Source: Pseudoflavitalea sp. G-6-1-2 (lineage in GTDB: Bacteria; Bacteroidota; Bacteroidia; Chitinophagales; Chitinophagaceae). From it: a DNA stretch of 64,000 nucleotides. This document shows, one piece after another, positions 1 to 64,000 of this stretch (positions are counted from its first letter, which is position 1; every line of letters begins with the position of its first letter). The notes under the pieces were generated by a model. It was given only the letters and a program-made list of their open reading frames with translations, had not been told where the DNA came from and made no database searches. The stretch lies in assembly GCF_012927185.1 (NCBI RefSeq), contig NZ_JABBGB010000002.1:806001-870000 (forward strand), in the 5' to 3' direction. The translations under genes were made by a program, and so were the position numbers.

Positions 1-591
1 CGGTTGCAGCAGATGGGTTCGTACAATGAATTCTATATCGGGTTTGCCGAAGGCAATGTTCTGCAGAAATGCGAGTATCTGTTCTTTGCATTCACCTGCA
101 AGCAGCAGCAACAGCAGCTCCTGCTGTTTGAGTTGCAGAATAGCATCGAGGCGTTGTATGGGTTGATGAAAGAATCCGGTGAACTGAATTTTGAAATCAT
201 CCAGCAGTTCGTTGGTGGGCACCACCATCAATTCCTTTGATGCCGGAGGTTCTGTTACATGCAGTTGATGTGCAAGCAGGAATCTCTTTACAAAATCATC
301 CGTCAGAAACAACACCAATGCCTCAAATGGCTGATCGGCCAGCACTACTTCAGATGTTACGTAGATGCCTCTTTTGAGAATCAGCAATTGTCCTTCAGTG
401 GCTTTCACCGTGTTGTTGCCGAAATACATCATCTTCTCTCCCTTCAGTACAAAAACGAATGTATGATCGGTCATGAATCCGTTTTTCTTACTGGTGGAAT
501 GCATCAGCTTGATCTTCGCAACGGGCGTATCGCCCATATGCAGCATTACATCCGGATGATCTTTGAGCGTTTCAGGCAACCTGTACAGCAT
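1..591 (-). CDS. AraC-family transcriptional regulator, C-terminus cut by window edge
   Basis: This is a transcription factor fragment; the visible 197 residues are the N-terminal sensor half and the start of the DNA-binding half. I read it by translating the minus strand from an ATG at 591. The N-terminal part is a small beta-rich cupin-like domain (about residues 10-95) followed by helices with a leucine-rich stretch (ELLLLLLAG). This layout resembles the ExsA-like branch of the AraC family. The last visible residues (EFIVRTHLLQP) match the start of the helix-turn-helix region, which lies beyond base 1. It lies 42 bp downstream of the ECF sigma gene on the same strand but has its own promoter-like sequence. 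The start is uncertain: the promoter ends 4 bp before this ATG, so either the mRNA is leaderless or a Met 16 or 19 codons further in is used. Confidence 0.75.
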   Translation of the reverse strand, partial: MLYRLPETLKDHPDVMLHMGDTPVAKIKLMHSTSKKNGFMTDHTFVFVLKGEKMMYFGNNTVKATEGQLLILKRGIYVTSEVVLADQPFEALVLFLTDDFVKRFLLAHQLHVTEPPASKELMVVPTNELLDDFKIQFTGFFHQPIQRLDAILQLKQQELLLLLLAGECKEQILAFLQNIAFGKPDIEFIVRTHLLQP

Positions 592-595
592 ACTG

Positions 596-626
596 CAAAG
601 ATAGTTGCAGCAGCGGGTATTTGCAA
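596..626 (-). promoter_or_regulatory. Bacteroidetes-type promoter for the AraC regulator
   Basis: On the minus strand there is a TTG box at 624-626, a 20-bp spacer and TATCTTTG at 596-603. This is a full match to the known Bacteroidetes consensus (TTG, 17-23 bp, TAnnTTTG). The element ends four bases before the ATG at 591, so a predicted start of transcription would coincide with the start codon. Confidence 0.6.
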
Positions 627-633
627 TGAGGCA

Positions 634-1248
634 TCAGGCTACGGCGCGTGCCGCTTTTCTTTTCTCATTGCAGGGGATACATTCTGCATTTGCTTCGAAA
701 CTGCGGGGAACAAAACAACGCAGATAAGCCAACGCTTCTCTGATATGTTCTCTGATGGTATTCTTAGAAACATTCAGCATGGCGGCGATCTCTTCGTTGC
801 TCAGTCCTTTGAGACGGCTGAGTTTGAACACCTCTTTCCTTTTTTCGGGAAGCGATTCGATGCCTTTATGCAAAATGGAATGCAGTTCTTTCAGTTCAAT
901 TTCAGATTCGGGTTCGGCCCAAAGTTCCTGTGCAGGATCGGCAGCAACCACAGACAAACCAGTTTTCTTTTTCTTCAGTTGGTTATACATTCTGTTCTTC
1001 GTAACCACATATACAAAACCGGGGAAGTTCTGCATTCCTGCCAGCTTCTCGCGGAACATCCAGATACTCATAAAAACATCCTGCGCTACTTCCTCTGCCT
1101 TCCTCTCATCTTTCACTGTCCGTGCCAGATGGAGATTGATGAGCGAAGCATATCGCGCAACGATCTGCGAAAACGCCTGCTGGTCGCCCTTTGCAATGCG
1201 TGCGAGCAGTTCCTGTTCATCAGCCGGATGGATATTTGTAGTTATCAT
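634..1248 (-). CDS. RNA polymerase ECF-type sigma-70 factor
   Basis: This is an extracytoplasmic-function sigma factor of 204 residues that would direct RNA polymerase to a small set of promoters. A sigma region 2 helix bundle is visible at about residues 20-90, with the core sequence AEEVAQDVFMSIW. A sigma region 4 helix-turn-helix is visible at about 125-175 (GLSNEEIAAMLNVSKNTIREHI). The length fits the Bacteroidetes FecI-like expansion. In that expansion the sigma gene is usually followed by a FecR-type membrane anti-sigma gene, but none is adjacent here; the next gene downstream is an AraC regulator. The C-terminal tail (from about residue 185) adds a Cys pair (ECIPCNEKRK) outside the conserved domains. 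It is transcribed divergently from the Lrp gene, with 157 bp between them. Confidence 0.9.
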   Translation of the reverse strand: MITTNIHPADEQELLARIAKGDQQAFSQIVARYASLINLHLARTVKDERKAEEVAQDVFMSIWMFREKLAGMQNFPGFVYVVTKNRMYNQLKKKKTGLSVVAADPAQELWAEPESEIELKELHSILHKGIESLPEKRKEVFKLSRLKGLSNEEIAAMLNVSKNTIREHIREALAYLRCFVPRSFEANAECIPCNEKRKAARAVA

Positions 1249-1405
1249 GTAGCTCCGTATTAATTGATATAAAATTGTGGAATCACTTTATTTTATCCAA
1301 TACAGAGCGCAAATCGCCGTAAATTTTATGGATTAATGCCTAATAATTGTATTTTTATCCGGAATTAAGTACACAAACATCCCCAAACCTTTACTTTTTT
1401 TCAAT

Positions 1406-1873
1406 ATGGCCCAGGAAGAATTAGACCCGTTAGACATCAGAATATTGCGTTTGGTGCAACGGGATGCCTCACTCACCCATAAAGAGATCGCTGCCGAACT
1501 GGGCAAATCTGTGGCCACCGTTCACGAACGGATAAGGCGATTGAAAGAACAGGGATTCATCAAAAAGATCGTGGCGATACTCGACAGAAAGAAGATCGAT
1601 AAAAGTCTGATTGCATTTTCGCAGGTGCTGCTGCACAATCACACGGCGGAGACGCTGGCAACTTTTGAAAGGGAAGTGAGCAAATTCCCCGAAGTGATGG
1701 AGTGTTTTCAGATGACGGGCACCTTCGATTTTATTCTGCGCATTGCCACCAGTGATATGGATGCGTATCACGATTTTTACCGCAATAAACTGGCCAGGCT
1801 GCCCAATATTACTACAGTGCAGAGTTTTTTTGTATTGAGTGAAACGAAGAGTGTAACGGCCTATCCTATTTAG
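1406..1873 (+). CDS. Lrp/AsnC-family transcriptional regulator
   Basis: This is a feast/famine-type regulator of 155 residues, the normal length for the family. The N-terminal winged helix-turn-helix spans about residues 6-60 (LTHKEIAAELGKSVATVHER). The C-terminal RAM/AsnC ligand-binding domain spans about 70-150 and includes the typical GTFDFILRIAT strand. Members bind DNA as oligomers and usually sense an amino acid. The effector cannot be read from this sequence. The neighbouring genes (ECF sigma factor, divergent; Jet operon, convergent) do not suggest a specific target. Confidence 0.93.
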   Translation: MAQEELDPLDIRILRLVQRDASLTHKEIAAELGKSVATVHERIRRLKEQGFIKKIVAILDRKKIDKSLIAFSQVLLHNHTAETLATFEREVSKFPEVMECFQMTGTFDFILRIATSDMDAYHDFYRNKLARLPNITTVQSFFVLSETKSVTAYPI

Positions 1874-1890
1874 GTGCAGGAGTAGCTCTT

Positions 1891-2247
1891 CTAATCGACG
1901 GAGTTATTGAATTTAAGGGAATGTAAAAAAGCTTTTGCCCATTCAATATCATCCTGATGTTGTACTGAAGCCACACAAATAAGAATATGATCCAGCGCAA
2001 CTTTAATGCCTTTTATCTGCCAGATTTTATCAACCTCCTTCACAGAAAGCTCCTGGGATAATGAAGCATTGTTCCTATCAGGAGTTTCCATGAAAACCAA
2101 TATAGAAAAGTAGAGGGTTCTTCCTCCTTTGGTATCTACGTATTGCACGGAGTCGGCAAGTACGATCTTCTTAAATTGTTCTCCCGGTTCTATCTGCCAA
2201 TCTTCCAGTCTTGATTTTTTTCTCTTCTTGTTGAATAAGCCGAACAT
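1891..2247 (-). CDS. small hypothetical protein downstream of jetC-like gene
   Basis: I do not recognise this 118-residue protein. It begins with a short hydrophobic turn (MFGLFNKK) and a basic run, then a mixed alpha/beta domain without Cys pairs or membrane helices. It follows the jetC homologue by 29 bp on the same strand, so it is probably the last gene of that operon. It occupies the position where complete Wadjet type I operons carry jetD. It is far too short for JetD (roughly 400 residues) and shows no obvious topoisomerase VI/TOPRIM-like motif, so I do not call it a jetD remnant. It may be an unrelated passenger or a lineage-specific partner. Confidence 0.6.
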   Translation of the reverse strand: MFGLFNKKRKKSRLEDWQIEPGEQFKKIVLADSVQYVDTKGGRTLYFSILVFMETPDRNNASLSQELSVKEVDKIWQIKGIKVALDHILICVASVQHQDDIEWAKAFLHSLKFNNSVD

Positions 2248-2276
2248 AAAATTATCATTGATTCAGGGGGGATATA

Positions 2277-5200
2277 TCAACCTGCCTTTGCAGTCTTCTT
2301 TTTTTGCTTTTCCTTCAATTGCATCTTCGTCATATTATACAAAATACTCTGCCTGTTGTTCACGCGCTGCACCAGATGCACATGCGCAATGAAATCTTCC
2401 ACAATCTGGATCTTATCACTCGGCGTGACCACCAGCAATTGCAAATGCAGCTGCTTGCAGAGCTCCATCAGATAGGTGGCTTTCTCTTCATCCTGATTGC
2501 TGAAGCTCTCATCCACTGCAATGAAACGCAGGCTGCGCGCATTCTTTCCTTCGCGTGTAATGCCGAACTGATACGCAATGGCGCTACAAAGAATGGTGTA
2601 CGTGAGCTGTGCTTTTTCTCCACCAGACAACTGCCCCATCTGACGATAGGTTTTCTTCAGTTCATCTGTATTGCGGTATTTTTCATCGGCCCAGAACTCA
2701 AACCAGTTGCGCACATCGAGCACGCGCGCGCGGTACGCATCACTCTCATCGAGATTGCTGATCAGCGGCTGCACCTGCTTTCTGAAATGTGTTGCCTTAT
2801 CTTCAAAACTGCTCTGCTGCCAGTTTACGCCCTGAGGCAATGCAGACAGCAGCATGCTTCTGAATTCTTTGATAGTGGCATCGGACACAGCTTTGATGCC
2901 GAGCTGAATATAAGTATCGGGAAGCCTGTTGAAGTTGATGGCGCCCAGCGACTGGTTCAACGTCTGAATGCTGTAACGGATCTTCTGTTCCCAGTTATCG
3001 AGTTCTTCGTTGAGCTCTCCCATTTTGTACACCATGGTGTCGTGGAGGTAGCGCTCGAAATCTTTTTTATACCGGGGAAGATTGTCGGATTCCAGTTTCT
3101 CCAGCCATTCGAGATATTCGTTGGCAAACTCGCGGTCGTTGGCCAGTGGTTGCACATCTGCCGCCCAGTCCGTGAACTTCTGCAATATCTCCATGGGAGG
3201 GTTCTTGATCTTGTGGATCGCACGATCCAACTCACGTCCTTCTTTGTTCACGCTCTCTTCGTACTGATGTGCCAGCTTCTCCATTTTGTCGCGGAGCTGC
3301 TGAAAGAGATCGTTGATATTGGAGAGTTGAACGTCTGCTAAAATGCCGCTGTGCTTCTGCTGAAATTGCAGCAGCAGTTCTTTATCGTCGGCGGTAAGCT
3401 GATTGAGCAACGGTTCGAGTTGCTGTTGCTGTGCATCCATCTCCTGCAGACGGGTTTCGTCTACACGGATCTGGCCTACACATTCATCGCGCTCTGTTTC
3501 TGCTTTGGTTCTTTTTTTAACGATGCCATCTACCTGTTTGGTGAGTTCTTTCAGTTGATCGCTGCTGTCTTTCAGTGAAGCGATCTGGTCTTCTGTTTTT
3601 TTGATGGCGCGCTGAATGGCAGCGGTATTGATCAGTTCGAACTTCGGATGTTCTTTCAGCTGCAACACTGCATAGGCTTGCTTTTGAAGCCGCTTGTTCT
3701 TTGCTTCGGTACGCTGATCGGATTCTCCGGCCTTTTCGAGATCGCTGAGCAATTGCAGTCTGCGCGTTTGCAGCGCTTCGCGTTTGCGTTCATTGTTCCA
3801 TCCCATTACGTAGTTGCCGGGATCATTGCTTTGCGCACGATCGTCTTTTTCGTGACGCGCACGGTTCTTGATCAATCCGTATACCGTAATGGCTTTATCG
3901 TATCGTTCCAGTTCTTTTTCATTGTTGGCACAGAAGTAATCCATATGCACGATCACGTGTTGCTCCACCCAGCTGCTGAGCGGATGATCCGGATGGAATT
4001 CGAGCAGATGAAAAATACTTCCGTCTTCCGGATGCCGCGGTACTGCTATGTCCTGCACATGCTCGTACACCAGTCTCGCACGAAGGTTGGTCTGGTTTAC
4101 ATATTTGCTTACTTTCTTGTAATGTTTGTGCGGCACCAGCAGCCGGATGGCGAAACTGCGCAGCAGCTTTTCGAGAACACCCTGCCATTCCTGTGCATCG
4201 TTGCGCACCTGCATCAATTCTCCTGCAAATGGCAGGTCGGTTATTTCGAGTTTGAGCGCAGCACAGAGATCCTTGCGCACCTGTACCAGATAGCCGGGAA
4301 TATTGTGTCTGCTCTGTTGCAGCATATTGAATTCTTCTTCGATGCGTATCCGTTCGCGGTCTGCATTTTTTAAGCGATCCTTTGCCTCCCATCGCTCTTC
4401 ATCGTTGTTGCGGATCTCGGTCTCTATTTTTCTTCCGTTGCGTTCCGCTTCTTTGAGTATGCGCTGATAAGATGCTTCATCAACAGGCTGATCGGTTACA
4501 TGAATGTCTTTACACCATTCCGTGAATTGTGCCAGCGCCTGTTCAGTTTGTTCGAGCTGCTGTTGCTGGGACTCGATGTCTTTTTCGAGTTGCAGCAATC
4601 GCTGTCCGGCTTTGTTGCCATCGAGCTGATTTTGCAACTGCCTTTCTTCTTCCATGAAGTGGCTGATCTCCTGTTTGGCCTGTTGCAGTTTATCCTGCAA
4701 CAACTTCACTTCTTTCTTGCCCTGAACTATTGCGGTGTCGAGAAGATTGTATTTGGTGTATACGTTCCAGAGGCGGGCGGTATCGAGCTCCTGCTTTGCC
4801 TGTTCGAGCGCCACTGCCTGCTCTTTGTACGTCTGAAAACTTTTCTGCAAAGGTTTAAGCAACCGGATCTGCTCTTCTACTTTTTCGATATTGCGTTGTG
4901 CATCGAGCAGCGTGCCGAGGTGTTTTTTGAGATCCTGAAACTGCTCTTCCATATTGCGTGGCTCCAGCATATGCTGACGGATAAAGCCGTTCAGCTCACC
5001 GAGCACTTTGATGCCCACCGTCTGGTTGAAGAGGCCGAGTGCCTGAATGCTCTGCATGCCCAGCACATCTACCATTCGTTGTGCGTAGCGGCTGGAGCTG
5101 TCGAACCACTCCACCATTTTGCGGCTGCCCTTATTGTGTTGCGCATCGATGCGTTTGCGCCAGTTGCCATTGAAATCGAAGGGCTTGAAATCGTCTTCGA

Positions 5201-5675
5201 TATGCAATGGTTTATGCGCGATGGCAAACACTCGTTTCATTTCGTTCCCACTGAAATAGCGAACCTGGAACAGTGTTACGAACTGCTCCGCTTCATTGGC
5301 GAAATGCGCCAGCAGCACGCTGTACGCCGTTTCTTTAGATTCGCGGAGATAGAGCGTTTTGGTGCCCTGTCCATTGTCGGTGGCTACGGTTCCGTATCCA
5401 CCCATGAGATAGGATTCTTCGGTACGGTCACCTTTCTTTTCCGAACCGGAACTCTGATTATAGAAACGATATTTTTTTTCGGGAACGATGAGCGTCAGCA
5501 GCGCATCCACAAAAGTTGTTTTGCCACTGCCATTGGCGCCGGTGAGCAGCGAAGTTTCGCCACCGGGATTGATCTTCCACACATGCTCATCGAAAGTGCC
5601 CCAGTTGAAGATCTCCATGTACTGCAATCGAAATCCACTCTTGCGATCATCCGTGCTGAATACCGTTAACTGCAT
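2277..5675 (-). CDS. jetC: SMC-like ATPase of a Wadjet-type complex (JetC homologue)
   Basis: This is an SMC/MukB-like ATPase of 1132 residues, expected to form the ring-shaped motor of a Wadjet (JetABCD) complex. Such complexes extrude DNA loops and act against plasmids. The Walker A motif GANGSGKT lies at residues 46-53. An ABC signature (LSGGEK) lies at about 1016-1021 and a Walker B (FIAVDES) at about 1051-1057, so the ATPase appears intact. Between the two nucleotide-binding halves are long Glu/Lys/Gln-rich coiled coils (about 250-480 and 640-830) around a central hinge. Its start overlaps the jetB homologue by 29 bp, which suggests translational coupling. Order and sizes match Wadjet type I, except that jetD is missing downstream. 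Confidence 0.87.
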   Translation of the reverse strand: MQLTVFSTDDRKSGFRLQYMEIFNWGTFDEHVWKINPGGETSLLTGANGSGKTTFVDALLTLIVPEKKYRFYNQSSGSEKKGDRTEESYLMGGYGTVATDNGQGTKTLYLRESKETAYSVLLAHFANEAEQFVTLFQVRYFSGNEMKRVFAIAHKPLHIEDDFKPFDFNGNWRKRIDAQHNKGSRKMVEWFDSSSRYAQRMVDVLGMQSIQALGLFNQTVGIKVLGELNGFIRQHMLEPRNMEEQFQDLKKHLGTLLDAQRNIEKVEEQIRLLKPLQKSFQTYKEQAVALEQAKQELDTARLWNVYTKYNLLDTAIVQGKKEVKLLQDKLQQAKQEISHFMEEERQLQNQLDGNKAGQRLLQLEKDIESQQQQLEQTEQALAQFTEWCKDIHVTDQPVDEASYQRILKEAERNGRKIETEIRNNDEERWEAKDRLKNADRERIRIEEEFNMLQQSRHNIPGYLVQVRKDLCAALKLEITDLPFAGELMQVRNDAQEWQGVLEKLLRSFAIRLLVPHKHYKKVSKYVNQTNLRARLVYEHVQDIAVPRHPEDGSIFHLLEFHPDHPLSSWVEQHVIVHMDYFCANNEKELERYDKAITVYGLIKNRARHEKDDRAQSNDPGNYVMGWNNERKREALQTRRLQLLSDLEKAGESDQRTEAKNKRLQKQAYAVLQLKEHPKFELINTAAIQRAIKKTEDQIASLKDSSDQLKELTKQVDGIVKKRTKAETERDECVGQIRVDETRLQEMDAQQQQLEPLLNQLTADDKELLLQFQQKHSGILADVQLSNINDLFQQLRDKMEKLAHQYEESVNKEGRELDRAIHKIKNPPMEILQKFTDWAADVQPLANDREFANEYLEWLEKLESDNLPRYKKDFERYLHDTMVYKMGELNEELDNWEQKIRYSIQTLNQSLGAINFNRLPDTYIQLGIKAVSDATIKEFRSMLLSALPQGVNWQQSSFEDKATHFRKQVQPLISNLDESDAYRARVLDVRNWFEFWADEKYRNTDELKKTYRQMGQLSGGEKAQLTYTILCSAIAYQFGITREGKNARSLRFIAVDESFSNQDEEKATYLMELCKQLHLQLLVVTPSDKIQIVEDFIAHVHLVQRVNNRQSILYNMTKMQLKEKQKKKTAKAG

Positions 5676-6225
5676 GTGCCGAAAGTTGTTGTTTAAAATT
5701 TTCCAATACGTCGTTATCTACTTTTGACTTGATGATCTTTCTCACTCTGAACTTCTGTTCGTCGGAGATCTCATGATCTTCGATGCGATGTAGAAAGCCG
5801 AGTTCTTCCACGCGATCGATCAGGCGATCGAGTTCTTTGATGAACTTCACCCGGCTGGCATTTTCGCGGAAGAAAAGCTCTGCGAATTCTTTGATCTCGC
5901 GGCGTTTTCGGATCAGTTCGCGACTGGTAACCTCTCCTACTTCAAACTCAGCCATCATATCGCGCAGCAGTACCAGCAGCACACTTTCTTCGTAGTTGAT
6001 GCTTGTTCTCCGAACCCATCCGGCGGTGGTCTCTTCTTCATCGAGTTTCATCTGCTCGAGATAGGCATAGCCATCTTCTTTGTCGAGCACCAGTATCAGT
6101 CCCAGCTGTTGCAGAAACTGCGTAAGCTCGGTTTGATAGGTAAGCAATTGCTCCCAGGTAGATTTCTCGAAGTATTCCACCGGGCCTTTGAGCAGTTTGA
6201 TAAATAATCCTGTATATGGAAGCAT
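5647..6225 (-). CDS. jetB: DUF4194 protein (JetB homologue)
   Basis: This 192-residue protein is the small winged-helix/kite-type accessory subunit of a Wadjet complex, comparable to MukE or ScpB in other SMC systems. The call rests on its charged helical sequence with an arginine/lysine-rich segment (SRELIRKRREIKEFAELFF) and its place between the DUF3375 and SMC genes. It starts 25 bp after the jetA homologue ends and overlaps jetC by 29 bp, the usual tight arrangement. The length is normal for the DUF4194 family. I see no frameshift or gap. Confidence 0.82.
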   Translation of the reverse strand: MLPYTGLFIKLLKGPVEYFEKSTWEQLLTYQTELTQFLQQLGLILVLDKEDGYAYLEQMKLDEEETTAGWVRRTSINYEESVLLVLLRDMMAEFEVGEVTSRELIRKRREIKEFAELFFRENASRVKFIKELDRLIDRVEELGFLHRIEDHEISDEQKFRVRKIIKSKVDNDVLENFKQQLSAHAVNGIQHG

Positions 6226-6250
6226 AATATTCTTTTAATGAAACGCAGCG

Positions 6251-7717
6251 TTAACGGCTGAAAAGCAGGTAAGGCACTTCGATAAATTTTGTTTGTGCAG
6301 CGTCGATGGGAATCAGTTCCGTGATCTCCGGCATCGCCTGCACCCGATTGGCTTTCTCTTTGAGGAAGCTGAAATAACTTACCACTTCTCCCACTCCAAA
6401 CTGCAGGCCAACTGCATCGATTATCTCGCGCAAAGTGGCTGTCTGCCTTTGTTCCAGCACCTGTTCCACCTGGCTCCAGAGTTTCTTTTTGTCGATGAAT
6501 GCCGTATTGAGCATGCGGTTGAAACGTTCCAGGTCTTCTACTTTTTCCGATGCATTGGCGGGCTGTTTCACAGCTGCGGGCGCTTGCTTCGGCAACAGGG
6601 TCAGTCTCCGCTCCATGCTCATTTTTATTTCAGCAGGAGCATTGGTGTGAAGGCCTGCTTTTACATTGGGTTCGTCCATCAGTTGAAACACCAGCTCTTT
6701 GATGCTGCTGATCTGCTGGCGCAACCTTCGGTGCCGCGCAATTTCTTTTTCTGTGATGATGCGGCTCAGTTTCTCCGCCATTTTATCGTTGGCATCGTAC
6801 ACGCTGCGCCCCTGTTGCAGCAGCAGCGATTTGATATTTCGAACATAGTGGCTGTTGGTATCGATCTCGCGCTCCTGCAACAGATGAAGCAGGCTGTCCG
6901 TCATCCCTTTCCATTCTTCCTGTCCGCTGCGCGAAATAAGGAAGTCCCAGAACGCGTAGAAGCTCTTACCCTGATCGCTTTTGCGCAATTCGTCGTAAGC
7001 GCCGAAGGCGAAACCAACGATGGCTCCTTTGCTGGCTTCCGCTTTCGTATGTTGTTCAACGATAGCACGGTGAATGCCTTTGAAATTATCTTCCACTTCT
7101 CTGAAGTCGCTGAGCAGTTCGTAACTGAGCCGGATGAACCAGTCGAGCCGCTCTTTCACCTGCGCGTTGCTGAATACTTCGGGCTGATAACCCATTTCGA
7201 GTTTCTTGATCTCCTTATCGATCTCAGCGCGTTTGTTCTTCAGTTCTTCGAGGCGTGTGGCATGGTTATCCTGCGTATACTCCACCATTTCTTTCAGTGT
7301 CTGAAAGAGAAAACGGAAACGGCTTTCGGTACCTACAAATTGTCTTTTTTCGAGACTTTGCAGCCACTGAAAAACCTTTTCGGTATGGGAGCTGAGCTGG
7401 TATTGGGTTACGGCTTCGGAATCGGGAAAATCCTGCAGCAGTCTTTTCTGTACCCAGTTGAGCAGATACTTCCTTGCCCGGCTTTCTTCATCCTCCCCAA
7501 ATTCGATGCGCGCTTCTTCGAGATCTTCCATTCCTTCGGCATGGGTACGCAGTTCTTCGGCCAGTACTGAGGTAAGTACGGGCTCGGCGATAGAAAGCGT
7601 ATTCTCTGATTTGAAGGTCTGGTACAGGAATGGCAAAACCCAGTGGGCATTGCGCATCCGGATCATTTGTACAGCGGGCGACGAGCTCAACAGTTCAGAA
7701 ATATCGGATTGCTGCAT
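6251..7717 (-). CDS. jetA: DUF3375 protein (JetA homologue)
   Basis: This 488-residue protein is the kleisin-like subunit of a Wadjet complex (DUF3375), which would bridge the two heads of the JetC dimer. It has the expected length, an N-terminal helical domain, a coiled segment around residues 160-180 (LEELKNKRAEIDKEIKKLE) and a C-terminal winged-helix-like part ending in EVPYLLFSR. It is the first gene of the minus-strand jet operon and is divergent from the phosphoesterase gene, with 83 bp between them. No degradation is seen, so the ABC part of the system is probably expressed. Confidence 0.83.
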   Translation of the reverse strand: MQQSDISELLSSSPAVQMIRMRNAHWVLPFLYQTFKSENTLSIAEPVLTSVLAEELRTHAEGMEDLEEARIEFGEDEESRARKYLLNWVQKRLLQDFPDSEAVTQYQLSSHTEKVFQWLQSLEKRQFVGTESRFRFLFQTLKEMVEYTQDNHATRLEELKNKRAEIDKEIKKLEMGYQPEVFSNAQVKERLDWFIRLSYELLSDFREVEDNFKGIHRAIVEQHTKAEASKGAIVGFAFGAYDELRKSDQGKSFYAFWDFLISRSGQEEWKGMTDSLLHLLQEREIDTNSHYVRNIKSLLLQQGRSVYDANDKMAEKLSRIITEKEIARHRRLRQQISSIKELVFQLMDEPNVKAGLHTNAPAEIKMSMERRLTLLPKQAPAAVKQPANASEKVEDLERFNRMLNTAFIDKKKLWSQVEQVLEQRQTATLREIIDAVGLQFGVGEVVSYFSFLKEKANRVQAMPEITELIPIDAAQTKFIEVPYLLFSR

Positions 7718-7800
7718 CGGGTTACACGAGATTAGGCGCCCAATTTATTAATTCTATCCGAACGGCAAAAAAACTATCTTCATCCCCAAAACTTATACAC

Positions 7801-8631
7801 ATGCTCACCCGCAGGCGGTTCATTGGTCAGACTATCCGGGCAGCAATCCTTATCAGCGCCGGAAACACCCTCACCTCCTTTCTTCCCGGAACTTTTCTGC
7901 TTCCCGACAGAAAAAAAATCAGGCTCCGCTTTGCCCTGGCATCTGATGGGCATTATGGTCAACCCAAGACCGATTTCGCTGTAACCCACGCCAATATGGT
8001 GCAATGGCTGAATAAAGAAAAGCAGGATCGCGGCCTGAATTTCTCCGTCATCAACGGCGATCTGTTCCACGACAAACCCGAATTGCTGCCTCAGGTGAAG
8101 CAGGTTTGGGATGGATTGAGCATGCCTTACTACGTTTCGCACGGAAACCACGACAAAGTGCCCGAAGAAATGTGGAAAAATACTTTCGGATACGGCTGGC
8201 ATCACGCCTTCGATCTCAAAGATTGCGGATTCCTCATTCTCAACACCGCCGATATCGACGGAAAATATATTTGTCCGGATTTCAGCTTCGCACAACACCA
8301 ACTGCAACAATACGCCGGCAAAAAACATTGCTTTGTGTTCATGCATATCGCTCCCGCCAAATGGACGCCCAATGCCATCGAATGCAAGGGACTCACCGAT
8401 CTGTTTGCACAGCAACCGAACCTCAAAGGCATTTTCCATGGACATGATCACGATCAGGATGGCATGAAGGAACTCGGTGGCAAACACTATTTCTTCGACT
8501 CACATATCGGCGGCAACTGGGGTACTCCCTACAACGGCTACCGCATTGTGGAGGTACTGAAAGACGGAAGCATTTTCACTTACCAGATGAACGCAACGGC
8601 ATCTGTGCAGGTGAACAGCAATACCATCTGA
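7801..8631 (+). CDS. exported calcineurin-like metallophosphoesterase
   Basis: This is a 276-residue metal-dependent phosphoesterase. The calcineurin-fold motifs are in order: D49-x-H51 (ASDGHYG), GD at 86-87, GNHD at 115-118, a metal-binding His at about 182, and GHDHD at 214-218. I place the start at 7801 because the first residues (MLTRRRFIGQ) form a Tat-like twin-arginine signal with a hydrophobic stretch after it. A longer reading frame back to 7630 would run into the upstream jetA region. The substrate is not visible. It lies upstream of the SusC/SusD pair but 186 bp away, so co-transcription is uncertain. Confidence 0.85.
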   Translation: MLTRRRFIGQTIRAAILISAGNTLTSFLPGTFLLPDRKKIRLRFALASDGHYGQPKTDFAVTHANMVQWLNKEKQDRGLNFSVINGDLFHDKPELLPQVKQVWDGLSMPYYVSHGNHDKVPEEMWKNTFGYGWHHAFDLKDCGFLILNTADIDGKYICPDFSFAQHQLQQYAGKKHCFVFMHIAPAKWTPNAIECKGLTDLFAQQPNLKGIFHGHDHDQDGMKELGGKHYFFDSHIGGNWGTPYNGYRIVEVLKDGSIFTYQMNATASVQVNSNTI

Positions 8632-8817
8632 ACAGTGAAACAATCACGATAAACTCATCAGCGCAAGAACATCAAAAACACCGTCCGGCGGGCATTACAG
8701 CCGGCGAGGGTATTCTATTACCATGGTAGACTTCCCGGAAACGATTCCGTAAGTAATCTGTTCAATCCTGATTTTTTTGCGTAGTATACTTAGAATTTCT
8801 TCTTTGCGAAAATCAAA

Positions 8818-11800
8818 ATGATTGCTATGCGATTACTACCATTCCCGGTATTGGTTCTGTTACTGGCATGTTCATTTACTGCATTTGCCCAGAACAAAAG
8901 GATCACCGGAAAGATAACCTCAACCGACAAAGCTCCCCTCGCAGGCGTAACCATTCAGCTGAAAGGCACATCGCAGGTTACCACTTCAACAGACGACGGC
9001 TCCTACGCCATCAGTGTTCCATCCTCCGGAAAAGTTGTACTGGTTTTCTCTTCCGTAGGATTTGAAACACAGGAACAGACTGTATCCGACAACGAAAAAC
9101 TCGATGTACAATTAAAAGCGGATGCCAAAAATCTCACCGATGTTGTGGTGGTAGGATATGGCACGCAAAAGAAAACAGATCTCACCGGTTCCGTAGCATC
9201 ACTGCGCGGCGACAAACTCCGCGAAATGCCCGTGGTATCAGTGGAACAGGCCATGAGTGGGCGCATGCCCGGTGTGCAGGTGCAGCAGACTTCCGGCCAG
9301 CCCGGCGCAGGCATCAGCATCAGGATCCGTGGCGTGAGTTCCATAGCCGGCGGCAATGAACCGCTGTATGTGATCGATGGATTGCCGCAGTTCAATGATG
9401 ATGTTCGTGGTGCAAACGGAATGGCAAGCATCAACCCCTCCGACATCGAATCGATCGAGGTATTGAAAGATGCATCTGCAACTGCCATCTACGGTTCACG
9501 CGGCGCCAATGGCGTAGTGATGGTTACCACCCGAACCGGTAAAGCAGGCATTGCCCGCACTGTATTTGAAAGCTCTGTGGGTTTTCAGAAACTGAGAAAG
9601 AAAATGGAGATGATGAACAGTGAAGAATACCTCAGTTACACAAAAGCATTTTATGTAAACAATGGCGATGCATTGCCGGATGATTTTCCGAAAACCACTC
9701 CATCGGTAAGTACCGACTGGCAGGATGAAGTGTTCACCACTGGTCTGCTGCTCAACAACAGCCTCAGCGTAAGCGGCGGCAACGAGCGCAGCCGTTACTA
9801 CGTGAGTGGAGGATACTTCGATCAGAAAGGCATCATCCGCAACAGCGGATACAAACGCGGATCATTGCGCGTGAACCTCGATAACAAACTCAGTGATCGT
9901 TTCAATCTCAGCACCCGGCTCACCGTTTCCCGCGGTGTGCAGGATGGCTTCTCTCCTTCTCTCGGAGACAATACCCGCAACTTCGGAAAATCCGGCATGG
10001 GCTCTGTACTCCGCGCCCTGCCTACGGTTCCGGTGCGCAATGCTGATGGAACATACACAGATGTTACTCCCTATAAATTCAATGGCATCGATGCAGAGAA
10101 CCCTGTAGCGATGGCAGAAGAAGTGCTCGACAGAAATACCAATACGCGCATTCAGGGCGGTGTTGATCTGCGATCTGTGATCATCAAAGGATTGGTGAAC
10201 ACAACCCGCGTATCGGCCGACTACTACGTTATCCGCAGGGATCTCTACTATCCGCGCATCCTGCCAAGACTTGGGCAGGCCGCAGGTGTAGCGGAATTAG
10301 GCAACTACGATAAAACATCTGTACTCGTAGAGGACTTCCTCGAATACAAAAAAGATCTTACAGACAAACTCTCCCTCGAAGCCATCGCAGGTATGAGCTA
10401 TCAGAAAGAAAGATACAATACCACCGATCTGCTGGCATCCGGGTTTGTGAACGATCAGCAGAAGAACTACAATTTCAATTCAGCGAATACGGTGAGCAAA
10501 CCCCTTACAGCGGTTACAGAATCGGTGATCGTATCAGGGTTCGGAAGATTGCGACTTAACTATATGGACAGATACCTCGTGTCTGCCAGCATCCGCAGAG
10601 ATGGCGCATCGGTGTTTGCAGAGAATAACAAATTTGGTGTGTTCCCATCTGTATCAGCCGCATGGCGGGTTTCAGAAGAAGCTTTCATGAAAGAATTGCT
10701 TTGGGTATCTAATTTAAAACTGAGAGCAAGCTGGGGTAAGTCCGGCAACCCGGCCATCAAACCTTATCAATCGCTGTTGCTGGGCCGGTCGGTGAATACG
10801 AGTCAGGGTGGCGGTACAGGACAGGTAGTGGGTCTCACACCAACATTCCCTAACCCGAATCTGAAATGGGAAACCACTGCGCAAACCAACTTCGGCATCG
10901 ATGCCGGCTTCTTCAATGAGCGGCTTCGTTTCAGTGTAGATTATTATGTGAAAACAACCAAAGACCTGCTGGCTCTGGTGCAATTGCCACCTTCAGCAGG
11001 TGTGGGTGCGGGAATCGGAACAGGCGCCAGCCAGATCATCGACAACGTAGGTGAGATCGAGAATAAAGGATGGGAATTCACACTTGGTGCAAACATCGTT
11101 AACACAGCAGACTGGAGCGTGACCATCGACGTGAATCTTTCTACCAACAAGAATCTCGTAACAAAAACGCTGGATGGAAAAGATGTGCCAACAGCAGCCG
11201 GGGGCGATGATGCCTCAGGAGCTGTGAGCATCATTCGCCAGGGCTATCCGCTCTCTGTATTCTATGGGCCCAAATTCACTGGTCTCGATAAAGATGGCGT
11301 GCCACAGTACGAAAACCTGAACAACGATTTCAATCAGCAGGGCCGCCCTGTGATCAATGCTTCGGACAACCAGATCCTCGGCAGTCCCTACCCGGACCTG
11401 ATCTACGGGTTCAGTCCAACAGTGAAGTACAAGCGCATTACGCTCAGCTCAGTGTGGGCAGGCGTGAGCGGATCATTGATCAACAACCGTAATCTGGTGG
11501 AGATGGTGAATCCCAGCCCTGCCAATCAGTTCAATAAAATGAAGGCCGTACTGGAGTACTATCCAAGACCGAGCCTGCTGGCGGCGAATGAACACAGAAC
11601 ATCGGATCGTTTTCTGGAGAGCGGAGATTTCTTCCGTCTGCGGAATATTCGCCTCGATTACAATGTGCCGTTGAAATCGAAAGCGGTGAAGAATCTGAAT
11701 GTGTATATCAGCGCGCAGAATCTGCTTACGTGGACGAACTATTCAGGGTACGATCCCGAAGTGAATTCGTTCAACGGCAACGACAGAAGGCAGGGTGTGG

Positions 11801-11859
11801 ATCTCGGATCTTATCCCAGCGCTAAAACCTATAATCTCGGAATAGGACTCACTTTCTGA
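8818..11859 (+). CDS. SusC/RagA-family TonB-linked outer membrane transporter
   Basis: This is a 1013-residue TonB-dependent outer membrane transporter of the SusC type, which imports glycans or other large nutrients with a SusD lipoprotein lid. There is a signal peptide (about residues 1-24, ending in AFAQ) and a carboxypeptidase regulatory-like domain (about 28-105, from ITGKI). The plug domain runs from about 112 to 225 and opens with the characteristic VVVVGYGTQKKTDLTGSV; a C-terminal beta barrel ends in an aromatic residue (LTF). The start could be 8818 or 8827. The next gene is the SusD partner, 25 bp downstream. No glycoside hydrolase is adjacent, so the substrate is unknown. Confidence 0.95.
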   Translation: MIAMRLLPFPVLVLLLACSFTAFAQNKRITGKITSTDKAPLAGVTIQLKGTSQVTTSTDDGSYAISVPSSGKVVLVFSSVGFETQEQTVSDNEKLDVQLKADAKNLTDVVVVGYGTQKKTDLTGSVASLRGDKLREMPVVSVEQAMSGRMPGVQVQQTSGQPGAGISIRIRGVSSIAGGNEPLYVIDGLPQFNDDVRGANGMASINPSDIESIEVLKDASATAIYGSRGANGVVMVTTRTGKAGIARTVFESSVGFQKLRKKMEMMNSEEYLSYTKAFYVNNGDALPDDFPKTTPSVSTDWQDEVFTTGLLLNNSLSVSGGNERSRYYVSGGYFDQKGIIRNSGYKRGSLRVNLDNKLSDRFNLSTRLTVSRGVQDGFSPSLGDNTRNFGKSGMGSVLRALPTVPVRNADGTYTDVTPYKFNGIDAENPVAMAEEVLDRNTNTRIQGGVDLRSVIIKGLVNTTRVSADYYVIRRDLYYPRILPRLGQAAGVAELGNYDKTSVLVEDFLEYKKDLTDKLSLEAIAGMSYQKERYNTTDLLASGFVNDQQKNYNFNSANTVSKPLTAVTESVIVSGFGRLRLNYMDRYLVSASIRRDGASVFAENNKFGVFPSVSAAWRVSEEAFMKELLWVSNLKLRASWGKSGNPAIKPYQSLLLGRSVNTSQGGGTGQVVGLTPTFPNPNLKWETTAQTNFGIDAGFFNERLRFSVDYYVKTTKDLLALVQLPPSAGVGAGIGTGASQIIDNVGEIENKGWEFTLGANIVNTADWSVTIDVNLSTNKNLVTKTLDGKDVPTAAGGDDASGAVSIIRQGYPLSVFYGPKFTGLDKDGVPQYENLNNDFNQQGRPVINASDNQILGSPYPDLIYGFSPTVKYKRITLSSVWAGVSGSLINNRNLVEMVNPSPANQFNKMKAVLEYYPRPSLLAANEHRTSDRFLESGDFFRLRNIRLDYNVPLKSKAVKNLNVYISAQNLLTWTNYSGYDPEVNSFNGNDRRQGVDLGSYPSAKTYNLGIGLTF

Positions 11860-11884
11860 TTGGCAACACATTAAAAAGAAGTTT

Positions 11885-13375
11885 ATGAAACGATATAGCA
11901 TAATCATCACAGTTATACTGCTGCTCATCACATCGATAGCAGAGACCGGATGCGAGAAGATGCTGGATGAGAGTCCGAAGTCTTCCATCAGTCTGGGTAA
12001 ACTCGATCCCGGTGTTCTCGAACAAACACTTATCGGCATCTATGAGCCGCTTACACGCAGTCGCGGCAGGCTTTGGGAATCCACCATCGGACTGGGTTTC
12101 GAGCTGATGGCAGAATATGCCGATGCCGGCGGCAGCAGCCAGCAAAGCTGGAGCAATTACAACAATCTCATGAACAGCAATACAGCGCTGAATCAGCCAT
12201 GGACAACACTGTACGAATCAATCGGCAGGGCCAATTCGCTGATCGTAACGCTGGATGAAGACAAAGCCCTCACAGAAGATCTCCGCAACAGAGCATATGG
12301 AGAGGCCTATTTCGTAAGGGCGCTGTGTTTTTATTTTGCAGTGCGCACATTCGGGAAATTCCCGATGCGGCTGAAACCGATCCTCAATGCGCGTGATGTA
12401 TCTCTTTCCAGTTCAGACATTCCGGTGATCTACGATCAGATCATCAAAGACCTGAAATTCGCGGAGAACGTGCTGCCCAAAACAGTACCTGCTGCCAATG
12501 CAGGCCGTGCCACTGCAGGAGCAGCCAAAACAATGCTGGCCGATGTATATCTCACCATGAAAGACTACCCGAATGCGAGGATCAAATCAAAAGAAGTGAT
12601 GGACAGCAAAGCAGATTATGGTTATGATCTTGAAGCATCACTTGCAACCGTGTACTCACCTACTCTGCCCACCAATAAAGAAGATGTATTCTCGCTTAAA
12701 TTCTCACAGATCATCAATGGCGGGAATTTCATGGCTTCTTACTGGGCAGACTCCAAAGCCAAACAGGCCGGATATTCCATCAGCGGCAATAAGTTTGGAG
12801 GCGTCACATCCAATGCACCGTTAATTAAAAACTGGGACCCGAATGATCTCCGTAAGAAATTCAGTTTGTACAATACTTACCTGATCAACGGAGTGGTAAC
12901 AAATGCAGAGCTGGATACGGATTACGATCTCCGCATGGGTAAGTTCAAAGATCCTAATGCGCCTATCGATACCGGCAATGGCAACGACTTGTATATGTAT
13001 CGTTATCCGGATGTGCTGCTGATTTTTGCAGAAGCGGAGAACAAGGTGAATGGCCCTACAGCAGCTGCGTACGATGCCATCAATCAGGTGAGAAGAAGAG
13101 CTTACGGATTACCGGTGAATACGCCCAGCAATGTATCGGATCTCAGCGGATTAGACCAGACTCAATTCGATGATATGGTGTTCCGCGAAAGAGGATACGA
13201 ATTCATCGGAGAAGCAAAGCGCTGGTTCGATCTCGTTAGAACCGACAGGGTAAATTCCATCCTTACCGAAGTGAGAGCCAATATTCTTCATCCGAACCGC
13301 AAACCAACTCCCACGAGAACAACATTCCTCATTCCCGATGTTGAAGTGGCCAATAATCCGGCAGCGGGAAAATAG
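11885..13375 (+). CDS. SusD/RagB-family nutrient-binding lipoprotein
   Basis: This 496-residue outer-surface lipoprotein works as the lid of the preceding SusC transporter. The N-terminus is a lipoprotein signal with a Cys at position 23 (AETGC). A SusD-like N-terminal domain with TPR helices follows, with the signature AYFVRALCFYFAVRTFG at about residues 140-156. The C-terminal part carries the RagB/SusD segment YPDVLLIFAEAENKV and the final FRERGYEFIGEAKRWFDLVR motif. Length and position are normal. A terminator follows within 25 bp, so susC-susD form one unit here. Confidence 0.95.
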   Translation: MKRYSIIITVILLLITSIAETGCEKMLDESPKSSISLGKLDPGVLEQTLIGIYEPLTRSRGRLWESTIGLGFELMAEYADAGGSSQQSWSNYNNLMNSNTALNQPWTTLYESIGRANSLIVTLDEDKALTEDLRNRAYGEAYFVRALCFYFAVRTFGKFPMRLKPILNARDVSLSSSDIPVIYDQIIKDLKFAENVLPKTVPAANAGRATAGAAKTMLADVYLTMKDYPNARIKSKEVMDSKADYGYDLEASLATVYSPTLPTNKEDVFSLKFSQIINGGNFMASYWADSKAKQAGYSISGNKFGGVTSNAPLIKNWDPNDLRKKFSLYNTYLINGVVTNAELDTDYDLRMGKFKDPNAPIDTGNGNDLYMYRYPDVLLIFAEAENKVNGPTAAAYDAINQVRRRAYGLPVNTPSNVSDLSGLDQTQFDDMVFRERGYEFIGEAKRWFDLVRTDRVNSILTEVRANILHPNRKPTPTRTTFLIPDVEVANNPAAGK

Positions 13376-13396
13376 AGCCTGCTATATTTGAGTGAG

Positions 13397-13430
13397 AACC
13401 GGACCAGCATTGAGCTGCTCCGGTTTTTTC
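13397..13430 (+). terminator. rho-independent terminator after susD
   Basis: AACCGGA at 13397-13403 pairs with TCCGGTT at 13419-13425, followed directly by a T run. It closes the susC-susD unit. Confidence 0.75.
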
Positions 13431-13527
13431 ATTTGCGGATAACCGCCACACCTGCATCGTGCAAAGATTACCGGTAGCGCCGAACATGAATAATTTTTCC
13501 TATATTCATTTTGCAATCAAACCCACT

Positions 13528-14262
13528 ATGGATCGTAAACTTTCTGCCTGGCATAGTCCGGCATTGAACAAGAGCATGCCCATTGCAACGTATGGCTTCT
13601 ATGGCTATGCCTTGCTGCTGATTCCAACGGCGGCAGCGGATTATCTTGAATATGAGCGGTTTCAGCTGATAGACTCGCTGGCGCCGCATATCGATGCAGG
13701 CAGGGTAAAGGTTTTTTCCATCGACAGCATCAACAACGAAAGCTGGATGAATCAACAGATGGAACCGCGCGATAAAGCAGTACGCCATCAGCAGTGGAAC
13801 CAGTATGTGCTCGAAGAAGTGATCCCATACATCCGGCAACAGACGAGCGAAGAGACACCCATCCTCACCTGTGGCGCATCTTTCGGGGCATTGCACAGCG
13901 CCAATCTGTTTTTCAAAAGACCCGATCTGATAAACGGATGCATCGCCATGAGCGGCGTGTATTCACTCACTGAATATACCCGCGGGTATTTTGATGATGA
14001 TGTTTATTTCAATAGTCCTGCCCACTACCTTCCTAACCTGAACGATCATGCGATACTGGAACAGATCAGGAAGAGCAATCATATCCATATTTTGTCGGGA
14101 AGCGGTGCCTATGAAGATCCGAATGCTGCGAGGCAGCTGGCGGGAATATTGCAAAGCAAAGGGATCGGGCACGAACTGAATATCTGGGGGCCTGAATGGT
14201 CGCACGACTGGCCTACCTGGAGAGCGATGCTACCAAACGACCTACACGCCATTCACTTCTAG
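13528..14262 (+). CDS. putative esterase (alpha/beta hydrolase fold)
   Basis: This 244-residue serine hydrolase belongs to the esterase D/Fes-like group. The nucleophile elbow is GASFG with Ser118, and a late His (WSHDWPTW, about residue 229) is a good candidate for the catalytic base. Further typical blocks are FPTAAADYLEYERF-like LIPTAAADYLEYE near residue 31 and FNSPAHYLPNL. I prefer the ATG at 13528 (MDRKLSAWHSP) because family members begin at this motif; an ATG at 13486 is in frame. The natural substrate is not evident. Its 3' end overlaps the convergent aat gene by 21 bp. Confidence 0.82.
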   Translation: MDRKLSAWHSPALNKSMPIATYGFYGYALLLIPTAAADYLEYERFQLIDSLAPHIDAGRVKVFSIDSINNESWMNQQMEPRDKAVRHQQWNQYVLEEVIPYIRQQTSEETPILTCGASFGALHSANLFFKRPDLINGCIAMSGVYSLTEYTRGYFDDDVYFNSPAHYLPNLNDHAILEQIRKSNHIHILSGSGAYEDPNAARQLAGILQSKGIGHELNIWGPEWSHDWPTWRAMLPNDLHAIHF

Positions 14263-14889
14263 CAGGTGCAGAAAATGATCGCGGGGAATCATGCGCGCAC
14301 CAAGGCTTTCGAGGTGTGCAGTGTACACCTGGCAGTCGATCAGTTTCACTCCTTCACCGATCAGTTGCTGCGCATAACTGAGAAACGCAAACTTGCTGGC
14401 ATTGCTTTGTTTGCTGAACATGCTTTCGCCGAAGAAAACATTTCCCATCCTGATGCCATACAGTCCGCCTACCAGTTCGCCATCTTTCCATGCTTCTGCA
14501 CTATGAGCAAGGCCTTCGTGATGAAGCGCGGTATATGAATTGAGTACATCGCTGGTGATCCAGGTGCCGTTCTGGCCTTCGCGCGAGATCTGCTGGCAGT
14601 TGCGGATCACTTCACAGAAAGCAGTATTTGTTTTGAACTCGAATGTATTTTTTCTGAAAAGTTGCAGCATGCTTTTGCTGATGCGGAGCTCTTCGGGAAA
14701 GAGCACGAAACGTGGATCGGGACACCACCAGAGAATGTATTGTCCTTCGTACCAGGGGAAGATGCCCGACCGGTAGGCAAGCCGCAGCCTTGCGAGTGAA
14801 AGATCTCCACCCACGGCCAATAATCCATCCGGTTCCGCCATATGGACCGGTGGAAAATAGAGCTTACTGTCCAGTGCAAATAAGGGCAT
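14242..14889 (-). CDS. aat: leucyl/phenylalanyl-tRNA--protein transferase
   Basis: This 215-residue enzyme transfers Leu or Phe from aminoacyl-tRNA to the N-terminus of proteins that begin with Arg or Lys, making N-degrons that ClpS delivers to ClpAP. Conserved blocks are GLLAVGGDLS, YRSGIFPWY, WWCPDPR, GTWITSDVLNSY, ESMFSKQSNASKFA and the C-terminal LIDCQVYTAHLESLGA. It lies 16 bp downstream of clpS on the same strand, so the substrate-making enzyme and the adaptor are co-expressed. The length is normal for the shorter Bacteroidetes form. Confidence 0.95.
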   Translation of the reverse strand: MPLFALDSKLYFPPVHMAEPDGLLAVGGDLSLARLRLAYRSGIFPWYEGQYILWWCPDPRFVLFPEELRISKSMLQLFRKNTFEFKTNTAFCEVIRNCQQISREGQNGTWITSDVLNSYTALHHEGLAHSAEAWKDGELVGGLYGIRMGNVFFGESMFSKQSNASKFAFLSYAQQLIGEGVKLIDCQVYTAHLESLGARMIPRDHFLHLLEVNGV

Positions 14890-14905
14890 AGCTGGCTGCA
14901 GGAAG

Positions 14906-15205
14906 TTATTGAGCTGCTACTTCGATAGTGGCGCCGATACCTCTGTCTGTAATGGCATCGCAATGGGGTTTGAGCTCCTCGTAGGTTCCGTTTTTCACAG
15001 CGTACTTTCCCTGAAAGTGAATGATGTAGGCGCATTGCTCGGCCTGTTCAGCTGTGTGGCCGCAAACTTCCATGAGGGTTTCGATCACCCATTCGAAAGT
15101 ATTCACTTCATCATTCCACACAATCAGGTTACAGGGCTCTTCTGCACTGGTCAATACGTCCGAATCATCTTCTTCATAAGGCCTGGTAGGTCCGTCAAAT
15201 GCCAT
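14906..15205 (-). CDS. clpS: ATP-dependent Clp protease adaptor ClpS
   Basis: This 99-residue adaptor recognises N-degron residues and hands substrates to the Clp protease. The conserved fold is visible as NLIVWNDEVNTFEWVIETL (residues about 26-44) with the substrate-pocket Asn-Asp, and a C-terminal strand ending in GIGATIEVA. It is the first gene of the clpS-aat unit, has a well-matched promoter just upstream, and starts at an ATG about 16 bp after the predicted transcription start. Confidence 0.95.
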   Translation of the reverse strand: MAFDGPTRPYEEDDSDVLTSAEEPCNLIVWNDEVNTFEWVIETLMEVCGHTAEQAEQCAYIIHFQGKYAVKNGTYEELKPHCDAITDRGIGATIEVAAQ

Positions 15206-15226
15206 AGTATCTGTTTATAGGTGGTA

Positions 15227-15256
15227 CAAAGTTATTAAAATAAGACAAGGCTGCAA
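15227..15256 (-). promoter_or_regulatory. promoter of clpS-aat
   Basis: On the minus strand a TTG box at 15254-15256 is followed after 19 bp by TAACTTTG at 15227-15234, the Bacteroidetes housekeeping consensus. It gives a short leader before the clpS ATG at 15205. Confidence 0.7.
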
Positions 15257-15352
15257 GAGAGGGAAAACCGGAATTATTCCGGGATATGGGGATGTTATCG
15301 GTTCATACTGATGGGGTTGAGAAAAAAAATGTAGAGTTTTTTTGCCAAAAAT

Positions 15353-15382
15353 TTGGTGGAAATATTCCAATCCCTATCTTTG
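15353..15382 (+). promoter_or_regulatory. promoter of tRNA-Val
   Basis: A TTG box at 15353-15355, a 19-bp spacer and TATCTTTG at 15375-15382 match the Bacteroidetes consensus. The tRNA begins 32 bp after the box. Confidence 0.7.
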
Positions 15383-15414
15383 CACTCCCAAACGAACAAA
15401 GGGATACAAAAAAA

Positions 15415-15489
15415 GGGAGTTTAGCTCAGCTGGTTCAGAGCATCTGCCTTACAAGCAGAGGGTCGGCGGTTCGAACCCGTCAACTCCCA
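15415..15489 (+). tRNA. tRNA-Val (anticodon TAC)
   Basis: The acceptor stem GGGAGTT (15415-15421) pairs with AACTCCC (15482-15488), followed by discriminator A; CCA is not encoded. The D-arm carries AGCTCAGCTGGT. The anticodon stem TCTGC/GCAGA encloses the loop CTTACAA with anticodon TAC at 15450-15452. The T-arm holds GGTTCGAA. All arms are intact. The 3' end is partly duplicated about 5.2 kb downstream, beyond the helicase gene, which suggests this tRNA was an integration target. Confidence 0.96.
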
Positions 15490-15495
15490 CAGAAG

Positions 15496-15527
15496 AAGGA
15501 AGTACAGAATTGTGCTTCCTTTTTTTA
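15496..15527 (+). terminator. terminator of tRNA-Val
   Basis: An 11-bp hairpin (AAGGAAGTACA at 15496-15506 with TGTGCTTCCTT at 15511-15521, one G-T pair, GAAT loop) ends in a T run. It lies 7 bp after the tRNA. Confidence 0.8.
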
Positions 15528-15653
15528 TTAGACGAAAAGCCGCGTTCGGTGCGAATAGAGGCTCTCCCTTTAAAAGTGAATTTTTCCAGGAAGGTCGAAC
15601 CATTGGAGAAGATTATTCCCGCATAGGGGCAAATGGGAATGCTACATAAGGAC

Positions 15654-18600
15654 TTACACTTTTTTCAACAGCAATTCAGGTAGGATTATTTTCGATTCCT
15701 TGTCCTTTGCATCATCTTTCCAGTACACAATAAAGTTTACTTTGGCTTCGGCAATATAGAATCCTTTATCAGCACGCTCTTTCAAAACAACCCTGAATTT
15801 TTGGGAGTATTTACAAACCAGGTCGCCATGGGAATTTCCCAGTCCTTCTTCCAGTATTTGAAGGGATGCCCCGCTATGAAGATTGTTTATTCGATGTTGT
15901 ACAAATTCAAAATAGCCCAATTGCACATCCCGGTGCGTGAGAAAAATGGCTACTTGTTGAGGTTCATGGTAAGAGTTTCGATCTTCTTTATAGACTAGTT
16001 CTTCTGAATAAAAAGGCTTTAAATAATTGCCAGTGTAATGTATCGATAAATTTGTCTTGGCTCGGGTGATGGCTACATAAAATTGTCGTTTATCCTCATC
16101 GGTTTCTGGGTTAAAGTTTCTTAATAACAGGTAAATATTATCAAACTCTTTTCCTTTCGCTTTATGAATAGTGGAAGCATATACTACCTCAGAATCTATA
16201 CTCAGAAAATCTTCCACTTTTGATTCAAATAGGAAAGACTTCCAATCGCTCTTGTATTTCCTCGCCGTATTTACAACTTCAAAAGATTTGATCAATGCAT
16301 TCACCAGTTCCTTCTTTGCACTGGCATTGATATGTGCATTTAACTGGCGTTTTGCATTTATCCAGTCCTCTTCTGTTATCAATGGAGTGTCAGTGTTGCC
16401 GTTGATGATATCCGAAAAATAACGCAGCTCATATAAATTACTCAAACTAAATCCATCATTCGATTGAATCACTTTTGCCTGCACACCCCGTAGCAATAAC
16501 AAACCAGCCAGTAACATGGCATCTTCATTTGTTTTGGTAAGCACACAGGTGGAGCCTGAAAGTGCCGCTTTGCTGATAAGATCCGAAACGGGAACAATCA
16601 AGTTGTTAGTTGCATATGCCGCTATTTCGATTTGTCCGTTTCCCCGTTGTTTCGCAAAACATGCCTCGGTTTTCAACCGGTTATTAATTGTCGTAGCCCA
16701 GGTGTTGGCAAATGAAACGATATTTTCTTTGCTCCGGTAGTTTTCTGTTAACTCATATTTAACTGCGGCTTTTTCGGTAATCAGTTGTTGCATGTATACT
16801 GCATCCGCGCCCCTGAATCCATAGATGTTCTGGTCGTCATCCCCCACGAGTATGACCCGCATTTCTTCATTTTGTTCCATCAGTCCCTTTACCAGTTCAT
16901 ACTCTTCCTTATTCATATCCTGTGCCTCATCTACCACCAACACGGTTTTGGTAATCCGAAAAGTTTCAATTTCACCTGATCTTATTTTTTCTACAGCCGT
17001 ATTGATAATGTTTCCTGCTTCTAACAGGGTCCCAACTCTTCCAAGAAGGTCGAAACAGTAAGAGTGAAAAGTTTTTATTTCAATAAAGTTAGCCGCATTG
17101 CCGATGAGTTCAATAAGGCGCTTTTTAAATTCAGTGGCGGCGGCTCTTGAGAAAGTAAGCATCAGTAATTGCTCATGCTTAACATCTTCGGTTAGCAGAA
17201 GAGAAGCCAGCTTGTGCACCAGCAACCTAGTTTTACCACTCCCAGGACCGGCAGCAACTACAATATATTGATTAGCCGAGTCATTAATAATTTGCAATTG
17301 AGCCGGGGATAAAGCTCCGAACAATTTCATGAACTTTTCCGGCGTTAAGGTTCGTTTGATTTCATCTTGACGACTACCCGGAAAATATTTTGATAAAAAA
17401 GACGAATAATTCAGCCTGAAATAATCATCTACAAATTGCAATGCTTCATTATAATTGCGAATCATTTTTTTAGCATATTCCCCAACTATATGAATCTGCT
17501 GAACTTTTTGCTGGTAAAACTGCTTTAACTTTTCATAATCACTCTCTTTATATTGTATCCGGTTGTTCTTTTCTACTCGGTCAATGGTGAGTTTATTATG
17601 GACTACCAGAAATCCGCCTTCAATCTTAATGGCCTCAATTCTTGAGAGGTAAAACAGGGTGTCTTCTATATCGTCAAAAGTAGCTTTTGAAAAAAACATT
17701 CCCAGCTCTTTTTCTGCCATCTCCTTTAATTCCTGTACCGAAAATTCAATTAACACCTCCTCTTGTTTATTATCCGCACCTGATAATTCTGTCGCTTTTT
17801 TGTAGAGGTACTCTGTAACCAGCTTTGCAAACAAATGACGTTTCTCCTGTTTTTCCCGAAACTCAGATCTGTCAATAAACAAAGATATCTGTACATGATT
17901 CCTGGAATATTCGAGATTTTGTCGCTTAATCCAGTTTTTGATCGACCAGAAGTTAATGATAGTCTTAAGCTTGTTGAGAGAACTATCTTTGACACCTGAT
18001 TGAAGAAACAATTCGATGATTTCTTTTAAATGATACTCTGCTTCTCCGTCTTTTAGTTGTGCCAGTAAAAGTTCTTCCTGCTTTCTGAAGCTTTCCACAA
18101 TGGTTAATGACTTATTAACCGAATCTGCTTTTTTTATGAATGCGGTGAGATCTCTTGCCTGTGCTAATATTTTTTCTTCCCGCATCAATTCAATGATGCG
18201 GATCACTTCTTCTTTTACGATTCCTAACTGGTCAGAGATATAGTCTATCCTAGATTCAGCAATTTCGTCAGTGGAAAGTCTTTTACTTTTACTTGAAAAC
18301 AATTTTTTGATGATGCGAACTGCTTTTACTTTTTGTATATCTGAAAATTTTTCGGAGGAATTGATTTTACCAATGGCTTCCTGCGCATTTTTACTAAGAA
18401 TACTGTTAGCGAAAATTCTAGGCATATTTTGCCCACGCTTCAAGTAACCGGCATCTTCCAGGGCTGCAATGGCTGTAGTTACTCTTGTTTCGATTTCGAC
18501 GACACCATCATCCCATCCTGCCTTCCTGGCAATCTCTAACGCAGAATTGGATGCCTTATCCCTTGTTTTCGTTAACTCTTTAATTGCTTTCCAGATTTGA

Positions 18601-20462
18601 TTGATTTCTTTACTGCTGATTTTTGTCTGGTTCAGCAAAATGAAATGTTTATCTAAGTCTTCTTCATTAAACAATACATAGCAATCAGCATTAATATTTT
18701 CATCACGGCCCGCTCTTCCTGCTTCCTGCACATAGTTCTCGAGTGAATCAGAAATATCATAGTGTATCACGGCCCCTACATCGCTTTTATCAACCCCCAT
18801 ACCGAAGGCCGAGGTAGCAACCATAATGTTTACTTCACCGGACATGAAGTTATTTTGATTCTGAGATTTTTCATCCTTTTCCATTTTCCCATGGTAGGGC
18901 TTGGCGATAAAACCATCATCACTTAGTCGTTTAGCAAGTTTATACGCCCTTTTTGTACGAGATACATAAACAATGGTAGGACAGCCCTTCGTTTCAATGA
19001 TGCTCCTTAGTTGGTTATACTTTTCTTCTTCATTATCTTTCCGATAAACACTGTATTGCAAGTTGGTTCTTGAAGCATTAGCACGAAATACTTGTAAGCT
19101 TAAATTTAATTTCTCTTTGAAATAAGATTTAATATCCTCAATTACTTTTTGTTTAGCGGTGGCGGTAAAGCAGGAAACGGGTATGGTATAATCGAGCCCT
19201 TTCTTTTGCTGTAACGCCTTGATAAAATCGCCAATATACAAGTAATCAACCCTGAAATCCTGCCCCCAGGAAGAGAAGCAGTGCGCCTCATCAATCACAA
19301 ACCTTGTGATCTTTCTTTTTAATAATAGTCTCTCAATTGTAACTGACCGAAGCGATTCTGGAGATATATACAACAGGCTGGCAAAACCATTTTCTATCCT
19401 TTCAATAGCTTTACTACGTTCAATAGGATCTAGCAGTCCATTAATTGTTACTGCTTCTGTAATACCTTTTTTTTCCAGGTTATCTACCTGGTCTTTCATC
19501 AAAGACTGCAAAGGAGAAATTACAACAGTTAAGGCTTTGGCGTTCTCACCACTCATTAATGCAGGAACCTGAAAGGTGATTGACTTTCCTCCACCAGTTG
19601 GAAATACAGCTAGTATCGATTCGCCACGTATGGCAGCATTTACTGCATCTTCTTGTAATGGTTCACTTCCGTAAGTGCGAAAGCTTGAAAAACCAAAATG
19701 TTTTTTTAATGCAGGAATAGGATCAAGCGCCAATTTACAATACTCACATCCTTGTATACACGGGTTATTTCTCATTAAAAAAAGAAATCGTTCCACATCC
19801 GGGTAATTTTTTAACACCCAAGGAGGAGTAATTGAATATCGGTCATTACAGTTTAACAATGCTAATGCATACGCGAAAGCGATGGGTGAGGTATGTATGA
19901 GTGACTGAAGATCGCTTGCATCACAGATTTTGCCTTTAAATCTTTTCCGGATGGTAACCAGCAATTGCTCTTTGCCAGTTGAAGCAGTATAATTTAAGTA
20001 CTTGAAGAAATTACCAAACCCTCTTTTATCACATAAAAGCAGGTACAATATTTCTTTAAACTCATCATCCAGATTTTGAAAAGCTCTTACTTCATCAAAA
20101 AATAAGTGCTTTGCTTTTATAGCATCATTCAACGGATTATTTAATTCGTCTGTTTGAAGTTTGTCATCCTTCAACAGGTGGTGATAAGGTTGCTGAGGGA
20201 ATAATAATGGAGAAAATAGCAGTGTGTCAATAGCCTTATCCAGTCCCCATTCATTATTCCCGAAATATTTTTGTAAATAAATTAGGTCGTGGACTAAAAT
20301 ATTGTGCCCACAAATGAACGTTGAATGTTCAATAAAACTCTTGAATTCGTTGGGCTGGTTTTTATGGAAGCTAGATTCATCTGACAAAACACAACCTATA
20401 TCAAGCAACTGTTTGCTTGCCGGGTTAACTTCAATATCAAAATAAGCAATAAGGCTCTTCAT
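15654..20462 (-). CDS. DEDD exonuclease - RecQ helicase - UvrD helicase fusion
   Basis: This 1602-residue protein joins three DNA-processing modules. Residues about 1-130 resemble a DnaQ-like 3'-5' exonuclease (FDIEVNP with D9 and E11; GHNILVHD near 52; a later Asp). A short Cys cluster (CIQGCEYC, 235-242) precedes a complete RecQ helicase at about 260-620 (PTGGGKS at 288-294, DEAH at 391-394, QEAGRAGRD). Winged-helix-like and linker regions follow. A UvrD/SF1A helicase occupies about 1045-1470 (GPGSGKT near 1066, VVDEAQD near 1177, GDDDQNIYGFRGAD near 1209, FYVAITRAK near 1455). It may act in repair or in defence against foreign DNA; the latter is inferred from context. The gene is visibly more AT-rich than its neighbours, stands alone and is next to a tRNA, all signs of transfer. 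Confidence 0.88.
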   Translation of the reverse strand: MKSLIAYFDIEVNPASKQLLDIGCVLSDESSFHKNQPNEFKSFIEHSTFICGHNILVHDLIYLQKYFGNNEWGLDKAIDTLLFSPLLFPQQPYHHLLKDDKLQTDELNNPLNDAIKAKHLFFDEVRAFQNLDDEFKEILYLLLCDKRGFGNFFKYLNYTASTGKEQLLVTIRKRFKGKICDASDLQSLIHTSPIAFAYALALLNCNDRYSITPPWVLKNYPDVERFLFLMRNNPCIQGCEYCKLALDPIPALKKHFGFSSFRTYGSEPLQEDAVNAAIRGESILAVFPTGGGKSITFQVPALMSGENAKALTVVISPLQSLMKDQVDNLEKKGITEAVTINGLLDPIERSKAIERIENGFASLLYISPESLRSVTIERLLLKRKITRFVIDEAHCFSSWGQDFRVDYLYIGDFIKALQQKKGLDYTIPVSCFTATAKQKVIEDIKSYFKEKLNLSLQVFRANASRTNLQYSVYRKDNEEEKYNQLRSIIETKGCPTIVYVSRTKRAYKLAKRLSDDGFIAKPYHGKMEKDEKSQNQNNFMSGEVNIMVATSAFGMGVDKSDVGAVIHYDISDSLENYVQEAGRAGRDENINADCYVLFNEEDLDKHFILLNQTKISSKEINQIWKAIKELTKTRDKASNSALEIARKAGWDDGVVEIETRVTTAIAALEDAGYLKRGQNMPRIFANSILSKNAQEAIGKINSSEKFSDIQKVKAVRIIKKLFSSKSKRLSTDEIAESRIDYISDQLGIVKEEVIRIIELMREEKILAQARDLTAFIKKADSVNKSLTIVESFRKQEELLLAQLKDGEAEYHLKEIIELFLQSGVKDSSLNKLKTIINFWSIKNWIKRQNLEYSRNHVQISLFIDRSEFREKQEKRHLFAKLVTEYLYKKATELSGADNKQEEVLIEFSVQELKEMAEKELGMFFSKATFDDIEDTLFYLSRIEAIKIEGGFLVVHNKLTIDRVEKNNRIQYKESDYEKLKQFYQQKVQQIHIVGEYAKKMIRNYNEALQFVDDYFRLNYSSFLSKYFPGSRQDEIKRTLTPEKFMKLFGALSPAQLQIINDSANQYIVVAAGPGSGKTRLLVHKLASLLLTEDVKHEQLLMLTFSRAAATEFKKRLIELIGNAANFIEIKTFHSYCFDLLGRVGTLLEAGNIINTAVEKIRSGEIETFRITKTVLVVDEAQDMNKEEYELVKGLMEQNEEMRVILVGDDDQNIYGFRGADAVYMQQLITEKAAVKYELTENYRSKENIVSFANTWATTINNRLKTEACFAKQRGNGQIEIAAYATNNLIVPVSDLISKAALSGSTCVLTKTNEDAMLLAGLLLLRGVQAKVIQSNDGFSLSNLYELRYFSDIINGNTDTPLITEEDWINAKRQLNAHINASAKKELVNALIKSFEVVNTARKYKSDWKSFLFESKVEDFLSIDSEVVYASTIHKAKGKEFDNIYLLLRNFNPETDEDKRQFYVAITRAKTNLSIHYTGNYLKPFYSEELVYKEDRNSYHEPQQVAIFLTHRDVQLGYFEFVQHRINNLHSGASLQILEEGLGNSHGDLVCKYSQKFRVVLKERADKGFYIAEAKVNFIVYWKDDAKDKESKIILPELLLKKV

Positions 20463-20652
20463 TGAAATCAGACCTGTTTTAGGTATCCTAAAATAGTTTA
20501 AATCTTTTCATTTTCAAAGATTTAAGTACAATTCACTCGTTCCGTGAAAAACACCCAAATCCGAAGTGTTTTTCACCTTACTTTATTTCAGATTCAATAT
20601 GTAGCTGTCCATTAATGACTTAAGATGATATTTAGGCCGAAGCCCCCTTATC

Positions 20653-20686
20653 TGGTTCGACAAATCTCCGGCAGACTCCCACAGAA
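20653..20686 (+). repeat. tRNA 3'-end-like remnant, possible attachment-site relic
   Basis: The 12-mer ACTCCCACAGAA at 20675-20686 is identical to the tRNA-Val 3' end and its flank (15483-15494). GGTTCGA at 20654-20660 matches the T-arm (15468-15474), but the gap between the two blocks is six bases longer than in the tRNA. No complete tRNA can be folded here. Such a partial copy is expected where an element entered the 3' end of a tRNA gene, or from an old degraded tRNA. Confidence 0.5.
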
Positions 20687-20717
20687 AAAGCCTCGCAATT
20701 TGCGGGGCTTTTTTTAT
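20687..20717 (+). terminator. terminator following the tRNA-like remnant
   Basis: AGCCTCGCAA pairs with TTGCGGGGCT (one G-T pair) and is followed by a run of T. Its place right after the tRNA-like remnant mimics a tRNA terminator. Confidence 0.7.
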
Positions 20718-20764
20718 TCCTTCTATTCCTGCTTTAAGATTCCAGGCGCAGTTAACGCAACTAA

Positions 20765-20893
20765 CTACTCTCCTCTTCCATCTTCGTTAGGTATTGACTT
20801 TGAAATTTCAGCATCTCCATGCCCGGTTGCAATTATTTCATTGTCCTCCCCTCTCCCTTTTGCGTACAGAGCAGACCGATAGCGCCTGATCAT
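20765..20893 (-). CDS. possible small protein, 42 residues
   Basis: This short minus-strand frame, from an ATG at 20893, encodes a charged peptide beginning MIRRYRSALYAKGRGEDN and ending in DGRGE. Composition and codons look protein-like, and the frame stays open further upstream. I do not recognise it and see no clear promoter or ribosome site. It lies in the 650-bp gap between the helicase fusion and the oxidoreductase gene, together with the tRNA-like remnant and its terminator, and could be the tail of a degraded gene. The rest of the gap (20894-21116) shows only an A/T-rich hairpin and no further gene. Confidence 0.3.
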   Translation of the reverse strand: MIRRYRSALYAKGRGEDNEIIATGHGDAEISKSIPNEDGRGE

Positions 20894-21116
20894 TTCCCGA
20901 TTATTCAACAGAGTAACCCCACAAAAAATATTGTTGTTTTGTGTAGCTGAAACGCGCTCCTATACGTTACACCACCTACGCAAAAAACCCAGATTTATCA
21001 ATCTTTTTGAAGCGCAAACATTTCCCGATCTGTCTTTTTGATTTAGTATTTATCTCCTATTTTTAATAGATTAAGAAGCTGCAATCAGGTCCTTTATATT
21101 GAACAGGAAATAGAAT

Positions 21117-23333
21117 ATGATCAATAATAAATTGGCGGACAAGGATATTCTACAGGCAATGCTGGTGCCTAATCATCGATGGACATATGCCATAGGATGT
21201 TTTGATAAACGCATTACAATTTACTCCCAACAAATACGTGCTTTCAACCTGGCTTATGCATTAATCAAAGAACAGGTTGTAAAAAAAGATTCTTCTGTAG
21301 CCATTATCGGAGGAGGCATTGCAGGCATCACGATTGCCGCAGCATTGTGTGCAGATACCAACGTGTTCTTATTCGAACGAATGAACAACCTCTGTTATCT
21401 TCAGCGTGGAGACAATAACAGGTATATTCACCCGAATATTTACGACTGGCCGCTCAATGATGAATATAAGGATGATGCCACTGAACTGCCTTTTATGAAC
21501 TGGAGTGCCGGCTCCGGAGATCATATCGTTCGCCAGCTGGACGTAGAGTTCAATAAATTCAAGGACCGTATCAGGATCTTTAACAATCGCGAAGTAGTTC
21601 AGGTGCAGGAAAAAAGCAATAAAGTAGAACTCAGTTTTATCGGAACAGGAGAATTTGCGAAAAAAACATATCCGAAATTAGATTTCAAGACCGTTATCTA
21701 TGCCGGAGGTTTTGGCATTGAACAACAAAAATATTCAACCAATCCCGAAAATTCATACTGGAGGTGCGAAGCACTGCACCAGGAGCAATTGATACCTACT
21801 GAAAATGGAAAACGTTACGCCATTGTCGGTACGGGCGATGGGGGCACCATTGATTGCGCGCGTGCCTATTCAAATGCATTCGATCAGGGCAAATTCATAA
21901 AAGCTACTTTGGCAGATCATCACATACTGAAGTTTGTACATGAAATGGCCCGGATCGACAAGTCGGCACTGGAAGCTGAGATGAAACACAAAAGTGATCC
22001 ACCTGCTTCCGGCGAACCATTTGAAATGAGCGAGTTCCTTTATGAACAATACAGTGAAATCTATATCGAACCGGGCCTCATCGAAAAAACGCTGAAAGGA
22101 GGCCGAAGAAACGACAAACCAGTGAAGCTGTATGGTTTATCGAAGTATCCGCTGTCACTGGATACAGCACTGATCAACCGATACTTTATTTTTATTCTGC
22201 TTCGTAACGGAAGCATTGAATATCATCAAAAAAAATTCGACAGAAACGATAAGATTCAATTGGAAAGTGAAGAGTTCCATGTAATCGACAGACGCGGACC
22301 TGTTCCCGCTTACTCAACACTTTTCAAAACTGTGCCGCCGAAAACATCAGACCCCGACGATTTGCTGAATCAGCTTTGCAAAACCAAGCTCTGGGAAACT
22401 GAACTTGATTTTTTTCAGCACACGTTACCCGCAGACGAAGAAGTTCGGATATCGATATTTTACGATAAAAGGCATAAAAATTACAGGCAGCACGTATCTC
22501 ATATTACAGCAGAGATAAGAGCCTTAGGTGCACATATTGGTTCACGATTCGCATTCGCCGAGTACCATATCGAGGCTTCCCCTACCGGCGTTGCCTCAAA
22601 CGTAGATCATATAAAGTCCTGCCTGCAATCAGATCAATCGAAAATATCGATCTTGCTTTCCTCCAATTGCCTGGCATTGGGACATGAGATACTGAGCAAT
22701 AAACGCAACCTCATCATGATCGGCGGCAGCAGATCGATGAACCTGGAGTATCCTATATTGAAAGAAGAATTTCCGGCGCTGTCCATTTTAGGAATTTACC
22801 AGAAAATAAAAATGGATAAAGTAATAAAATACATTGCCCTTGCATTCCCCGGCGAACGGATAGGATTCGTATGCAACAGTCAATTCCCTTTCGATATCAA
22901 GTTCTTTGCAAAAATGGCCGATTGCCTTCACAATCATGCCGAGCATAAAGACGCATTTGAGTTAGTGCGAATCGACGTATCGGGCCCAACTATCACAAAT
23001 GAAATGCACAGCTGCAAAGTATTGACCGGTCGGTTATTCGTTCACCTTAACGGCGGTTTCTTTTATCAGAATAAGCCTTTCATAAGCTGTTACGAATCCG
23101 ATGAGGAAAGAGGCGCTATTATGACGCTATCGAACTGGTTCGATGATACAGCAAAAAAAGTGGTTGAGTATGGCATCAGAGAAATGATTGAAGCAAAACC
23201 AGCTGTGAAGCATGTGAAATTTATTAAAGAGCCTGTTAACTATATCATTCCCCGAAATGCTGCAAAGTTTGGCATTACGTTTAATGAGGCTATAACGTAT
23301 GTCAGCCGCAAACGGCAGCAGAACAACCGCTGA
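21117..23333 (+). CDS. FAD/NAD(P)-binding oxidoreductase fused to a solute-binding-like domain
   Basis: This 738-residue protein appears to combine two folds. The N-terminal part (about 58-420) is a dinucleotide-binding oxidoreductase: GGGIAG at 65-70 with an acidic residue ending the second strand (LFERM, E87). A second Rossmann glycine motif (IVGTGDGGT) lies near 234-242. The C-terminal 250-300 residues resemble the cytoplasm-facing equivalent of an ABC-type substrate-binding protein (ABC_sub_bind family). The grounds are the alternating strand-helix order and the ending IIPRNAAKFGITFNEA, which is close to the ...NLKAAKKLGI... end of that family. No signal peptide or membrane helix is seen, so the binding domain would act inside the cell. 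It is followed after 29 bp by an ATP-grasp gene. The specific reaction is unknown. Confidence 0.65.
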   Translation: MINNKLADKDILQAMLVPNHRWTYAIGCFDKRITIYSQQIRAFNLAYALIKEQVVKKDSSVAIIGGGIAGITIAAALCADTNVFLFERMNNLCYLQRGDNNRYIHPNIYDWPLNDEYKDDATELPFMNWSAGSGDHIVRQLDVEFNKFKDRIRIFNNREVVQVQEKSNKVELSFIGTGEFAKKTYPKLDFKTVIYAGGFGIEQQKYSTNPENSYWRCEALHQEQLIPTENGKRYAIVGTGDGGTIDCARAYSNAFDQGKFIKATLADHHILKFVHEMARIDKSALEAEMKHKSDPPASGEPFEMSEFLYEQYSEIYIEPGLIEKTLKGGRRNDKPVKLYGLSKYPLSLDTALINRYFIFILLRNGSIEYHQKKFDRNDKIQLESEEFHVIDRRGPVPAYSTLFKTVPPKTSDPDDLLNQLCKTKLWETELDFFQHTLPADEEVRISIFYDKRHKNYRQHVSHITAEIRALGAHIGSRFAFAEYHIEASPTGVASNVDHIKSCLQSDQSKISILLSSNCLALGHEILSNKRNLIMIGGSRSMNLEYPILKEEFPALSILGIYQKIKMDKVIKYIALAFPGERIGFVCNSQFPFDIKFFAKMADCLHNHAEHKDAFELVRIDVSGPTITNEMHSCKVLTGRLFVHLNGGFFYQNKPFISCYESDEERGAIMTLSNWFDDTAKKVVEYGIREMIEAKPAVKHVKFIKEPVNYIIPRNAAKFGITFNEAITYVSRKRQQNNR

Positions 23334-23362
23334 GTTATTAAATTGAACACCGATTAATCAAT

Positions 23363-24082
23363 ATGGATACTCCAGTAACACTACTAATCCCTAAAAAAAC
23401 CGATATCGAGCATGAGCAAATATTCGATGCATGGGTTAAGAATGGCGGGAAGATCAGAAGACTCGATAAGTTTTGGATCAAAGAGGAAGATCTCAGCCAA
23501 CAAAGAATAGCAATATACGGCAATCAGGCATTTGCGCTGGTTGTAGCTCAACTGTACAATGTAGAGCTACTATCGCCAGATGATTCTTTAATTGCAAGAC
23601 TGGATGAAAAATACACTAAAAGACATATTCAATTAGAACAGCTCGGTGATCTTAAAGAATCAGACTTCCCCACTTTCATCAAACCAGTGATTCCAAAAAT
23701 GTTTCTTGCAGGTGTTTTTGGAACCCTGGAAGAATTCAGTAAGAATACGGCAGGACTGCAGACAACGGAAGAAATATTGATTTCAACCATCATCGATAAT
23801 ATTCAGGCCGAAGCCAGGTGTTACATCAAAGACGGAGCAGTGCTGGATATTGCTCTTTACGAAGGATCCGCCGATGTAAAAACAGGAGAAGCGTTTGCCG
23901 CAGATTTCATCGCTCACAATGGCACACTCCTGCCCAGAGTTGTAGTGGTGGATATTGCATACAGTGAACAAACCGGATGGTTCGTTCTTGAGTTCAACGC
24001 CTGCTGGGGCGCCGGACTAAATAACTGCAAGGCCGAAAAGGTAATTGATTGCATTAAGGGAGCAACAGTCAGCAACTCGTAA
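23363..24082 (+). CDS. ATP-grasp domain protein (DUF4343 / R2K-clade)
   Basis: This 239-residue protein fits the small ATP-grasp family once called DUF4343, now placed in the R2K clade. The clearest sign is the C-terminal block LEFNACWGAGLNNCKAEKV, with the metal-binding Glu-x-Asn and the family-specific WGAGLN. An upstream FPTFIKPV segment supplies the ATP-binding Lys of the grasp fold. ATP-grasp enzymes join a carboxylate to an amine or thiol using ATP; published genomic analyses link R2K members to conflict systems and peptide modification. It is the second gene of a two-gene unit with the oxidoreductase fusion, and a hairpin follows 29 bp later. The target is unknown. Confidence 0.75.
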   Translation: MDTPVTLLIPKKTDIEHEQIFDAWVKNGGKIRRLDKFWIKEEDLSQQRIAIYGNQAFALVVAQLYNVELLSPDDSLIARLDEKYTKRHIQLEQLGDLKESDFPTFIKPVIPKMFLAGVFGTLEEFSKNTAGLQTTEEILISTIIDNIQAEARCYIKDGAVLDIALYEGSADVKTGEAFAADFIAHNGTLLPRVVVVDIAYSEQTGWFVLEFNACWGAGLNNCKAEKVIDCIKGATVSNS

Positions 24083-24111
24083 GGAATACACTCACTGATC
24101 TTATTGATCTC

Positions 24112-24135
24112 AAAGCCCCGCAGTTGCGGGGCTTT
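24112..24135. terminator. strong hairpin between convergent units
   Basis: AAAGCCCCGC (24112-24121) pairs perfectly with GCGGGGCTTT (24126-24135) around a 4-base loop. The T tracts on both sides are short. It probably ends the ATP-grasp unit on the plus strand and the DoxX gene on the minus strand. Confidence 0.6.
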
Positions 24136-24180
24136 GATTGTACTGCATAAACCGAAGTTCGGGTTTCTGAACCCATTCGA

Positions 24181-24582
24181 TCAAGGTGTATAAGTAACTT
24201 TCACTTTCTTGTCTGTGAGAAATAGTACCACCGCAGCAATACAGCAAAAAAGCGAATTGTAATAGTGATGATATTCCTCATTCGCCATATGTACCGTAAA
24301 CGCTCCTATCGCAAATGGAAACAGCCAGAGAATGGACAGTCGCAGAATTTTCGGATACGCAAGCCCTATCAGCAATCCTATCGTCCCCACTAACTCTGCA
24401 TACCCGATAAATAAAGTCCAGTTGGTATTGAAACCAAATCCGGCCATTCCTTTCATCATGCGTGGCCATTCAAAAACCTTAAACAGTGCAGCATAACCGA
24501 AGATAAACACAAAACCGGTGTAGAATATGCCGCGGATAATATTCAGATCTCCTTTCAACAGGTTCGATAATTTCGTTTTCAT
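24181..24582 (-). CDS. DoxX-like membrane protein
   Basis: This integral membrane protein of 133 residues has four hydrophobic helices, in the style of the DoxX/DoxD-like family. The typical features are the first helix with FGYAALFKVFEWPRMM, then GYAELVGTIGLLIGLAYP. The function of such small proteins is mostly unknown; some are linked to redox or quinone metabolism. I chose the ATG at 24582 (MKTKLSNLL), 13 bp after the preceding gene; an ATG at 24609 is in frame but would overlap that gene. It forms a minus-strand pair with the membrane gene upstream, divergent from the AraC regulator, which may control them. Confidence 0.72.
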   Translation of the reverse strand: MKTKLSNLLKGDLNIIRGIFYTGFVFIFGYAALFKVFEWPRMMKGMAGFGFNTNWTLFIGYAELVGTIGLLIGLAYPKILRLSILWLFPFAIGAFTVHMANEEYHHYYNSLFCCIAAVVLFLTDKKVKVTYTP

Positions 24583-24595
24583 AATTTCTGATTTT

Positions 24596-24937
24596 CTAGA
24601 TAATGCCATATGTTTTGTTCATTGCCAGCAAGAGCACGGGAATAAGAGAACAATAAAGCAGGTTGTAAAACTGCTGATCTTGTTTTCTGAATAACGAAAT
24701 AACAGTTACCGGAACCAGCCAGATAAAAGGAATGGCCGAAAACGGCGCATAGAAAATTCCGATAAAAAGCGCAGCAGCTCCGAGCAACAGCAGAACTCCT
24801 GAAATTTTGTTCCCGGCAGACAGGTTATTGAAACCCATCCAGCCTGCGATAAAAATATACCCCAGATAAAACAGCCAGTACACACAGAAAGTGTCACTGT
24901 GAATGTGAATGAGAAAGCTCTCTAAAATCGTTGTCAT
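24596..24937 (-). CDS. small membrane protein, unknown function
   Basis: This 113-residue protein has about four membrane-spanning stretches (from VYWLFYLGYIFIAGW to LIPVLLLAM) and no recognised motif. It is the first gene of a two-gene minus-strand unit with the DoxX-like protein and lies 156 bp from the divergent AraC gene. The shared intergenic region is a likely place for regulation by that regulator. I do not recognise the family. Confidence 0.65.
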   Translation of the reverse strand: MTTILESFLIHIHSDTFCVYWLFYLGYIFIAGWMGFNNLSAGNKISGVLLLLGAAALFIGIFYAPFSAIPFIWLVPVTVISLFRKQDQQFYNLLYCSLIPVLLLAMNKTYGII

Positions 24938-25093
24938 AAATTGTTTTTGAAATTACCCTTCAAAATTATTATGACCGTATCAAGCAAAATAGCTCTCTGA
25001 GAGCAAAAAATAGTCCATTCCGGTCATTCATTTATTTTCTTCTTCTTAATTTTACAGGGCATCGGCAATCACAATCATCAACTTCGACTCTCT

Positions 25094-26083
25094 ATGATTT
25101 TCGAATACATGCAAGATGGCACACTGAATTTTCTGGAAGCGTTTGCAGCAAGGACTGGTTCAGAAATAACGCATAATCAGATCGCCATTTCGGGATCTCC
25201 TGGAAAGGGAACGATCATTATGGCCGATATGGAAGCGGGACTGAAGATGGCGATATTTCATCTTACTCTTCAAGAGGATCTTGTATTCAGAGGAAACGTA
25301 TCGCAATCAAGACCTGATGTGCTTTCCATCAGACTGCAGGTAAGCACAGCAGCCAGCCATCATATCCCTTTTAAACTTCAGCTGAATGAGTACGCGCAGC
25401 CGGATACACTGATACAACTTGCTTCAAACGATATAGCCTCCGATATAAGATTTGCAGCGGGCTCCACCATCTTCGCTACCCTTATTCTGGTGCAGCGCGA
25501 TTTATTGAAAAGTTTACTGGGAACCAACGATCATGCGCTTGTTAAACATATCATCTGCAATAAAGGTCCTCACTTCTACAACGAGGCCATGACGCAGGAG
25601 ATACAATGCGTGCTGGCCCTGATATTCAAAACAAACGACAACGAATTGTTCGGGAATTTATATTACAGAATAAAAGCAACCGAACTGATCTATCAGCTTT
25701 TTTACAATCTCGCCAAAAGAATGGACACACCTTGCATTTCAATCCGCAAGGATGATCTGAGCAAGGTGCACGAGGTGAAAGACCATATCCTTTCCGACCT
25801 GAGCATAGTTCCCGAACTCCATGCACTGGCAACCATGACGGGCATGAGCGAGTCGAAGCTGAAGCGGATATTCAAACAGGTTTTCGGCAACAGCATCTAT
25901 AACTATTACCAGACAGCGAGAATGAATGAGGCGGCTTACCTGATCAGGAAAAATAATCTATCAATTTCGGAAGTGGGATATAGGTTGGGATTTTCAAACC
26001 TGAGTCATTTTTCGAGATTGTTTGATAAGCATATTGGGATTAAGCCGAAGAAGTATTCGCTGCTGAAAGGAGAGAAAGTATAA
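25094..26083 (+). CDS. AraC-family transcriptional regulator
   Basis: This 329-residue regulator has an N-terminal effector/dimerisation domain (about 1-215) and a C-terminal pair of helix-turn-helix motifs. The first HTH is around 240-265 (LHALATMTGMSESKLKRIFK) and the second around 285-320, with the family signature ISEVGYRLGFSNLSHFSRLF and KPKKY. It is divergent from the two small membrane genes and convergent with nothing nearby. Its ligand is not evident. Confidence 0.9.
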   Translation: MIFEYMQDGTLNFLEAFAARTGSEITHNQIAISGSPGKGTIIMADMEAGLKMAIFHLTLQEDLVFRGNVSQSRPDVLSIRLQVSTAASHHIPFKLQLNEYAQPDTLIQLASNDIASDIRFAAGSTIFATLILVQRDLLKSLLGTNDHALVKHIICNKGPHFYNEAMTQEIQCVLALIFKTNDNELFGNLYYRIKATELIYQLFYNLAKRMDTPCISIRKDDLSKVHEVKDHILSDLSIVPELHALATMTGMSESKLKRIFKQVFGNSIYNYYQTARMNEAAYLIRKNNLSISEVGYRLGFSNLSHFSRLFDKHIGIKPKKYSLLKGEKV

Positions 26084-26208
26084 AACAATCTTTTATTTCA
26101 TTCAAACTCAATTTGAATCTGTATTTTCGTTTTCCAGCCCTACAATTAGTTTTATTGAAACCCTAAATCCGCTTGCATGGAGCTTTCCATTGCCGGCCTT
26201 TTACTGCT

Positions 26209-29200
26209 ATGAAATGGCTTTTCCTATTGTCACTTTGCACATTATTCTTCGGCGTTTCTGTTATTGCACAAGACAATCCAAAAGAAAACAACAGGATTCT
26301 CCCTCCTTCTCCTACTGCTGCGTCATTGGGAAAATATGGAGAGATTCCTGTTTCGCTTTACACAGGAACACCTAATATTTCAATACCCGTTTACAATATT
26401 CAATCGGGAAGTTTATCAATTCCTGTAGGTGTCTCATATCATACAGGAAGTGTAAGACCCAATGATATTCCAGGCTGGGTCGGGCTAGGTTGGTCATTGT
26501 CTGCAGGTGGAGTGATAACCAGAACAGTGAAGGATATACCTGATGATTCATATGGATTCAGCACAGGTTCGGGAACAGGATTTTATTATGATCTCATTGC
26601 AGACAACCCCAAGTTCCATTATGTGTTTGATGACTTAGCAACCTATCCACCTCCTTCGAGAACTACTGCATTTTTCTGGGCCAATGAAGGAAGAGAAAAT
26701 GATCAGAAACCGGATGATTTTAGTTTCAATTTTGCAAACTTTTCAGGGCAGTTTTTTTTCGGTCAGGATGCAAAAATCCATCAACGATCTCAGCAGCCTC
26801 TAAAAATTGAATTTGAACTGGCACAAGTTCCTGAAACCGGAATACTTGGAGTGAGTTCAAGCAATCACATCAACCGATGGATCATTACAACAGGTGAGGG
26901 CGTCAAATATTATTTCGACGCTCATGAATGGTCTGCCTCCCAGGTGGGGCAGGGACATATGGCCTATATTTCCAGCTGGTATCTCACATCCATCATATCT
27001 CCTACAGGCGAAACCGTTACTTTGGAATATACCAATACGCCGGGGAAATATCGCGCGAAAGAATCAAGAAATGAAAAAATAGGATACCTGATTCCGAGTG
27101 GCAGCGACAACAATTTCATTGATCTTTCACAGAAATCCAAAAACGAAAGTCTCGATCAGGTAATCTATCTGAAAAAGATAAATTTCAGCAATGGATACAT
27201 GACGTTCAATACGGTAAAACGCAATGACCCAATGTATCTGCCCCGGGGTGTTACGCCCAGCACACTGGAAGAACAAAAACTTGATCGCATTGACTTATTT
27301 TCAAATGCGGAAAATGCACCTCAAAAATTGCTATCATGGAAATTCACTTACGACGAGTACAACCGGTTAAAACTTACATCAATCACTAAAACAGGCAACG
27401 CAGAAACGGCTGAGGAAGTTACGTCATTGGAGTACGACCCTACAGCATTTGAAGGGCATACAGGAGATGCCACTTATCCTAACCCATACGACATAAATTC
27501 GGTCGATCATTGGGGGTATTTCAATGGAATGGGCACAGCTAATAAGATACCTGTTCACTATAACCCAAGAAATCTAAACCAAAAAGTGGGTACTGCAAAC
27601 AGAGCAGCCAATCCTAATTTGGCAAAAGCCAGCCTGCTAACCAAAATCACCTGGCCTACAGGAGGTTTCACTGAGTTTGATTTTGAACCACATTCGTTTG
27701 GCACAGTGGTAGAAATAGACCCAAACCCCAGACCACCTGAGCAGGCGTGGAAGCTTCTCGCTGATTACTATATGAGCGGCCCTGGCGGAACAAACGGATA
27801 CATGTCGTGCCCGGGGGATTATGCCAATATAACTTTTACCCTCCCCGAGCCTACCGTTATCAGAAAGATTATTTCCGACAAGTGGGTTCAAAGCGATCTC
27901 AGGCCTTCGTGCAGAACAGAATACGAAACATTTCAGATGGACGTGACAGATTACCTGCAGGCAGGTACTTATAATCTCAATGAGGTACTTGGCAATCGAA
28001 TATCTACCGATTGTGCCGGACTCTCAACCGACCCTGTAACAGAAAACAATGAATTGATCTGCCTTGACCACACCAGATACGCACTTTTTGTTCCCAATAC
28101 CTATAACACTGATGGTCCCGGCTCAGGCATAGTAAGTCGCCCCACAGGTGGCGCAAGAATCCGTCAGATCAGATCATTTGATGGCATCAAAACCACTTTG
28201 GTAAAAACCTACGAATACCTAAGCGGCAATTCATCGAGTGGGGTATTAAATAAAGAGCCCATTTATATGGAACCCGATCTGACCTTTCAACTGATTGGTG
28301 CTCCTCCTGCAGCAATAGCTGGATGGACACTGGCATCGTATCCTATAAAGGGTATGCCGGCAGGCAGTCATATCGGATATTCAGAAGTAACTGAAAAACT
28401 GGAAGACGGCAGCAAGACTGTGTATTTTTTTACCACCTATTCAGATCATGCTGATGGGAAGCCGTATGAAATATTCAAGATGGAATATGGGCCAACAATC
28501 AACAACGATGCAATGAGAGGCCTCCTTACCAATACATATGTGTATAACAATGCAGGGAATATAGTAAAATCAGTTTCCACAGACTACGATTGGAGCCAAA
28601 ACGAATATATGGGAAGAATGGTGGACAATCAATACATTTTCCTCGCCTCCGGCACCAATTCTCCGGAAGGGACTACAGCCTCGTCCAGATCGCTAATCCC
28701 ATCCCGATTCGTGGCAAAAAAATCGGAAACTGAAAGAATATATAACTCCAATGACCAAACGTCATTTCTGGAAAACGTAACGGAGTACAGGTACAATCTG
28801 GATAACTTACAGATCAAAGAAGTAAAAACTACCAACAGCAAGAAGCAAACCATTCTCAGCCAGACAAAATACCCGGTAGATTTCACCGGAGGAATCTATG
28901 ACCAGATGAAAGCACAAAACATAATTCTGGTTCCAGTAGAACAAAAAACACTGATCGGTCAACCATCATCAGAGCTGACTTTAAAAAGAACCGATTTCCA
29001 GATGGTTCCGGGAAACACATTCATCAAACCAAGTCAATCCAGTTCATCCACCAAAGGGAATACGCCAACTGTTGATGTAACATTCGACAAATATGACAAT
29101 CAGGGCAATATTCTTCAACTTACCCCCAAAAACGCCCCAACCACCAGTTATATCTGGGCATACGGTGGCACCATACCTATCGCAGAAGTAAAGAATGCCA

Positions 29201-30384
29201 AAGTGAATGACATTGCCTATACATCCTTCGAGACAAGTGAAAACGGTAACTGGCAATTTACTGATGCAACGCGTACAACCACCGAAGCAGTTACCGGCCA
29301 CAAATCGTACAAACTCACCAGCGGAACACCAATATCCAAAACAAGATTGACCGCAACAGACAAATACATCATCAGCTACTGGTCGAAAAACGGGGCTGCA
29401 AATGTAAACGGAACAGCAGCTTCAGCAGTGCTGCAAAAAAATGGCTGGACCTGTTATCAGCATCATCTTTCAGGCGCTTCAACTGCAACAATTGCAGGCA
29501 GCAATATTCTGATAGACGAACTTAGATTATATCCAGCAGGAGCCATGATAACAACGCTCACCTACGATCCGCTGGTAGGCACCACCAGCCAGTGTGATGC
29601 AAGAAATGCAGTTTCTTATTATGAATATGACGACCTGCTTCGGTTGCTTCGGATCAGAGATGCGGACAAAAACATTCTGAAGCAATATCAATACGTTTAT
29701 AAATCATATCCGCACACGAACCCTATATGGGAAAGCACGGGCATCACCAGATGCAAACCCTGTGAAGCCAACAACAATTATGTATTGAACATTACGCAGA
29801 AACAGGAAAGAGATATGAACCCCGGCAGCAGCACTTATAATCAAACCAGATGGATCGATGGCACGGCAGGAAACTGTGTAATAACCGCAGACTGGCAGAA
29901 TACGGCTACTGCTGCACGTTGCAAAAAGTATGCAGGCATATACAATACAGGGGTTCAGGAACGAGAACAAAAAGATTTGAACCCCTGCAGTCCTACCTAT
30001 AACCAAACAAGATGGATTGACCTGGGCATCAACCTTTCAGCCTGTCCACTGCCCAAACCCTATGTAAAATTCGGGCTGGAGAATTATACTCAATACGGAT
30101 CAGAGCATCGGGCAGACCTTGTTGTAAGATTTTACTATGATGAGGCGTTGACCATTCCTTACGAAGCGAAAAATATTTCTTTGAAGTTCAGGGAAGAAGT
30201 ATCTGGCAGTCTGTGCAACTGCACACTTGAATCGAACCCATATACAATTTTGTGTAATGGCTCTGAAACCATTTTGTTTGAACAGGTTGCAATAGGCCGC
30301 GAGCAGCATGGTTCAGGTGAGGTAGACTATATATCCACTTATTATTATCTACTCACGGGTGAAACGTATTATGGAGGGGATTAA
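26209..30384 (+). CDS. large exported Rhs-like protein
   Basis: This 1391-residue secreted or surface protein begins with a clear signal peptide (MKWLFLLSLCTLFFGVSVIAQ); I therefore start at 26209. The N-terminal part has the Bacteroidetes Rhs/YD opening (GEIPVSLYTGTPNISIPVY; PGWVGLGWSLSAGGVI). At least one YD repeat is seen near residue 1135 (YEYDDLLRLLRIRDAD). The C-terminal 150 residues carry two copies of a Trp-centred repeat (TYNQTRWID near 1205-1220 and 1260-1275) and a final Cys-containing domain. I see no Rhs core ending (DPxG...) and no toxin tip, so it is not an obvious polymorphic toxin. A terminator follows. Confidence 0.7.
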   Translation: MKWLFLLSLCTLFFGVSVIAQDNPKENNRILPPSPTAASLGKYGEIPVSLYTGTPNISIPVYNIQSGSLSIPVGVSYHTGSVRPNDIPGWVGLGWSLSAGGVITRTVKDIPDDSYGFSTGSGTGFYYDLIADNPKFHYVFDDLATYPPPSRTTAFFWANEGRENDQKPDDFSFNFANFSGQFFFGQDAKIHQRSQQPLKIEFELAQVPETGILGVSSSNHINRWIITTGEGVKYYFDAHEWSASQVGQGHMAYISSWYLTSIISPTGETVTLEYTNTPGKYRAKESRNEKIGYLIPSGSDNNFIDLSQKSKNESLDQVIYLKKINFSNGYMTFNTVKRNDPMYLPRGVTPSTLEEQKLDRIDLFSNAENAPQKLLSWKFTYDEYNRLKLTSITKTGNAETAEEVTSLEYDPTAFEGHTGDATYPNPYDINSVDHWGYFNGMGTANKIPVHYNPRNLNQKVGTANRAANPNLAKASLLTKITWPTGGFTEFDFEPHSFGTVVEIDPNPRPPEQAWKLLADYYMSGPGGTNGYMSCPGDYANITFTLPEPTVIRKIISDKWVQSDLRPSCRTEYETFQMDVTDYLQAGTYNLNEVLGNRISTDCAGLSTDPVTENNELICLDHTRYALFVPNTYNTDGPGSGIVSRPTGGARIRQIRSFDGIKTTLVKTYEYLSGNSSSGVLNKEPIYMEPDLTFQLIGAPPAAIAGWTLASYPIKGMPAGSHIGYSEVTEKLEDGSKTVYFFTTYSDHADGKPYEIFKMEYGPTINNDAMRGLLTNTYVYNNAGNIVKSVSTDYDWSQNEYMGRMVDNQYIFLASGTNSPEGTTASSRSLIPSRFVAKKSETERIYNSNDQTSFLENVTEYRYNLDNLQIKEVKTTNSKKQTILSQTKYPVDFTGGIYDQMKAQNIILVPVEQKTLIGQPSSELTLKRTDFQMVPGNTFIKPSQSSSSTKGNTPTVDVTFDKYDNQGNILQLTPKNAPTTSYIWAYGGTIPIAEVKNAKVNDIAYTSFETSENGNWQFTDATRTTTEAVTGHKSYKLTSGTPISKTRLTATDKYIISYWSKNGAANVNGTAASAVLQKNGWTCYQHHLSGASTATIAGSNILIDELRLYPAGAMITTLTYDPLVGTTSQCDARNAVSYYEYDDLLRLLRIRDADKNILKQYQYVYKSYPHTNPIWESTGITRCKPCEANNNYVLNITQKQERDMNPGSSTYNQTRWIDGTAGNCVITADWQNTATAARCKKYAGIYNTGVQEREQKDLNPCSPTYNQTRWIDLGINLSACPLPKPYVKFGLENYTQYGSEHRADLVVRFYYDEALTIPYEAKNISLKFREEVSGSLCNCTLESNPYTILCNGSETILFEQVAIGREQHGSGEVDYISTYYYLLTGETYYGGD

Positions 30385-30411
30385 GCGATAACAGAATGAA
30401 TGACACAAAAT

Positions 30412-30454
30412 AAGATGGGCGGAACTCGAATGTTCTGCCCATCTTATTTTTATT
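30412..30454 (+). terminator. terminator after the Rhs-like gene
   Basis: A 14-bp stem (30412-30425 with 30432-30445, one G-T pair) with a 6-base loop is followed by ATTTTTATT. Confidence 0.8.
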
Positions 30455-30470
30455 GGGATATCTCAAAAAA

Positions 30471-30598
30471 ATATCACGGGCAAGACTACCCGTGATATCA
30501 TATCCCCATTGCTGGGGCCTTTCATTCAAATTACCATTCCCGGCAGGAATACCGGCAATGTACTAATCGAGTCCGTTAACTCATTAACCTTATCCTAA
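30471..30598 (+). repeat. non-coding repeat A, copy 1
   Basis: The unit opens with a 10-bp hairpin (ATATCACGGG / CCCGTGATAT) around the loop CAAGACTA. A CCCC/GGGG hairpin, the block ACCGGCAATGTACTAATC, a small GAGT/ACTC hairpin and TTATCCTAA follow. Copy 2 at 31022 keeps the loops and the order but changes the stem bases. It lies in the gap before the first Xre gene. It could be a structured RNA or a protein-binding element. Confidence 0.55.
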
Positions 30599-30713
30599 AA
30601 TGAAAATAGTGTACGATGATAAAGAAAGATGTGTGCGAATATTTTTACAGTACATTTTAATAGATTGATTATAAAGGATTTTAAAGACGAAATTTATTAG
30701 GCAAATTCGTAGC

Positions 30714-30986
30714 ATGGGACGTAAGGCAAAGAAAAGAGTTATTGTACCTACCATATCCGAAAAGGAAATCGACTCCATCCATCTGGCAATTGGAAAAATC
30801 ATCAAAACAAAAAGGGAGGCGTTGGACTCCACCATCGACGATTTTGCCTATCAGGTAAATCTTTCCAGAAGCGGTTTGATAAGAATTGAAAAGGGGCAGG
30901 ATCTTACCATTCGCAGTCTGCTGAAAGTATTGCGTGGACTGAATATTACGCCAGATGAGCTCTTCCGCACAGTAACCGGAAAATAG
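30714..30986 (+). CDS. small Xre-family (HTH) regulator, copy 1
   Basis: This 90-residue protein is almost entirely a helix-turn-helix domain of the Xre/Cro type. The HTH core is DDFAYQVNLSRSGLIRIEKG at about residues 43-62, then the third helix region RSLLKVLRGLNI. It is a paralogue of the gene at 32616: both share the Asp-rich first helix, RSxLxRxxxG and LLKV blocks, and an identical GGCAAATTCGT just before the start (30700-30710 here). It may repress its own transcription or act on the flanking repeats; no toxin partner is adjacent. Confidence 0.82.
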   Translation: MGRKAKKRVIVPTISEKEIDSIHLAIGKIIKTKREALDSTIDDFAYQVNLSRSGLIRIEKGQDLTIRSLLKVLRGLNITPDELFRTVTGK

Positions 30987-31021
30987 GACTGCCTCTCTCC
31001 TTTTTATCGATTTTTTCAAAA

Positions 31022-31155
31022 AATCACCGGCAAGACTACCGGCGAATCTAATCACTCCCCATGCTCACATGGGGCCTTTCATTCATTGAACTATTCCCGA
31101 TAAGAATACCGGCAACGTACTAATCAAGTCCGTTAACTCATTAAACTTATCCTAA
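31022..31155 (+). repeat. non-coding repeat A, copy 2
   Basis: The same order of elements as copy 1: a CCGG/CCGG stem with the identical 8-base loop CAAGACTA (31031-31038), then CCCCATG/CATGGGG, CCTTTCATTCA, ATACCGGCAACGTACTAATC, a gap to CCGTTAACTCATTAAAC and TTATCCTAA. Loops and linkers are conserved while the first two stems differ in sequence. Confidence 0.55.
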
Positions 31156-31206
31156 TTGAAAAAAATTTAATGTTATAGCAACTCCATAAAGGAGCATATT
31201 TAATAA

Positions 31207-31272
31207 ATGGTTCCCAGCAGGATTACCAGGAACGAACTAAGTCAGAACCATTAACTCTTAAACCTTATCCTA
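31207..31272 (+). repeat. non-coding repeat A, partial copy 3
   Basis: Only the 3' half of the A unit is present: a TTCC-CAGGAA-like hairpin, then GTCAG, CCATTAACTCTTAAACC and TTATCCTA. It ends 37 bp before the first B element. Confidence 0.45.
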
Positions 31273-31309
31273 TAAAAAAATTTTGGAGAGTGAGCTGCAA
31301 TAAAAAAAT

Positions 31310-31497
31310 GGGGCGGCTCCATCTCTGTAGGAACGGCGCGGAAGCTGCCAGTACAGAGTTGATAGGAGCGCACCCCATCATTTTTGAATATGATGAAAGT
31401 GCGCGTTCTACTATCACTTGCCCTGTATAAGCTTCCGACTTTATCCAGCAAGAGTATAGCGAACACGACAATGAAGAACTAGTCTATTGAAGGTCGC
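31310..31497 (+). ncRNA. structured non-coding element B, copy 1
   Basis: This 188-bp element shares several long blocks with copy 2 at 32240 (GGCGCGGAAGCTGCC, GATAGGAGCGCACCCCAT, ACTATCACTTGCCC, AAGCTTCCGACTTT, AGCGAACACG, GGTCGCAAAA). It folds as a 5' hairpin (GGGG-CGG-CTCC), then a long rod: GGAAGCT pairs with AGCTTCC, GATAG with CTATC, GCGCAC with GTGCGC and ATCAT with ATGAT at the tip. A 3' hairpin follows (GCGA...CAAT/ATTG...TCGC). A further hairpin lies just downstream (31514-31538). I do not recognise an Rfam family. No protein-coding frame explains the conservation. Confidence 0.55.
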
Positions 31498-31513
31498 AAA
31501 AATACAGTAAAAA

Positions 31514-31538
31514 GAGCATCACTTATTGTAGTGTGCTC
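31514..31538. terminator. hairpin downstream of element B copy 1
   Basis: GAGCATCAC pairs with GTGTGCTC with one bulge. The T run is on the minus-strand side (CTCTTTTTAC), so it is a better terminator for leftward transcription, but it may also cap the B transcript. Confidence 0.4.
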
Positions 31539-31550
31539 TAATCAGTTATA

Positions 31551-31744
31551 ATAACCTTAACCTTGGCGAAAATAGTAAATATTATATTGAAAACACAATT
31601 CATTTATGTTTTTTCACATTAATACTTTGTTTTTATATAATTTGCTTGTGTTTTTGCACTGAAAATCAAATAATTAGCGGCCCTTATATTTGCTTCCGAC
31701 AAAATATGTCAGCGCCGAAACCGAAATACAATAACCTTAAGGTT
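31551..31744 (+). promoter_or_regulatory. candidate operator pair for the second Xre gene
   Basis: The decamer ATAACCTTAA occurs upstream of the gene (31551-31560) and again inside its first codons (31731-31740). The inner copy is part of a perfect 12-bp palindrome, AACCTTAAGGTT, at 31733-31744. Two sites flanking a promoter suit autoregulation by a dimeric HTH protein. This is inference from sequence only. Confidence 0.4.
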
Positions 31745-32023
31745 GTTATGGTTCAACATAACATGGACAATCGTACACTTGCGCAATTTTTAGACATGAG
31801 TGTGAATTCGATTTCCTTATGGAGAACCAACAAAGCTCAACCTGACCTGGAGACTATTCACAAAATAGCAGGATACTTAAAATGTGATCCGCGGGACATA
31901 ATTGCAACCAGAACATGGCCTGCCGGCCCATCTCAGGGCGAACTGGATATAGCCAAAAGAGATAAATTGAAACAAAAGCCCAAAAAGGCTGCGAAGAAAA
32001 CCTCAAAGAGGTCAAAAAGATAA
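31706..32023 (+). CDS. small Xre-family (HTH) regulator, copy 2, basic tail
   Basis: This 105-residue protein has a Cro/C1-type helix-turn-helix (NRTLAQFLDMSVNSISLWRTN, about residues 23-43; then TIHKIAGYLKCDPRDII) and a lysine-rich tail (KQKPKKAAKKTSKRSKR) that could add non-specific nucleic-acid binding. I start at 31706 (MSAPKPKYNN); a frame extending to 31646 lacks homology-like sequence. It is less related to the other two Xre proteins than they are to each other. It sits between the two B elements, with a candidate operator in front and inside. Confidence 0.82.
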   Translation: MSAPKPKYNNLKVVMVQHNMDNRTLAQFLDMSVNSISLWRTNKAQPDLETIHKIAGYLKCDPRDIIATRTWPAGPSQGELDIAKRDKLKQKPKKAAKKTSKRSKR

Positions 32024-32239
32024 GGCTCACTGTATCAGGTATACGCAGCAGACTATCTCTCAAGTTGCAACTGATCAACTAATATCATTTTCAAATTTTC
32101 ATCGATCTTACACCAGCATATTGTATTCCACAGGAATACCCATACACTTTACAATGCATTAGAGGCGCGATGTTTGCAATACCGCAGCAGAAGGTTGCGT
32201 TCAGATAAAGATTAAGTCGTTACAGAAGAGAAAGAAAAC

Positions 32240-32431
32240 GGGGTGTACCCCTACCACTACCTGGGAAGGCGCGGAAGCTGCCTGTCTGGAGGTAGATGAT
32301 AGGAGCGCACCCCATACATGCAATATGCTGGTGGTGCGCGTTACACTATCACTTGCCCCTGGTGAAGCTTCCGACTTTTCCCGGCAAGATCATAGCGAAC
32401 ACGTCAATACTATTCTACTATTGATGGTCGC
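32240..32431 (+). ncRNA. structured non-coding element B, copy 2
   Basis: This is the second copy of the 190-bp element. The 5' hairpin here is GGGG-TGTA-CCCC. In the rod, GGAAGCT/AGCTTCC, GATAG/CTATC and GCGCACC/GGTGCGC are kept, while the lower stem is extended by CCTGGGAAGG opposite CTTTTCCCGG. The 3' hairpin has GTCAATA/TATTGATG in place of CAAT/ATTG. The paired changes favour a conserved RNA structure over a protein or a simple DNA site. A 7-bp hairpin (AGAACAT/ATGTTCT, 32445-32470) and T-rich DNA follow. The element ends about 185 bp before the third Xre gene. Confidence 0.55.
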
Positions 32432-32615
32432 AAAATTTTATTAAGAACATCCGATTCCCGAAATGTTCTGTCTGTTTATTTCATGTTTTAGAAAAGTAAA
32501 AATAATAAAACAACGCAAGTATAGTGTCATATATGACTCTTTATTTTTGAATTCTCAATAATAACGCTTCAAACATAGGATTTTACAGGTTGGTTTATTT
32601 GGGCAAATTCGTGGT

Positions 32616-32879
32616 ATGGGTAAGGGAGATAAACAACCTACGGTAAAGCACTTAACAGACACTGACATCGATCAGATATTTTCCCGTATCGGAAAAAATC
32701 TGAAAGAACGCAGAAAGCAGGTAGGCATCTCACTCGACGATCTCGCCTACGAAAGCGGCGTATCGCGCAGCACCCTCACCCGTATGCTCGAAGGCGAAGA
32801 GGTAAATGTTCGTAACCTGCTTAAAGTAGTCTACAGCCTCGGCCTCAGTATCGATCAGGTGATCAGCTTCAAAAAATAA
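32616..32879 (+). CDS. small Xre-family (HTH) regulator, copy 3
   Basis: This 87-residue protein is a single Xre-type helix-turn-helix: IGKNLKERRKQVGISLDDLA, then YESGVSRSTLTRMLEGEE and LLKVVYSLGL. It is the closest relative in the window of the protein at 30714, and its start is preceded by the same GGCAAATTCGT block (32602-32612), so the two genes look duplicated together with their 5' leaders. No toxin gene or phage gene is adjacent. The 360-bp gap that follows holds only a terminator of the next gene on the other strand. Confidence 0.85.
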   Translation: MGKGDKQPTVKHLTDTDIDQIFSRIGKNLKERRKQVGISLDDLAYESGVSRSTLTRMLEGEEVNVRNLLKVVYSLGLSIDQVISFKK

Positions 32880-33159
32880 TCCCCTCAGATTACATCGCAG
32901 ATTTCGTTCGGAACCATGCAGGCAAAGTTAACCGCAACGATTATTTCATTCAGCTAATTCTTCGCAAAAGTTGACTGGGATCAAGAAGAAAACGTCCTCC
33001 TCCATTCCTCTGTAACCCTTGACTGTACAGCATTTCATCAGATACGCACATTTTATCGCACCTCATTTCTTTGCCTGACTTCCAAAGCTCAATACCTCTG
33101 CATTATACTGCTTCGCCCCTGTTAAACTGCACTATTTCAACTTCTCCGCAGACAGCCAA

Positions 33160-33187
33160 TAAAAAAAGCAGAGACATTGCTCTGCTT
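33160..33187 (-). terminator. terminator of the lipoprotein gene
   Basis: AAGCAGAG (33166-33173) pairs with CTCTGCTT (33180-33187). Read on the minus strand it ends in seven T residues. The remainder of 32880-33239 shows nothing recognisable. Confidence 0.75.
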
Positions 33188-33239
33188 CGTATTTTCATTC
33201 ACCATTATTCAGTTGTATCAGCGCTCCGGCGCTTCGCCC

Positions 33240-33728
33240 CTACTGCTGATACGTAGCCACGCCATAATGTTTCAGCGCAGTTACTTTCAGCTTCTCTCCT
33301 GCCACATATACTTTCTTGTACTCACGGAATTGTTTGTCCTTATCCAAAAAACCAATGATGGCCGAATACTTTTCAGGTCCTTTCTTTATCACCGGTTCCG
33401 GCATGGTCCCGAAATTCGGCAGCTTCAGTGTATCCGTTCCGGTGATCTCTTCAAACTCCAGTTTCATCAGATAATGAAATGTTTTTTTCGTTTCGAAAAG
33501 CTGTACTGAAAAATACCAGTCGTTCAGCGGATTGTCGGTCTTCACCCGATATTCAGCCGCCGCTTCCTTTTTGATCTCCGTTCTTTCATCAGGCACTTTG
33601 GTGGCTGCATTCACTACTTCTTTTTTCTCTGTTGCTCCGGTTGCTGCATCTTTCGCAGGCTCTGTCCCACACGCTAATGCCATAAAAGGAATAAGGGTCG
33701 CAATTACTTTCTTCATATACTGTTTCAA
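33240..33728 (-). CDS. hypothetical lipoprotein
   Basis: This 162-residue predicted lipoprotein has a signal peptide with a lipobox ending LAC-G (Cys about residue 20), followed by a flexible Ala/Lys/Glu-rich linker and a compact C-terminal beta-rich domain (from about residue 60). I do not recognise the family. An internal Met at residue 5 (MKKVIATLIPF) is an equally good start. It is followed by a terminator and lies 15 bp downstream of the exonuclease gene on the same strand, so the two may be co-transcribed. Confidence 0.7.
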   Translation of the reverse strand: MKQYMKKVIATLIPFMALACGTEPAKDAATGATEKKEVVNAATKVPDERTEIKKEAAAEYRVKTDNPLNDWYFSVQLFETKKTFHYLMKLEFEEITGTDTLKLPNFGTMPEPVIKKGPEKYSAIIGFLDKDKQFREYKKVYVAGEKLKVTALKHYGVATYQQ

Positions 33729-33743
33729 CTTTTAGTAAACCTG

Positions 33744-35117
33744 CTATGCCGGGAAACTTACTTTTTTCTGAGGATATCTGTCCACGTACTGATACACCAG
33801 CCCCCGGATATAATCGTTCTCAGGATATCTGGTGAGATGATCTTTCAGCGCATCGAGATCCGCAACACCTGCATCTCCGGGCAGATAGCCCATTCCATAG
33901 AATCGTCCTTTTTCGATGAGGATGCAACTCTGCTCGCCGGTATTGTTTCCTTCCCCAACAACGGCAAAGCTCGGCAATAATTGTTCCAGATATGCAATAG
34001 CATCTTCCACTCTTGCATTGTATTGGTCGGGGGTTTCTTTCTGCTCGCAGGCACCTAGACATGCATGTCCTTCCACACCAACACATGCTGCATTATCCGT
34101 TTGCACAAAACACAATTTGGGACAGAGATGATAGGCTTCCATCATCTTCCGCATCAGGCGATGCCCTTCTATCAGCAGATTGAAGGTATACAGCGGTTGC
34201 AGGTGTTTTTTCTGTTTCTCGATGCAGAGGCGGATGTACCCGTTCCTGTCTTCATAACGATATAGCCCAAACGCAGGTGTGAACTTCTTCTGGCTTCTGT
34301 TGAATTCCGGCCAGAGCCTTCTGATCTCTACATTTTCGAGAATGAAGGCCATCAGTTCCGTGCCGGTGGGTTCGAAACTGATATCGTGAATATTCCGAAG
34401 AAACTCCTGCCGCTGTTTGCCTGTTCCGTTATGTGTAAAGTGACTTCGCACGCGATACTTGATATTCTTGGCCTTGCCCACATAGATCACTTTACCTTTC
34501 TGATCGTGGAAATAATACACTCCGGGAGTATAGGGAAGCTTGTCGATAACCGTTTTCGGCAGATGCGGTGGAAGCGATTGTTCAGCTGATTTCTTCTTTA
34601 TAAATTGTGCAATATGCGGCGCAGCATCGTTCTGCAGCAGGTGCTCGAAGAGCTGTACGGTAGCGTCGGCATCACCACCGGCGCGGTGACGATGTTCGTT
34701 GCTGATGCCGAAATGCCTGCACAGGTTACCCAGACTGTAACTGGGCAATCCCGGAAAAACTTTGCGGCTAAGTCTTACGGTACAGAGTTTCTGTGTTTCC
34801 AGTTCGAACCCGGCGGCGGAAAGATGATGTTTGATGAAGCTGTAATCGAAATTTACATTATGTGCTATGAACACCTGATCTTTCAGCAGATCGTACACGG
34901 TTTCGGCCAGTTCTTCAAATCTGGGGGCGTCGGCTACCATATCCGGAGAGATGCCTGTGAGGCTCTGGATATAATACGGGATGGCCATGGCTGGTTTCAC
35001 AAGGCTTTCAAAACGCCTTATCACCTTATCTCCATCATGCAATACAATGGCAATTTCCGTAATATCATTGCTGGCTGCATATCCCCCGGTAGTTTCAATA
35101 TCGACAATGGCGTACAT
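33744..35117 (-). CDS. DnaQ-like exonuclease fused to GIY-YIG nuclease domain
   Basis: This 457-residue protein has an N-terminal DEDDh 3'-5' exonuclease (VDIETTGG at residues 5-12; HNVNFD near 82; HRAGGDAD near 142). A GIY-YIG domain like the N-terminus of UvrC follows at about 200-285 (TPGVYYFHDQKGKVIYVGKA). The C-terminal part carries a Cys-rich block (CVGVEGHACLGACEQKE) also typical of UvrC/Cho-like proteins. This fusion is widespread in Bacteroidota and some other phyla and is thought to act in DNA repair, making the 3' or 5' incision. I choose MYAIVDIETT (35117) or the Met three codons earlier; the longer frame to 35240 adds unrelated residues. Confidence 0.87.
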   Translation of the reverse strand: MYAIVDIETTGGYAASNDITEIAIVLHDGDKVIRRFESLVKPAMAIPYYIQSLTGISPDMVADAPRFEELAETVYDLLKDQVFIAHNVNFDYSFIKHHLSAAGFELETQKLCTVRLSRKVFPGLPSYSLGNLCRHFGISNEHRHRAGGDADATVQLFEHLLQNDAAPHIAQFIKKKSAEQSLPPHLPKTVIDKLPYTPGVYYFHDQKGKVIYVGKAKNIKYRVRSHFTHNGTGKQRQEFLRNIHDISFEPTGTELMAFILENVEIRRLWPEFNRSQKKFTPAFGLYRYEDRNGYIRLCIEKQKKHLQPLYTFNLLIEGHRLMRKMMEAYHLCPKLCFVQTDNAACVGVEGHACLGACEQKETPDQYNARVEDAIAYLEQLLPSFAVVGEGNNTGEQSCILIEKGRFYGMGYLPGDAGVADLDALKDHLTRYPENDYIRGLVYQYVDRYPQKKVSFPA

Positions 35118-35156
35118 AGCGGGCATAAAGTTAGGAAGAACCCGTAAAACTGGGGC

Positions 35157-35187
35157 TTGCACCTGTAAAATCCTTATGCTAACTTTG
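35157..35187 (+). promoter_or_regulatory. promoter of a small transcription unit before valS
   Basis: TTG at 35157-35159, a 20-bp spacer and TAACTTTG at 35180-35187 match the Bacteroidetes consensus. It faces away from the exonuclease gene and toward the 35-residue membrane peptide. Confidence 0.65.
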
Positions 35188-35338
35188 TATCCAACCCATC
35201 CCTGAAGAACCCCGTATATTATTGATTGGTAGAACCTCACGACCGCAGTTTACACGTACAGACACTCCTGGCACCGTATCCCATGACAACCGCTAAAAAC
35301 AACAATTTTTTCCGGTTTTACCTAAAATGTGTTAGAGT

Positions 35339-35446
35339 ATGAAAAAACAGAATCAATTAGGGGAGAATTTTAAAGTATTCCTGATCGCAGTAGGTTTTTT
35401 AGCCCTGATCATGTTTCTCACCTGGCTGTACTGGTACGGCCTTTAG
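35339..35446 (+). CDS. 35-residue single-pass membrane peptide
   Basis: This small gene encodes a peptide with a basic, polar N-terminus (MKKQNQLGENFK) and one hydrophobic helix rich in aromatic residues at the C-terminal end (LTWLYWYGL). It has its own consensus promoter about 150 bp upstream and a strong terminator 40 bp after the stop, so the unit stands alone. The shape resembles small membrane subunits that stabilise larger complexes, but no partner is adjacent and I do not recognise the family. A 19-codon frame (35283-35342) overlaps its ATG in an ATGA arrangement and might couple translation. Confidence 0.6.
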   Translation: MKKQNQLGENFKVFLIAVGFLALIMFLTWLYWYGL

Positions 35447-35485
35447 GCCCGAAAGTGCTTACCTGACCGCCATATCAAATTCTTT

Positions 35486-35525
35486 ACCGGCAATCATCTA
35501 TCCCATGATGCCGGTTTTTTCTTTT
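35486..35525 (+). terminator. terminator between small membrane peptide and valS
   Basis: ACCGGC and ATCAT (35486-35497, one bulged A) pair with ATGAT and GCCGGT (35505-35515), followed by TTTTTTCTTTT. Confidence 0.8.
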
Positions 35526-35541
35526 CCAGCCCCGTATTGCT

Positions 35542-35549
35542 TACCTTTG
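35542..35549 (+). promoter_or_regulatory. promoter element of valS
   Basis: TACCTTTG matches the -7 consensus; no good TTG box lies at the right distance. It supports the start of valS at 35577 and excludes the longer frame that begins at 35505. Confidence 0.55.
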
Positions 35550-35576
35550 CCATCCTTTAAAGATGTAGTCACTTTT

Positions 35577-38207
<2,631 letters not shown>

Positions 38208-38234
38208 ATGCAAAGCGATCTGTCGAAAATAATA

Positions 38235-38274
38235 AAAGAGGATGTCTCAGCTGAGGCATCCTCTTTCAGTTTTA
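38235..38274. terminator. bidirectional terminator between valS and nitrilase-GNAT gene
   Basis: AAAGAGGATG (38235-38244) pairs with CATCCTCTTT (38257-38266), continued by an inner CTCAG/CTGAG. T-rich tracts lie on both sides, serving the two convergent genes. Confidence 0.8.
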
Positions 38275-38292
38275 TGAAGTCGAAGATGATGA

Positions 38293-39855
38293 TTAAAGGA
38301 TCTTCTCCTGATCATCTTCAAAATACAAAATGCGGTAGAGATCATTCCTTCTGTCGAGCCATGTTCGCACGCTACCCGCTACCCTGTTGCGTTTGAGCAA
38401 TTGCATATCGAGATCCTGATAAATAAGTGTTTCGTCGCCCGCTTCTGCTTCGGCAGCAATGGCATCTCTGTGAAACTCCACATCCGATGGAGTGAGAATG
38501 GCGCTTTGCGCGTACTGAATATCCAGATTATCCACCTGCGGCAGATTACCTACACAACCTGCCAGCACCACATAGATCTGATTTTCGATAGCGCGCGCCT
38601 GCGCACAATAACGTACCCGGTTATACGATCTTCTGTCGTCTGTATTGAACGGAACGAAGATGATCTGTGCACCTTTGCTGGTAGCGATTCTCGCCAGCTC
38701 AGGAAATTCAATATCATAACAGATGGAGATGGCGATCTTACCGCAGTCCGTATCGAATACCGCAACTTTTTCTCCCGGCTTTACGCCCCACCATTTCTTT
38801 TCGTGCGGAGTGATATGCAGTTTGTATTGTTTGTCGAAACTGCCATCGCGCCTGAACAGGAAAGATATGTTGTAGAGTTCGTTATCATCTTCCACACTGA
38901 AATGCGAACCGGCTATGATATTGGTGTTGTACCGTATGGCCATCTCTCTGAAGAAATCGATGTATTGTCCGGTGAAGTCGGCCAGCTGACGCACGGCTTG
39001 TCCGGGTCGCTGATTAGGCAGGAAAGAAAGCAGCTGCATGGTGATCATTTCCGGAAAGAGCACAAAATCGCTTTTGTAATCTGCTGCCACATCGATGAAG
39101 TATTCGCAGTATCTCGCGAATTCGTCGAAGCTGTTCACCAGCCGCATTCTGTACTGTACGGCACATACGCGCACGTATGGGTTCAGTACCTGTTCTCCTT
39201 CTGCCTGATAATCGAGGTTCACCCATTCCATGAATGTGGCGTAGCCACAGCTTTCCGCATCTCCGGGCAGATAATCTTTGATGATGCGTTTGAGCACAAA
39301 ACCGTTGGACAATTGCGTGGTGAGCACCGGATCGAACAGTTTCTTATCCATTACATGCTGCACATATTCTCGGATATTCATTTTGTCGGCTACGGTGTGA
39401 TAGTTAGGCAGTCTGCCTCCCAGCACAATGCGTTTGAGGTTCATTTCCCGCGCGAGTTTCTTGCGTGCTTCGTATAGCCTGCGTGCGAGTTTCATGTTAC
39501 GGTAGGCAGGGTCTACCATTATCTCGATGCTGTAAAGTGTATCGCCCAGCGGGTTATGCGTGCTCATGGTGCCGTTGCCCGTTATCTCAGCCCACGAATG
39601 ATTGATGGAGAATTCATCGAAGTTCAGGAGTATGGAGCTGGAACTCGCTACCAGTACATCATTCAGCAGCACGCCCATTTGTCCTTCAGGAAAAGTGGTG
39701 ACCGTTTGCTCCCATTGTTCTTTCTTCCAGGGCTTCATTTCAGGGAAGGCAGCGAGCTGCATGGTTACCACTGCATCGAAATCATCGATCGTCAGCTGCC
39801 TGATCTTCACGCTCAGTTCTTTCTCCTTTGTTTTTGCTTTGTTCGACTTGGCCAT
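38293..39855 (-). CDS. GNAT acetyltransferase - carbon-nitrogen hydrolase fusion
   Basis: This 520-residue protein fuses an N-terminal GNAT-type acetyltransferase (about residues 15-200, with VDPAYRNMKLARRLYEARK as the acetyl-CoA-binding segment) to a nitrilase-superfamily amidase (about 225-510). The amidase triad is visible: E269 (FPEM), K345 (YKLH) and C379 (ICYDIEFPE). Fusions of this kind are known as a nitrilase-superfamily branch found in bacteria; the reaction is not established. It is convergent with valS and shares its terminator. A helix-rich basic N-terminus (MAKSNKAKTKEKE) precedes the GNAT fold. Confidence 0.88.
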   Translation of the reverse strand: MAKSNKAKTKEKELSVKIRQLTIDDFDAVVTMQLAAFPEMKPWKKEQWEQTVTTFPEGQMGVLLNDVLVASSSSILLNFDEFSINHSWAEITGNGTMSTHNPLGDTLYSIEIMVDPAYRNMKLARRLYEARKKLAREMNLKRIVLGGRLPNYHTVADKMNIREYVQHVMDKKLFDPVLTTQLSNGFVLKRIIKDYLPGDAESCGYATFMEWVNLDYQAEGEQVLNPYVRVCAVQYRMRLVNSFDEFARYCEYFIDVAADYKSDFVLFPEMITMQLLSFLPNQRPGQAVRQLADFTGQYIDFFREMAIRYNTNIIAGSHFSVEDDNELYNISFLFRRDGSFDKQYKLHITPHEKKWWGVKPGEKVAVFDTDCGKIAISICYDIEFPELARIATSKGAQIIFVPFNTDDRRSYNRVRYCAQARAIENQIYVVLAGCVGNLPQVDNLDIQYAQSAILTPSDVEFHRDAIAAEAEAGDETLIYQDLDMQLLKRNRVAGSVRTWLDRRNDLYRILYFEDDQEKIL

Positions 39856-39974
39856 ATCTCAGCAATTTTGGGGTGAACGATACCATAATTTACTACATTA
39901 TTGGCGCATGCTAATAACAAAAGCGGTTGCCGTGATGAGCAACCGCTTGTATGCATAATATCTTAAGAGAACTG

Positions 39975-42800
39975 TTATCTCGATCCCAGCAGGTTCACCG
40001 GCATAATGAATTCCCACTGATTGGCGTTCAGTCGCTGCACGTTTCCATCCATCAGTCTGCTATACCTGAAGCCGAATGTTACATTGTGCTGGTTCCACCA
40101 TTTGGTATCAAAATAGATCTCGGTTCCATAGGAACGAAGTTCATCGTTATACGCTTTGCCTTTGTTGTAGAATTTTCCGTTGGTATGATCATAGAAAAGA
40201 TTCGCGCGCACGCGCAGGAAGTAAACAATGTTTCCAACTCCAAGATCCGGATACAACAAGGGAAGGTGATAGTTTGCTCCCAGCTTCCACATCTGCGGGT
40301 AATTAACGCCAGTATAGCCGCGCGAAAAAGGAAAACTGCTGCCGAAAATATATTTCTCTACCGTATCTCTTTTCTGGAAGGATGTATTGATCACGAGGTT
40401 ATGCGTTAGCGCCAATCCCGGAAAATACCAATAGCCTGTTGCAAGGAACTGATTGCTCTCCACCCGCGATACAGCACGATTGTAGCTGAGTTGAATATTC
40501 TGTCCCCATCTCGGCAGTATATGCATTTGCGCCGTCTGCACCTGATTCACAAAACTGATATACGGACGCACAAAAGCGAATCCTTTCAGGTTGAACATAT
40601 TCTTCATCGATCCCTGCACATATTGTTTTTTGTAAGCGATGTCCGACCCCACTGTGAGCCGCGTATTGAACCTTCCCTTACTGAAATTGAGCGGCACCAG
40701 TAAACCTGCAGATGAGTTCCACTCACTGAAAAACAACTGCTGATTGCGGAACGTAAACGGACGATCGATGATGTAATTGCTTCCGATTCTGATCCACGGG
40801 AAGAGCTGCGCATACGTAAGGTTCACACCGAATTCTTTATTGCGCTCATTGTTGTTGTAATTGAAATACACTTCCGATTGCAACGTATTCAGCACATTCT
40901 CTCCGATGATGGAAAGCGTGTAATCAGGATCATCTACAAATGGTCTCCAGCTATGGAAGTTCAGCAGCCGGAATCCTTTGGAGTAACGGCTTACAGCAAA
41001 TCCCGTATCGGAGGTGGCGGCTTGCACCGGCTGGTATTTTCCTGCCTGCATTTCTGCAACATCATACGCAACGGGCGCCTGAGCGAACTCGCTTTCAGCA
41101 ATAGGTTGCAGCTCATTGTTGCTTATTGCTGCCTGTTGCAGGCGATCCCCCACTGCCGTTACAGCAGTGTACACATATTGGCCATGCGCTATCTGCGGCA
41201 TGTATTGCCCGGTGTAGGTGGATGCCTGTGCGGGATTCAGTTTGTACATTTTTCCCTGAACGATCATGAAGATCCTGTCGAGTCTTCCATGCGTGGCGGA
41301 GAACACGATGGTATCTTTGTGAACCGCAGGATATCCGATCACATTATGCGTGAAAGGCGTTAACTGGCGTGGGTTTCCCGAGCTCAGGTCTATTTGCAGC
41401 AAAGCCATCTCACCTTTATTATTGCGTGCTGCTGTAATGATGGAATTATCTCCAAAGAATTTGGGATAGGTATAAAAATAGTTTTCGGTATTGGGCAATG
41501 CACTGATCAACGATCCATCATTGCTGTTGAGCAGATGAATCGCCGGTGTTTGTCCGGGTTCAATTTTCACTGCCACAATGCGCGATCCATCTTCACTGAT
41601 ATCCGGGGAGAAATATTGTGTACGATGTGTGAGTGTGCGTTGCTCATTGCTTTTTACATCGAGCCATTTGATCACGGAATAGTTATGCCAGTTCCAGCGG
41701 ATATCGGGTTCGTAAGCGGCATACACTATTTTTCCGTTGCGGAGCGAGAAGCTGGCGTCGAGCGAAATATCTTTGATACGCAGTTGTGTTGTTTTTCCGT
41801 TGCTCATATCGCGCACCACAAAAGCTGGCAGTTTTTTGTAACTGCTTTTTACGTACACGAGCGTATGATCGTCGAGGAACTGCGGAAAGGCAATATCTCC
41901 CACAAAATGCTTTTGCGTAGCTGCAAATTTTTCAGCATCGGAGGCTGAATCGTTTTTGAACACATCGCTGAAATGCGCCATGGCATTGGCCCGGAACTGA
42001 CGATAAGATTCTCCGGTATACTTCTTAACAGCGCGTTGAAACGGATAGAACAGCCCGTTGAAGCGTGCAGCATCATTAGTGATCTTTGCCCAGATGTCGT
42101 CTCCGTATTTTTCGCGGCCGTAGGCCACCATCATGTATCCGAGGCGATAATGATCGGGAACGAAATCGCGCAGCGATCCGTTGCGCAGCTTCATCCATGA
42201 ATATTTTTTATTGGCTGCCCAGAGGCTTCTGTAGTCGTTGAAGAATGCTGGCACTCTGCCTCTGCCCTGCTGACTGAGGATGGTTTCCTGATACACCGCA
42301 TCGCCTTCCCAGAACCAGTTAGGGATGGCAGCACTGTTCACCAGTTCCTGCGACTGTTCACCAAATAAGATGTAAGCGAGTTTTGAAATGCCTTTTCTGA
42401 AATTGGCGTATTGCTCCACATGGCGGTACTCGTGCAAGGCAAGGCTCTGATGCCATTGCAGACTTCCTAGCTGGAAACTGTTCTGCGGTGCTGTGAGATA
42501 GAATTCACTCCGCCATGGACCTAAGCCCACATATCCATTGGAAACGGTGGTATTGGGTTGAAGTACGATGCTGATTTTTCTGAATCCTTTACCCAGCAAG
42601 CCCTGCGGCTGTTGACCGATACGATGGATGATGCCTGCCACTTCCTGCCCTGCCCGTTCCTGTCCGGCAGGGAAGATTACACGTACTGAATCGGTGTTTA
42701 CCTGACGCCAGCGGGTTGAAGGGGGATGGCCACCAAACTGCTGCGCAGTGGCAACAGTACCAGTGAGTATGGCGGCGGCCAGTAACAGAGATTTATACAT
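39975..42800 (-). CDS. exported metallopeptidase-like / beta-propeller / outer membrane protein
   Basis: This 941-residue exported protein has a signal peptide (MYKSLLLAAAILTGTVATAQ). The N-terminal domain carries HEYRH at 123-127, an HExxH zinc motif, with a downstream Glu in WFWEGDA (E165), the pattern of gluzincin peptidases. A middle region of about 330 residues has TolB/WD-like propeller repeats (SPDISEDGSRIVAVK; YPKFFGDNSI). The C-terminal third is rich in alternating aromatic residues (YFNYNNN, GVNLTYAQLFPWIRIGSNY) like an outer membrane beta barrel. Its likely place is the outer membrane. The substrate is unknown. It stands alone, divergent from the PrsW gene. Confidence 0.7.
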   Translation of the reverse strand: MYKSLLLAAAILTGTVATAQQFGGHPPSTRWRQVNTDSVRVIFPAGQERAGQEVAGIIHRIGQQPQGLLGKGFRKISIVLQPNTTVSNGYVGLGPWRSEFYLTAPQNSFQLGSLQWHQSLALHEYRHVEQYANFRKGISKLAYILFGEQSQELVNSAAIPNWFWEGDAVYQETILSQQGRGRVPAFFNDYRSLWAANKKYSWMKLRNGSLRDFVPDHYRLGYMMVAYGREKYGDDIWAKITNDAARFNGLFYPFQRAVKKYTGESYRQFRANAMAHFSDVFKNDSASDAEKFAATQKHFVGDIAFPQFLDDHTLVYVKSSYKKLPAFVVRDMSNGKTTQLRIKDISLDASFSLRNGKIVYAAYEPDIRWNWHNYSVIKWLDVKSNEQRTLTHRTQYFSPDISEDGSRIVAVKIEPGQTPAIHLLNSNDGSLISALPNTENYFYTYPKFFGDNSIITAARNNKGEMALLQIDLSSGNPRQLTPFTHNVIGYPAVHKDTIVFSATHGRLDRIFMIVQGKMYKLNPAQASTYTGQYMPQIAHGQYVYTAVTAVGDRLQQAAISNNELQPIAESEFAQAPVAYDVAEMQAGKYQPVQAATSDTGFAVSRYSKGFRLLNFHSWRPFVDDPDYTLSIIGENVLNTLQSEVYFNYNNNERNKEFGVNLTYAQLFPWIRIGSNYIIDRPFTFRNQQLFFSEWNSSAGLLVPLNFSKGRFNTRLTVGSDIAYKKQYVQGSMKNMFNLKGFAFVRPYISFVNQVQTAQMHILPRWGQNIQLSYNRAVSRVESNQFLATGYWYFPGLALTHNLVINTSFQKRDTVEKYIFGSSFPFSRGYTGVNYPQMWKLGANYHLPLLYPDLGVGNIVYFLRVRANLFYDHTNGKFYNKGKAYNDELRSYGTEIYFDTKWWNQHNVTFGFRYSRLMDGNVQRLNANQWEFIMPVNLLGSR

Positions 42801-42848
42801 GAAGGGAAAATTACACCATTTCCCATTTACACCATTCGCCCTTTTGTT

Positions 42849-42856
42849 TATTTTTG
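42849..42856 (+). promoter_or_regulatory. promoter element directly before prsW-like gene
   Basis: TATTTTTG matches the TAnnTTTG consensus and ends four bases before the ATG at 42861, which would make the transcript leaderless. No good TTG box is seen, so the match could be chance. Confidence 0.4.
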
Positions 42857-42860
42857 GATT

Positions 42861-43580
42861 ATGGTCCTTTCACTTCTGGCATTAGCGTTGGCACCCGGAC
42901 TAGCTATTGCATTTTTTATTTATACCAGGGATAAGTACGACAGGGAGCCGCTGCGCAATCTGGCATTCTCCTTTCTGTTGGGCGTTGTAAGTACCTTGCC
43001 CGCCATTCTTATCCAGACCAGCCTGCAACCGGTGCTGGATGCATGGCTCTCTCCTTACTCCGTTAGTTATTATGTTTTACTGGCATTTGTGTTGGTGGCT
43101 ATGAGTGAAGAAGGCAGCAAGTTCATGATGTTGCGACTTTATGCCTACCGGCAGCCGGCATTCGATGAACCATTCGACGGCATCATTTATTCCGTGATGG
43201 TATCGATGGGCTTCGCCACATTTGAAAATATATGGTATGTGCTGGAGAACGGATTTGCCACCGGCGTAATGCGCATGTTCCTTTCCGTTCCTGCGCATGC
43301 AGCATTCGGCGTACTGATGGGTTTCCATGCTGGGCTTGCCAAATTCGACAAACATAAACCTGTACTGCGGCTGCTCACAGGAGTGTTGCTGGCAGTGGTT
43401 TTCCACGGAGCATTCGACTTCTTTTTATTCCTTCAGAAAAACCCCAATGTTACAAGATACATTTCTACCGGTATGCTGGCTTTCGGCTCGCTGGTCTGTT
43501 ACTGGATTGCGATGAGACTCGCCTGGCGCGCCATTCGCATTCATCAGAATTTATCAAAAGAAGTGTTTGAAAATCCATAA
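42861..43580 (+). CDS. PrsW-family intramembrane protease
   Basis: This polytopic membrane protein of 239 residues belongs to the PrsW glutamic protease family, which cleaves anti-sigma factors and other membrane proteins. The conserved motifs are all present: MSEEGSKF with E83/E84, FATFEN with E122, PAHAAFG with H146 and FHGAFDF with H182, in separate membrane helices. The anti-sigma substrate known in Bacillus has no visible counterpart here. A GNAT gene follows 11 bp later on the same strand. Confidence 0.9.
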   Translation: MVLSLLALALAPGLAIAFFIYTRDKYDREPLRNLAFSFLLGVVSTLPAILIQTSLQPVLDAWLSPYSVSYYVLLAFVLVAMSEEGSKFMMLRLYAYRQPAFDEPFDGIIYSVMVSMGFATFENIWYVLENGFATGVMRMFLSVPAHAAFGVLMGFHAGLAKFDKHKPVLRLLTGVLLAVVFHGAFDFFLFLQKNPNVTRYISTGMLAFGSLVCYWIAMRLAWRAIRIHQNLSKEVFENP

Positions 43581-43591
43581 TATTGTCGCCC

Positions 43592-44113
43592 ATGAATACA
43601 AGTGCAGAACTGGTTATCCGCTTTGCGGACCTGGAAGATATACCCACCATCGGCTACCTTGCGCAGCAGATCTGGCCCGAAACCTATGGAGCTATCCTTT
43701 CTCCGGAACAGTTGAGTTATATGCTCGACATGATGTACAATCCGGAAGCCCTAACCGATCAAATGACAAAGGAAGGCCAGCGTTTTCTCATTGCCGAACT
43801 CGACGAAGATGCTGTTGGATATGCCTCTTATGCTCCCACTGAAGACGAAGGCGTTTTCCATCTCCACAAAATCTATGTTCATCCCAAAACACAGGGCAGC
43901 GGCGTTGGCCGTGCATTACTCGATTTTGTGATTGAACAGATTCTCGAAGAAGGCGCTGCCGCTATCCGACTCAATGTAAACCGTTACAACAAGGCAAGGA
44001 ATTTCTACGAAAAGCTGGGCTTTACCGTTACCAAAGAAGTTGATATCGAAATTGGCAATGGCTATCAGATGAACGACTACGTGATGGAGAAGCCAATCAG
44101 CAAAGCTGATTAG
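43592..44113 (+). CDS. GNAT-family N-acetyltransferase
   Basis: This 173-residue acetyltransferase has the GNAT core with the acetyl-CoA-binding motif (VHPKTQGSGVGRALLDFVIE, about residues 94-113) and a C-terminal segment NKARNFYEKLGF. I use the ATG at 43592; an in-frame TTG lies three codons earlier. The acceptor is unknown. It follows prsW closely and is convergent with the next gene, overlapping it by 4 bp. Confidence 0.88.
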   Translation: MNTSAELVIRFADLEDIPTIGYLAQQIWPETYGAILSPEQLSYMLDMMYNPEALTDQMTKEGQRFLIAELDEDAVGYASYAPTEDEGVFHLHKIYVHPKTQGSGVGRALLDFVIEQILEEGAAAIRLNVNRYNKARNFYEKLGFTVTKEVDIEIGNGYQMNDYVMEKPISKAD

Positions 44114-44886
44114 CCTTTCGACATCGCGGAATTCTTCATCTCGGTGGCAAGATCCTTTCCGAGGTATCTTTCAATGAGCCAGTGCACCAGGTAGATGGCC
44201 GGCGTCATCACTATGGCAATAATGAATTTATACATATAGTTCACGATGCCGATGGCCAGTACTTTTCCGAGTGGAAAGCCGAGGCTTACATACAGGAAGA
44301 GGAACAGCACTACAACGGTATCGATCAGCTGGCTTACGAGCGTGGACAATGTAGCACGCATCCAGATATTCTTTTCTCCCGTGAGTTTTTTGATCTTTTT
44401 GAAAATAGTGGCATCTGTTACCTGTCCGATCATGAAGGCGGTGAGTGAGGCTACGATGATGTTCATGCCCTGCCCCAGTATCTGACTGTAAGCTGCCTGC
44501 ATATCGGGTACGCCATTCTTTGATTGCGAAGGCACCCACCAGTTGGCTGGCGATGTTTTGATGGCGAGGAAGAATACGAGAAAGGCGAAAGCGATGAGTC
44601 CGGCAGCAATAAAGCTCAGGTACCGGATACCCTTCACTCCATAATATTCATTGATGATATCCGTCATGATAAACACAATGGGCCAGGTAAGCACGCCCAC
44701 AGTGAGGTCGATGGATAAGCCCGTTTCGCCGAGCAGCGAAAAACTGAATTTGCTGATGCCCAGCGTTTCTTCGAGCGAGAATAATTTTACGCCGATGATC
44801 TCGGCAATGATAGCGTTGGCAATAAAAAAACTTCCGAGGAGGATAAACAGTCTGGTAGGTTTATCACGGATAATGTTGTGGATCAT
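44110..44886 (-). CDS. queuosine precursor transporter (YhhQ/VUT family)
   Basis: This integral membrane protein of 258 residues belongs to the VUT/ECF-related family (YhhQ), which imports queuosine precursors such as preQ0 or preQ1. Several membrane helices are clear. Family motifs include WPIVFIMTDIINEYYGVKG (about residues 67-85) and the end part AIYLVHWLIERYLG. It is the second gene of a minus-strand pair with the small membrane protein upstream, 14 bp apart. Confidence 0.85.
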   Translation of the reverse strand: MIHNIIRDKPTRLFILLGSFFIANAIIAEIIGVKLFSLEETLGISKFSFSLLGETGLSIDLTVGVLTWPIVFIMTDIINEYYGVKGIRYLSFIAAGLIAFAFLVFFLAIKTSPANWWVPSQSKNGVPDMQAAYSQILGQGMNIIVASLTAFMIGQVTDATIFKKIKKLTGEKNIWMRATLSTLVSQLIDTVVVLFLFLYVSLGFPLGKVLAIGIVNYMYKFIIAIVMTPAIYLVHWLIERYLGKDLATEMKNSAMSKG

Positions 44887-44900
44887 GTATCAAAAAATGA

Positions 44901-45185
44901 TTAATTGAAAAAGAGGATGAAGATCTGAAACAGCAACAGCAGAAAATTGCTCACGATCAGCCATCGCGGAAAGGTACTCCAGTTGCCCTTTTTCTGCAAC
45001 AGGGAAATGATAACGAAAAAGTTCACCAGTATGTTCAGCACAATGGCTACTCCTGTTCCCAGCACCACAATGGTGGCTCCGGCATGCCCCTGTAACGAGA
45101 CGGGAACGTACTGAGACAGCCATGCCAGCAGAAAACATATATTGCAGATAAAGGCTACCCTGCAGAAAAATAATAGTTTACGCAT
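44901..45185 (-). CDS. small membrane protein, unknown function
   Basis: This 94-residue protein has three hydrophobic stretches (residues about 6-25, 38-62, 75-93) and no known motif. It precedes the queuosine-precursor transporter gene on the same strand with 14 bp between them, so they are probably co-transcribed. The family is not recognised. Confidence 0.6.
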   Translation of the reverse strand: MRKLLFFCRVAFICNICFLLAWLSQYVPVSLQGHAGATIVVLGTGVAIVLNILVNFFVIISLLQKKGNWSTFPRWLIVSNFLLLLFQIFILFFN

Positions 45186-45249
45186 AAACCAAGTTGGTGT
45201 AAAATTGCATTATTTTGTCCAACCCGAATTCAATTTTAGCTGATATAGC

Positions 45250-46359
45250 ATGATAAAAGTGTTGAGTATCGCCTCCTATCAATTCTTACCTCCCCGGATG
45301 GGTGGCCAGAAAGGAATCGCCCTTTTCTACAAATACTTTTCAAAAGAATGCAGCCTGAGCATGGTTACTACGCAAAGTAACGATCCTGCATTGGCCGAAG
45401 GGTACGAACTGCTCAATATACTTTCCAATAGTCCGCTGCGATACGTGAATATATTTTATTTTTTCACGTTGCGTAATATCATCCGCCGGAAAAAAATCAC
45501 TCATCTCATTTTGGAACATCCTTATTACGGATGGCTGGGCATATTGCTGAAGTGGTTTACCGGAGTGAAACTGATAGTGCATTCTCACAATATCGAAGGG
45601 CTTCGCTGGAAAACCCTGCACAAATGGTGGTGGAAGATACTGTGGCAATATGAGCGGTATGTGCACCGCAGGGCAAATCACAGTTTTTTTATTCAGGAGC
45701 AGGACAGGCAGTATGCCATTTCCCGTTTCGGATTGAAGCCTTCCAAATGCACAGTAGTAACGTATGGTATCGAGTGGGATACGCCACCAACCTTAACAGC
45801 ACATCAGCAAAGCCGGCAATGGCTGCAGCAACAGCATCATATACCCGAACATCATCAGATACTGCTGTTCAATGGCGCATTCAATTATGCACCGAATGTA
45901 GAGGCGCTGGAAATGATCATTCAGAAAGTGAATCCGTTATTGCAGCAATCCGCAATGCCTTACACCCTACTTATTTGCGGAAAGGATATTCCCGCACATA
46001 TCGTTAATGCTGCCACGCCCAATATGGTGATAGCCGGCTTTGTGCCAGATATCGATATCTATTTCAGGGGAGCAGATATTTTTCTTAATCCGCTGATCTC
46101 CGGAGGAGGCATCAAAACCAAGCTGGTAGAGGCTTTGGGCAATAACCTCAATGCAGTTTCAACAGTGAATGGCGCAGAAGGCGTTGATGCCGCGTTATGC
46201 GGAGGAAAACTGCAGATAGTGGCAGATGACGACTGGAAAGGATTCAGCGAAAAAGTGATTGAACTCAGCAACATAAAAATTACCATGCCGGCAGACTTCT
46301 TCGCGCAGTTCTACTGGGGAAGCATTTCAGCCAAAGCATTGGCCGCATTGAAATCGTAA
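45250..46359 (+). CDS. glycosyltransferase family 4-like protein
   Basis: This 369-residue protein is a GT-B fold glycosyltransferase. The N-terminal domain starts with an ILSIASYQF-like strand and the MGGQKG loop. The C-terminal nucleotide-sugar-binding domain shows GAFNYAPNVEALEMII and the donor-binding segment ADIFLNPLISGGGIKTKLVEAL. It is probably involved in surface glycan or lipid-linked sugar synthesis. It stands apart from the larger polysaccharide cluster at 48.5-59 kb. It lies 64 bp from the divergent membrane gene. Confidence 0.87.
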   Translation: MIKVLSIASYQFLPPRMGGQKGIALFYKYFSKECSLSMVTTQSNDPALAEGYELLNILSNSPLRYVNIFYFFTLRNIIRRKKITHLILEHPYYGWLGILLKWFTGVKLIVHSHNIEGLRWKTLHKWWWKILWQYERYVHRRANHSFFIQEQDRQYAISRFGLKPSKCTVVTYGIEWDTPPTLTAHQQSRQWLQQQHHIPEHHQILLFNGAFNYAPNVEALEMIIQKVNPLLQQSAMPYTLLICGKDIPAHIVNAATPNMVIAGFVPDIDIYFRGADIFLNPLISGGGIKTKLVEALGNNLNAVSTVNGAEGVDAALCGGKLQIVADDDWKGFSEKVIELSNIKITMPADFFAQFYWGSISAKALAALKS

Positions 46360-46387
46360 AGGAGCAGAACCCGCAAACAAAAAGGCA

Positions 46388-47290
46388 ATGGGCAAAACAA
46401 ACAGCAATATTCCTTTTTATGATGATATCAATGAGTTCTTCGCCAGTACGCCATTCGCCGACAGAACCATCGATCCCAATCTGTTTTGCTTTCGCATCAA
46501 TAAAGGTCCGGATGTTCAGCAATTCTACAAACCGCCTTTCAGAAGAAGCTTCTACTTCATGGGACTGATGAATGGCGTAGGACAATCCCGCATCAAATAC
46601 GATAATGAAGGCGCGATGGAGATAAACAGTTTTCTGGTATTTCAGGCACCAGGACTGCTATCCAGTTTCTACCGTACTCCTTTCGCATATGGATATTTCG
46701 TTTATTTCAAACTGCCCTGCTTTTCGTTCTTCAGGCCAGACTTCAATAAGGAATTCCCTTTCTTCGATGTGCAGCAGACACAGGTATTCGGATTAACGCA
46801 GGATAAATACAAACAGCTGGCGACAGAGTTTGAAGATTTCTTTGTGGCGTATGAAAAAGCAGAGGACAAACAGCATTCCGTTGCTGCGCTGAAAATGCTG
46901 GCAGTATTGTATCAGTTGAAAACATTTGTTCAGCAGTCGAGGCAGGAAGATCGCATCACCAGACCCGAATCGGTGTTGCTGAAGCAATATGTTCAGCTGG
47001 TGAACGACAACTACATTGAAAAAAGAACAGTGGCGGAATATGCTGCCATGTTATCCATCACTCCCAAGTATCTGAGTGAATACATCAAATCCAATACAGG
47101 CAGCAATGCGTTGTCGATGATCCACGACCGTATAATGGCAGAAGCGAAATCGCTGATCCTGTACACCAATATGGATATCGCTGAGATCTGCTACCAGCTT
47201 AACTTTTCAGATCCCGCCAACTTCAGCAAATTCTTCAGAAAATACACCGGTCTCACTCCTTTGGAATTCCGCCATCAGCAGAACCGGTAA
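46388..47290 (+). CDS. AraC-family transcriptional regulator
   Basis: This 300-residue regulator has an N-terminal cupin-like sensor domain (about 30-160) and a C-terminal DNA-binding domain with two HTH motifs: TVAEYAAMLSITPKYLSEYI and MDIAEICYQLNFSDPANFSKFF, followed by the conserved KYTGLTPLEFR. It precedes the hydrolase gene by 105 bp on the same strand and may regulate it. Confidence 0.92.
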   Translation: MGKTNSNIPFYDDINEFFASTPFADRTIDPNLFCFRINKGPDVQQFYKPPFRRSFYFMGLMNGVGQSRIKYDNEGAMEINSFLVFQAPGLLSSFYRTPFAYGYFVYFKLPCFSFFRPDFNKEFPFFDVQQTQVFGLTQDKYKQLATEFEDFFVAYEKAEDKQHSVAALKMLAVLYQLKTFVQQSRQEDRITRPESVLLKQYVQLVNDNYIEKRTVAEYAAMLSITPKYLSEYIKSNTGSNALSMIHDRIMAEAKSLILYTNMDIAEICYQLNFSDPANFSKFFRKYTGLTPLEFRHQQNR

Positions 47291-47395
47291 ATTGACCATG
47301 CAAAGCGGTTTTTGAACAAAGCCAGCAGCATGCCGGCATCTACTTTTGTATTGCAGCTGCATCGTACAACAATTCAACACACAAAAACACAAACG

Positions 47396-48187
47396 ATGAA
47401 CACAATACAGTCCAAAGATGGTACAACACTGGCCTATGATGTTTCAGGAAAAGGTCCGGCATTGATCTACATTACAGGCGCTACCTGCCACCGCCAGTTC
47501 AAACCTGTACAATATGATGTGGAAGTTTACTCATCTGCTTTCACCGTGTACAACTATGATCGCCGCGGGCGGGGCGATAGCAGCAATACGCTTCCCTGGT
47601 CGGCAGACCGTGAGATCGAAGACATCGAAGCACTGATCGATGCGGCAGGTGGCAAAGCCATTCTGTTCGGTCATTCTTCCGGAGCCATCCTTGCATTGAA
47701 AACAGCAATGAAACTTCCCGGCAAAGTAGAGAAACTGGTGCTGTACGATGCGGCTTACTGTGCCGATGAAGCAGCGCTGGAGGAATTTCAATCGCTCGGT
47801 ACATGGCTGTATCAGCAACTCGACGCAGGTAAGAATCAGGAAGCGATCACCGGGTTTCTCGAAGGCATCGGAATACCTGCCGAAGCATTCGACAGTTTGT
47901 TTCCCGACTGGCAGGTGATGGTCGATCTCGCACCTACCCTCACATACGACACCAAACTGGCCAGCGAACTGCCACCGGTGGCGGCAGCGATGAAACTGCA
48001 AACGCCCACCTGCATCATGGTGGGAGAATTGAGTCCGGAATCGATGCACAAAGTGGGGAACCAATTGCACAAGGCCATTGCCCACTCCGTGTATATCGAG
48101 GTAAAGGGACAGGATCATATGCCTTCTCCCGAAGTGGTACTCCCAGTGTTAACCGGTTTTCTGAAACCACAACATCAACAGCCATGA
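47396..48187 (+). CDS. alpha/beta hydrolase
   Basis: This 263-residue hydrolase has the fold's features in order: the oxyanion region ITGATCHRQF, NYDRRGRGDS, the nucleophile elbow GHSSG with S94, and a late His in GQDHMPSP (about 244). I start at 47396 (MNTIQSKDGT) because the longer frame adds residues unlike the family. Its stop overlaps the start of the next gene (ATGA), so the two are translationally coupled. The substrate is unknown. Confidence 0.88.
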   Translation: MNTIQSKDGTTLAYDVSGKGPALIYITGATCHRQFKPVQYDVEVYSSAFTVYNYDRRGRGDSSNTLPWSADREIEDIEALIDAAGGKAILFGHSSGAILALKTAMKLPGKVEKLVLYDAAYCADEAALEEFQSLGTWLYQQLDAGKNQEAITGFLEGIGIPAEAFDSLFPDWQVMVDLAPTLTYDTKLASELPPVAAAMKLQTPTCIMVGELSPESMHKVGNQLHKAIAHSVYIEVKGQDHMPSPEVVLPVLTGFLKPQHQQP

Positions 48188-48462
48188 AAAAGCAAACATC
48201 CATTGCCAACATCAAAGCAATACTGAAAACAGATCCGGGAAAAGGTGCGTGGACCTACTTCGTATGGGACGGAGTAGGTGCCGCATTCGGATCGAGGCAA
48301 GCCGTGAAAGTGCGGGGAAAGATCGATGGCCATCCATTTGAAAACGCCTTTCTGCCGCTGAAGGATGGCACCCATCTGATGGGTGTGAACGCCAAACTGC
48401 GTAAACTGATCGGAAAAGGAACGGGCGATTCCGTCTCCGTTGAAATAATCGGCAAGATCTGA
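48184..48462 (+). CDS. DUF1905 domain protein
   Basis: This 92-residue protein matches the small beta-barrel DUF1905 domain, seen by the pattern WTYFVWD...V.VRGKIDGHPFENAFLPLKDGTH and the C-terminal GDSVSVEI. The function is unknown. It is coupled to the hydrolase gene through an overlapping ATGA. Confidence 0.83.
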   Translation: MKKQTSIANIKAILKTDPGKGAWTYFVWDGVGAAFGSRQAVKVRGKIDGHPFENAFLPLKDGTHLMGVNAKLRKLIGKGTGDSVSVEIIGKI

Positions 48463-48537
48463 AGGCCTGCTGCTGCAATCGGTTCAACTTACCAAATAAT
48501 TGCCTTATTTTGTCGCATCTTTTAACAACCTGGTATA

Positions 48538-51069
48538 ATGAACAAAACAATCTGGCAGCAGTTTAAACCGCATGTAATCGCAATAGGGATTTTTCTGATC
48601 ATTGCTGTACTCTTCTGTTTACCTGCCTTTCAGGGCATGATACTTAACCAGCACGATACCCTTGGCTGGAGAGGAATGATTCAACAATCGCAGGAATACA
48701 AAGAGAAGTTCGGGCACTGGCCTCTGTGGAGCACCTGGAGTTACAGTGGTATCCCTGCCTTCCAGATCGGCATTGAGGCCAGTTACAATATCACCCTGGC
48801 AGTACTCCATATAGTATTCACCGCGGGATTGCCGGAGCCGGCCAGCTTCTTCTTTCTGAGCTGTATCGGATTTTACATTCTTACGCAAACATTGGGATTG
48901 CGCAGCATCACCGGCATCTTCGGGTCGCTGGGATATGCTTACGCTTCCTATAATGCCATCATTGCGGCAATTGGTCACAATACCAAACTGATGTCGATGG
49001 GTTATGCACCGGCATTGCTTGCTGGCTTGATATTGCTGAGCCAGCGGAAATATGTGCTGGGCTTTCTGGTAACACTCACTTTCAGTACCCTGCTCACCTG
49101 GCAGAATCACCTGCAGATATTGTATTACACTTATCTGATTGCAGGTTGTTTTGGTGTGTCTTTGCTGATTCGTGCAATCCGCGAAAAAGATTTCAAACCG
49201 GTAATTCTAACAGCTGCACTGGCCATCGCTTCGCTGTTGCTCGGCGTAGCCAACTATGCAGTGATATTGCTTCCTACCAACTCCTACTCCAAAGAGTCGA
49301 TGCGTGGAGGAAGATCTGAACTCACCATCGGACCAGACGGGAAAAAACTGGGAGTGGATCACCGCTCGAAAGGTGGACTGGATAAAGATTATGCATTCAA
49401 CTGGAGCTATGGCATTGCGGAAACCATGACCCTCACCATGCCCGCTTACAATGGCGGCAGTGATGGTCCACGTGAACTGCCCGAAAATGGCAAAGCTATT
49501 CAGGCATTGCAGGAATCGCAGTTGCCACAGGAATTCGCCAATTATATTTACCCTGCACTTAACTCCTACTGGGGGGCACAGCCCGGCACTTCGGCAACTG
49601 TTTATCTCGGTGCAATCATCTGCCTGCTTTTCATCGTGGGCATATTTGTAGTGAAGTCGCCGCACAAAGGATGGATCATTGCTGCGAGCATCATCGGCAT
49701 AGTGCTGGCATGGGGAAGCAATTTCCAGGCAGTGAACTATTTCCTTTTCGATTATCTTCCTTTCTACAATAAATTCAGGGCAGTAACAACGGCCCTGGTG
49801 ATACCGCAACTCACTTTTGCCCTGCTGGCAACCATGGCCCTGAACGATCTGTTGTTCAAAGACTGGGATAAAGCAGAGCTGATGAAGAAAATCAAATTTG
49901 CGGGCATTGGAGTATTGGTTGTTGTGGCTATTCTGCTCGGCACTTATTTCACCGGAAGCTTCAAAGCGAAAGGCGATAACCAGCTCAGAGAAGGCATTGC
50001 AGGAGCGATCATGCAAATGGCCGCACAGGGTGGTCAACCCAATGAGCAGGTGCAGCAACAAGCCAGAACTATTTCTTCGGGCATCATGAACGGACTGTCT
50101 GCCGACCGCAAAACCTTGTACGAAGGCGATCTGCTCCGCACGCTCCTATTTTTTGCACTGGCAGCAGCACTGGTATGGCTGGGTGCAAAAAAGAAACTGA
50201 AAGGCGAATACATAATGGCCATTTTCATAGTGCTCAATCTCATCGATCTGCTGCCTGTAGACCGCAGGTATCTGAAAGACGAGAACTATATTGCCAAAGA
50301 AGATTTCCTCGCGCCATTCAATGCAACAGCCGCTGATCTTCAGATAAAGCAGGATACTGGTTATTATCGTGTATTCGATCAGACAGCAGGCAATCCTTTT
50401 GCAGACTCAAGAGCATCGTACCACCACCACTCCATCGGCGGTTATCTGCCTGCAAGGCTCGCTACCTACGATGATATTGCAACCTATCAGCTGAACAGGG
50501 GCAATATGGCAGTGTTCAATATGCTCAATACAAAATATTTCATCGTGGCCGATCCGCAGACCAGACAACCTGTTGCGCAGGTGAATCCCGGTGCACTCGG
50601 AGCAGCCTGGTTTGTAAAGAGCATCCAATATGTTCCCAATGCAGATGCAGAGATGACGGCACTCAACAGTTTCCATCCTGCAGATACAGCGATCATGGAT
50701 CAGCGTGAGAAGAGCAAAGTGGCATTCGAGCCGCAGTTCGATTCGCTGGCAACCATCAAACTGATCAGCAATACCAGCGATGCCATTTCGTACGAAACCA
50801 ATGCAGCGAGCAATCAGTTTGCAGTGTTCAGTGAAGTGTATTATCCCAATGGATGGTCGGCTACCATCGATGGTAAACCAGCGCAGATTGCGAAAGTGAA
50901 CTATACACTGCGTGGCATGAGCATTCCATCGGGCAAGCATACTATTGAATTCAAATTCGAACCGCAATCTTATAAAACCGGCAATACCATCACATTGATC
51001 AGCGGAATCATTTCCATTCTGCTGGTGCTGGGTGGATGCTGGTGGCTCTGGAAGAAAAAAGCGCAGTAA
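48538..51069 (+). CDS. YfhO-family membrane protein
   Basis: This large membrane protein of 843 residues has about 12-14 hydrophobic helices and a C-terminal soluble domain. It is like the YfhO family, GT-C-type enzymes thought to transfer sugars to lipoteichoic acids or other surface polymers. Early features are CLPAFQGMILNQHDTLGW and WPLWSTWSYSGIPAFQIG, where the acidic residues of a GT-C loop would lie. The C-terminal domain includes YPNGWSATIDGKPAQI. It opens the polysaccharide cluster; an epimerase gene follows after 17 bp. Confidence 0.87.
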   Translation: MNKTIWQQFKPHVIAIGIFLIIAVLFCLPAFQGMILNQHDTLGWRGMIQQSQEYKEKFGHWPLWSTWSYSGIPAFQIGIEASYNITLAVLHIVFTAGLPEPASFFFLSCIGFYILTQTLGLRSITGIFGSLGYAYASYNAIIAAIGHNTKLMSMGYAPALLAGLILLSQRKYVLGFLVTLTFSTLLTWQNHLQILYYTYLIAGCFGVSLLIRAIREKDFKPVILTAALAIASLLLGVANYAVILLPTNSYSKESMRGGRSELTIGPDGKKLGVDHRSKGGLDKDYAFNWSYGIAETMTLTMPAYNGGSDGPRELPENGKAIQALQESQLPQEFANYIYPALNSYWGAQPGTSATVYLGAIICLLFIVGIFVVKSPHKGWIIAASIIGIVLAWGSNFQAVNYFLFDYLPFYNKFRAVTTALVIPQLTFALLATMALNDLLFKDWDKAELMKKIKFAGIGVLVVVAILLGTYFTGSFKAKGDNQLREGIAGAIMQMAAQGGQPNEQVQQQARTISSGIMNGLSADRKTLYEGDLLRTLLFFALAAALVWLGAKKKLKGEYIMAIFIVLNLIDLLPVDRRYLKDENYIAKEDFLAPFNATAADLQIKQDTGYYRVFDQTAGNPFADSRASYHHHSIGGYLPARLATYDDIATYQLNRGNMAVFNMLNTKYFIVADPQTRQPVAQVNPGALGAAWFVKSIQYVPNADAEMTALNSFHPADTAIMDQREKSKVAFEPQFDSLATIKLISNTSDAISYETNAASNQFAVFSEVYYPNGWSATIDGKPAQIAKVNYTLRGMSIPSGKHTIEFKFEPQSYKTGNTITLISGIISILLVLGGCWWLWKKKAQ

Positions 51070-51086
51070 ACAAGGATACATTACTT

Positions 51087-51776
51087 ATGGTTATCGGAAA
51101 AGGACTAGTGGCCGGGAGTTTCAGCAGTTATGCGCAGGATGAGCGGTTTCTGATTTTCGCATCTGGAGTTTCCAACTCCAAAACAAGTACAGATGCGGAT
51201 TTCAGAAGAGAAGAAGACATGCTGCGACAGGCAATGAAAGCGCATGCTGATATGCAGCTCGTGTACTTCAGCACCACCAGTGTGGAAGATGCCGATCTGC
51301 AGCATACAGCCTATGTTCAGCACAAACTGAATATGGAAGAACTGATCAGGTCTGTCGCGCACCGCTATTCGATCTTCAGGCTCTCGAATCTGGCAGGGAG
51401 ATCGGAAAACCCGAACACGATACTGAATTATTTTTACCAGCATATTTCTCAGGGCATTCCTTTTCAGCTCTGGCAACATTCTGAAAGAAACATTATCGAT
51501 GCAGAAGACGTATTCCGCATTGCTGATTATCTGTTGCAACATGGGGAGGCTACCAACCAGACAGTGAATATCGCCAATACCGAAAGTTATCCGGTTCAGT
51601 TGATTGTCGACAGTATGGAAGCCGTCTGCGGAAAGAAAGGCATTTACACCCTTGCAGACAAAGGCGCAGCAGTAACCATTCACACAGAGGCCATCAAAGC
51701 AGCCTGCGACGCGCTGAACATACATTTCGGCAAAGGGTACCTGCAGCAACTGCTGCAAAAATATTACAGCGCATGA
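51087..51776 (+). CDS. NAD-dependent epimerase/dehydratase-like protein
   Basis: This 229-residue protein has a truncated-looking Rossmann start (MVIGKGLVAGSF) and the short-chain-type YxxxK motif in YVQHKLNME. The segments IFRLSNLAGRSENPNT and RNIIDAEDVFRIADYLL match sugar-nucleotide epimerases. It is shorter than typical UDP-sugar epimerases (about 310 residues) and its glycine motif is atypical (GKGLVAG). I use the Met at 51087; a longer frame overlaps the preceding gene. It overlaps the next gene by 4 bp. Confidence 0.72.
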   Translation: MVIGKGLVAGSFSSYAQDERFLIFASGVSNSKTSTDADFRREEDMLRQAMKAHADMQLVYFSTTSVEDADLQHTAYVQHKLNMEELIRSVAHRYSIFRLSNLAGRSENPNTILNYFYQHISQGIPFQLWQHSERNIIDAEDVFRIADYLLQHGEATNQTVNIANTESYPVQLIVDSMEAVCGKKGIYTLADKGAAVTIHTEAIKAACDALNIHFGKGYLQQLLQKYYSA

Positions 51777-52954
51777 GCCATCGCAAAGGAGTATTGAAAC
51801 GCAGACTGGAATACATCGGGATGTTTCCCTTTGTACTGGCCGGATTGATCTATGGCAAACTCTTTCCGCTGAAAAAGAAAACCAGTACTTTTCTCTTCTA
51901 CCCTTCTGCCGATATCGGTGGCGCCATCAAAGTAAATGCAGATATCGCTGACTGCATCAAAGACAAACGTCCGCTGATAATCTTCTCCAAGAAGCCGCGC
52001 AACAATGGCCATGCCGAGCTTTTCAAAGATTTCGATTGTCTCGACCTGCATAAAAAGATCGATAACAAGCTCTTTCATTTCGTAAACTTCTTCTGGCGTG
52101 GAGTACTCGCATCATGGATAAACAGTGCCCCCAATGCAGTGATCTTCGGTGGAGAGTCTTTGTTCTTCTACAAGATGCTCGCGCATGTGAAGCCCGGTGT
52201 AAGAAGAATAGAGCTTTGTCATCTCGATACCTGGCTGCACTACTCCATTGGATTCATAGATCTCATTACGTTGCGCATATTCAGCACCATTAAGCTGATG
52301 CACGACGTGGAAGAACAATACAAACAAAACGGAGTGGATGCCACATATGCAAAACGCCTTCGTTTTGCGGAGAACATGATTCCGATAGGACCTTACGAAC
52401 CCGTTCACAATCCGCAGCTCGAAGTGGTATTCATCGGCCGCGGAGCGCCACAGAAGCGGGTTCCGCTTACTGCCGGCATTGCGGAGAAACTCCATCAGCG
52501 GAACGCACCTGTTCATTTTTCGTTTGTGGGCGACGTGGAGAATGTGATCGACCCGGCAAAATATCCTTACTGCAAATTCTATGGAAATGTAAGGGATGAA
52601 GCCCTGATGCAGCAGATCTACCACAACTCCGATGTACTGATACTTACTTCCGCCTATGAAGGACTCCCCCTTGTGGTGATGCAGATGATGGCACATGGCC
52701 GCATCATCATGAGCACGGCAGTGAACGCAATACCCGATTATGTGCGGCATATGGAAAACGGCCTGCTGATCAAAGCCACCGATGAAGCGGAAATTATAGA
52801 GGAAGGCGCATCATTGCTGCAATGGCTTACAGAACATCCCGAAGCAAAGGAAAGATTTGGCAAACGTGGCCGCGAGATCGCCATTGAAAAATTCAGCGGG
52901 GAAGTATTTTGCAGAGAGTACACTAACTTTTTGTATACCGATAATAATTTCTGA
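51773..52954 (+). CDS. glycosyltransferase family 4-like protein
   Basis: This 393-residue GT-B glycosyltransferase has a C-terminal donor-binding domain with VVFIGRGAPQKRVPL, VGDVENVIDP and the segment SDVLILTSAYEGLPLVVMQMM, which carries the usual Glu. The N-terminal half is unusual in having a hydrophobic start (MFPFVLAGLIYGKLF) and no clear membrane anchor. It is translationally coupled to the epimerase gene (ATGA overlap) and is the last plus-strand gene of this subcluster. Confidence 0.88.
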   Translation: MSHRKGVLKRRLEYIGMFPFVLAGLIYGKLFPLKKKTSTFLFYPSADIGGAIKVNADIADCIKDKRPLIIFSKKPRNNGHAELFKDFDCLDLHKKIDNKLFHFVNFFWRGVLASWINSAPNAVIFGGESLFFYKMLAHVKPGVRRIELCHLDTWLHYSIGFIDLITLRIFSTIKLMHDVEEQYKQNGVDATYAKRLRFAENMIPIGPYEPVHNPQLEVVFIGRGAPQKRVPLTAGIAEKLHQRNAPVHFSFVGDVENVIDPAKYPYCKFYGNVRDEALMQQIYHNSDVLILTSAYEGLPLVVMQMMAHGRIIMSTAVNAIPDYVRHMENGLLIKATDEAEIIEEGASLLQWLTEHPEAKERFGKRGREIAIEKFSGEVFCREYTNFLYTDNNF

Positions 52955-52955
52955 C

Positions 52956-53876
52956 CTACCTGTTCAGCATCCGGCTGAGTACCATCAATACTTTAGATAC
53001 TGGCCCGATCTTTAGAAGCCACTGCGGGAACATCCGCTGAAACTTCAGCATCTTTTTAATCTTTTCCGGAACAGCTACGGGCGATAACTGCTGCAACTCT
53101 GTTTCACTGCCGATATTGTAATTGCGGAGCAATCGCCAGTAATAATCGTAGATCTGCACATTCCCCAGCAGCTCTTCTCCCAGTTTATGCAGCAGCAGCA
53201 TGTTTTCGGGAACCACTACTTTTTTGTCCAGGAATACAGAGCGGGTGATCTGTGCTTCGTGATGGCCTATATTGATGAGCGGTTCAGTGCTGTAGTTGAA
53301 GCTGCCCTGCTGCATGCAACGGACATAGAAATCGATATCCACCATCCATTTCATGCGTTTATCGTACCAGAGCCGGCCGTTGTTGAGATGCATGGTAACA
53401 CTGGGATGTCCGATCACGTTATTGGACAGCAGCAGCCGCGGATCCTGATTCAGTTTTTCAACCCATGATGGCGCAATATGATGCGAAGAGCGGATCGAAG
53501 TTTCTTCCACAACATTGTAGCCGCTGAAAACAAAATCAGCTCCGCCGGAAGTGAGTGCATAAAGTGCTCCGAGGCTGTCGGGGGTTGCAAATGCATCATC
53601 ATCATGCATGAGCTTGATCCATTTTCCTTTGGCTTTACGGATGGCGTTGTTCCAGTTTTCAGGACTGCCCAACGCTGGTTGGTTATGAAAATATTGAAGA
53701 GGAAGTTTATGCTGGTACTGCTCACAGATAATGCGCACGCTATTATCAGGACTATCATCGGAAACAATCACTTCATAATTGCTGAAACGCTGCAACAGCA
53801 AGGATTCCAGCAGCCTGATCAGTTGATCGGGTTTGCGATAGGCAGGTATGCAGACTGAAACGGCAACAGTATCCAT
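52956..53876 (-). CDS. glycosyltransferase family 2
   Basis: This 306-residue GT-A glycosyltransferase begins with VSVCIPAYRKPDQLIRLLES. The DxD-like metal-binding site is MHDDDAF (about 92-98), preceded by the second strand YEVIVSDDSPDN. Its stop lies one base from the stop of the plus-strand gene, a tight convergent arrangement. It follows the next glycosyltransferase gene by 5 bp. Confidence 0.93.
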   Translation of the reverse strand: MDTVAVSVCIPAYRKPDQLIRLLESLLLQRFSNYEVIVSDDSPDNSVRIICEQYQHKLPLQYFHNQPALGSPENWNNAIRKAKGKWIKLMHDDDAFATPDSLGALYALTSGGADFVFSGYNVVEETSIRSSHHIAPSWVEKLNQDPRLLLSNNVIGHPSVTMHLNNGRLWYDKRMKWMVDIDFYVRCMQQGSFNYSTEPLINIGHHEAQITRSVFLDKKVVVPENMLLLHKLGEELLGNVQIYDYYWRLLRNYNIGSETELQQLSPVAVPEKIKKMLKFQRMFPQWLLKIGPVSKVLMVLSRMLNR

Positions 53877-53881
53877 CCCTC

Positions 53882-54754
53882 TTATTTTTTATTGAAGATT
53901 CTGTAAAAGAAAAATAGTCCGGCATAGGGCCAGTAATACGGATCCGTAATAATTCCTGACCCGAATATCCATTTAAATTTATTGGCCCAGCTGATCTTCT
54001 CAGTGCGCAGCCTGTGCATCCAACTTTTACGGATAGTTGCTTCTATGCGCCCGGGTAGCTGCGCAGCAGGCAGGATACTTCTTGGAAGTTTGTTCTTATG
54101 ATGCCTGTGCCAGTTGATCGTATGTTCCAGCCAGTTATCTCCAAAACTTCCTCCGGTGGTAAGATGCGTGAGATCGATTTCATAGGTCACCAGCACTTTG
54201 TATTGCTCAGAAATGGCGAAGGAAAAATCGATATCGTACAAATGGAATCCGGTGATCAGTGCTTCATTGTGCGGGAACTGTTGCCATACTTTTCTGGTGG
54301 TGCACATAAAAACACCATCGATCACTACCACCTCCTGCTGCTTCGAACCTGGCTGAGGATTTACACTGAACAGTTGCTCATTCCCGTGTGGATCGAGATG
54401 AAGGATGTTCACACAATCTAATGCTTTGTTATTGGTGCTCCATCCTGAAAAAGTGCGGCTTTTGTATTTGGCTCCTGCGAGGCCTACGAGGCCCAATGTA
54501 GGATGCTGCTGAAAAAGAGATACGATGATTTGTCCCCAATGATTGGTACGGAACAGCACATCTTCATGCACAAAACAGATGATATCATATTTTGCCTGTG
54601 CCGCTCCCATATTGTAGACCTCGCTGATACTTTTCTTCAATATCGCATTGTCGATCAGTATCACCTCAACGGGTACTCCAATTGTTTCATCAATATTTCG
54701 CTTAACTTGCCGTGCGAAATCAGCATTGATGGAGCAGATTACAACTGAAATCAT
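53882..54754 (-). CDS. GT-A type glycosyltransferase
   Basis: This 290-residue protein has a GT-A-like fold: ISVVICSINADFARQV, VEVILIDNA, and an HED motif in FVHEDVLFRTN in place of the usual DxD. The segments GLVGLAGAKY and VVVIDGVFMCTTRKVW match the family of small galactosyl/rhamnosyl-type transferases. It forms a two-gene unit with the GT2 gene. The acceptor is unknown. Confidence 0.85.
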   Translation of the reverse strand: MISVVICSINADFARQVKRNIDETIGVPVEVILIDNAILKKSISEVYNMGAAQAKYDIICFVHEDVLFRTNHWGQIIVSLFQQHPTLGLVGLAGAKYKSRTFSGWSTNNKALDCVNILHLDPHGNEQLFSVNPQPGSKQQEVVVIDGVFMCTTRKVWQQFPHNEALITGFHLYDIDFSFAISEQYKVLVTYEIDLTHLTTGGSFGDNWLEHTINWHRHHKNKLPRSILPAAQLPGRIEATIRKSWMHRLRTEKISWANKFKWIFGSGIITDPYYWPYAGLFFFYRIFNKK

Positions 54755-54819
54755 CCTTATTAATAATTAGAAATCAATATATTACAGGAAAATAAAATCT
54801 GGCAAACATCCGTAATAAT

Positions 54820-55653
54820 ATGCAAAAATCCCAAAATAAATTTTCATCAAATCTGCTGAAAGGAATACTCAACAGGTTAAAAGTAAAGGATGCAGGAAGT
54901 TACAAAAAAGCCGGTCTTAACTGGTTTTCCATTAAACGGCTGAAACATCTGCCTGCCGACAGGGAGCATATCTATAATCTGAAGGGACAGGCTATCCATT
55001 TCACCAATGGACCGGAACTGCTGCATAGTCTTGTCGAAATTTTTGGTGATGAAGTTTACAAAACAAGTTTTGATACCCCCACTCCATACATTCTGGATTG
55101 CGGAGCAAATATCGGATTGTCTGTACTGTACTTCAGTCTCCATTACCCCAATGCAGAAGTGGATGCGTTTGAACCAGATCCCGCGAATTTTGCCAGATTA
55201 AAAAGTAATGCGCCTGCGAATAATAAAATCAGACTGCACAATGAGGCTATCTGGAAAGAGAATACCACACTGAGTTTTATCAATGATGGAACGCAGGACA
55301 GTAAGATTGGAGAATCCAGCAAACGCAATACCATTCAGGTAAAAGCCAGAAGACTGAAAGACCTGCTCGGCAGAAAAGTAGATTTTTTGAAACTGGATAT
55401 TGAAGGAGCGGAATATGAGGTTCTCAAAGATTGCCGGGAAGAATTAAAGAATGTAGATCAGTTTTTTCTGGAGTATCACGGTTCATTCAAACAAGTAAAT
55501 GAACTCACTGATATATTCCAATGGATGGAGCAAAGTGGATTTGTATACTATATTAAGGAGTCTGCCAATGTATATCCCACACCATTCTACAGGTCTGACA
55601 GAATAGTGCCTTACGATGTGCAATTGAATATATTCTGTTTCAGAAAAAAATAA
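54820..55653 (+). CDS. FkbM-family methyltransferase
   Basis: This 277-residue SAM-dependent methyltransferase shows motif I (YILDCGANIGLSVLYFSL, about residues 86-103), an acidic end of the second strand (VDAFEPDP) and DFLKLDIEGAEYEVLKDC at about 187-204, all typical of FkbM. In such clusters it O-methylates sugars. It lies alone on the plus strand between two minus-strand groups, 65 bp from the divergent glycosyltransferase gene. Confidence 0.9.
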   Translation: MQKSQNKFSSNLLKGILNRLKVKDAGSYKKAGLNWFSIKRLKHLPADREHIYNLKGQAIHFTNGPELLHSLVEIFGDEVYKTSFDTPTPYILDCGANIGLSVLYFSLHYPNAEVDAFEPDPANFARLKSNAPANNKIRLHNEAIWKENTTLSFINDGTQDSKIGESSKRNTIQVKARRLKDLLGRKVDFLKLDIEGAEYEVLKDCREELKNVDQFFLEYHGSFKQVNELTDIFQWMEQSGFVYYIKESANVYPTPFYRSDRIVPYDVQLNIFCFRKK

Positions 55654-55662
55654 GGCTTCGGC

Positions 55663-57159
55663 TTACTTCTTTTTCATCAATCTCTTCTTCATTACCTCCA
55701 GAAACTGGGTGAGATCCGGCGTAAGTTTCAGGTAGAAAACGCCGGCAAAGAAAATGGTGCTGAAAAGCAAACCACGCAGAATGATGCCCAGCAAACTGTG
55801 CATATCCGAGAGCAGGTACCAGGTGATGAGGTGACATGCCAGCAGCAACAGTATCGCGTAAATGGTTTTAACAGTGAAGGGCCACATTTTGAACCGCAGC
55901 CAGATAAAGATCAATCTCACAATATTGTACAAAACCAAAGTGGCTGAAGTAACAAATGCTACCCCATCCATTCCGTAAAATTTGGCCGCGAAAATATTTG
56001 AAGGAATGGATAATGCAAGCAGCAACAGGCCACTGTAGAACTCGAAACGCCATGCGGGTGAAGTGCTGAGCAAGGCAGAATTGCTGCCGGTGGAGAGTTC
56101 AAAAACATTGCAGATCCCCAGCAATAGAAAAACAGTTTTGCCTGCAGCGAAATCATTATCGATATGTACCACTTTTAGTCCATCATCGTAATTGAGCCAG
56201 ATATTGCAGAAAAGAAAAGCACCGATCAACAGCAGGTTGATGGAAGACCGTTGATAGATACGCGCTATCTCCTGATAATTCTTGTTCTTCCAGCCTTCTG
56301 CGATATGCGGCCCCGCAACGGCAATTACCCCACGATAAGGCACCTGTATGATGGCCGCCACAAACTGATTGAGTGAGTAAATACCTGTAGTTGCAAGGTT
56401 TTGTCCACCAGCCAGTGCAATAGTATCGATCTGGCGTGCAATGCTGTTCACTGCCAGCCCTGTATACACATAACTCACGTATACCCTGATATTCTTTTTG
56501 AATCGTTTTGTTACTGAACTGAAACTGGTAGCAAAATGAAACTGTTTGGTTTTCACCAGATATACAAGCAGTATTGCTACAATCAGCAGGTAGGTGCAAC
56601 AGAACAGTACTACAAATATGCCGAAATCGATCACTCTGAACAGATAGAGCGCAATCAGAATTGTTACGCATAACCGGTAGAAGGTCTCTTTCATGAAACT
56701 CGGCAGCACCGAGCGTTTCAGCGTGTACAGATAAGATTCAAGTAAGGTAAAAAGTGTAAAGAAGAAGGCGAAGAGCAAGGTCCAGTAATAATATTCAACC
56801 AGCAAAGGAGACTTGGCCTGAAACTTCCTGATCACCAGTGGCTCGAAGATGAAGCAGCCCACAAACATCAGCACAATGCCTATTCCGCTCACCAGCACAG
56901 TGAGCATGAGCATATCATTCTTCTTATTGTCCAGATGACTTTGGTAGTAGGGAAAGAAACGGTTCATGAAGCCCGTCATGCCCAGTGTAGCAAGCGGAGC
57001 AATGATCTGGGACAAACTAAGAATCACTTGTGTGAGACCGTATTGTTCAGTAGTGAAGAAACCGGCACGGGCAAAGAAATAAGTATTGGCGGCTCCGATC
57101 AGAAAGCCGACATACGATAGAAAAGAAGACTGAAGTACCTGTTTGCGAATCTCGCCCAT
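55663..57159 (-). CDS. polysaccharide flippase (MOP/Wzx-like)
   Basis: This 498-residue membrane protein has about 12-14 transmembrane helices and belongs to the oligosaccharide flippase superfamily, which moves lipid-linked glycan units across the inner membrane. The opening FLSYVGFLIGAANTYFFARAG and TEQYGLTQVILSLSQIIAPL are typical. It is in a minus-strand unit with a glycosyltransferase and a methyltransferase upstream. Confidence 0.9.
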   Translation of the reverse strand: MGEIRKQVLQSSFLSYVGFLIGAANTYFFARAGFFTTEQYGLTQVILSLSQIIAPLATLGMTGFMNRFFPYYQSHLDNKKNDMLMLTVLVSGIGIVLMFVGCFIFEPLVIRKFQAKSPLLVEYYYWTLLFAFFFTLFTLLESYLYTLKRSVLPSFMKETFYRLCVTILIALYLFRVIDFGIFVVLFCCTYLLIVAILLVYLVKTKQFHFATSFSSVTKRFKKNIRVYVSYVYTGLAVNSIARQIDTIALAGGQNLATTGIYSLNQFVAAIIQVPYRGVIAVAGPHIAEGWKNKNYQEIARIYQRSSINLLLIGAFLFCNIWLNYDDGLKVVHIDNDFAAGKTVFLLLGICNVFELSTGSNSALLSTSPAWRFEFYSGLLLLALSIPSNIFAAKFYGMDGVAFVTSATLVLYNIVRLIFIWLRFKMWPFTVKTIYAILLLLACHLITWYLLSDMHSLLGIILRGLLFSTIFFAGVFYLKLTPDLTQFLEVMKKRLMKKK

Positions 57160-57169
57160 AATAAAAATA

Positions 57170-58345
57170 TCAGTTGCCTTGTTTCAGTAAAACGTTGAAT
57201 TGCTCTTTCACCAGCTCCGGATTCACATGCTGCCGGAGCGCTTTCTCACGCGCATTGTTTCCTTTTTCGATGCGTACCTCTTTTTGATGGTACAATTGCA
57301 GAATGCTTGCTGCGGCCTGCTCTACATCGAAACCGGGGATGGTCCAGCCGGCATCAGCGCCTACAAACTCTGCAATGCCTCCCGATTCTGCGAAGCAGAT
57401 GGAAGGCACTCCCATCAATGCAGCTTCGAGCACTACCAGCGGATATGGATCTTCCCTCGAACTGAGCAGAAAGATATCGAATGCTGCCAGATTATAATAA
57501 TCGTGTGCCAGTGCACCGGTAAATACAAGTTGATTATCCAGTTGCTTTTCTGCCACCAGTTTGTGGATGGACTCCTGCTCTTCGCTGCTTTCTGCATCAC
57601 CAATCCAGCAGAACCGGATATCCTTGTTCTGCCTGCTTACCAGCTCACAAATATGAACAAATATATCAGTTCCCTTTCTTCGGCCGATCTTGCCCATGCC
57701 TACTACCAGCATACCGGCATTTTGCAGACCGTATGTTGTTTTGAAATGCTGAACAAAATCTGCTCTCGAAGCAGACGGCTGCAATTGCTGCTGATTCACG
57801 GGCATGTAATAACTCAGCCTGCCCAGTTTCTGATCGGCAACACCATATTGCTGTTGCAGTACCTGCTTCACTTTCATGGAAGGGTAAGCCAGCAAAGTAC
57901 TGTATTGAAGCGTATTGGTGGTTTGTCCGGTTTGGGCATAAAATGCCAGCACCTGCTCCAGTTCGTGCACATAGGTGATGGATTTCTTCCGGAGGAAGGA
58001 CATGGTTTTCAGCAGATCTCCATTAACGATGGTATTGCTGAATATCAGGTCGGCGGCAGCTGCTTTCCGCATCAGTTTCATTAATCTGATGCGGTTGCGG
58101 ATAATGCCGATGAGTCTTTTAGGGATACTGCCTTCTTTCGCATACCCGGCGGGCTTCAGCAGCAGCACCGGAAAATGTTGTTCGAACTGAGGCAGCAATG
58201 GTCCGGGCCGCTGAATGGCCATCAGCGAAATTTCTATATCGTCGGATTGTTTCAGCAAAAGCAGCAGGTTGTACAGCAGTACGGGCGCTCCACTTAAACT
58301 GGCATCGTGCGCCAGCACTACCATTTTTTTTCTGCCTGCCTTCAT
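57170..58345 (-). CDS. glycosyltransferase family 4 protein
   Basis: This 391-residue GT-B glycosyltransferase has an N-terminal LAHDASLSGAPVLLYNLL-like loop and the donor-binding domain with GMGKIGRRKGTDIFV, DIFLLSSREDPYPLVVLEAA and GVPSICFAESGG, including the EX7E region. It starts within the stop of the upstream methyltransferase (4-bp overlap) and is 10 bp from the flippase gene, so the three form one unit. Confidence 0.92.
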   Translation of the reverse strand: MKAGRKKMVVLAHDASLSGAPVLLYNLLLLLKQSDDIEISLMAIQRPGPLLPQFEQHFPVLLLKPAGYAKEGSIPKRLIGIIRNRIRLMKLMRKAAAADLIFSNTIVNGDLLKTMSFLRKKSITYVHELEQVLAFYAQTGQTTNTLQYSTLLAYPSMKVKQVLQQQYGVADQKLGRLSYYMPVNQQQLQPSASRADFVQHFKTTYGLQNAGMLVVGMGKIGRRKGTDIFVHICELVSRQNKDIRFCWIGDAESSEEQESIHKLVAEKQLDNQLVFTGALAHDYYNLAAFDIFLLSSREDPYPLVVLEAALMGVPSICFAESGGIAEFVGADAGWTIPGFDVEQAAASILQLYHQKEVRIEKGNNAREKALRQHVNPELVKEQFNVLLKQGN

Positions 58346-59037
58346 CGTTTCTCCACTATGAAAATATTATTGAAATAGACCTCTTTTCGTTTGCGGAACA
58401 GTTTGCTGAGTACTGCTCCCGTAAGATTGGGGAGGGCAAAGAAGAAGAACTGGAAGAGTTGTCTGGCAACGGGAATACGGCTGACTTTCGGAAACCAGTA
58501 GTCGTGAAAATACAGTACTATCAGTTGAAAGATCACTTCGATGAAGTTACCGCTTTTGTCTTCCTGAATTACTTCGAACCCGTGTTTATTGAACAGGTGT
58601 TTGAGTGCGAACCGCGTGTAACGGGCATAGTCATGCGGCACTTCGTGTTCTTTCCATACGAACGGACAGGTGATGAGCATCCGGCCTCCGGATTTGAGTA
58701 CGCGATTCAGTTCGTCGAGAATTTCTTCGAGGTTGAAGATATGTTCGAATACTTCGCTGCTGAGCACCGAATCGAAATAATTGCTTTGGAGGGGGATGGA
58801 TTTGCCATCGTAAAAAACATCGATCTGTTCCTGATCGTGGGGATGGCCTTCGTTCATGAAGTCCACACCTACGTATTCATCCACTGTAAAAATGGATTTG
58901 TAGGGTTTGGAGCCGCAGCCAAAATCCATCATCTTACCATGCAATACATGCTTGTACTGATCGATTTTAGACATCAATCCCTTTCTGATGAAATAGTATG
59001 GGAAGAATATGGATGGCCTGAACTCCGGACTGAGCAT
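58342..59037 (-). CDS. class I SAM-dependent methyltransferase
   Basis: This 231-residue methyltransferase has motif I (MMDFGCGSKPYKSIF, about residues 35-49), an acidic strand end (YVGVDFM) and SSEVFEHIFNLEEILDELNRVLKSGGRMLIT, the methyltransferase domain 11 pattern. It is the first gene of the flippase unit. The first ATG (59037) is followed by an aromatic N-terminus that is unusual but open; an internal Met at 22 (MSKIDQYKH) is an alternative. Confidence 0.88.
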   Translation of the reverse strand: MLSPEFRPSIFFPYYFIRKGLMSKIDQYKHVLHGKMMDFGCGSKPYKSIFTVDEYVGVDFMNEGHPHDQEQIDVFYDGKSIPLQSNYFDSVLSSEVFEHIFNLEEILDELNRVLKSGGRMLITCPFVWKEHEVPHDYARYTRFALKHLFNKHGFEVIQEDKSGNFIEVIFQLIVLYFHDYWFPKVSRIPVARQLFQFFFFALPNLTGAVLSKLFRKRKEVYFNNIFIVEKR

Positions 59038-59125
59038 ACTTTAATGGATAATGTTGCGCAAAGAAATGGTTTTTTTCCGGTTATGTGATGATTAAAACGG
59101 GATGATATTTGTATTGCAGATCCGG

Positions 59126-59133
59126 TAATTTTG
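59126..59133 (+). promoter_or_regulatory. possible promoter for a small ORF
   Basis: TAATTTTG matches the -7 consensus. The nearest TTG box is only 14 bp upstream, shorter than usual. Confidence 0.35.
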
Positions 59134-59160
59134 AGTATAACGATAACAGGAATACAGCTT

Positions 59161-59304
59161 ATGGAAAAAAGAGACTGGAATCAGTTCAGATTCAAAGCCG
59201 AACGGGAAGATGAAAAAGGGAAGGCATTCTTCACGGAGACAAGCAAAAAGCCCGTGAGCAGTTCAGTAATTTCCCGACGTTGCCTAAAGAAACAGATGAA
59301 ATGA
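59161..59304 (+). pseudogene. 47-residue frame, possibly frameshifted gene remnant
   Basis: An ATG frame encodes a highly charged start (MEKRDWNQFRFKAEREDEKG). After about base 59222 the protein-like character moves to another frame (AREQFSNFPTLPKETDEMR), which runs to a stop inside the mqnA end. This suggests a frameshift in a short gene of unknown function, or chance. The region lies between two well-supported genes. Confidence 0.3.
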
Positions 59305-59321
59305 GAAATTTTATGCAAAGA

Positions 59322-59343
59322 AAAAGCCTGCGCGTGGCAGGCT
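59322..59343 (-). terminator. terminator of mqnA
   Basis: AGCCTG and CAGGCT form a 6-bp stem, followed on the minus strand by TTTTTCTTTG, right after the mqnA stop. Confidence 0.75.
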
Positions 59344-59349
59344 ATCCGT

Positions 59350-60117
59350 TTATTGAGCAATGCTTGCTTTCAGTAATTCATCTTCACGGATGAGGGAGAG
59401 GAATTTTTCGAGTCCTGCCCTCTTCTGATCGTCGAGTTCGTAGCTGATGTTTTTGGTGTAGTACTCGTGAAGATCGTATACGTCGTAAGGGTTTTCGGCC
59501 ACTACCTCATCGATATGTTCGAGACCTTTCCGGTTGGCTTCGTCGAAAGCTGCGATGAAATCTTCGGGCAGTGGTTTATTGCTAACCCATGCTGCGAACA
59601 CGAACGGAAGGCCGGTATGCGCCATCCATGCTTCTCCGAGATCGTAGATATACCTGCTTTTTTTGCGTTGTTCGAGTGCCCGGTCACCGATCACAACGCC
59701 GGCTGTGGTGCCTTTGATGCGTGGTCGGTAATCATCCTGCGTATTGGTGAGTGTTGGATTTATTTTCCAGTAGTCGCGCATCAGAATGCGGGCGAGGGTT
59801 ACTGAAGTGCGGCTCTGATAATCCATCAGCACTTCGGTGATCTCTTCAACAGGTACGTCACTGAACAAGCAAACGCTGGCTACTGGCTGTGTGCAGCCGA
59901 TGCAGTAATTGGTGTTGATGAAATATTGCTTCATGCGCGGGATCACGGCTACGGGCACGAGGCCCATATCGATCTCATCGTTCAGCAGCATGCGGGCAAT
60001 CTTTGCAGGATATTCGGGTACGGGCTCTATAGCATGGATCACAGGTGAATGCTCAATTCCATATAATAATGGCTTCGTATTGAGATAATTCACGATTCCA
60101 ACCTTAATCTTATTCAA
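59350..60117 (-). CDS. mqnA: chorismate dehydratase MqnA (futalosine menaquinone pathway)
   Basis: This 255-residue enzyme belongs to the MqnA/MqnD family and fits MqnA, which converts chorismate to 3-enolpyruvyl-benzoate in the first step of the futalosine route to menaquinone. The start IKVGIVNYLNTKPLLYGIE, the EIDMGLVPVAVIP block and SVCLFSDVPVEEI are characteristic. I start at a TTG at 60117 because the in-frame ATGs at 60165 and 60198 lie upstream of a consensus promoter on the same strand. They would also extend over the divergent purB start. Other futalosine genes are not in the window. Confidence 0.9.
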   Translation of the reverse strand: MNKIKVGIVNYLNTKPLLYGIEHSPVIHAIEPVPEYPAKIARMLLNDEIDMGLVPVAVIPRMKQYFINTNYCIGCTQPVASVCLFSDVPVEEITEVLMDYQSRTSVTLARILMRDYWKINPTLTNTQDDYRPRIKGTTAGVVIGDRALEQRKKSRYIYDLGEAWMAHTGLPFVFAAWVSNKPLPEDFIAAFDEANRKGLEHIDEVVAENPYDVYDLHEYYTKNISYELDDQKRAGLEKFLSLIREDELLKASIAQ

Positions 60118-60136
60118 TTGAATTAATTTTACGGCG

Positions 60137-60168
60137 CAAAGGTAAAGGAATATCACTTTTAACATCAA
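60137..60168 (-). promoter_or_regulatory. promoter of mqnA
   Basis: On the minus strand TTG (60166-60168), a 21-bp spacer and TACCTTTG (60137-60144) match the Bacteroidetes consensus. The position requires the start codon to be downstream, at the TTG 60117. Confidence 0.65.
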
Positions 60169-60182
60169 CACAGAACTTATAC

Positions 60183-61529
60183 ATGGAACTGAACACACTC
60201 ACGGCCATTTCCCCTATTGACGGACGCTATCGCAATCAGGTGCAGCACCTCGATGAATACTTTTCTGAATATGCCCTGATGAAATACCGGGTAATGGTTG
60301 AAGTAGAATATTTCCTGTTTCTGGGTGATAAGAAGTTCTTCTCCCTTCCTGTTGCTGTGAGAAGAGGACTGCAGGCCACTGCAGAGAACTTCAGCATCGA
60401 AGACGCCCAAAAGATCAAAGAGACCGAAAAGATCACCAACCACGACGTGAAAGCCGTGGAATATTTTCTGAAAGAAAAGCTGAAAGACCTGAAAGCAGAA
60501 CATCTGTCTGAATGGATACATTTCGGTTTGACTTCGCAGGACATCAACAATACTGCTGTTCCGCTCTCCTGGAAACAGGCCGTGGATTTTGAATATCTCC
60601 CTGCCATTCTCAACCTGAACAAGCAACTCGAAGTGCTGAGCGACGAATGGAGAGACATTCCCATGCTGGCCCGTACCCACGGACAGCCGGCCAGCCCTAC
60701 CCGCCTCGGCAAAGAGATCCGCGTGTTCGTAGAGCGCCTGGAGAATCAGGTTCAGCTGTTGATAGAAGTGCCTTTCTCTGCCAAGTTCGGCGGAGCAACC
60801 GGCAACTTCAACGCACATGCAGTGGCATTCCCTAAAAAGAACTGGGTTACACTGGGCAACGATTTCGTAGAAGGCACACTGGGCCTGCAACGCCAGCAGT
60901 TCACCACACAGATTGAGCATTACGATAATCTTGCGGCGCATTTCGATGCGATGAAAAGGATCAATACCATTCTGATCGATTTCTGCCGCGATATGTGGAC
61001 CTATATTTCCATGGATTATTTCAAGCAGCGCACCAAGAAGGGCGAGATCGGTTCATCGGCCATGCCTCATAAAGTGAATCCTATCGACTTCGAAAATGCA
61101 GAGGGCAATCTCGGTATCGCCAGTGCATTGCTGGAGCACCTGAGCGCAAAACTGCCGCAAAGCCGCCTCCAGCGCGACCTTACGGATTCTACCGTACTCC
61201 GCAATATCGGTGTGCCATTTGCGCATATCATTCTGGCTACCCGCTCCATCGAAAAAGGACTGGGCAAGCTGGTTCTGAACGATGGAAAGATCTATGATGA
61301 TCTCGACAGTAACTGGGCAGTAGTGGCAGAAGCCATTCAGACCATTCTGCGCCGTGAGAATTATCCGAAACCTTATGAGGCACTGAAGGAGCTTACACGT
61401 GGCAAACAGGGCATCAACAAACAGACCCTGCACCAGTTCATAGATAAACTGAAGGTTCCGGTAACCATCCGTAAAGAATTGAAAAAGATTTCTCCGCACA
61501 ATTATACAGGGGTGAATCCTGAGTTCTGA
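60183..61529 (+). CDS. purB: adenylosuccinate lyase
   Basis: This 448-residue enzyme splits fumarate from adenylosuccinate and from SAICAR in purine synthesis. The family signature GSSAMPHKVNPIDFENAEGN starts at about residue 290. The catalytic His region ARTHGQPASPTRLGKE (about 163-178) and HFGLTSQDINNTA are present. The length matches the shorter E. coli-like class. The C-terminal 28 bp overlap the convergent acetyltransferase gene. Confidence 0.97.
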   Translation: MELNTLTAISPIDGRYRNQVQHLDEYFSEYALMKYRVMVEVEYFLFLGDKKFFSLPVAVRRGLQATAENFSIEDAQKIKETEKITNHDVKAVEYFLKEKLKDLKAEHLSEWIHFGLTSQDINNTAVPLSWKQAVDFEYLPAILNLNKQLEVLSDEWRDIPMLARTHGQPASPTRLGKEIRVFVERLENQVQLLIEVPFSAKFGGATGNFNAHAVAFPKKNWVTLGNDFVEGTLGLQRQQFTTQIEHYDNLAAHFDAMKRINTILIDFCRDMWTYISMDYFKQRTKKGEIGSSAMPHKVNPIDFENAEGNLGIASALLEHLSAKLPQSRLQRDLTDSTVLRNIGVPFAHIILATRSIEKGLGKLVLNDGKIYDDLDSNWAVVAEAIQTILRRENYPKPYEALKELTRGKQGINKQTLHQFIDKLKVPVTIRKELKKISPHNYTGVNPEF

Positions 61530-62035
61530 GAAAGCGACTTACGCCACCAGAGCATATCACCTCTCTGATCGAATTGTTCAAAACCATTCTTCTGTAAAAC
61601 GCGCATCGAAGCAGTATTCGAGTTCGCGGTTTCTGCAAGAATGGTTTTTGTGTCTTCACGGGTGGATGCCCAGTTGATGAGCCCGCCAACGGCTTCCGTC
61701 ATGAAACCCTTTTTGCGTGCTTCGGGCATGGTACCGTATCCGATCTCTACCATTCCGGCCGGATTGGGTACGCCTTTGAAGCCGAGTTCGGCTACGACTA
61801 TGCCGGTACTTTGTTCAATCACCAGCCAGAAAGTGAAAAAGAGGTAATGATCTCCGGGAGATTTGCGCATACATGGAAGAGTGATGGCGTGTACGAAACG
61901 GCGTACTTCGGGCGCAACCAGGCGATCGTTGATGGCGAGGCCATACTTGAGTTCAAAAAGATTATTCCCCTGCAGATAGAGTTCTAGTGCAGCCACAGAA
62001 AGCGGCATGATATGTAGCCTTTCCGTGTGGATCAT
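61502..62035 (-). CDS. GNAT-family N-acetyltransferase (RimJ/RimL-like)
   Basis: This 177-residue acetyltransferase opens with the RimJ/RimL-type MIHTERLHIMPLS. The acetyl-CoA-binding part is IGYGTMPEARKKGFMTEAVG and the C-terminal element is SNTASMRVLQKNGFEQF. I use the Met at 62035 instead of the frame start at 62122 because family members begin at this motif. The acceptor is not evident. The 277-bp gap upstream holds only the prfC terminator. Confidence 0.88.
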   Translation of the reverse strand: MIHTERLHIMPLSVAALELYLQGNNLFELKYGLAINDRLVAPEVRRFVHAITLPCMRKSPGDHYLFFTFWLVIEQSTGIVVAELGFKGVPNPAGMVEIGYGTMPEARKKGFMTEAVGGLINWASTREDTKTILAETANSNTASMRVLQKNGFEQFDQRGDMLWWRKSLSQNSGFTPV

Positions 62036-62256
62036 AGTGTAAGTTACGCCTGTAGGATGAGAATAGGTGAAGATAGCCAGATCACATGAAGCCTTGCAAT
62101 GTTTCAGCCTATTTTCAGCCATTATTCTGCCTATATTCAGCGTATTTCAAGGGGAAGTCAGCCAGTAACCAGCCATTATTGAGCAATTATTGAGCAAGTC
62201 TATACCATGTTTCCTGCCCCGGTTGCTGCAGATTTTCTCATACCGCTTCGAATAAA

Positions 62257-62291
62257 AAAACCGGCAGTGGTTTATCCATGCTGCCGGTTCG
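62257..62291 (-). terminator. terminator of prfC
   Basis: AACCGGCAG pairs with CTGCCGGTT across a 12-base loop; the T run is on the minus strand, 20-25 bp after the prfC stop. Confidence 0.8.
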
Positions 62292-62312
62292 GTATTATTT
62301 GCAGAAAACTGA

Positions 62313-63908
62313 CTAAGCAGTCTCCTTATGAATCTCTGAAGTAAAGTGAAACTCGATATCCGGGTTATTGGTTCTTTCCGTGTTGAGGAACCATTCGCTC
62401 TGTGCGAGGTACACCAGGTGACCATCCTTATCTTCTGCAATATTGTTCGATTTGAACTTGGTGAATTCATCCAGCTTTTTGTGATCAGCGCTGGTGATCC
62501 AGCAGGCTTTGTAGTAAGGCTGCGCGCGGAACTCCACGCTGGCGCCATATTCCTGCAACAGTCGATACTGAATTACCTCGAACTGCAGTTCTCCCACACA
62601 TCCGATGATCTTTTTGTTGCCACCGAACTGCGTGAAAAGCTGCGCCACACCTTCATCGGTAAGCTGCAAAAGTCCTTTCTCCAATTGTTTGGTTTTCATT
62701 GGGTCTTTATTCACTACTTCTTTAAATATTTCAGGTGAGAAGCTGGGAATTCCGGTGAAATAGAAATTGGGGCCTTCGGTGAGGGTATCGCCGATCTTAA
62801 AGTTGCCGGTATCGAAGAGACCCACCACATCGCCTGGATAAGCTGCTTCGATCACATCTTTATCGCGGGCAAGGAAAGTGTATGGGTTGGAGAAACGAAC
62901 GTCTTTATCGAGACGCACGTGATGGAAATATTTGTTGCGCTCGAACTTGCCGGAGCAAACGCGTAGGAAAGCGATGCGGTCGCGATGTTTGGGGTCGAGG
63001 TTAGCGTGAATCTTAAAGATGAAACCAGAGAATTTCTCTTCATCGGGACAAACTTCGCGAACGCTGGTCATGCGGCAGCGAGGGATGGGCGCAATGCGGA
63101 TGAAGGTATCGAGCATCTCTTTTACACCGAAATTGTTGATGGCAGATCCGAAGAACACCGGGGCTACTTTTCCGGCGAGATAGTCGGTAACATTGAGTTC
63201 GCCATGCACACCGTCTACCAGCTCCACATCTTCACGTAATAATGAAGCATCCTTCTCACCGATCTTATTATCAAGCAGTTCAACAGAAATATCGGTAAGC
63301 TCAACTACGTCTTCATCAGCCGCTTTTGTACCGGCAGTGAAGAGTACGAGATTCTTATCGTGCAGATTGTACACCCCTTTGAAATCCTTGCCGCTGTTGA
63401 TTGGCCAGGTCATGGGATGCAGTTGTATTTTCAATTCAGCCTCGATCTCTTCGAGCAGGTCGAAACGGTTCTTGCCGTCGCGGTCCATTTTGTTGATGAA
63501 CACAATTACAGGAGTGTCGCGCATGCGGCAAACCTCCATGAGGCGGCGGGTTTGTTCTTCCACCCCGTTCACACTGTCCACCACAAGGATAACACTGTCC
63601 ACAGCAGTGAGGGTACGGTAAGTATCTTCAGCAAAGTCTTTGTGACCGGGAGTATCCAGCAGGTTCACCAGAATACCGTTGTATTCGAAGCTCATCACCG
63701 AAGTGGCCACCGAGATACCACGCTGGCGTTCGATTTCCATAAAGTCGGAAGCCGCAAACTTCTTGATCTTATTGCTTTTTACCGCACCGGCCGTTTGAAT
63801 GGCGCCACCAAAGAGAAGGAATTTCTCCGTAAGGGTGGTTTTACCGGCATCCGGGTGGGAAATGATCGCAAAAGTTCTTCTTTTCTGAATTTCGTGATTG
63901 TACTTCAT
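62313..63908 (-). CDS. prfC: peptide chain release factor 3
   Basis: This 531-residue translational GTPase recycles RF1/RF2 from the ribosome after peptide release. The G-domain motifs are clear: G1 HPDAGKTT at 18-25, G3 DTPGHKDF near 84-91 and G4 NKMDRDG near 140. The RF3-specific C-terminal part ([19 protein letters not shown]) distinguishes it from EF-G. The length is normal. A consensus promoter element lies about 33-40 bp upstream. Confidence 0.97.
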
Positions 63909-63940
63909 GCTTGTGTTCGACTTTTTTGGAAAAACGCTCG

Positions 63941-63948
63941 CAAAGGTA
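63941..63948 (-). promoter_or_regulatory. promoter element of prfC
   Basis: TACCTTTG on the minus strand, 33 bp before the ATG, matches the -7 consensus. The nearest TTG is at a short spacing (13 bp), so the upstream box is unclear. Confidence 0.5.
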
Positions 63949-64000
63949 CATAATCCTGCCTCAATTTGTACTTTTACCCTGCATGCGATACAGACTTCGT

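Follow-up and report, generated by a model that had tools for sequence, protein, structure and literature searches.

Described Systems Closest to the Locus

Thoeris and CBASS are known for a sensor-effector logic. In Lamassu, a "double-Rossmann dehydrogenase" has been named in a review among the LmuA effectors, the variable C-termini of which possibly serve in docking (PMC10586767). In the FMO-type LmuA, the C-terminal half is the CTD2 docking domain, as in L003 (PF20278, E 1.9e-79). Members of the R2K clade of ATP-grasp proteins have been predicted to have ATP-dependent peptide/amide ligase activity and to tag proteins, and a role of R2K.2 and R2K.3 in phage-host conflict has been proposed from genome context (PMC4431377).

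The locus described here lies in the window, a term we use for the whole stretch of 64,000 nucleotides that was analysed. The two genes that had been predicted at 21117-24082 are exact open reading frames, P1 (738 aa) and P2 (239 aa), separated by 29 bp and both on the + strand, as are all their features given below. The reading that we tentatively prefer is that P1 is a self-contained cytosolic sensor-effector in which a ligand of the C-terminal region would switch the oxidoreductase, with P2 acting independently.

The P1 Gene and Its Effector Domain

P1 (21117..23333) has been defined by its open reading frame, PADLOC, and profile comparison, and combines an LmuA-type double-Rossmann oxidoreductase domain with a region resembling ABC_sub_bind. 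It is present in one copy in the 6.1-Mb genome assembly. The effector domain, common to LmuA of Lamassu/ABC-3C, spans residues 7-366 (21135..22214), which match LmuA in PADLOC with an E-value of 2.3e-74; the match covers positions 3-353 of the 827 positions of PDLC03858 (LmuA). In Pfam, the N-terminal half of P1 is matched by generic FAD/NAD(P)-binding models alone.

Two motifs of the GxGxxG type are present in order, as for flavoproteins that bind two dinucleotides. The first is the GGGIAG motif named in the original prediction, located at residues 65-70 (21309..21326), and the second is GTGDGG at residues 238-243 (21828..21845). The glycines G65, G67, and G70 of the first motif are invariant in the ten relatives of alignment A1, as are G238, G240, D241, and G242 of the second, and P1 retains the residues that are invariant across these relatives, both nucleotide motifs included. 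By sequence, the first ~370 residues of P1 are assigned to the LmuA effector domain of the double-Rossmann kind (FAD plus NAD(P)-type), and the first half of the protein is, by family, a defence effector domain. The statement that no system of this kind had been described had overlooked this membership in a described Lamassu effector family.

The genes around P1 at 13.5-26.1 kb of the window encode a RecQ-UvrD helicase, the R2K protein, DoxX, AraC, and an aminoacyl-transferase. LmuB and LmuC have not been found by Pfam or PADLOC among the neighbours tested in this interval, and no other recognised defence gene has been shown beside P1.

Relatives of the LmuA-Type Domain

A tblastn search of plasmids returned 27 records, and the matches listed all cover the N-terminal half of P1 only. 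On plasmids of the Rhizobiales R. acidisoli, R. leguminosarum, S. meliloti, and A. fabrum, a middle component and then an AAA/SMC-type ATPase come after the LmuA-type gene; in places, a small hypothetical gene occupies the position of the middle component. The R. binae copy is interrupted by an IS and keeps the gene order of the other Rhizobiales plasmids. A Comamonas operon (L043) contains LmuA (E 9e-216), LmuC (5e-56), and LmuB (3e-259), and the LmuA-type locus of L002/L047 is flanked by conjugation-type genes, which are TraG- and relaxase-like by reading.

The LmuA-type domain has also been found without LmuB, and standalone genes are present in L004 and L036. On a rhizobial plasmid (L040:4923-8001) and on an IMG/VR contig (L086:3935-7053), the domain is fused to an unnamed module of ~250 aa, and a P-loop kinase gene (AAA_18) comes next; this arrangement may be a recurrent unit of two genes that lacks LmuB. 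In L036:4974-6969, the same module is encoded by a separate gene directly behind that of a 438-aa LmuA-type enzyme. The module of these three loci has the look of a GAF domain, an identity that no tool backed. Just upstream of the LmuA-type gene of the IMG/VR contig (L086:201-2825), there are a 560-aa deaminase and an ORF reading as a trypsin-like protease, possibly a small defence cluster.

Since the LmuA-type domain occurs without LmuB and joined to this other ~250-aa module, C-terminal swapping is habitual in the family, and P1 fits the pattern as a further swap. The same pattern lends support to a model in which the C-terminal module determines what activates an LmuA-type effector.

The Solute-Binding-like C-Terminus of P1

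The C-terminal half of P1 has no Pfam match at E ≤ 10, and PF04392 does not exceed its cut-off anywhere in the genome. A first ABC_sub_bind profile, built from 20 Bacteroidota domains, gives P1 an hhalign score of 37.0, whereas 60 shuffles reach no more than 22.3 and unrelated ORFs no more than 21.5. With a second profile, in which 12 binding proteins from other phyla were added to the first, the score is 44.4 (P 8e-6, probability 83.5%), and the controls reach maxima of 23.1 (100 shuffles) and 24.4 (188 unrelated proteins). A genuine binding lipoprotein among the controls scores 55.3 with this second profile.

The significant signal is confined to residues ~553-728 (22773..23300), which resemble profile positions 108-292, the second part of ABC_sub_bind. 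The preceding residues, ~440-552 (22434..22772), are a candidate first lobe that was collinear with ABC_sub_bind in the first run and is not significant on its own. The C-terminal motif of the family, iNxxxAxxlGIt, reads IPRNAAKFGITFNEAI in P1. These comparisons support a remote homology to ABC_sub_bind that is weak but real, and firm for the second half of the region. The ABC_sub_bind C-terminus of the original prediction can thus be retained for residues ~553-728, where the profile alignment stands above the controls, and not for Pfam or for the first lobe.

As had been predicted, P1 carries no signal peptide, nor is there a lipobox. The chain starts with the enzyme domain, and the hydropathy of the first 60 residues does not exceed 0.63 over 19 residues, leaving no hydrophobic stretch. 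Since P1 has no export signal, its sequence identifies it as a cytosolic fusion of an LmuA-type enzyme domain with a solute-binding-like region.

A rather improbable alternative is that the C-terminus is some other Rossmann-like or degenerate domain, such as a diverged docking domain, and that P1 is an orphan LmuA that has lost LmuB and LmuC. The missing Pfam match and the insignificant first half would agree with such a history, as would the single-sequence structure model of the C-terminus, which has a pLDDT of 34, and standalone LmuA-type genes are known (L004, L036). On the other hand, the collinear profile similarity clearly exceeds that of shuffled and unrelated proteins, and CTD2, which Pfam detects so strongly in L003, has no match in P1. 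P1 is best read as a known effector in a new architecture.

Searches for Further Fusions

A single-protein scan found no relatives of P1 in GTDB contigs, and the alignment scan, crowded by matches to the generic GxGxxG motif, returned at least one locus. When P1 was searched against 197 genomes of the family, matches were obtained in the genome of the window itself and in one other (G101) alone. The LmuA model of PADLOC gave generic FAD-enzyme noise in 395 genomes of the phylum, apart from the window itself, and in the same 395 genomes the C-terminus of P1 matched only itself. This C-terminus matched nothing on plasmids, even at E 5. Viral contigs contained FMO relatives only, none of them with R2K, and E. 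coli genomes showed no match at the DNA level.

The PF04392 matches in 218 genomes of the phylum are mostly ordinary exported binding proteins. Of the multi-domain PF04392 examples, the two inspected are not intracellular fusions: one is a membrane sensor kinase, the other an efflux gene of the outer membrane. A single 1271-aa frame with three tandem ABC_sub_bind domains has also been observed (L081; G385:C5:63060-65765). A second genome with a fusion of LmuA-type and ABC_sub_bind-like parts has not been found among the genomes searched. Therefore, the architecture of P1 is known from one protein, and it could be a chance fusion.

The R2K Gene P2 and Its Linkage to P1

P2 (23363..24082) matches the R2K_2 family PF18299 with an E-value of 9.4e-23 and a score of 81.2 bits, compared with a cut-off of 26.2. 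The R2K_2 domain, identified by Pfam and by its catalytic residues, spans residues 84-229 (23612..24049). The catalytic positions of the clade were taken from Burroughs 2015 (PMC4431377) for comparison, and K107, K112, E150/R152, D197, and E210-x-N212 are all present in P2. Judged by profile and residues, P2 is a true R2K_2/DUF4343 ATP-grasp protein with intact catalytic residues. This is the family that had been predicted for the second gene, and the association with conflict systems claimed for it is backed by the published genome-context proposal.

The strong hairpin predicted at the end of the pair is located at 24110..24137 (+ strand; -23.7 kcal/mol, z -5.65) and is a probable end of transcription. 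It is 28 bases long and was not called by the terminator scan, its T-tail being too short. P2 probably shares the transcript and the terminator hairpin of P1.

The closest ortholog of P2 found in an R2K profile search of 144 family genomes is in G116 (L119:6615-7331), with an amino-acid identity of 65.8%, and the DNA similarity of the two is limited to the coding sequence. This gene is located directly behind two near-identical copies of tRNA-Phe (L119:5459-7331), a position that suggests tRNA-targeted mobility of R2K genes. No P1-like sequence is present within about 6.6 kb of it, and P1 was not found in this genome, which falls among the 197 family genomes searched with P1. None of seven further R2K relatives (G464, a Streptomyces plasmid, G003, G103, G090, G097, and G086) has an LmuA-type gene beside it, and at none of 13 loci with relatives of the P1 enzyme domain was an R2K gene seen next to it. 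In G464 (L046:6002-13079), the R2K gene is located between two genes of RlaP RNA-repair nucleotidyltransferases, near ORFs that are RtcB- and Ro60/TROVE-like by reading.

Since the orthologous and related R2K genes examined have no P1-type neighbour, the adjacency of the pair is not conserved in these limited samples, which leave rare linkage elsewhere possible. The original prediction had taken P1 and P2 as one system, and this survey speaks against it. P2 is best read as standing next to P1 by co-location in a variable region, not as a required part, and as a predicted ligase that would be mobile, functional on its own, and independent of P1.

An unlikely alternative, drawn by analogy with Thoeris and CBASS, is two-gene signalling: the R2K ligase would sense infection and make an amino-acid or peptide conjugate, which the binding domain of P1 would read to turn on the oxidoreductase. 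The 29-bp gap, the shared strand and hairpin, the intact R2K active site, and the role proposed for R2K.2 in phage-host conflict (PMC4431377) are consistent with such a pair, and the P-loop kinase gene next to the LmuA-type domain in L040 and L086 offers a parallel. Against it, the closest R2K ortholog stands alone in a genome where P1 was not found, and the R2K relatives and effector-domain relatives examined never adjoin. That P1 and P2 together constitute an undescribed immune signalling pair, with a ligase-made amino-acid or peptide conjugate read by an intracellular periplasmic-type binding domain that turns on a Lamassu-family oxidoreductase, is quite unlikely.

Genomic Setting

The variable region extends from tRNA-Val to a conserved exonuclease gene at 33744 (15491..33743) and has been delimited by comparison with congeners and by GC content. 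One edge of the interval is the tRNA-Val at 15415-15490. In two congeners, the esterase, the transferase, and tRNA-Val are retained at one end and the exonuclease and 900-aa genes at the other; other genes lie in between, and RecQ, P1, and P2 are absent. In the window, the interval contains RecQ-UvrD, P1, P2, DoxX, AraC, and a large secreted-type ORF, and its third-position GC is 0.37-0.51, compared with 0.53-0.60 outside. The congeners and the GC content agree with the accessory segment that had been predicted ahead of the pair.

The helicase gene (15654-20462, - strand) encodes a 1602-aa fusion of RecQ-type and UvrD-type parts, has a low GC content of 0.38, and is absent at this place in the congeners. 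The PADLOC matches of its product (DpdF, PsyrT, GajB) concern helicase parts. The 3' end of tRNA-Val with a few further bases (ACTCCCACAGAA) occurs at 15483-15494 and again at 20675-20686, 5.2 kb away, so that the two copies bracket the helicase gene, and GGTTCGA is found shortly before both. The repeat is possibly a remnant of an old attachment site, a 12-base match not being significant by itself. A 1403-aa frame at 26173-30384 (+ strand) reads like a secreted Rhs/YD-type protein and has no Pfam match at E 0.001.

Proposed Mechanism

If P1 is a self-contained sensor-effector, we infer that a small molecule arising or altered upon infection or damage would bind between the lobes of the C-terminal region. 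Closure of the lobes, or oligomerisation, would then free the oxidoreductase, which would spend NAD(P)H or oxidise a cellular target, and the infected or stressed cell would stop. P2 would act independently, as a mobile gene that landed beside P1 in the variable region anchored by tRNA-Val.

A metabolic or biosynthetic role seems distinctly improbable. The two genes would here encode a flavin-dependent enzyme similar to N-hydroxylases and an ATP-grasp ligase that together make or detoxify a metabolite, with the binding domain holding the substrate. A partial model of the N-terminus, built from four sequences (pLDDT 44), finds FAD/NADP enzymes of the PDB as its best Foldseek matches, with the SidA ornithine hydroxylase first, at a TM of only ~0.2, and ATP-grasp enzymes are commonly biosynthetic. 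However, the sequence of the enzyme domain places it in the LmuA family of defence effectors, no further biosynthetic genes have been recognised nearby, and the pairing is not conserved. It is very unlikely that P2 modifies and restrains P1 in the manner of a toxin-antitoxin pair, by ATP-dependent peptide tagging, which the gene order and spacing and the protein tagging predicted for the R2K clade (PMC4431377) would allow, since the toxin gene would precede the antitoxin gene, an ortholog of P2 exists without P1, and the effector-domain relatives have no such partner.

If the self-contained reading of P1 is true, the Lamassu oxidoreductase effector would be separable from its SMC-type DNA sensor, and a small-molecule binding domain on the same polypeptide could control it instead. 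Solute-binding folds would then have been recruited as intracellular infection sensors, and P1 would offer a minimal, single-gene approach to the question of what the uncharacterised effector oxidises. The locus also indicates that adjoining "conflict" genes in islands are not necessarily partners.

Comparison with Known Systems

P1 shares with Lamassu/ABC-3C (PDLC03858, FMO-type LmuA) the whole N-terminal effector domain, with both motifs and the invariant residues, and an accessory, island-type location. Unlike these systems, it has no CTD2 and no LmuC or LmuB near it, and carries the solute-binding-like C-terminus instead. The likeness to ABC_sub_bind (PF04392) consists of the collinear profile match of residues 553-728, the C-terminal motif included. 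P1 differs from proteins of that family in remaining below the Pfam threshold, in its fusion to an enzyme, in having no signal peptide, and in having no recognised transporter genes adjacent. P1 shares no shown sequence family with Thoeris or CBASS, and neither a signal nor a synthase is known for it; it would resemble them, by analogy only, if a small ligand activates the fused effector. P2 agrees with ATP-grasp family 2 of R2K (PF18299) in its score above the cut-off and in the two lysines, ExR, D, and ExN. The P2 protein itself differs in nothing from other members of this family, and what is unusual is its neighbour gene.

Follow-up and report, generated by a model that had tools for sequence, protein, structure and literature searches.

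A covarying RNA family of Bacteroidia, absent from Rfam 15, with two mutually exclusive pairings and a divergent XRE-type regulator gene

Several described systems invite comparison with a rod-shaped RNA element that lies beside a regulator gene. 6S RNA binds to RNA polymerase and acts as a template for product RNAs, in type III toxin–antitoxin systems the gene for an endoribonuclease toxin is preceded by RNA antitoxin repeats, and REP/BIME elements are short palindromes, dispersed in many copies, that go with a RAYT transposase. The locus considered here combines a long structured RNA with small genes of the XRE type. In human microbiomes, HTH_XRE is reported to be one of the domains met most often near candidate structured RNAs, and the most frequent one directly downstream of them (PMC8040213).

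An earlier note, made from sequence alone, had pointed out two look-alike elements in the window (the whole stretch of DNA analysed, 64,000 nt from Pseudoflavitalea sp. G-6-1-2). Both are indeed present as copies of one structured element, at 31308–31501 and 32238–32435 by the bounds of our covariance models (Table 1). The copies are 77 % identical across 172 nt (E 1e-28) and can be aligned along their whole length; the rest of the genome contains no other DNA-level match to them. Their folding energies are better than those of dinucleotide shuffles, with z-scores of −3.0 (1/200 shuffles as good) and −5.0 (0/200), and the paired stem changes that had been reported between the copies are real. 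The loops and linkers, which the note had singled out as constant, are conserved, but not they alone, as conservation is highest in stretches that fall partly within stems, segment a2 among them. The possibility of a coding remnant was rejected, the longest ORFs being no longer than those of shuffled sequences (24.6 versus 25.5 codons) and no conserved peptide being found; with the covariation described below, the reading as a structured RNA stands. On the minus strand, copy 1 has a GC-rich 3' stem followed by seven U residues (31308–31302), and copy 2 a GGGG/CCCC stem followed by GUUUUCUUUC, its U-rich 3' tail occupying 32238–32230. A 44 nt leader is repeated ahead of two of the XRE genes, at 30675–30718 and 32577–32620.

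Table 1. Positions in the window of the two RNA copies, their segments and the neighbouring genes and sites
Feature	Position	Strand	Remarks
Paralogous XRE gene	30714–30986	+	Without RNA here; counterparts in two related species have RNA
RNA copy 1	31302–31501	-	RNA 5' side at about 31501; models R1, R2 and R3 match 31308–31501 (R3, 140 bits)
Segment a1, copy 1	31308–31326	-	3' half of predicted terminator stem, pairs with a2; minus-strand fold, conserved in 32 relatives
Segment a2, copy 1	31358–31378	-	Alternative predicted partners b1 (rod) or a1 (terminator)
Segment b1, copy 1	31395–31417	-	Predicted partner of a2 in rod
Conserved 5' hairpin, copy 1	31458–31497	-	Ends GCGA...TCGC
Small HTH_26/XRE gene	31706–32023	+	Divergent partner of copy 1; PF13443, E 1e-11; ATG at 31706
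RNA copy 2	32230–32435	-	RNA 5' side at about 32435; models R1, R2 and R3 match 32238–32435 (R3, 185 bits)
Segment a1, copy 2	32238–32256	-	3' half of predicted terminator
Segment a2, copy 2	32296–32315	-	Fold and comparison
Segment b1, copy 2	32330–32353	-	Fold and comparison
Conserved 5' hairpin, copy 2	32392–32432	-	Fold and comparison
Palindrome AGTGTCATATATGACTCT, candidate operator	32523–32540	.	Between RNA copy 2 and XRE gene
TATTTTTG, TAnnTTTG -7 box of XRE gene	32542–32549	+	
XRE gene (HTH_3)	32616–32879	+	Divergent partner of copy 2; PF01381, E 1.6e-8

The family became visible only through covariance models: with copy 2 as query, DNA searches of family genomes, phages and plasmids gave almost nothing beyond the genus, the 195 family genomes yielding one relative beyond this genome and the genus search adding one, and an exact DNA pattern applied to about 85,000 genomes matched only in these two relatives, Pseudoflavitalea rhizosphaerae and a Chitinophagaceae MAG. 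Growing a covariance model from the two copies, as the earlier note had proposed, uncovered relatives across Bacteroidia. With model R2 members came to light in other genera, and model R3, built from eight distinct sequences, matched in at least 130 of 394 genomes and at least 54 of 101 genera of the family, and, across the class, in at least 32 of 295 genomes, several other families of Bacteroidia being represented; since 6–10 candidates were scored per genome, these counts are lower bounds. A draw from the phylum gave R3 matches again in Bacteroidia only. In 144 kb of sequence from mostly unrelated loci the background reached at most 11 bits, and accepted members scored at least 34 bits. R3 finds four copies in this genome, so that the two originally noticed are both real but too few, and up to six or more in other genomes. 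The further copies here, at G000:C4:19135-19311 (L131, 66 bits) and G000:C2:1685987-1686157 (L143, 40 bits), each have, 37 nt behind them, a small co-directional gene whose family is unassigned.

The note had recognised no family, and Rfam 15 bears it out. At gathering thresholds the sole match in the window is a tRNA at 15415, and when the region and the relatives were scanned permissively the RNA stayed unmatched, with only sub-threshold chance matches elsewhere. The resemblance to 6S RNA in outline, also suggested earlier, did not hold, as no Rfam 6S model reached any threshold; identity with 6S RNA was rejected on the same grounds for the window, the region and the relatives. We found no description of this RNA family in the literature searched. 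It is an RNA family absent from Rfam 15 and widespread in Bacteroidia.

Absence of covariation in a wider alignment had been named as grounds for abandoning the idea of a structured RNA. Covariation is present, however, 43 of the 59 pairs showing double-sided changes among 32 distinct sequences. In these, 93.1 % of cells are paired, compared with 32–43 % when partners are slid, a very large contrast although the model was built on the plus-strand pairing and the alignments fitted to it, which biases the pair percentages towards that structure. Double-changed cells number 376 as against at most 63 with slid partners, and the covariation score is 0.511, versus 0.144 for shuffled and at most 0.083 for slid versions. 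Four sequences were already enough to show changes on both sides at 14 of 59 pairs, with all slid versions failing. Within the 5' hairpin the two outermost pairs are invariant, the next two are kept in at least 30 of the 32 sequences, and six other pairs of the helix show double changes. As an independent test, the duplex energy of each sequence's own segments was compared with that of mismatched partners in 2000 permutations. Own partners were better for v2:v1, b1:a2 and a2:a1 (0/2000 permutations each), and no better than mismatched ones for the control pairs b2:b1, b1:a1, b2:a2, b2:a1 and tail:a1. The pairing b2:b1, which is strong in the window's genus, was consequently rejected as a third general alternative, overall not exceeding mismatched partners. 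The comparison shows segment a2 to have two conserved, mutually exclusive partners, b1 in the predicted rod and a1 in the predicted terminator, with covariation in both pairings, within an architecture that joins a long rod (v2:v1 and b1:a2) to a conserved 5' hairpin and a GC-rich 3' stem (a2:a1) with a U-tract.

The RNA is very probably transcribed from the minus strand, contrary to the earlier plus-strand reading, against which the U-tracts, promoter boxes and orientation all speak; a plus-strand RNA was rejected on these three counts. All sequences of the first set carry the a2:a1 stem and then a U-tract at the same end on the minus strand. In the main group, which comprises 81 distinct loci from 101 examined, seven or eight T in 8 bases occur at the 3' end of 60 members, compared with 14 of 81 background windows. 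The motif TAnnTTTG is known as a promoter motif of Bacteroidetes (PMC6414381), and its exact form lies 20–24 nt upstream of the conserved TTTTGCGA at the RNA start, on the minus strand, in 18 of 81 loci, about one being expected from neighbouring positions. The exact box is absent from its usual place in the window's genus, and an extra hairpin is found there instead, immediately before the 5' end of the RNA (32412–32460 and 31500–31545 in the window, with counterparts at L027 and L029); this hairpin may belong to a longer transcript or serve as a stop signal.

Fold energy is better on the minus strand in 9/9 first members and 63/81 of the main group, yet stability alone leaves the strand unsettled, because the fold z-scores favour the minus strand in 41/81 and thus do not differ between strands; a count of G-U against A-C cells (78 versus 59) was not decisive either. 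That folding is good on either strand, at similar z-scores, and that one related species has an empty site, would suit an element acting as DNA (a cruciform, or a REP/BIME-like or attC-like repeat whose hairpins need no transcription for their function). We consider this very improbable in view of the strand-specific U-tract and promoter box, the orientation fixed towards the HTH gene, the low copy number and the lack of an integrase or transposase beside the main group. A REP/BIME element in the strict sense was rejected, with four copies in this genome, fixed positions beside HTH genes and no transposase by the main group.

The link to XRE regulators, which had been noticed in the window, proved real and general. 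Upstream of the RNA, the closest ORF runs divergently at 74 of 81 loci, typically at a distance of 40–180 nt (median about 100 nt). After near-duplicates had been thinned, two evident spurious ORFs dropped and one misassigned gene substituted, 64 of these divergent neighbours remained, of which 53 matched HTH_3 and 51 HTH_26. The association is specific, as none of the downstream proteins shows an HTH domain. Conversely, an XRE protein search alone retrieved a G102 locus, which was later shown to bear the RNA (67 bits). Between the genes lie locus-specific palindromes, for which at most 1/20 shuffles was as good at 28 of 68 loci, about six being expected; for AGTGTCATATATGACTCT of copy 2 the figure was 3/20, the loci as a group being above chance. 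The palindrome centres are often 45–48 nt upstream of the RNA, about 22–25 nt before its -7 box, and we infer that a repressor bound there would overlie the -33 region of the RNA promoter.

The history of the locus bears on what kind of unit this is. In G002 and G196 the RNA stands before XRE1 and none before XRE2; in this genome it precedes both an extra HTH_26 gene and XRE2 but not XRE1. Comparison of G175 (L025) with G002 (L027) shows both XRE genes in each, with the RNA cleanly missing from G175 and the flanks closed up and otherwise aligned. Tandem duplication of an RNA–XRE unit followed by differential loss would explain the locus without transposition, and gain of the RNA at one site is possible. 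Of the earlier proposal of a small mobile unit, what survives is that a related species has the locus without the RNA; in the main group neither a transposase nor a target duplication was found, nor are copy numbers high. A second repeated element, also on the minus strand, was seen in the window at 30465–30605, 31010–31155 and 31205–31280, elsewhere in the genome at C1:2012736, C4:49440 and C1:1697036, and beside the RNA in G002, G196 and G175. Its layout is TTAGGATAAGG..TTAATG..TGATTAGTAC, then hairpins and usually a T-rich tail, and it is apparently a terminator in 3' UTRs, preceded by a motif that is itself conserved.

Weaker relatives (34–53 bits) from distant families have the same architecture and U-tract, but their 5' hairpin is another one (AGCGUU-GCU) and no HTH gene adjoins them; several precede genes for secreted proteins or modification. 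They are probably a second group of related RNAs. This group (L132–L148, L151, L090, L091 and L152) lies before genes for LamG-type or other secreted proteins and before other genes; by eye, a predicted type III modification gene follows the RNA at L139, and a transposase-like gene of IS1595 type is alongside at L132 and L148. One relative (54 bits) is carried by a mobilizable plasmid of Rhizosphaericola mali with no HTH gene adjoining. It might be imagined that the whole is a selfish or addiction-like module, in which the RNA would be active, perhaps harmful, and would have in the hypervariable XRE protein a repressor of its own, comparable to an immunity repressor. The contrast between a conserved RNA and highly diverse HTH partners (9 % mean column identity over 64 proteins), the locus-specific palindromes, the several copies per genome, the presence and absence between related species and the plasmid copy itself are all compatible with this. 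We nevertheless regard it as improbable, given that G175 keeps its XRE genes without the RNA, that the plasmid copy lacks the HTH gene, that there is no conserved peptide, and that no contig of a viral collection matched either of two exact patterns.

The genes on the other side of the RNA suggest its role. Of 79 main-group loci, 68 have a co-directional downstream gene, a count in which some ORFs are probably spurious, and this gene often begins 30–60 nt past the U-tract. Among 39 thinned downstream proteins, Sigma70_r2 (of the ECF type) was found in 14, CarboxypepD_reg (a TonB-type receptor domain) in four and HTH in none. A recurrent downstream protein of unassigned family (MNNAV.TP....FNE.QWLQ.LFLLADTQSWLQQLQ), seen at L059–L067 and L093–L103 in several genomes, starts about 35 nt after the RNA. 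At loci with a close co-directional gene an attenuator leader is the simplest reading of the sequence. The window copies appear to be free-standing, as they have no co-directional gene behind them and both point at the 3' end of another XRE gene; beyond copy 1 there are further terminator-like minus-strand hairpins with T-runs. In G002 and G195 there is likewise no downstream gene in the same orientation. Such loci, the invariable presence of a complete terminator, and the 5' hairpin and TTCGC motif, which are among the most conserved positions and lie outside the switch, would all be expected of a free-standing, trans-acting small RNA under XRE control, whose 3' stem would be a terminator and whose rod would bind a protein or mRNAs, the downstream genes not being its targets. 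We think this rather unlikely for the family, because the downstream genes are so consistently co-directional, often with scant room for a promoter of their own, and because a2 keeps two partners, which a plain terminator would not need.

Our current working hypothesis, held with moderate confidence and drawn from sequence comparison, is that of an XRE-repressed minus-strand RNA that acts as a terminator/antiterminator leader at most loci and is a free-standing or leftover module in the window. The minus strand would yield an RNA of about 190 nt, its transcription diverging from that of a small XRE-type HTH gene. Both genes would be repressed by the XRE dimer, bound to a palindrome of its own that lies between the start sites and often covers the -33 region of the RNA promoter; with XRE off, the RNA would be made. 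Whether or not the rod then holds a2 away from a1 would decide between read-through and termination. Where a co-directional gene is close, often one for an ECF sigma factor, the RNA would serve as an attenuator leader, and the window copies would be free-standing RNAs or leftover modules. It is tempting to speculate further on a class-wide RNA–protein system of Bacteroidia, in which the effector is the conserved bistable RNA and each copy is kept apart from the others by a rapidly diversifying XRE repressor that has an operator to itself; we offer this tentatively, as an idea that could well prove wrong. If it were true, one genome would run several orthogonal RNA switches before genes for ECF sigma factors, TonB-type receptors and secreted proteins. 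A covarying RNA family in at least a third of the sampled genomes of one bacterial family, with several copies in some, would in addition open sequence-level access to gene control, including that of ECF sigma factor loci, in a phylum whose repertoire of regulatory RNAs is little known, and the constant partnership with a variable regulator, together with two exclusive folds, makes for a specific and testable control circuit.

Among known systems, attenuators and riboswitch expression platforms resemble this RNA in having a 5' structured domain, exclusive pairings, an intrinsic terminator and, at most loci though at neither window copy, a co-directional gene 30–300 nt behind. Indeed, the GC-rich stem with its U-tract is that of an intrinsic terminator, and the conserved pairing b1:a2 excludes the terminator stem a2:a1 (both at 0/2000 permutations). 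It differs from them in being a long rod, not a compact aptamer, without an Rfam match, and in having a permanent, divergent and variable XRE gene together with unrelated downstream genes, or sometimes none. With 6S RNA it shares the long interrupted rod and a similar length, but it occurs in multiple copies per genome, beside a regulator gene, and ends in a competing terminator stem. As regards type III toxin–antitoxin systems, no toxin family was found among the scanned downstream proteins, and the window has no such neighbour. The candidates from human microbiomes are, in the examples given, short and described as 5' UTRs (PMC8040213), whereas the present RNA is about 190 nt long and its XRE gene divergent; the two sets may nevertheless overlap. 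The divergent repressor–operator modules of phages and plasmids (XRE/Cro-C1) are alike in their small XRE protein, here with domains of the HTH_3/HTH_26 type, and in the palindrome between divergent starts; in the family described here, however, the gene opposite the repressor is not one for a protein but a conserved structured RNA.
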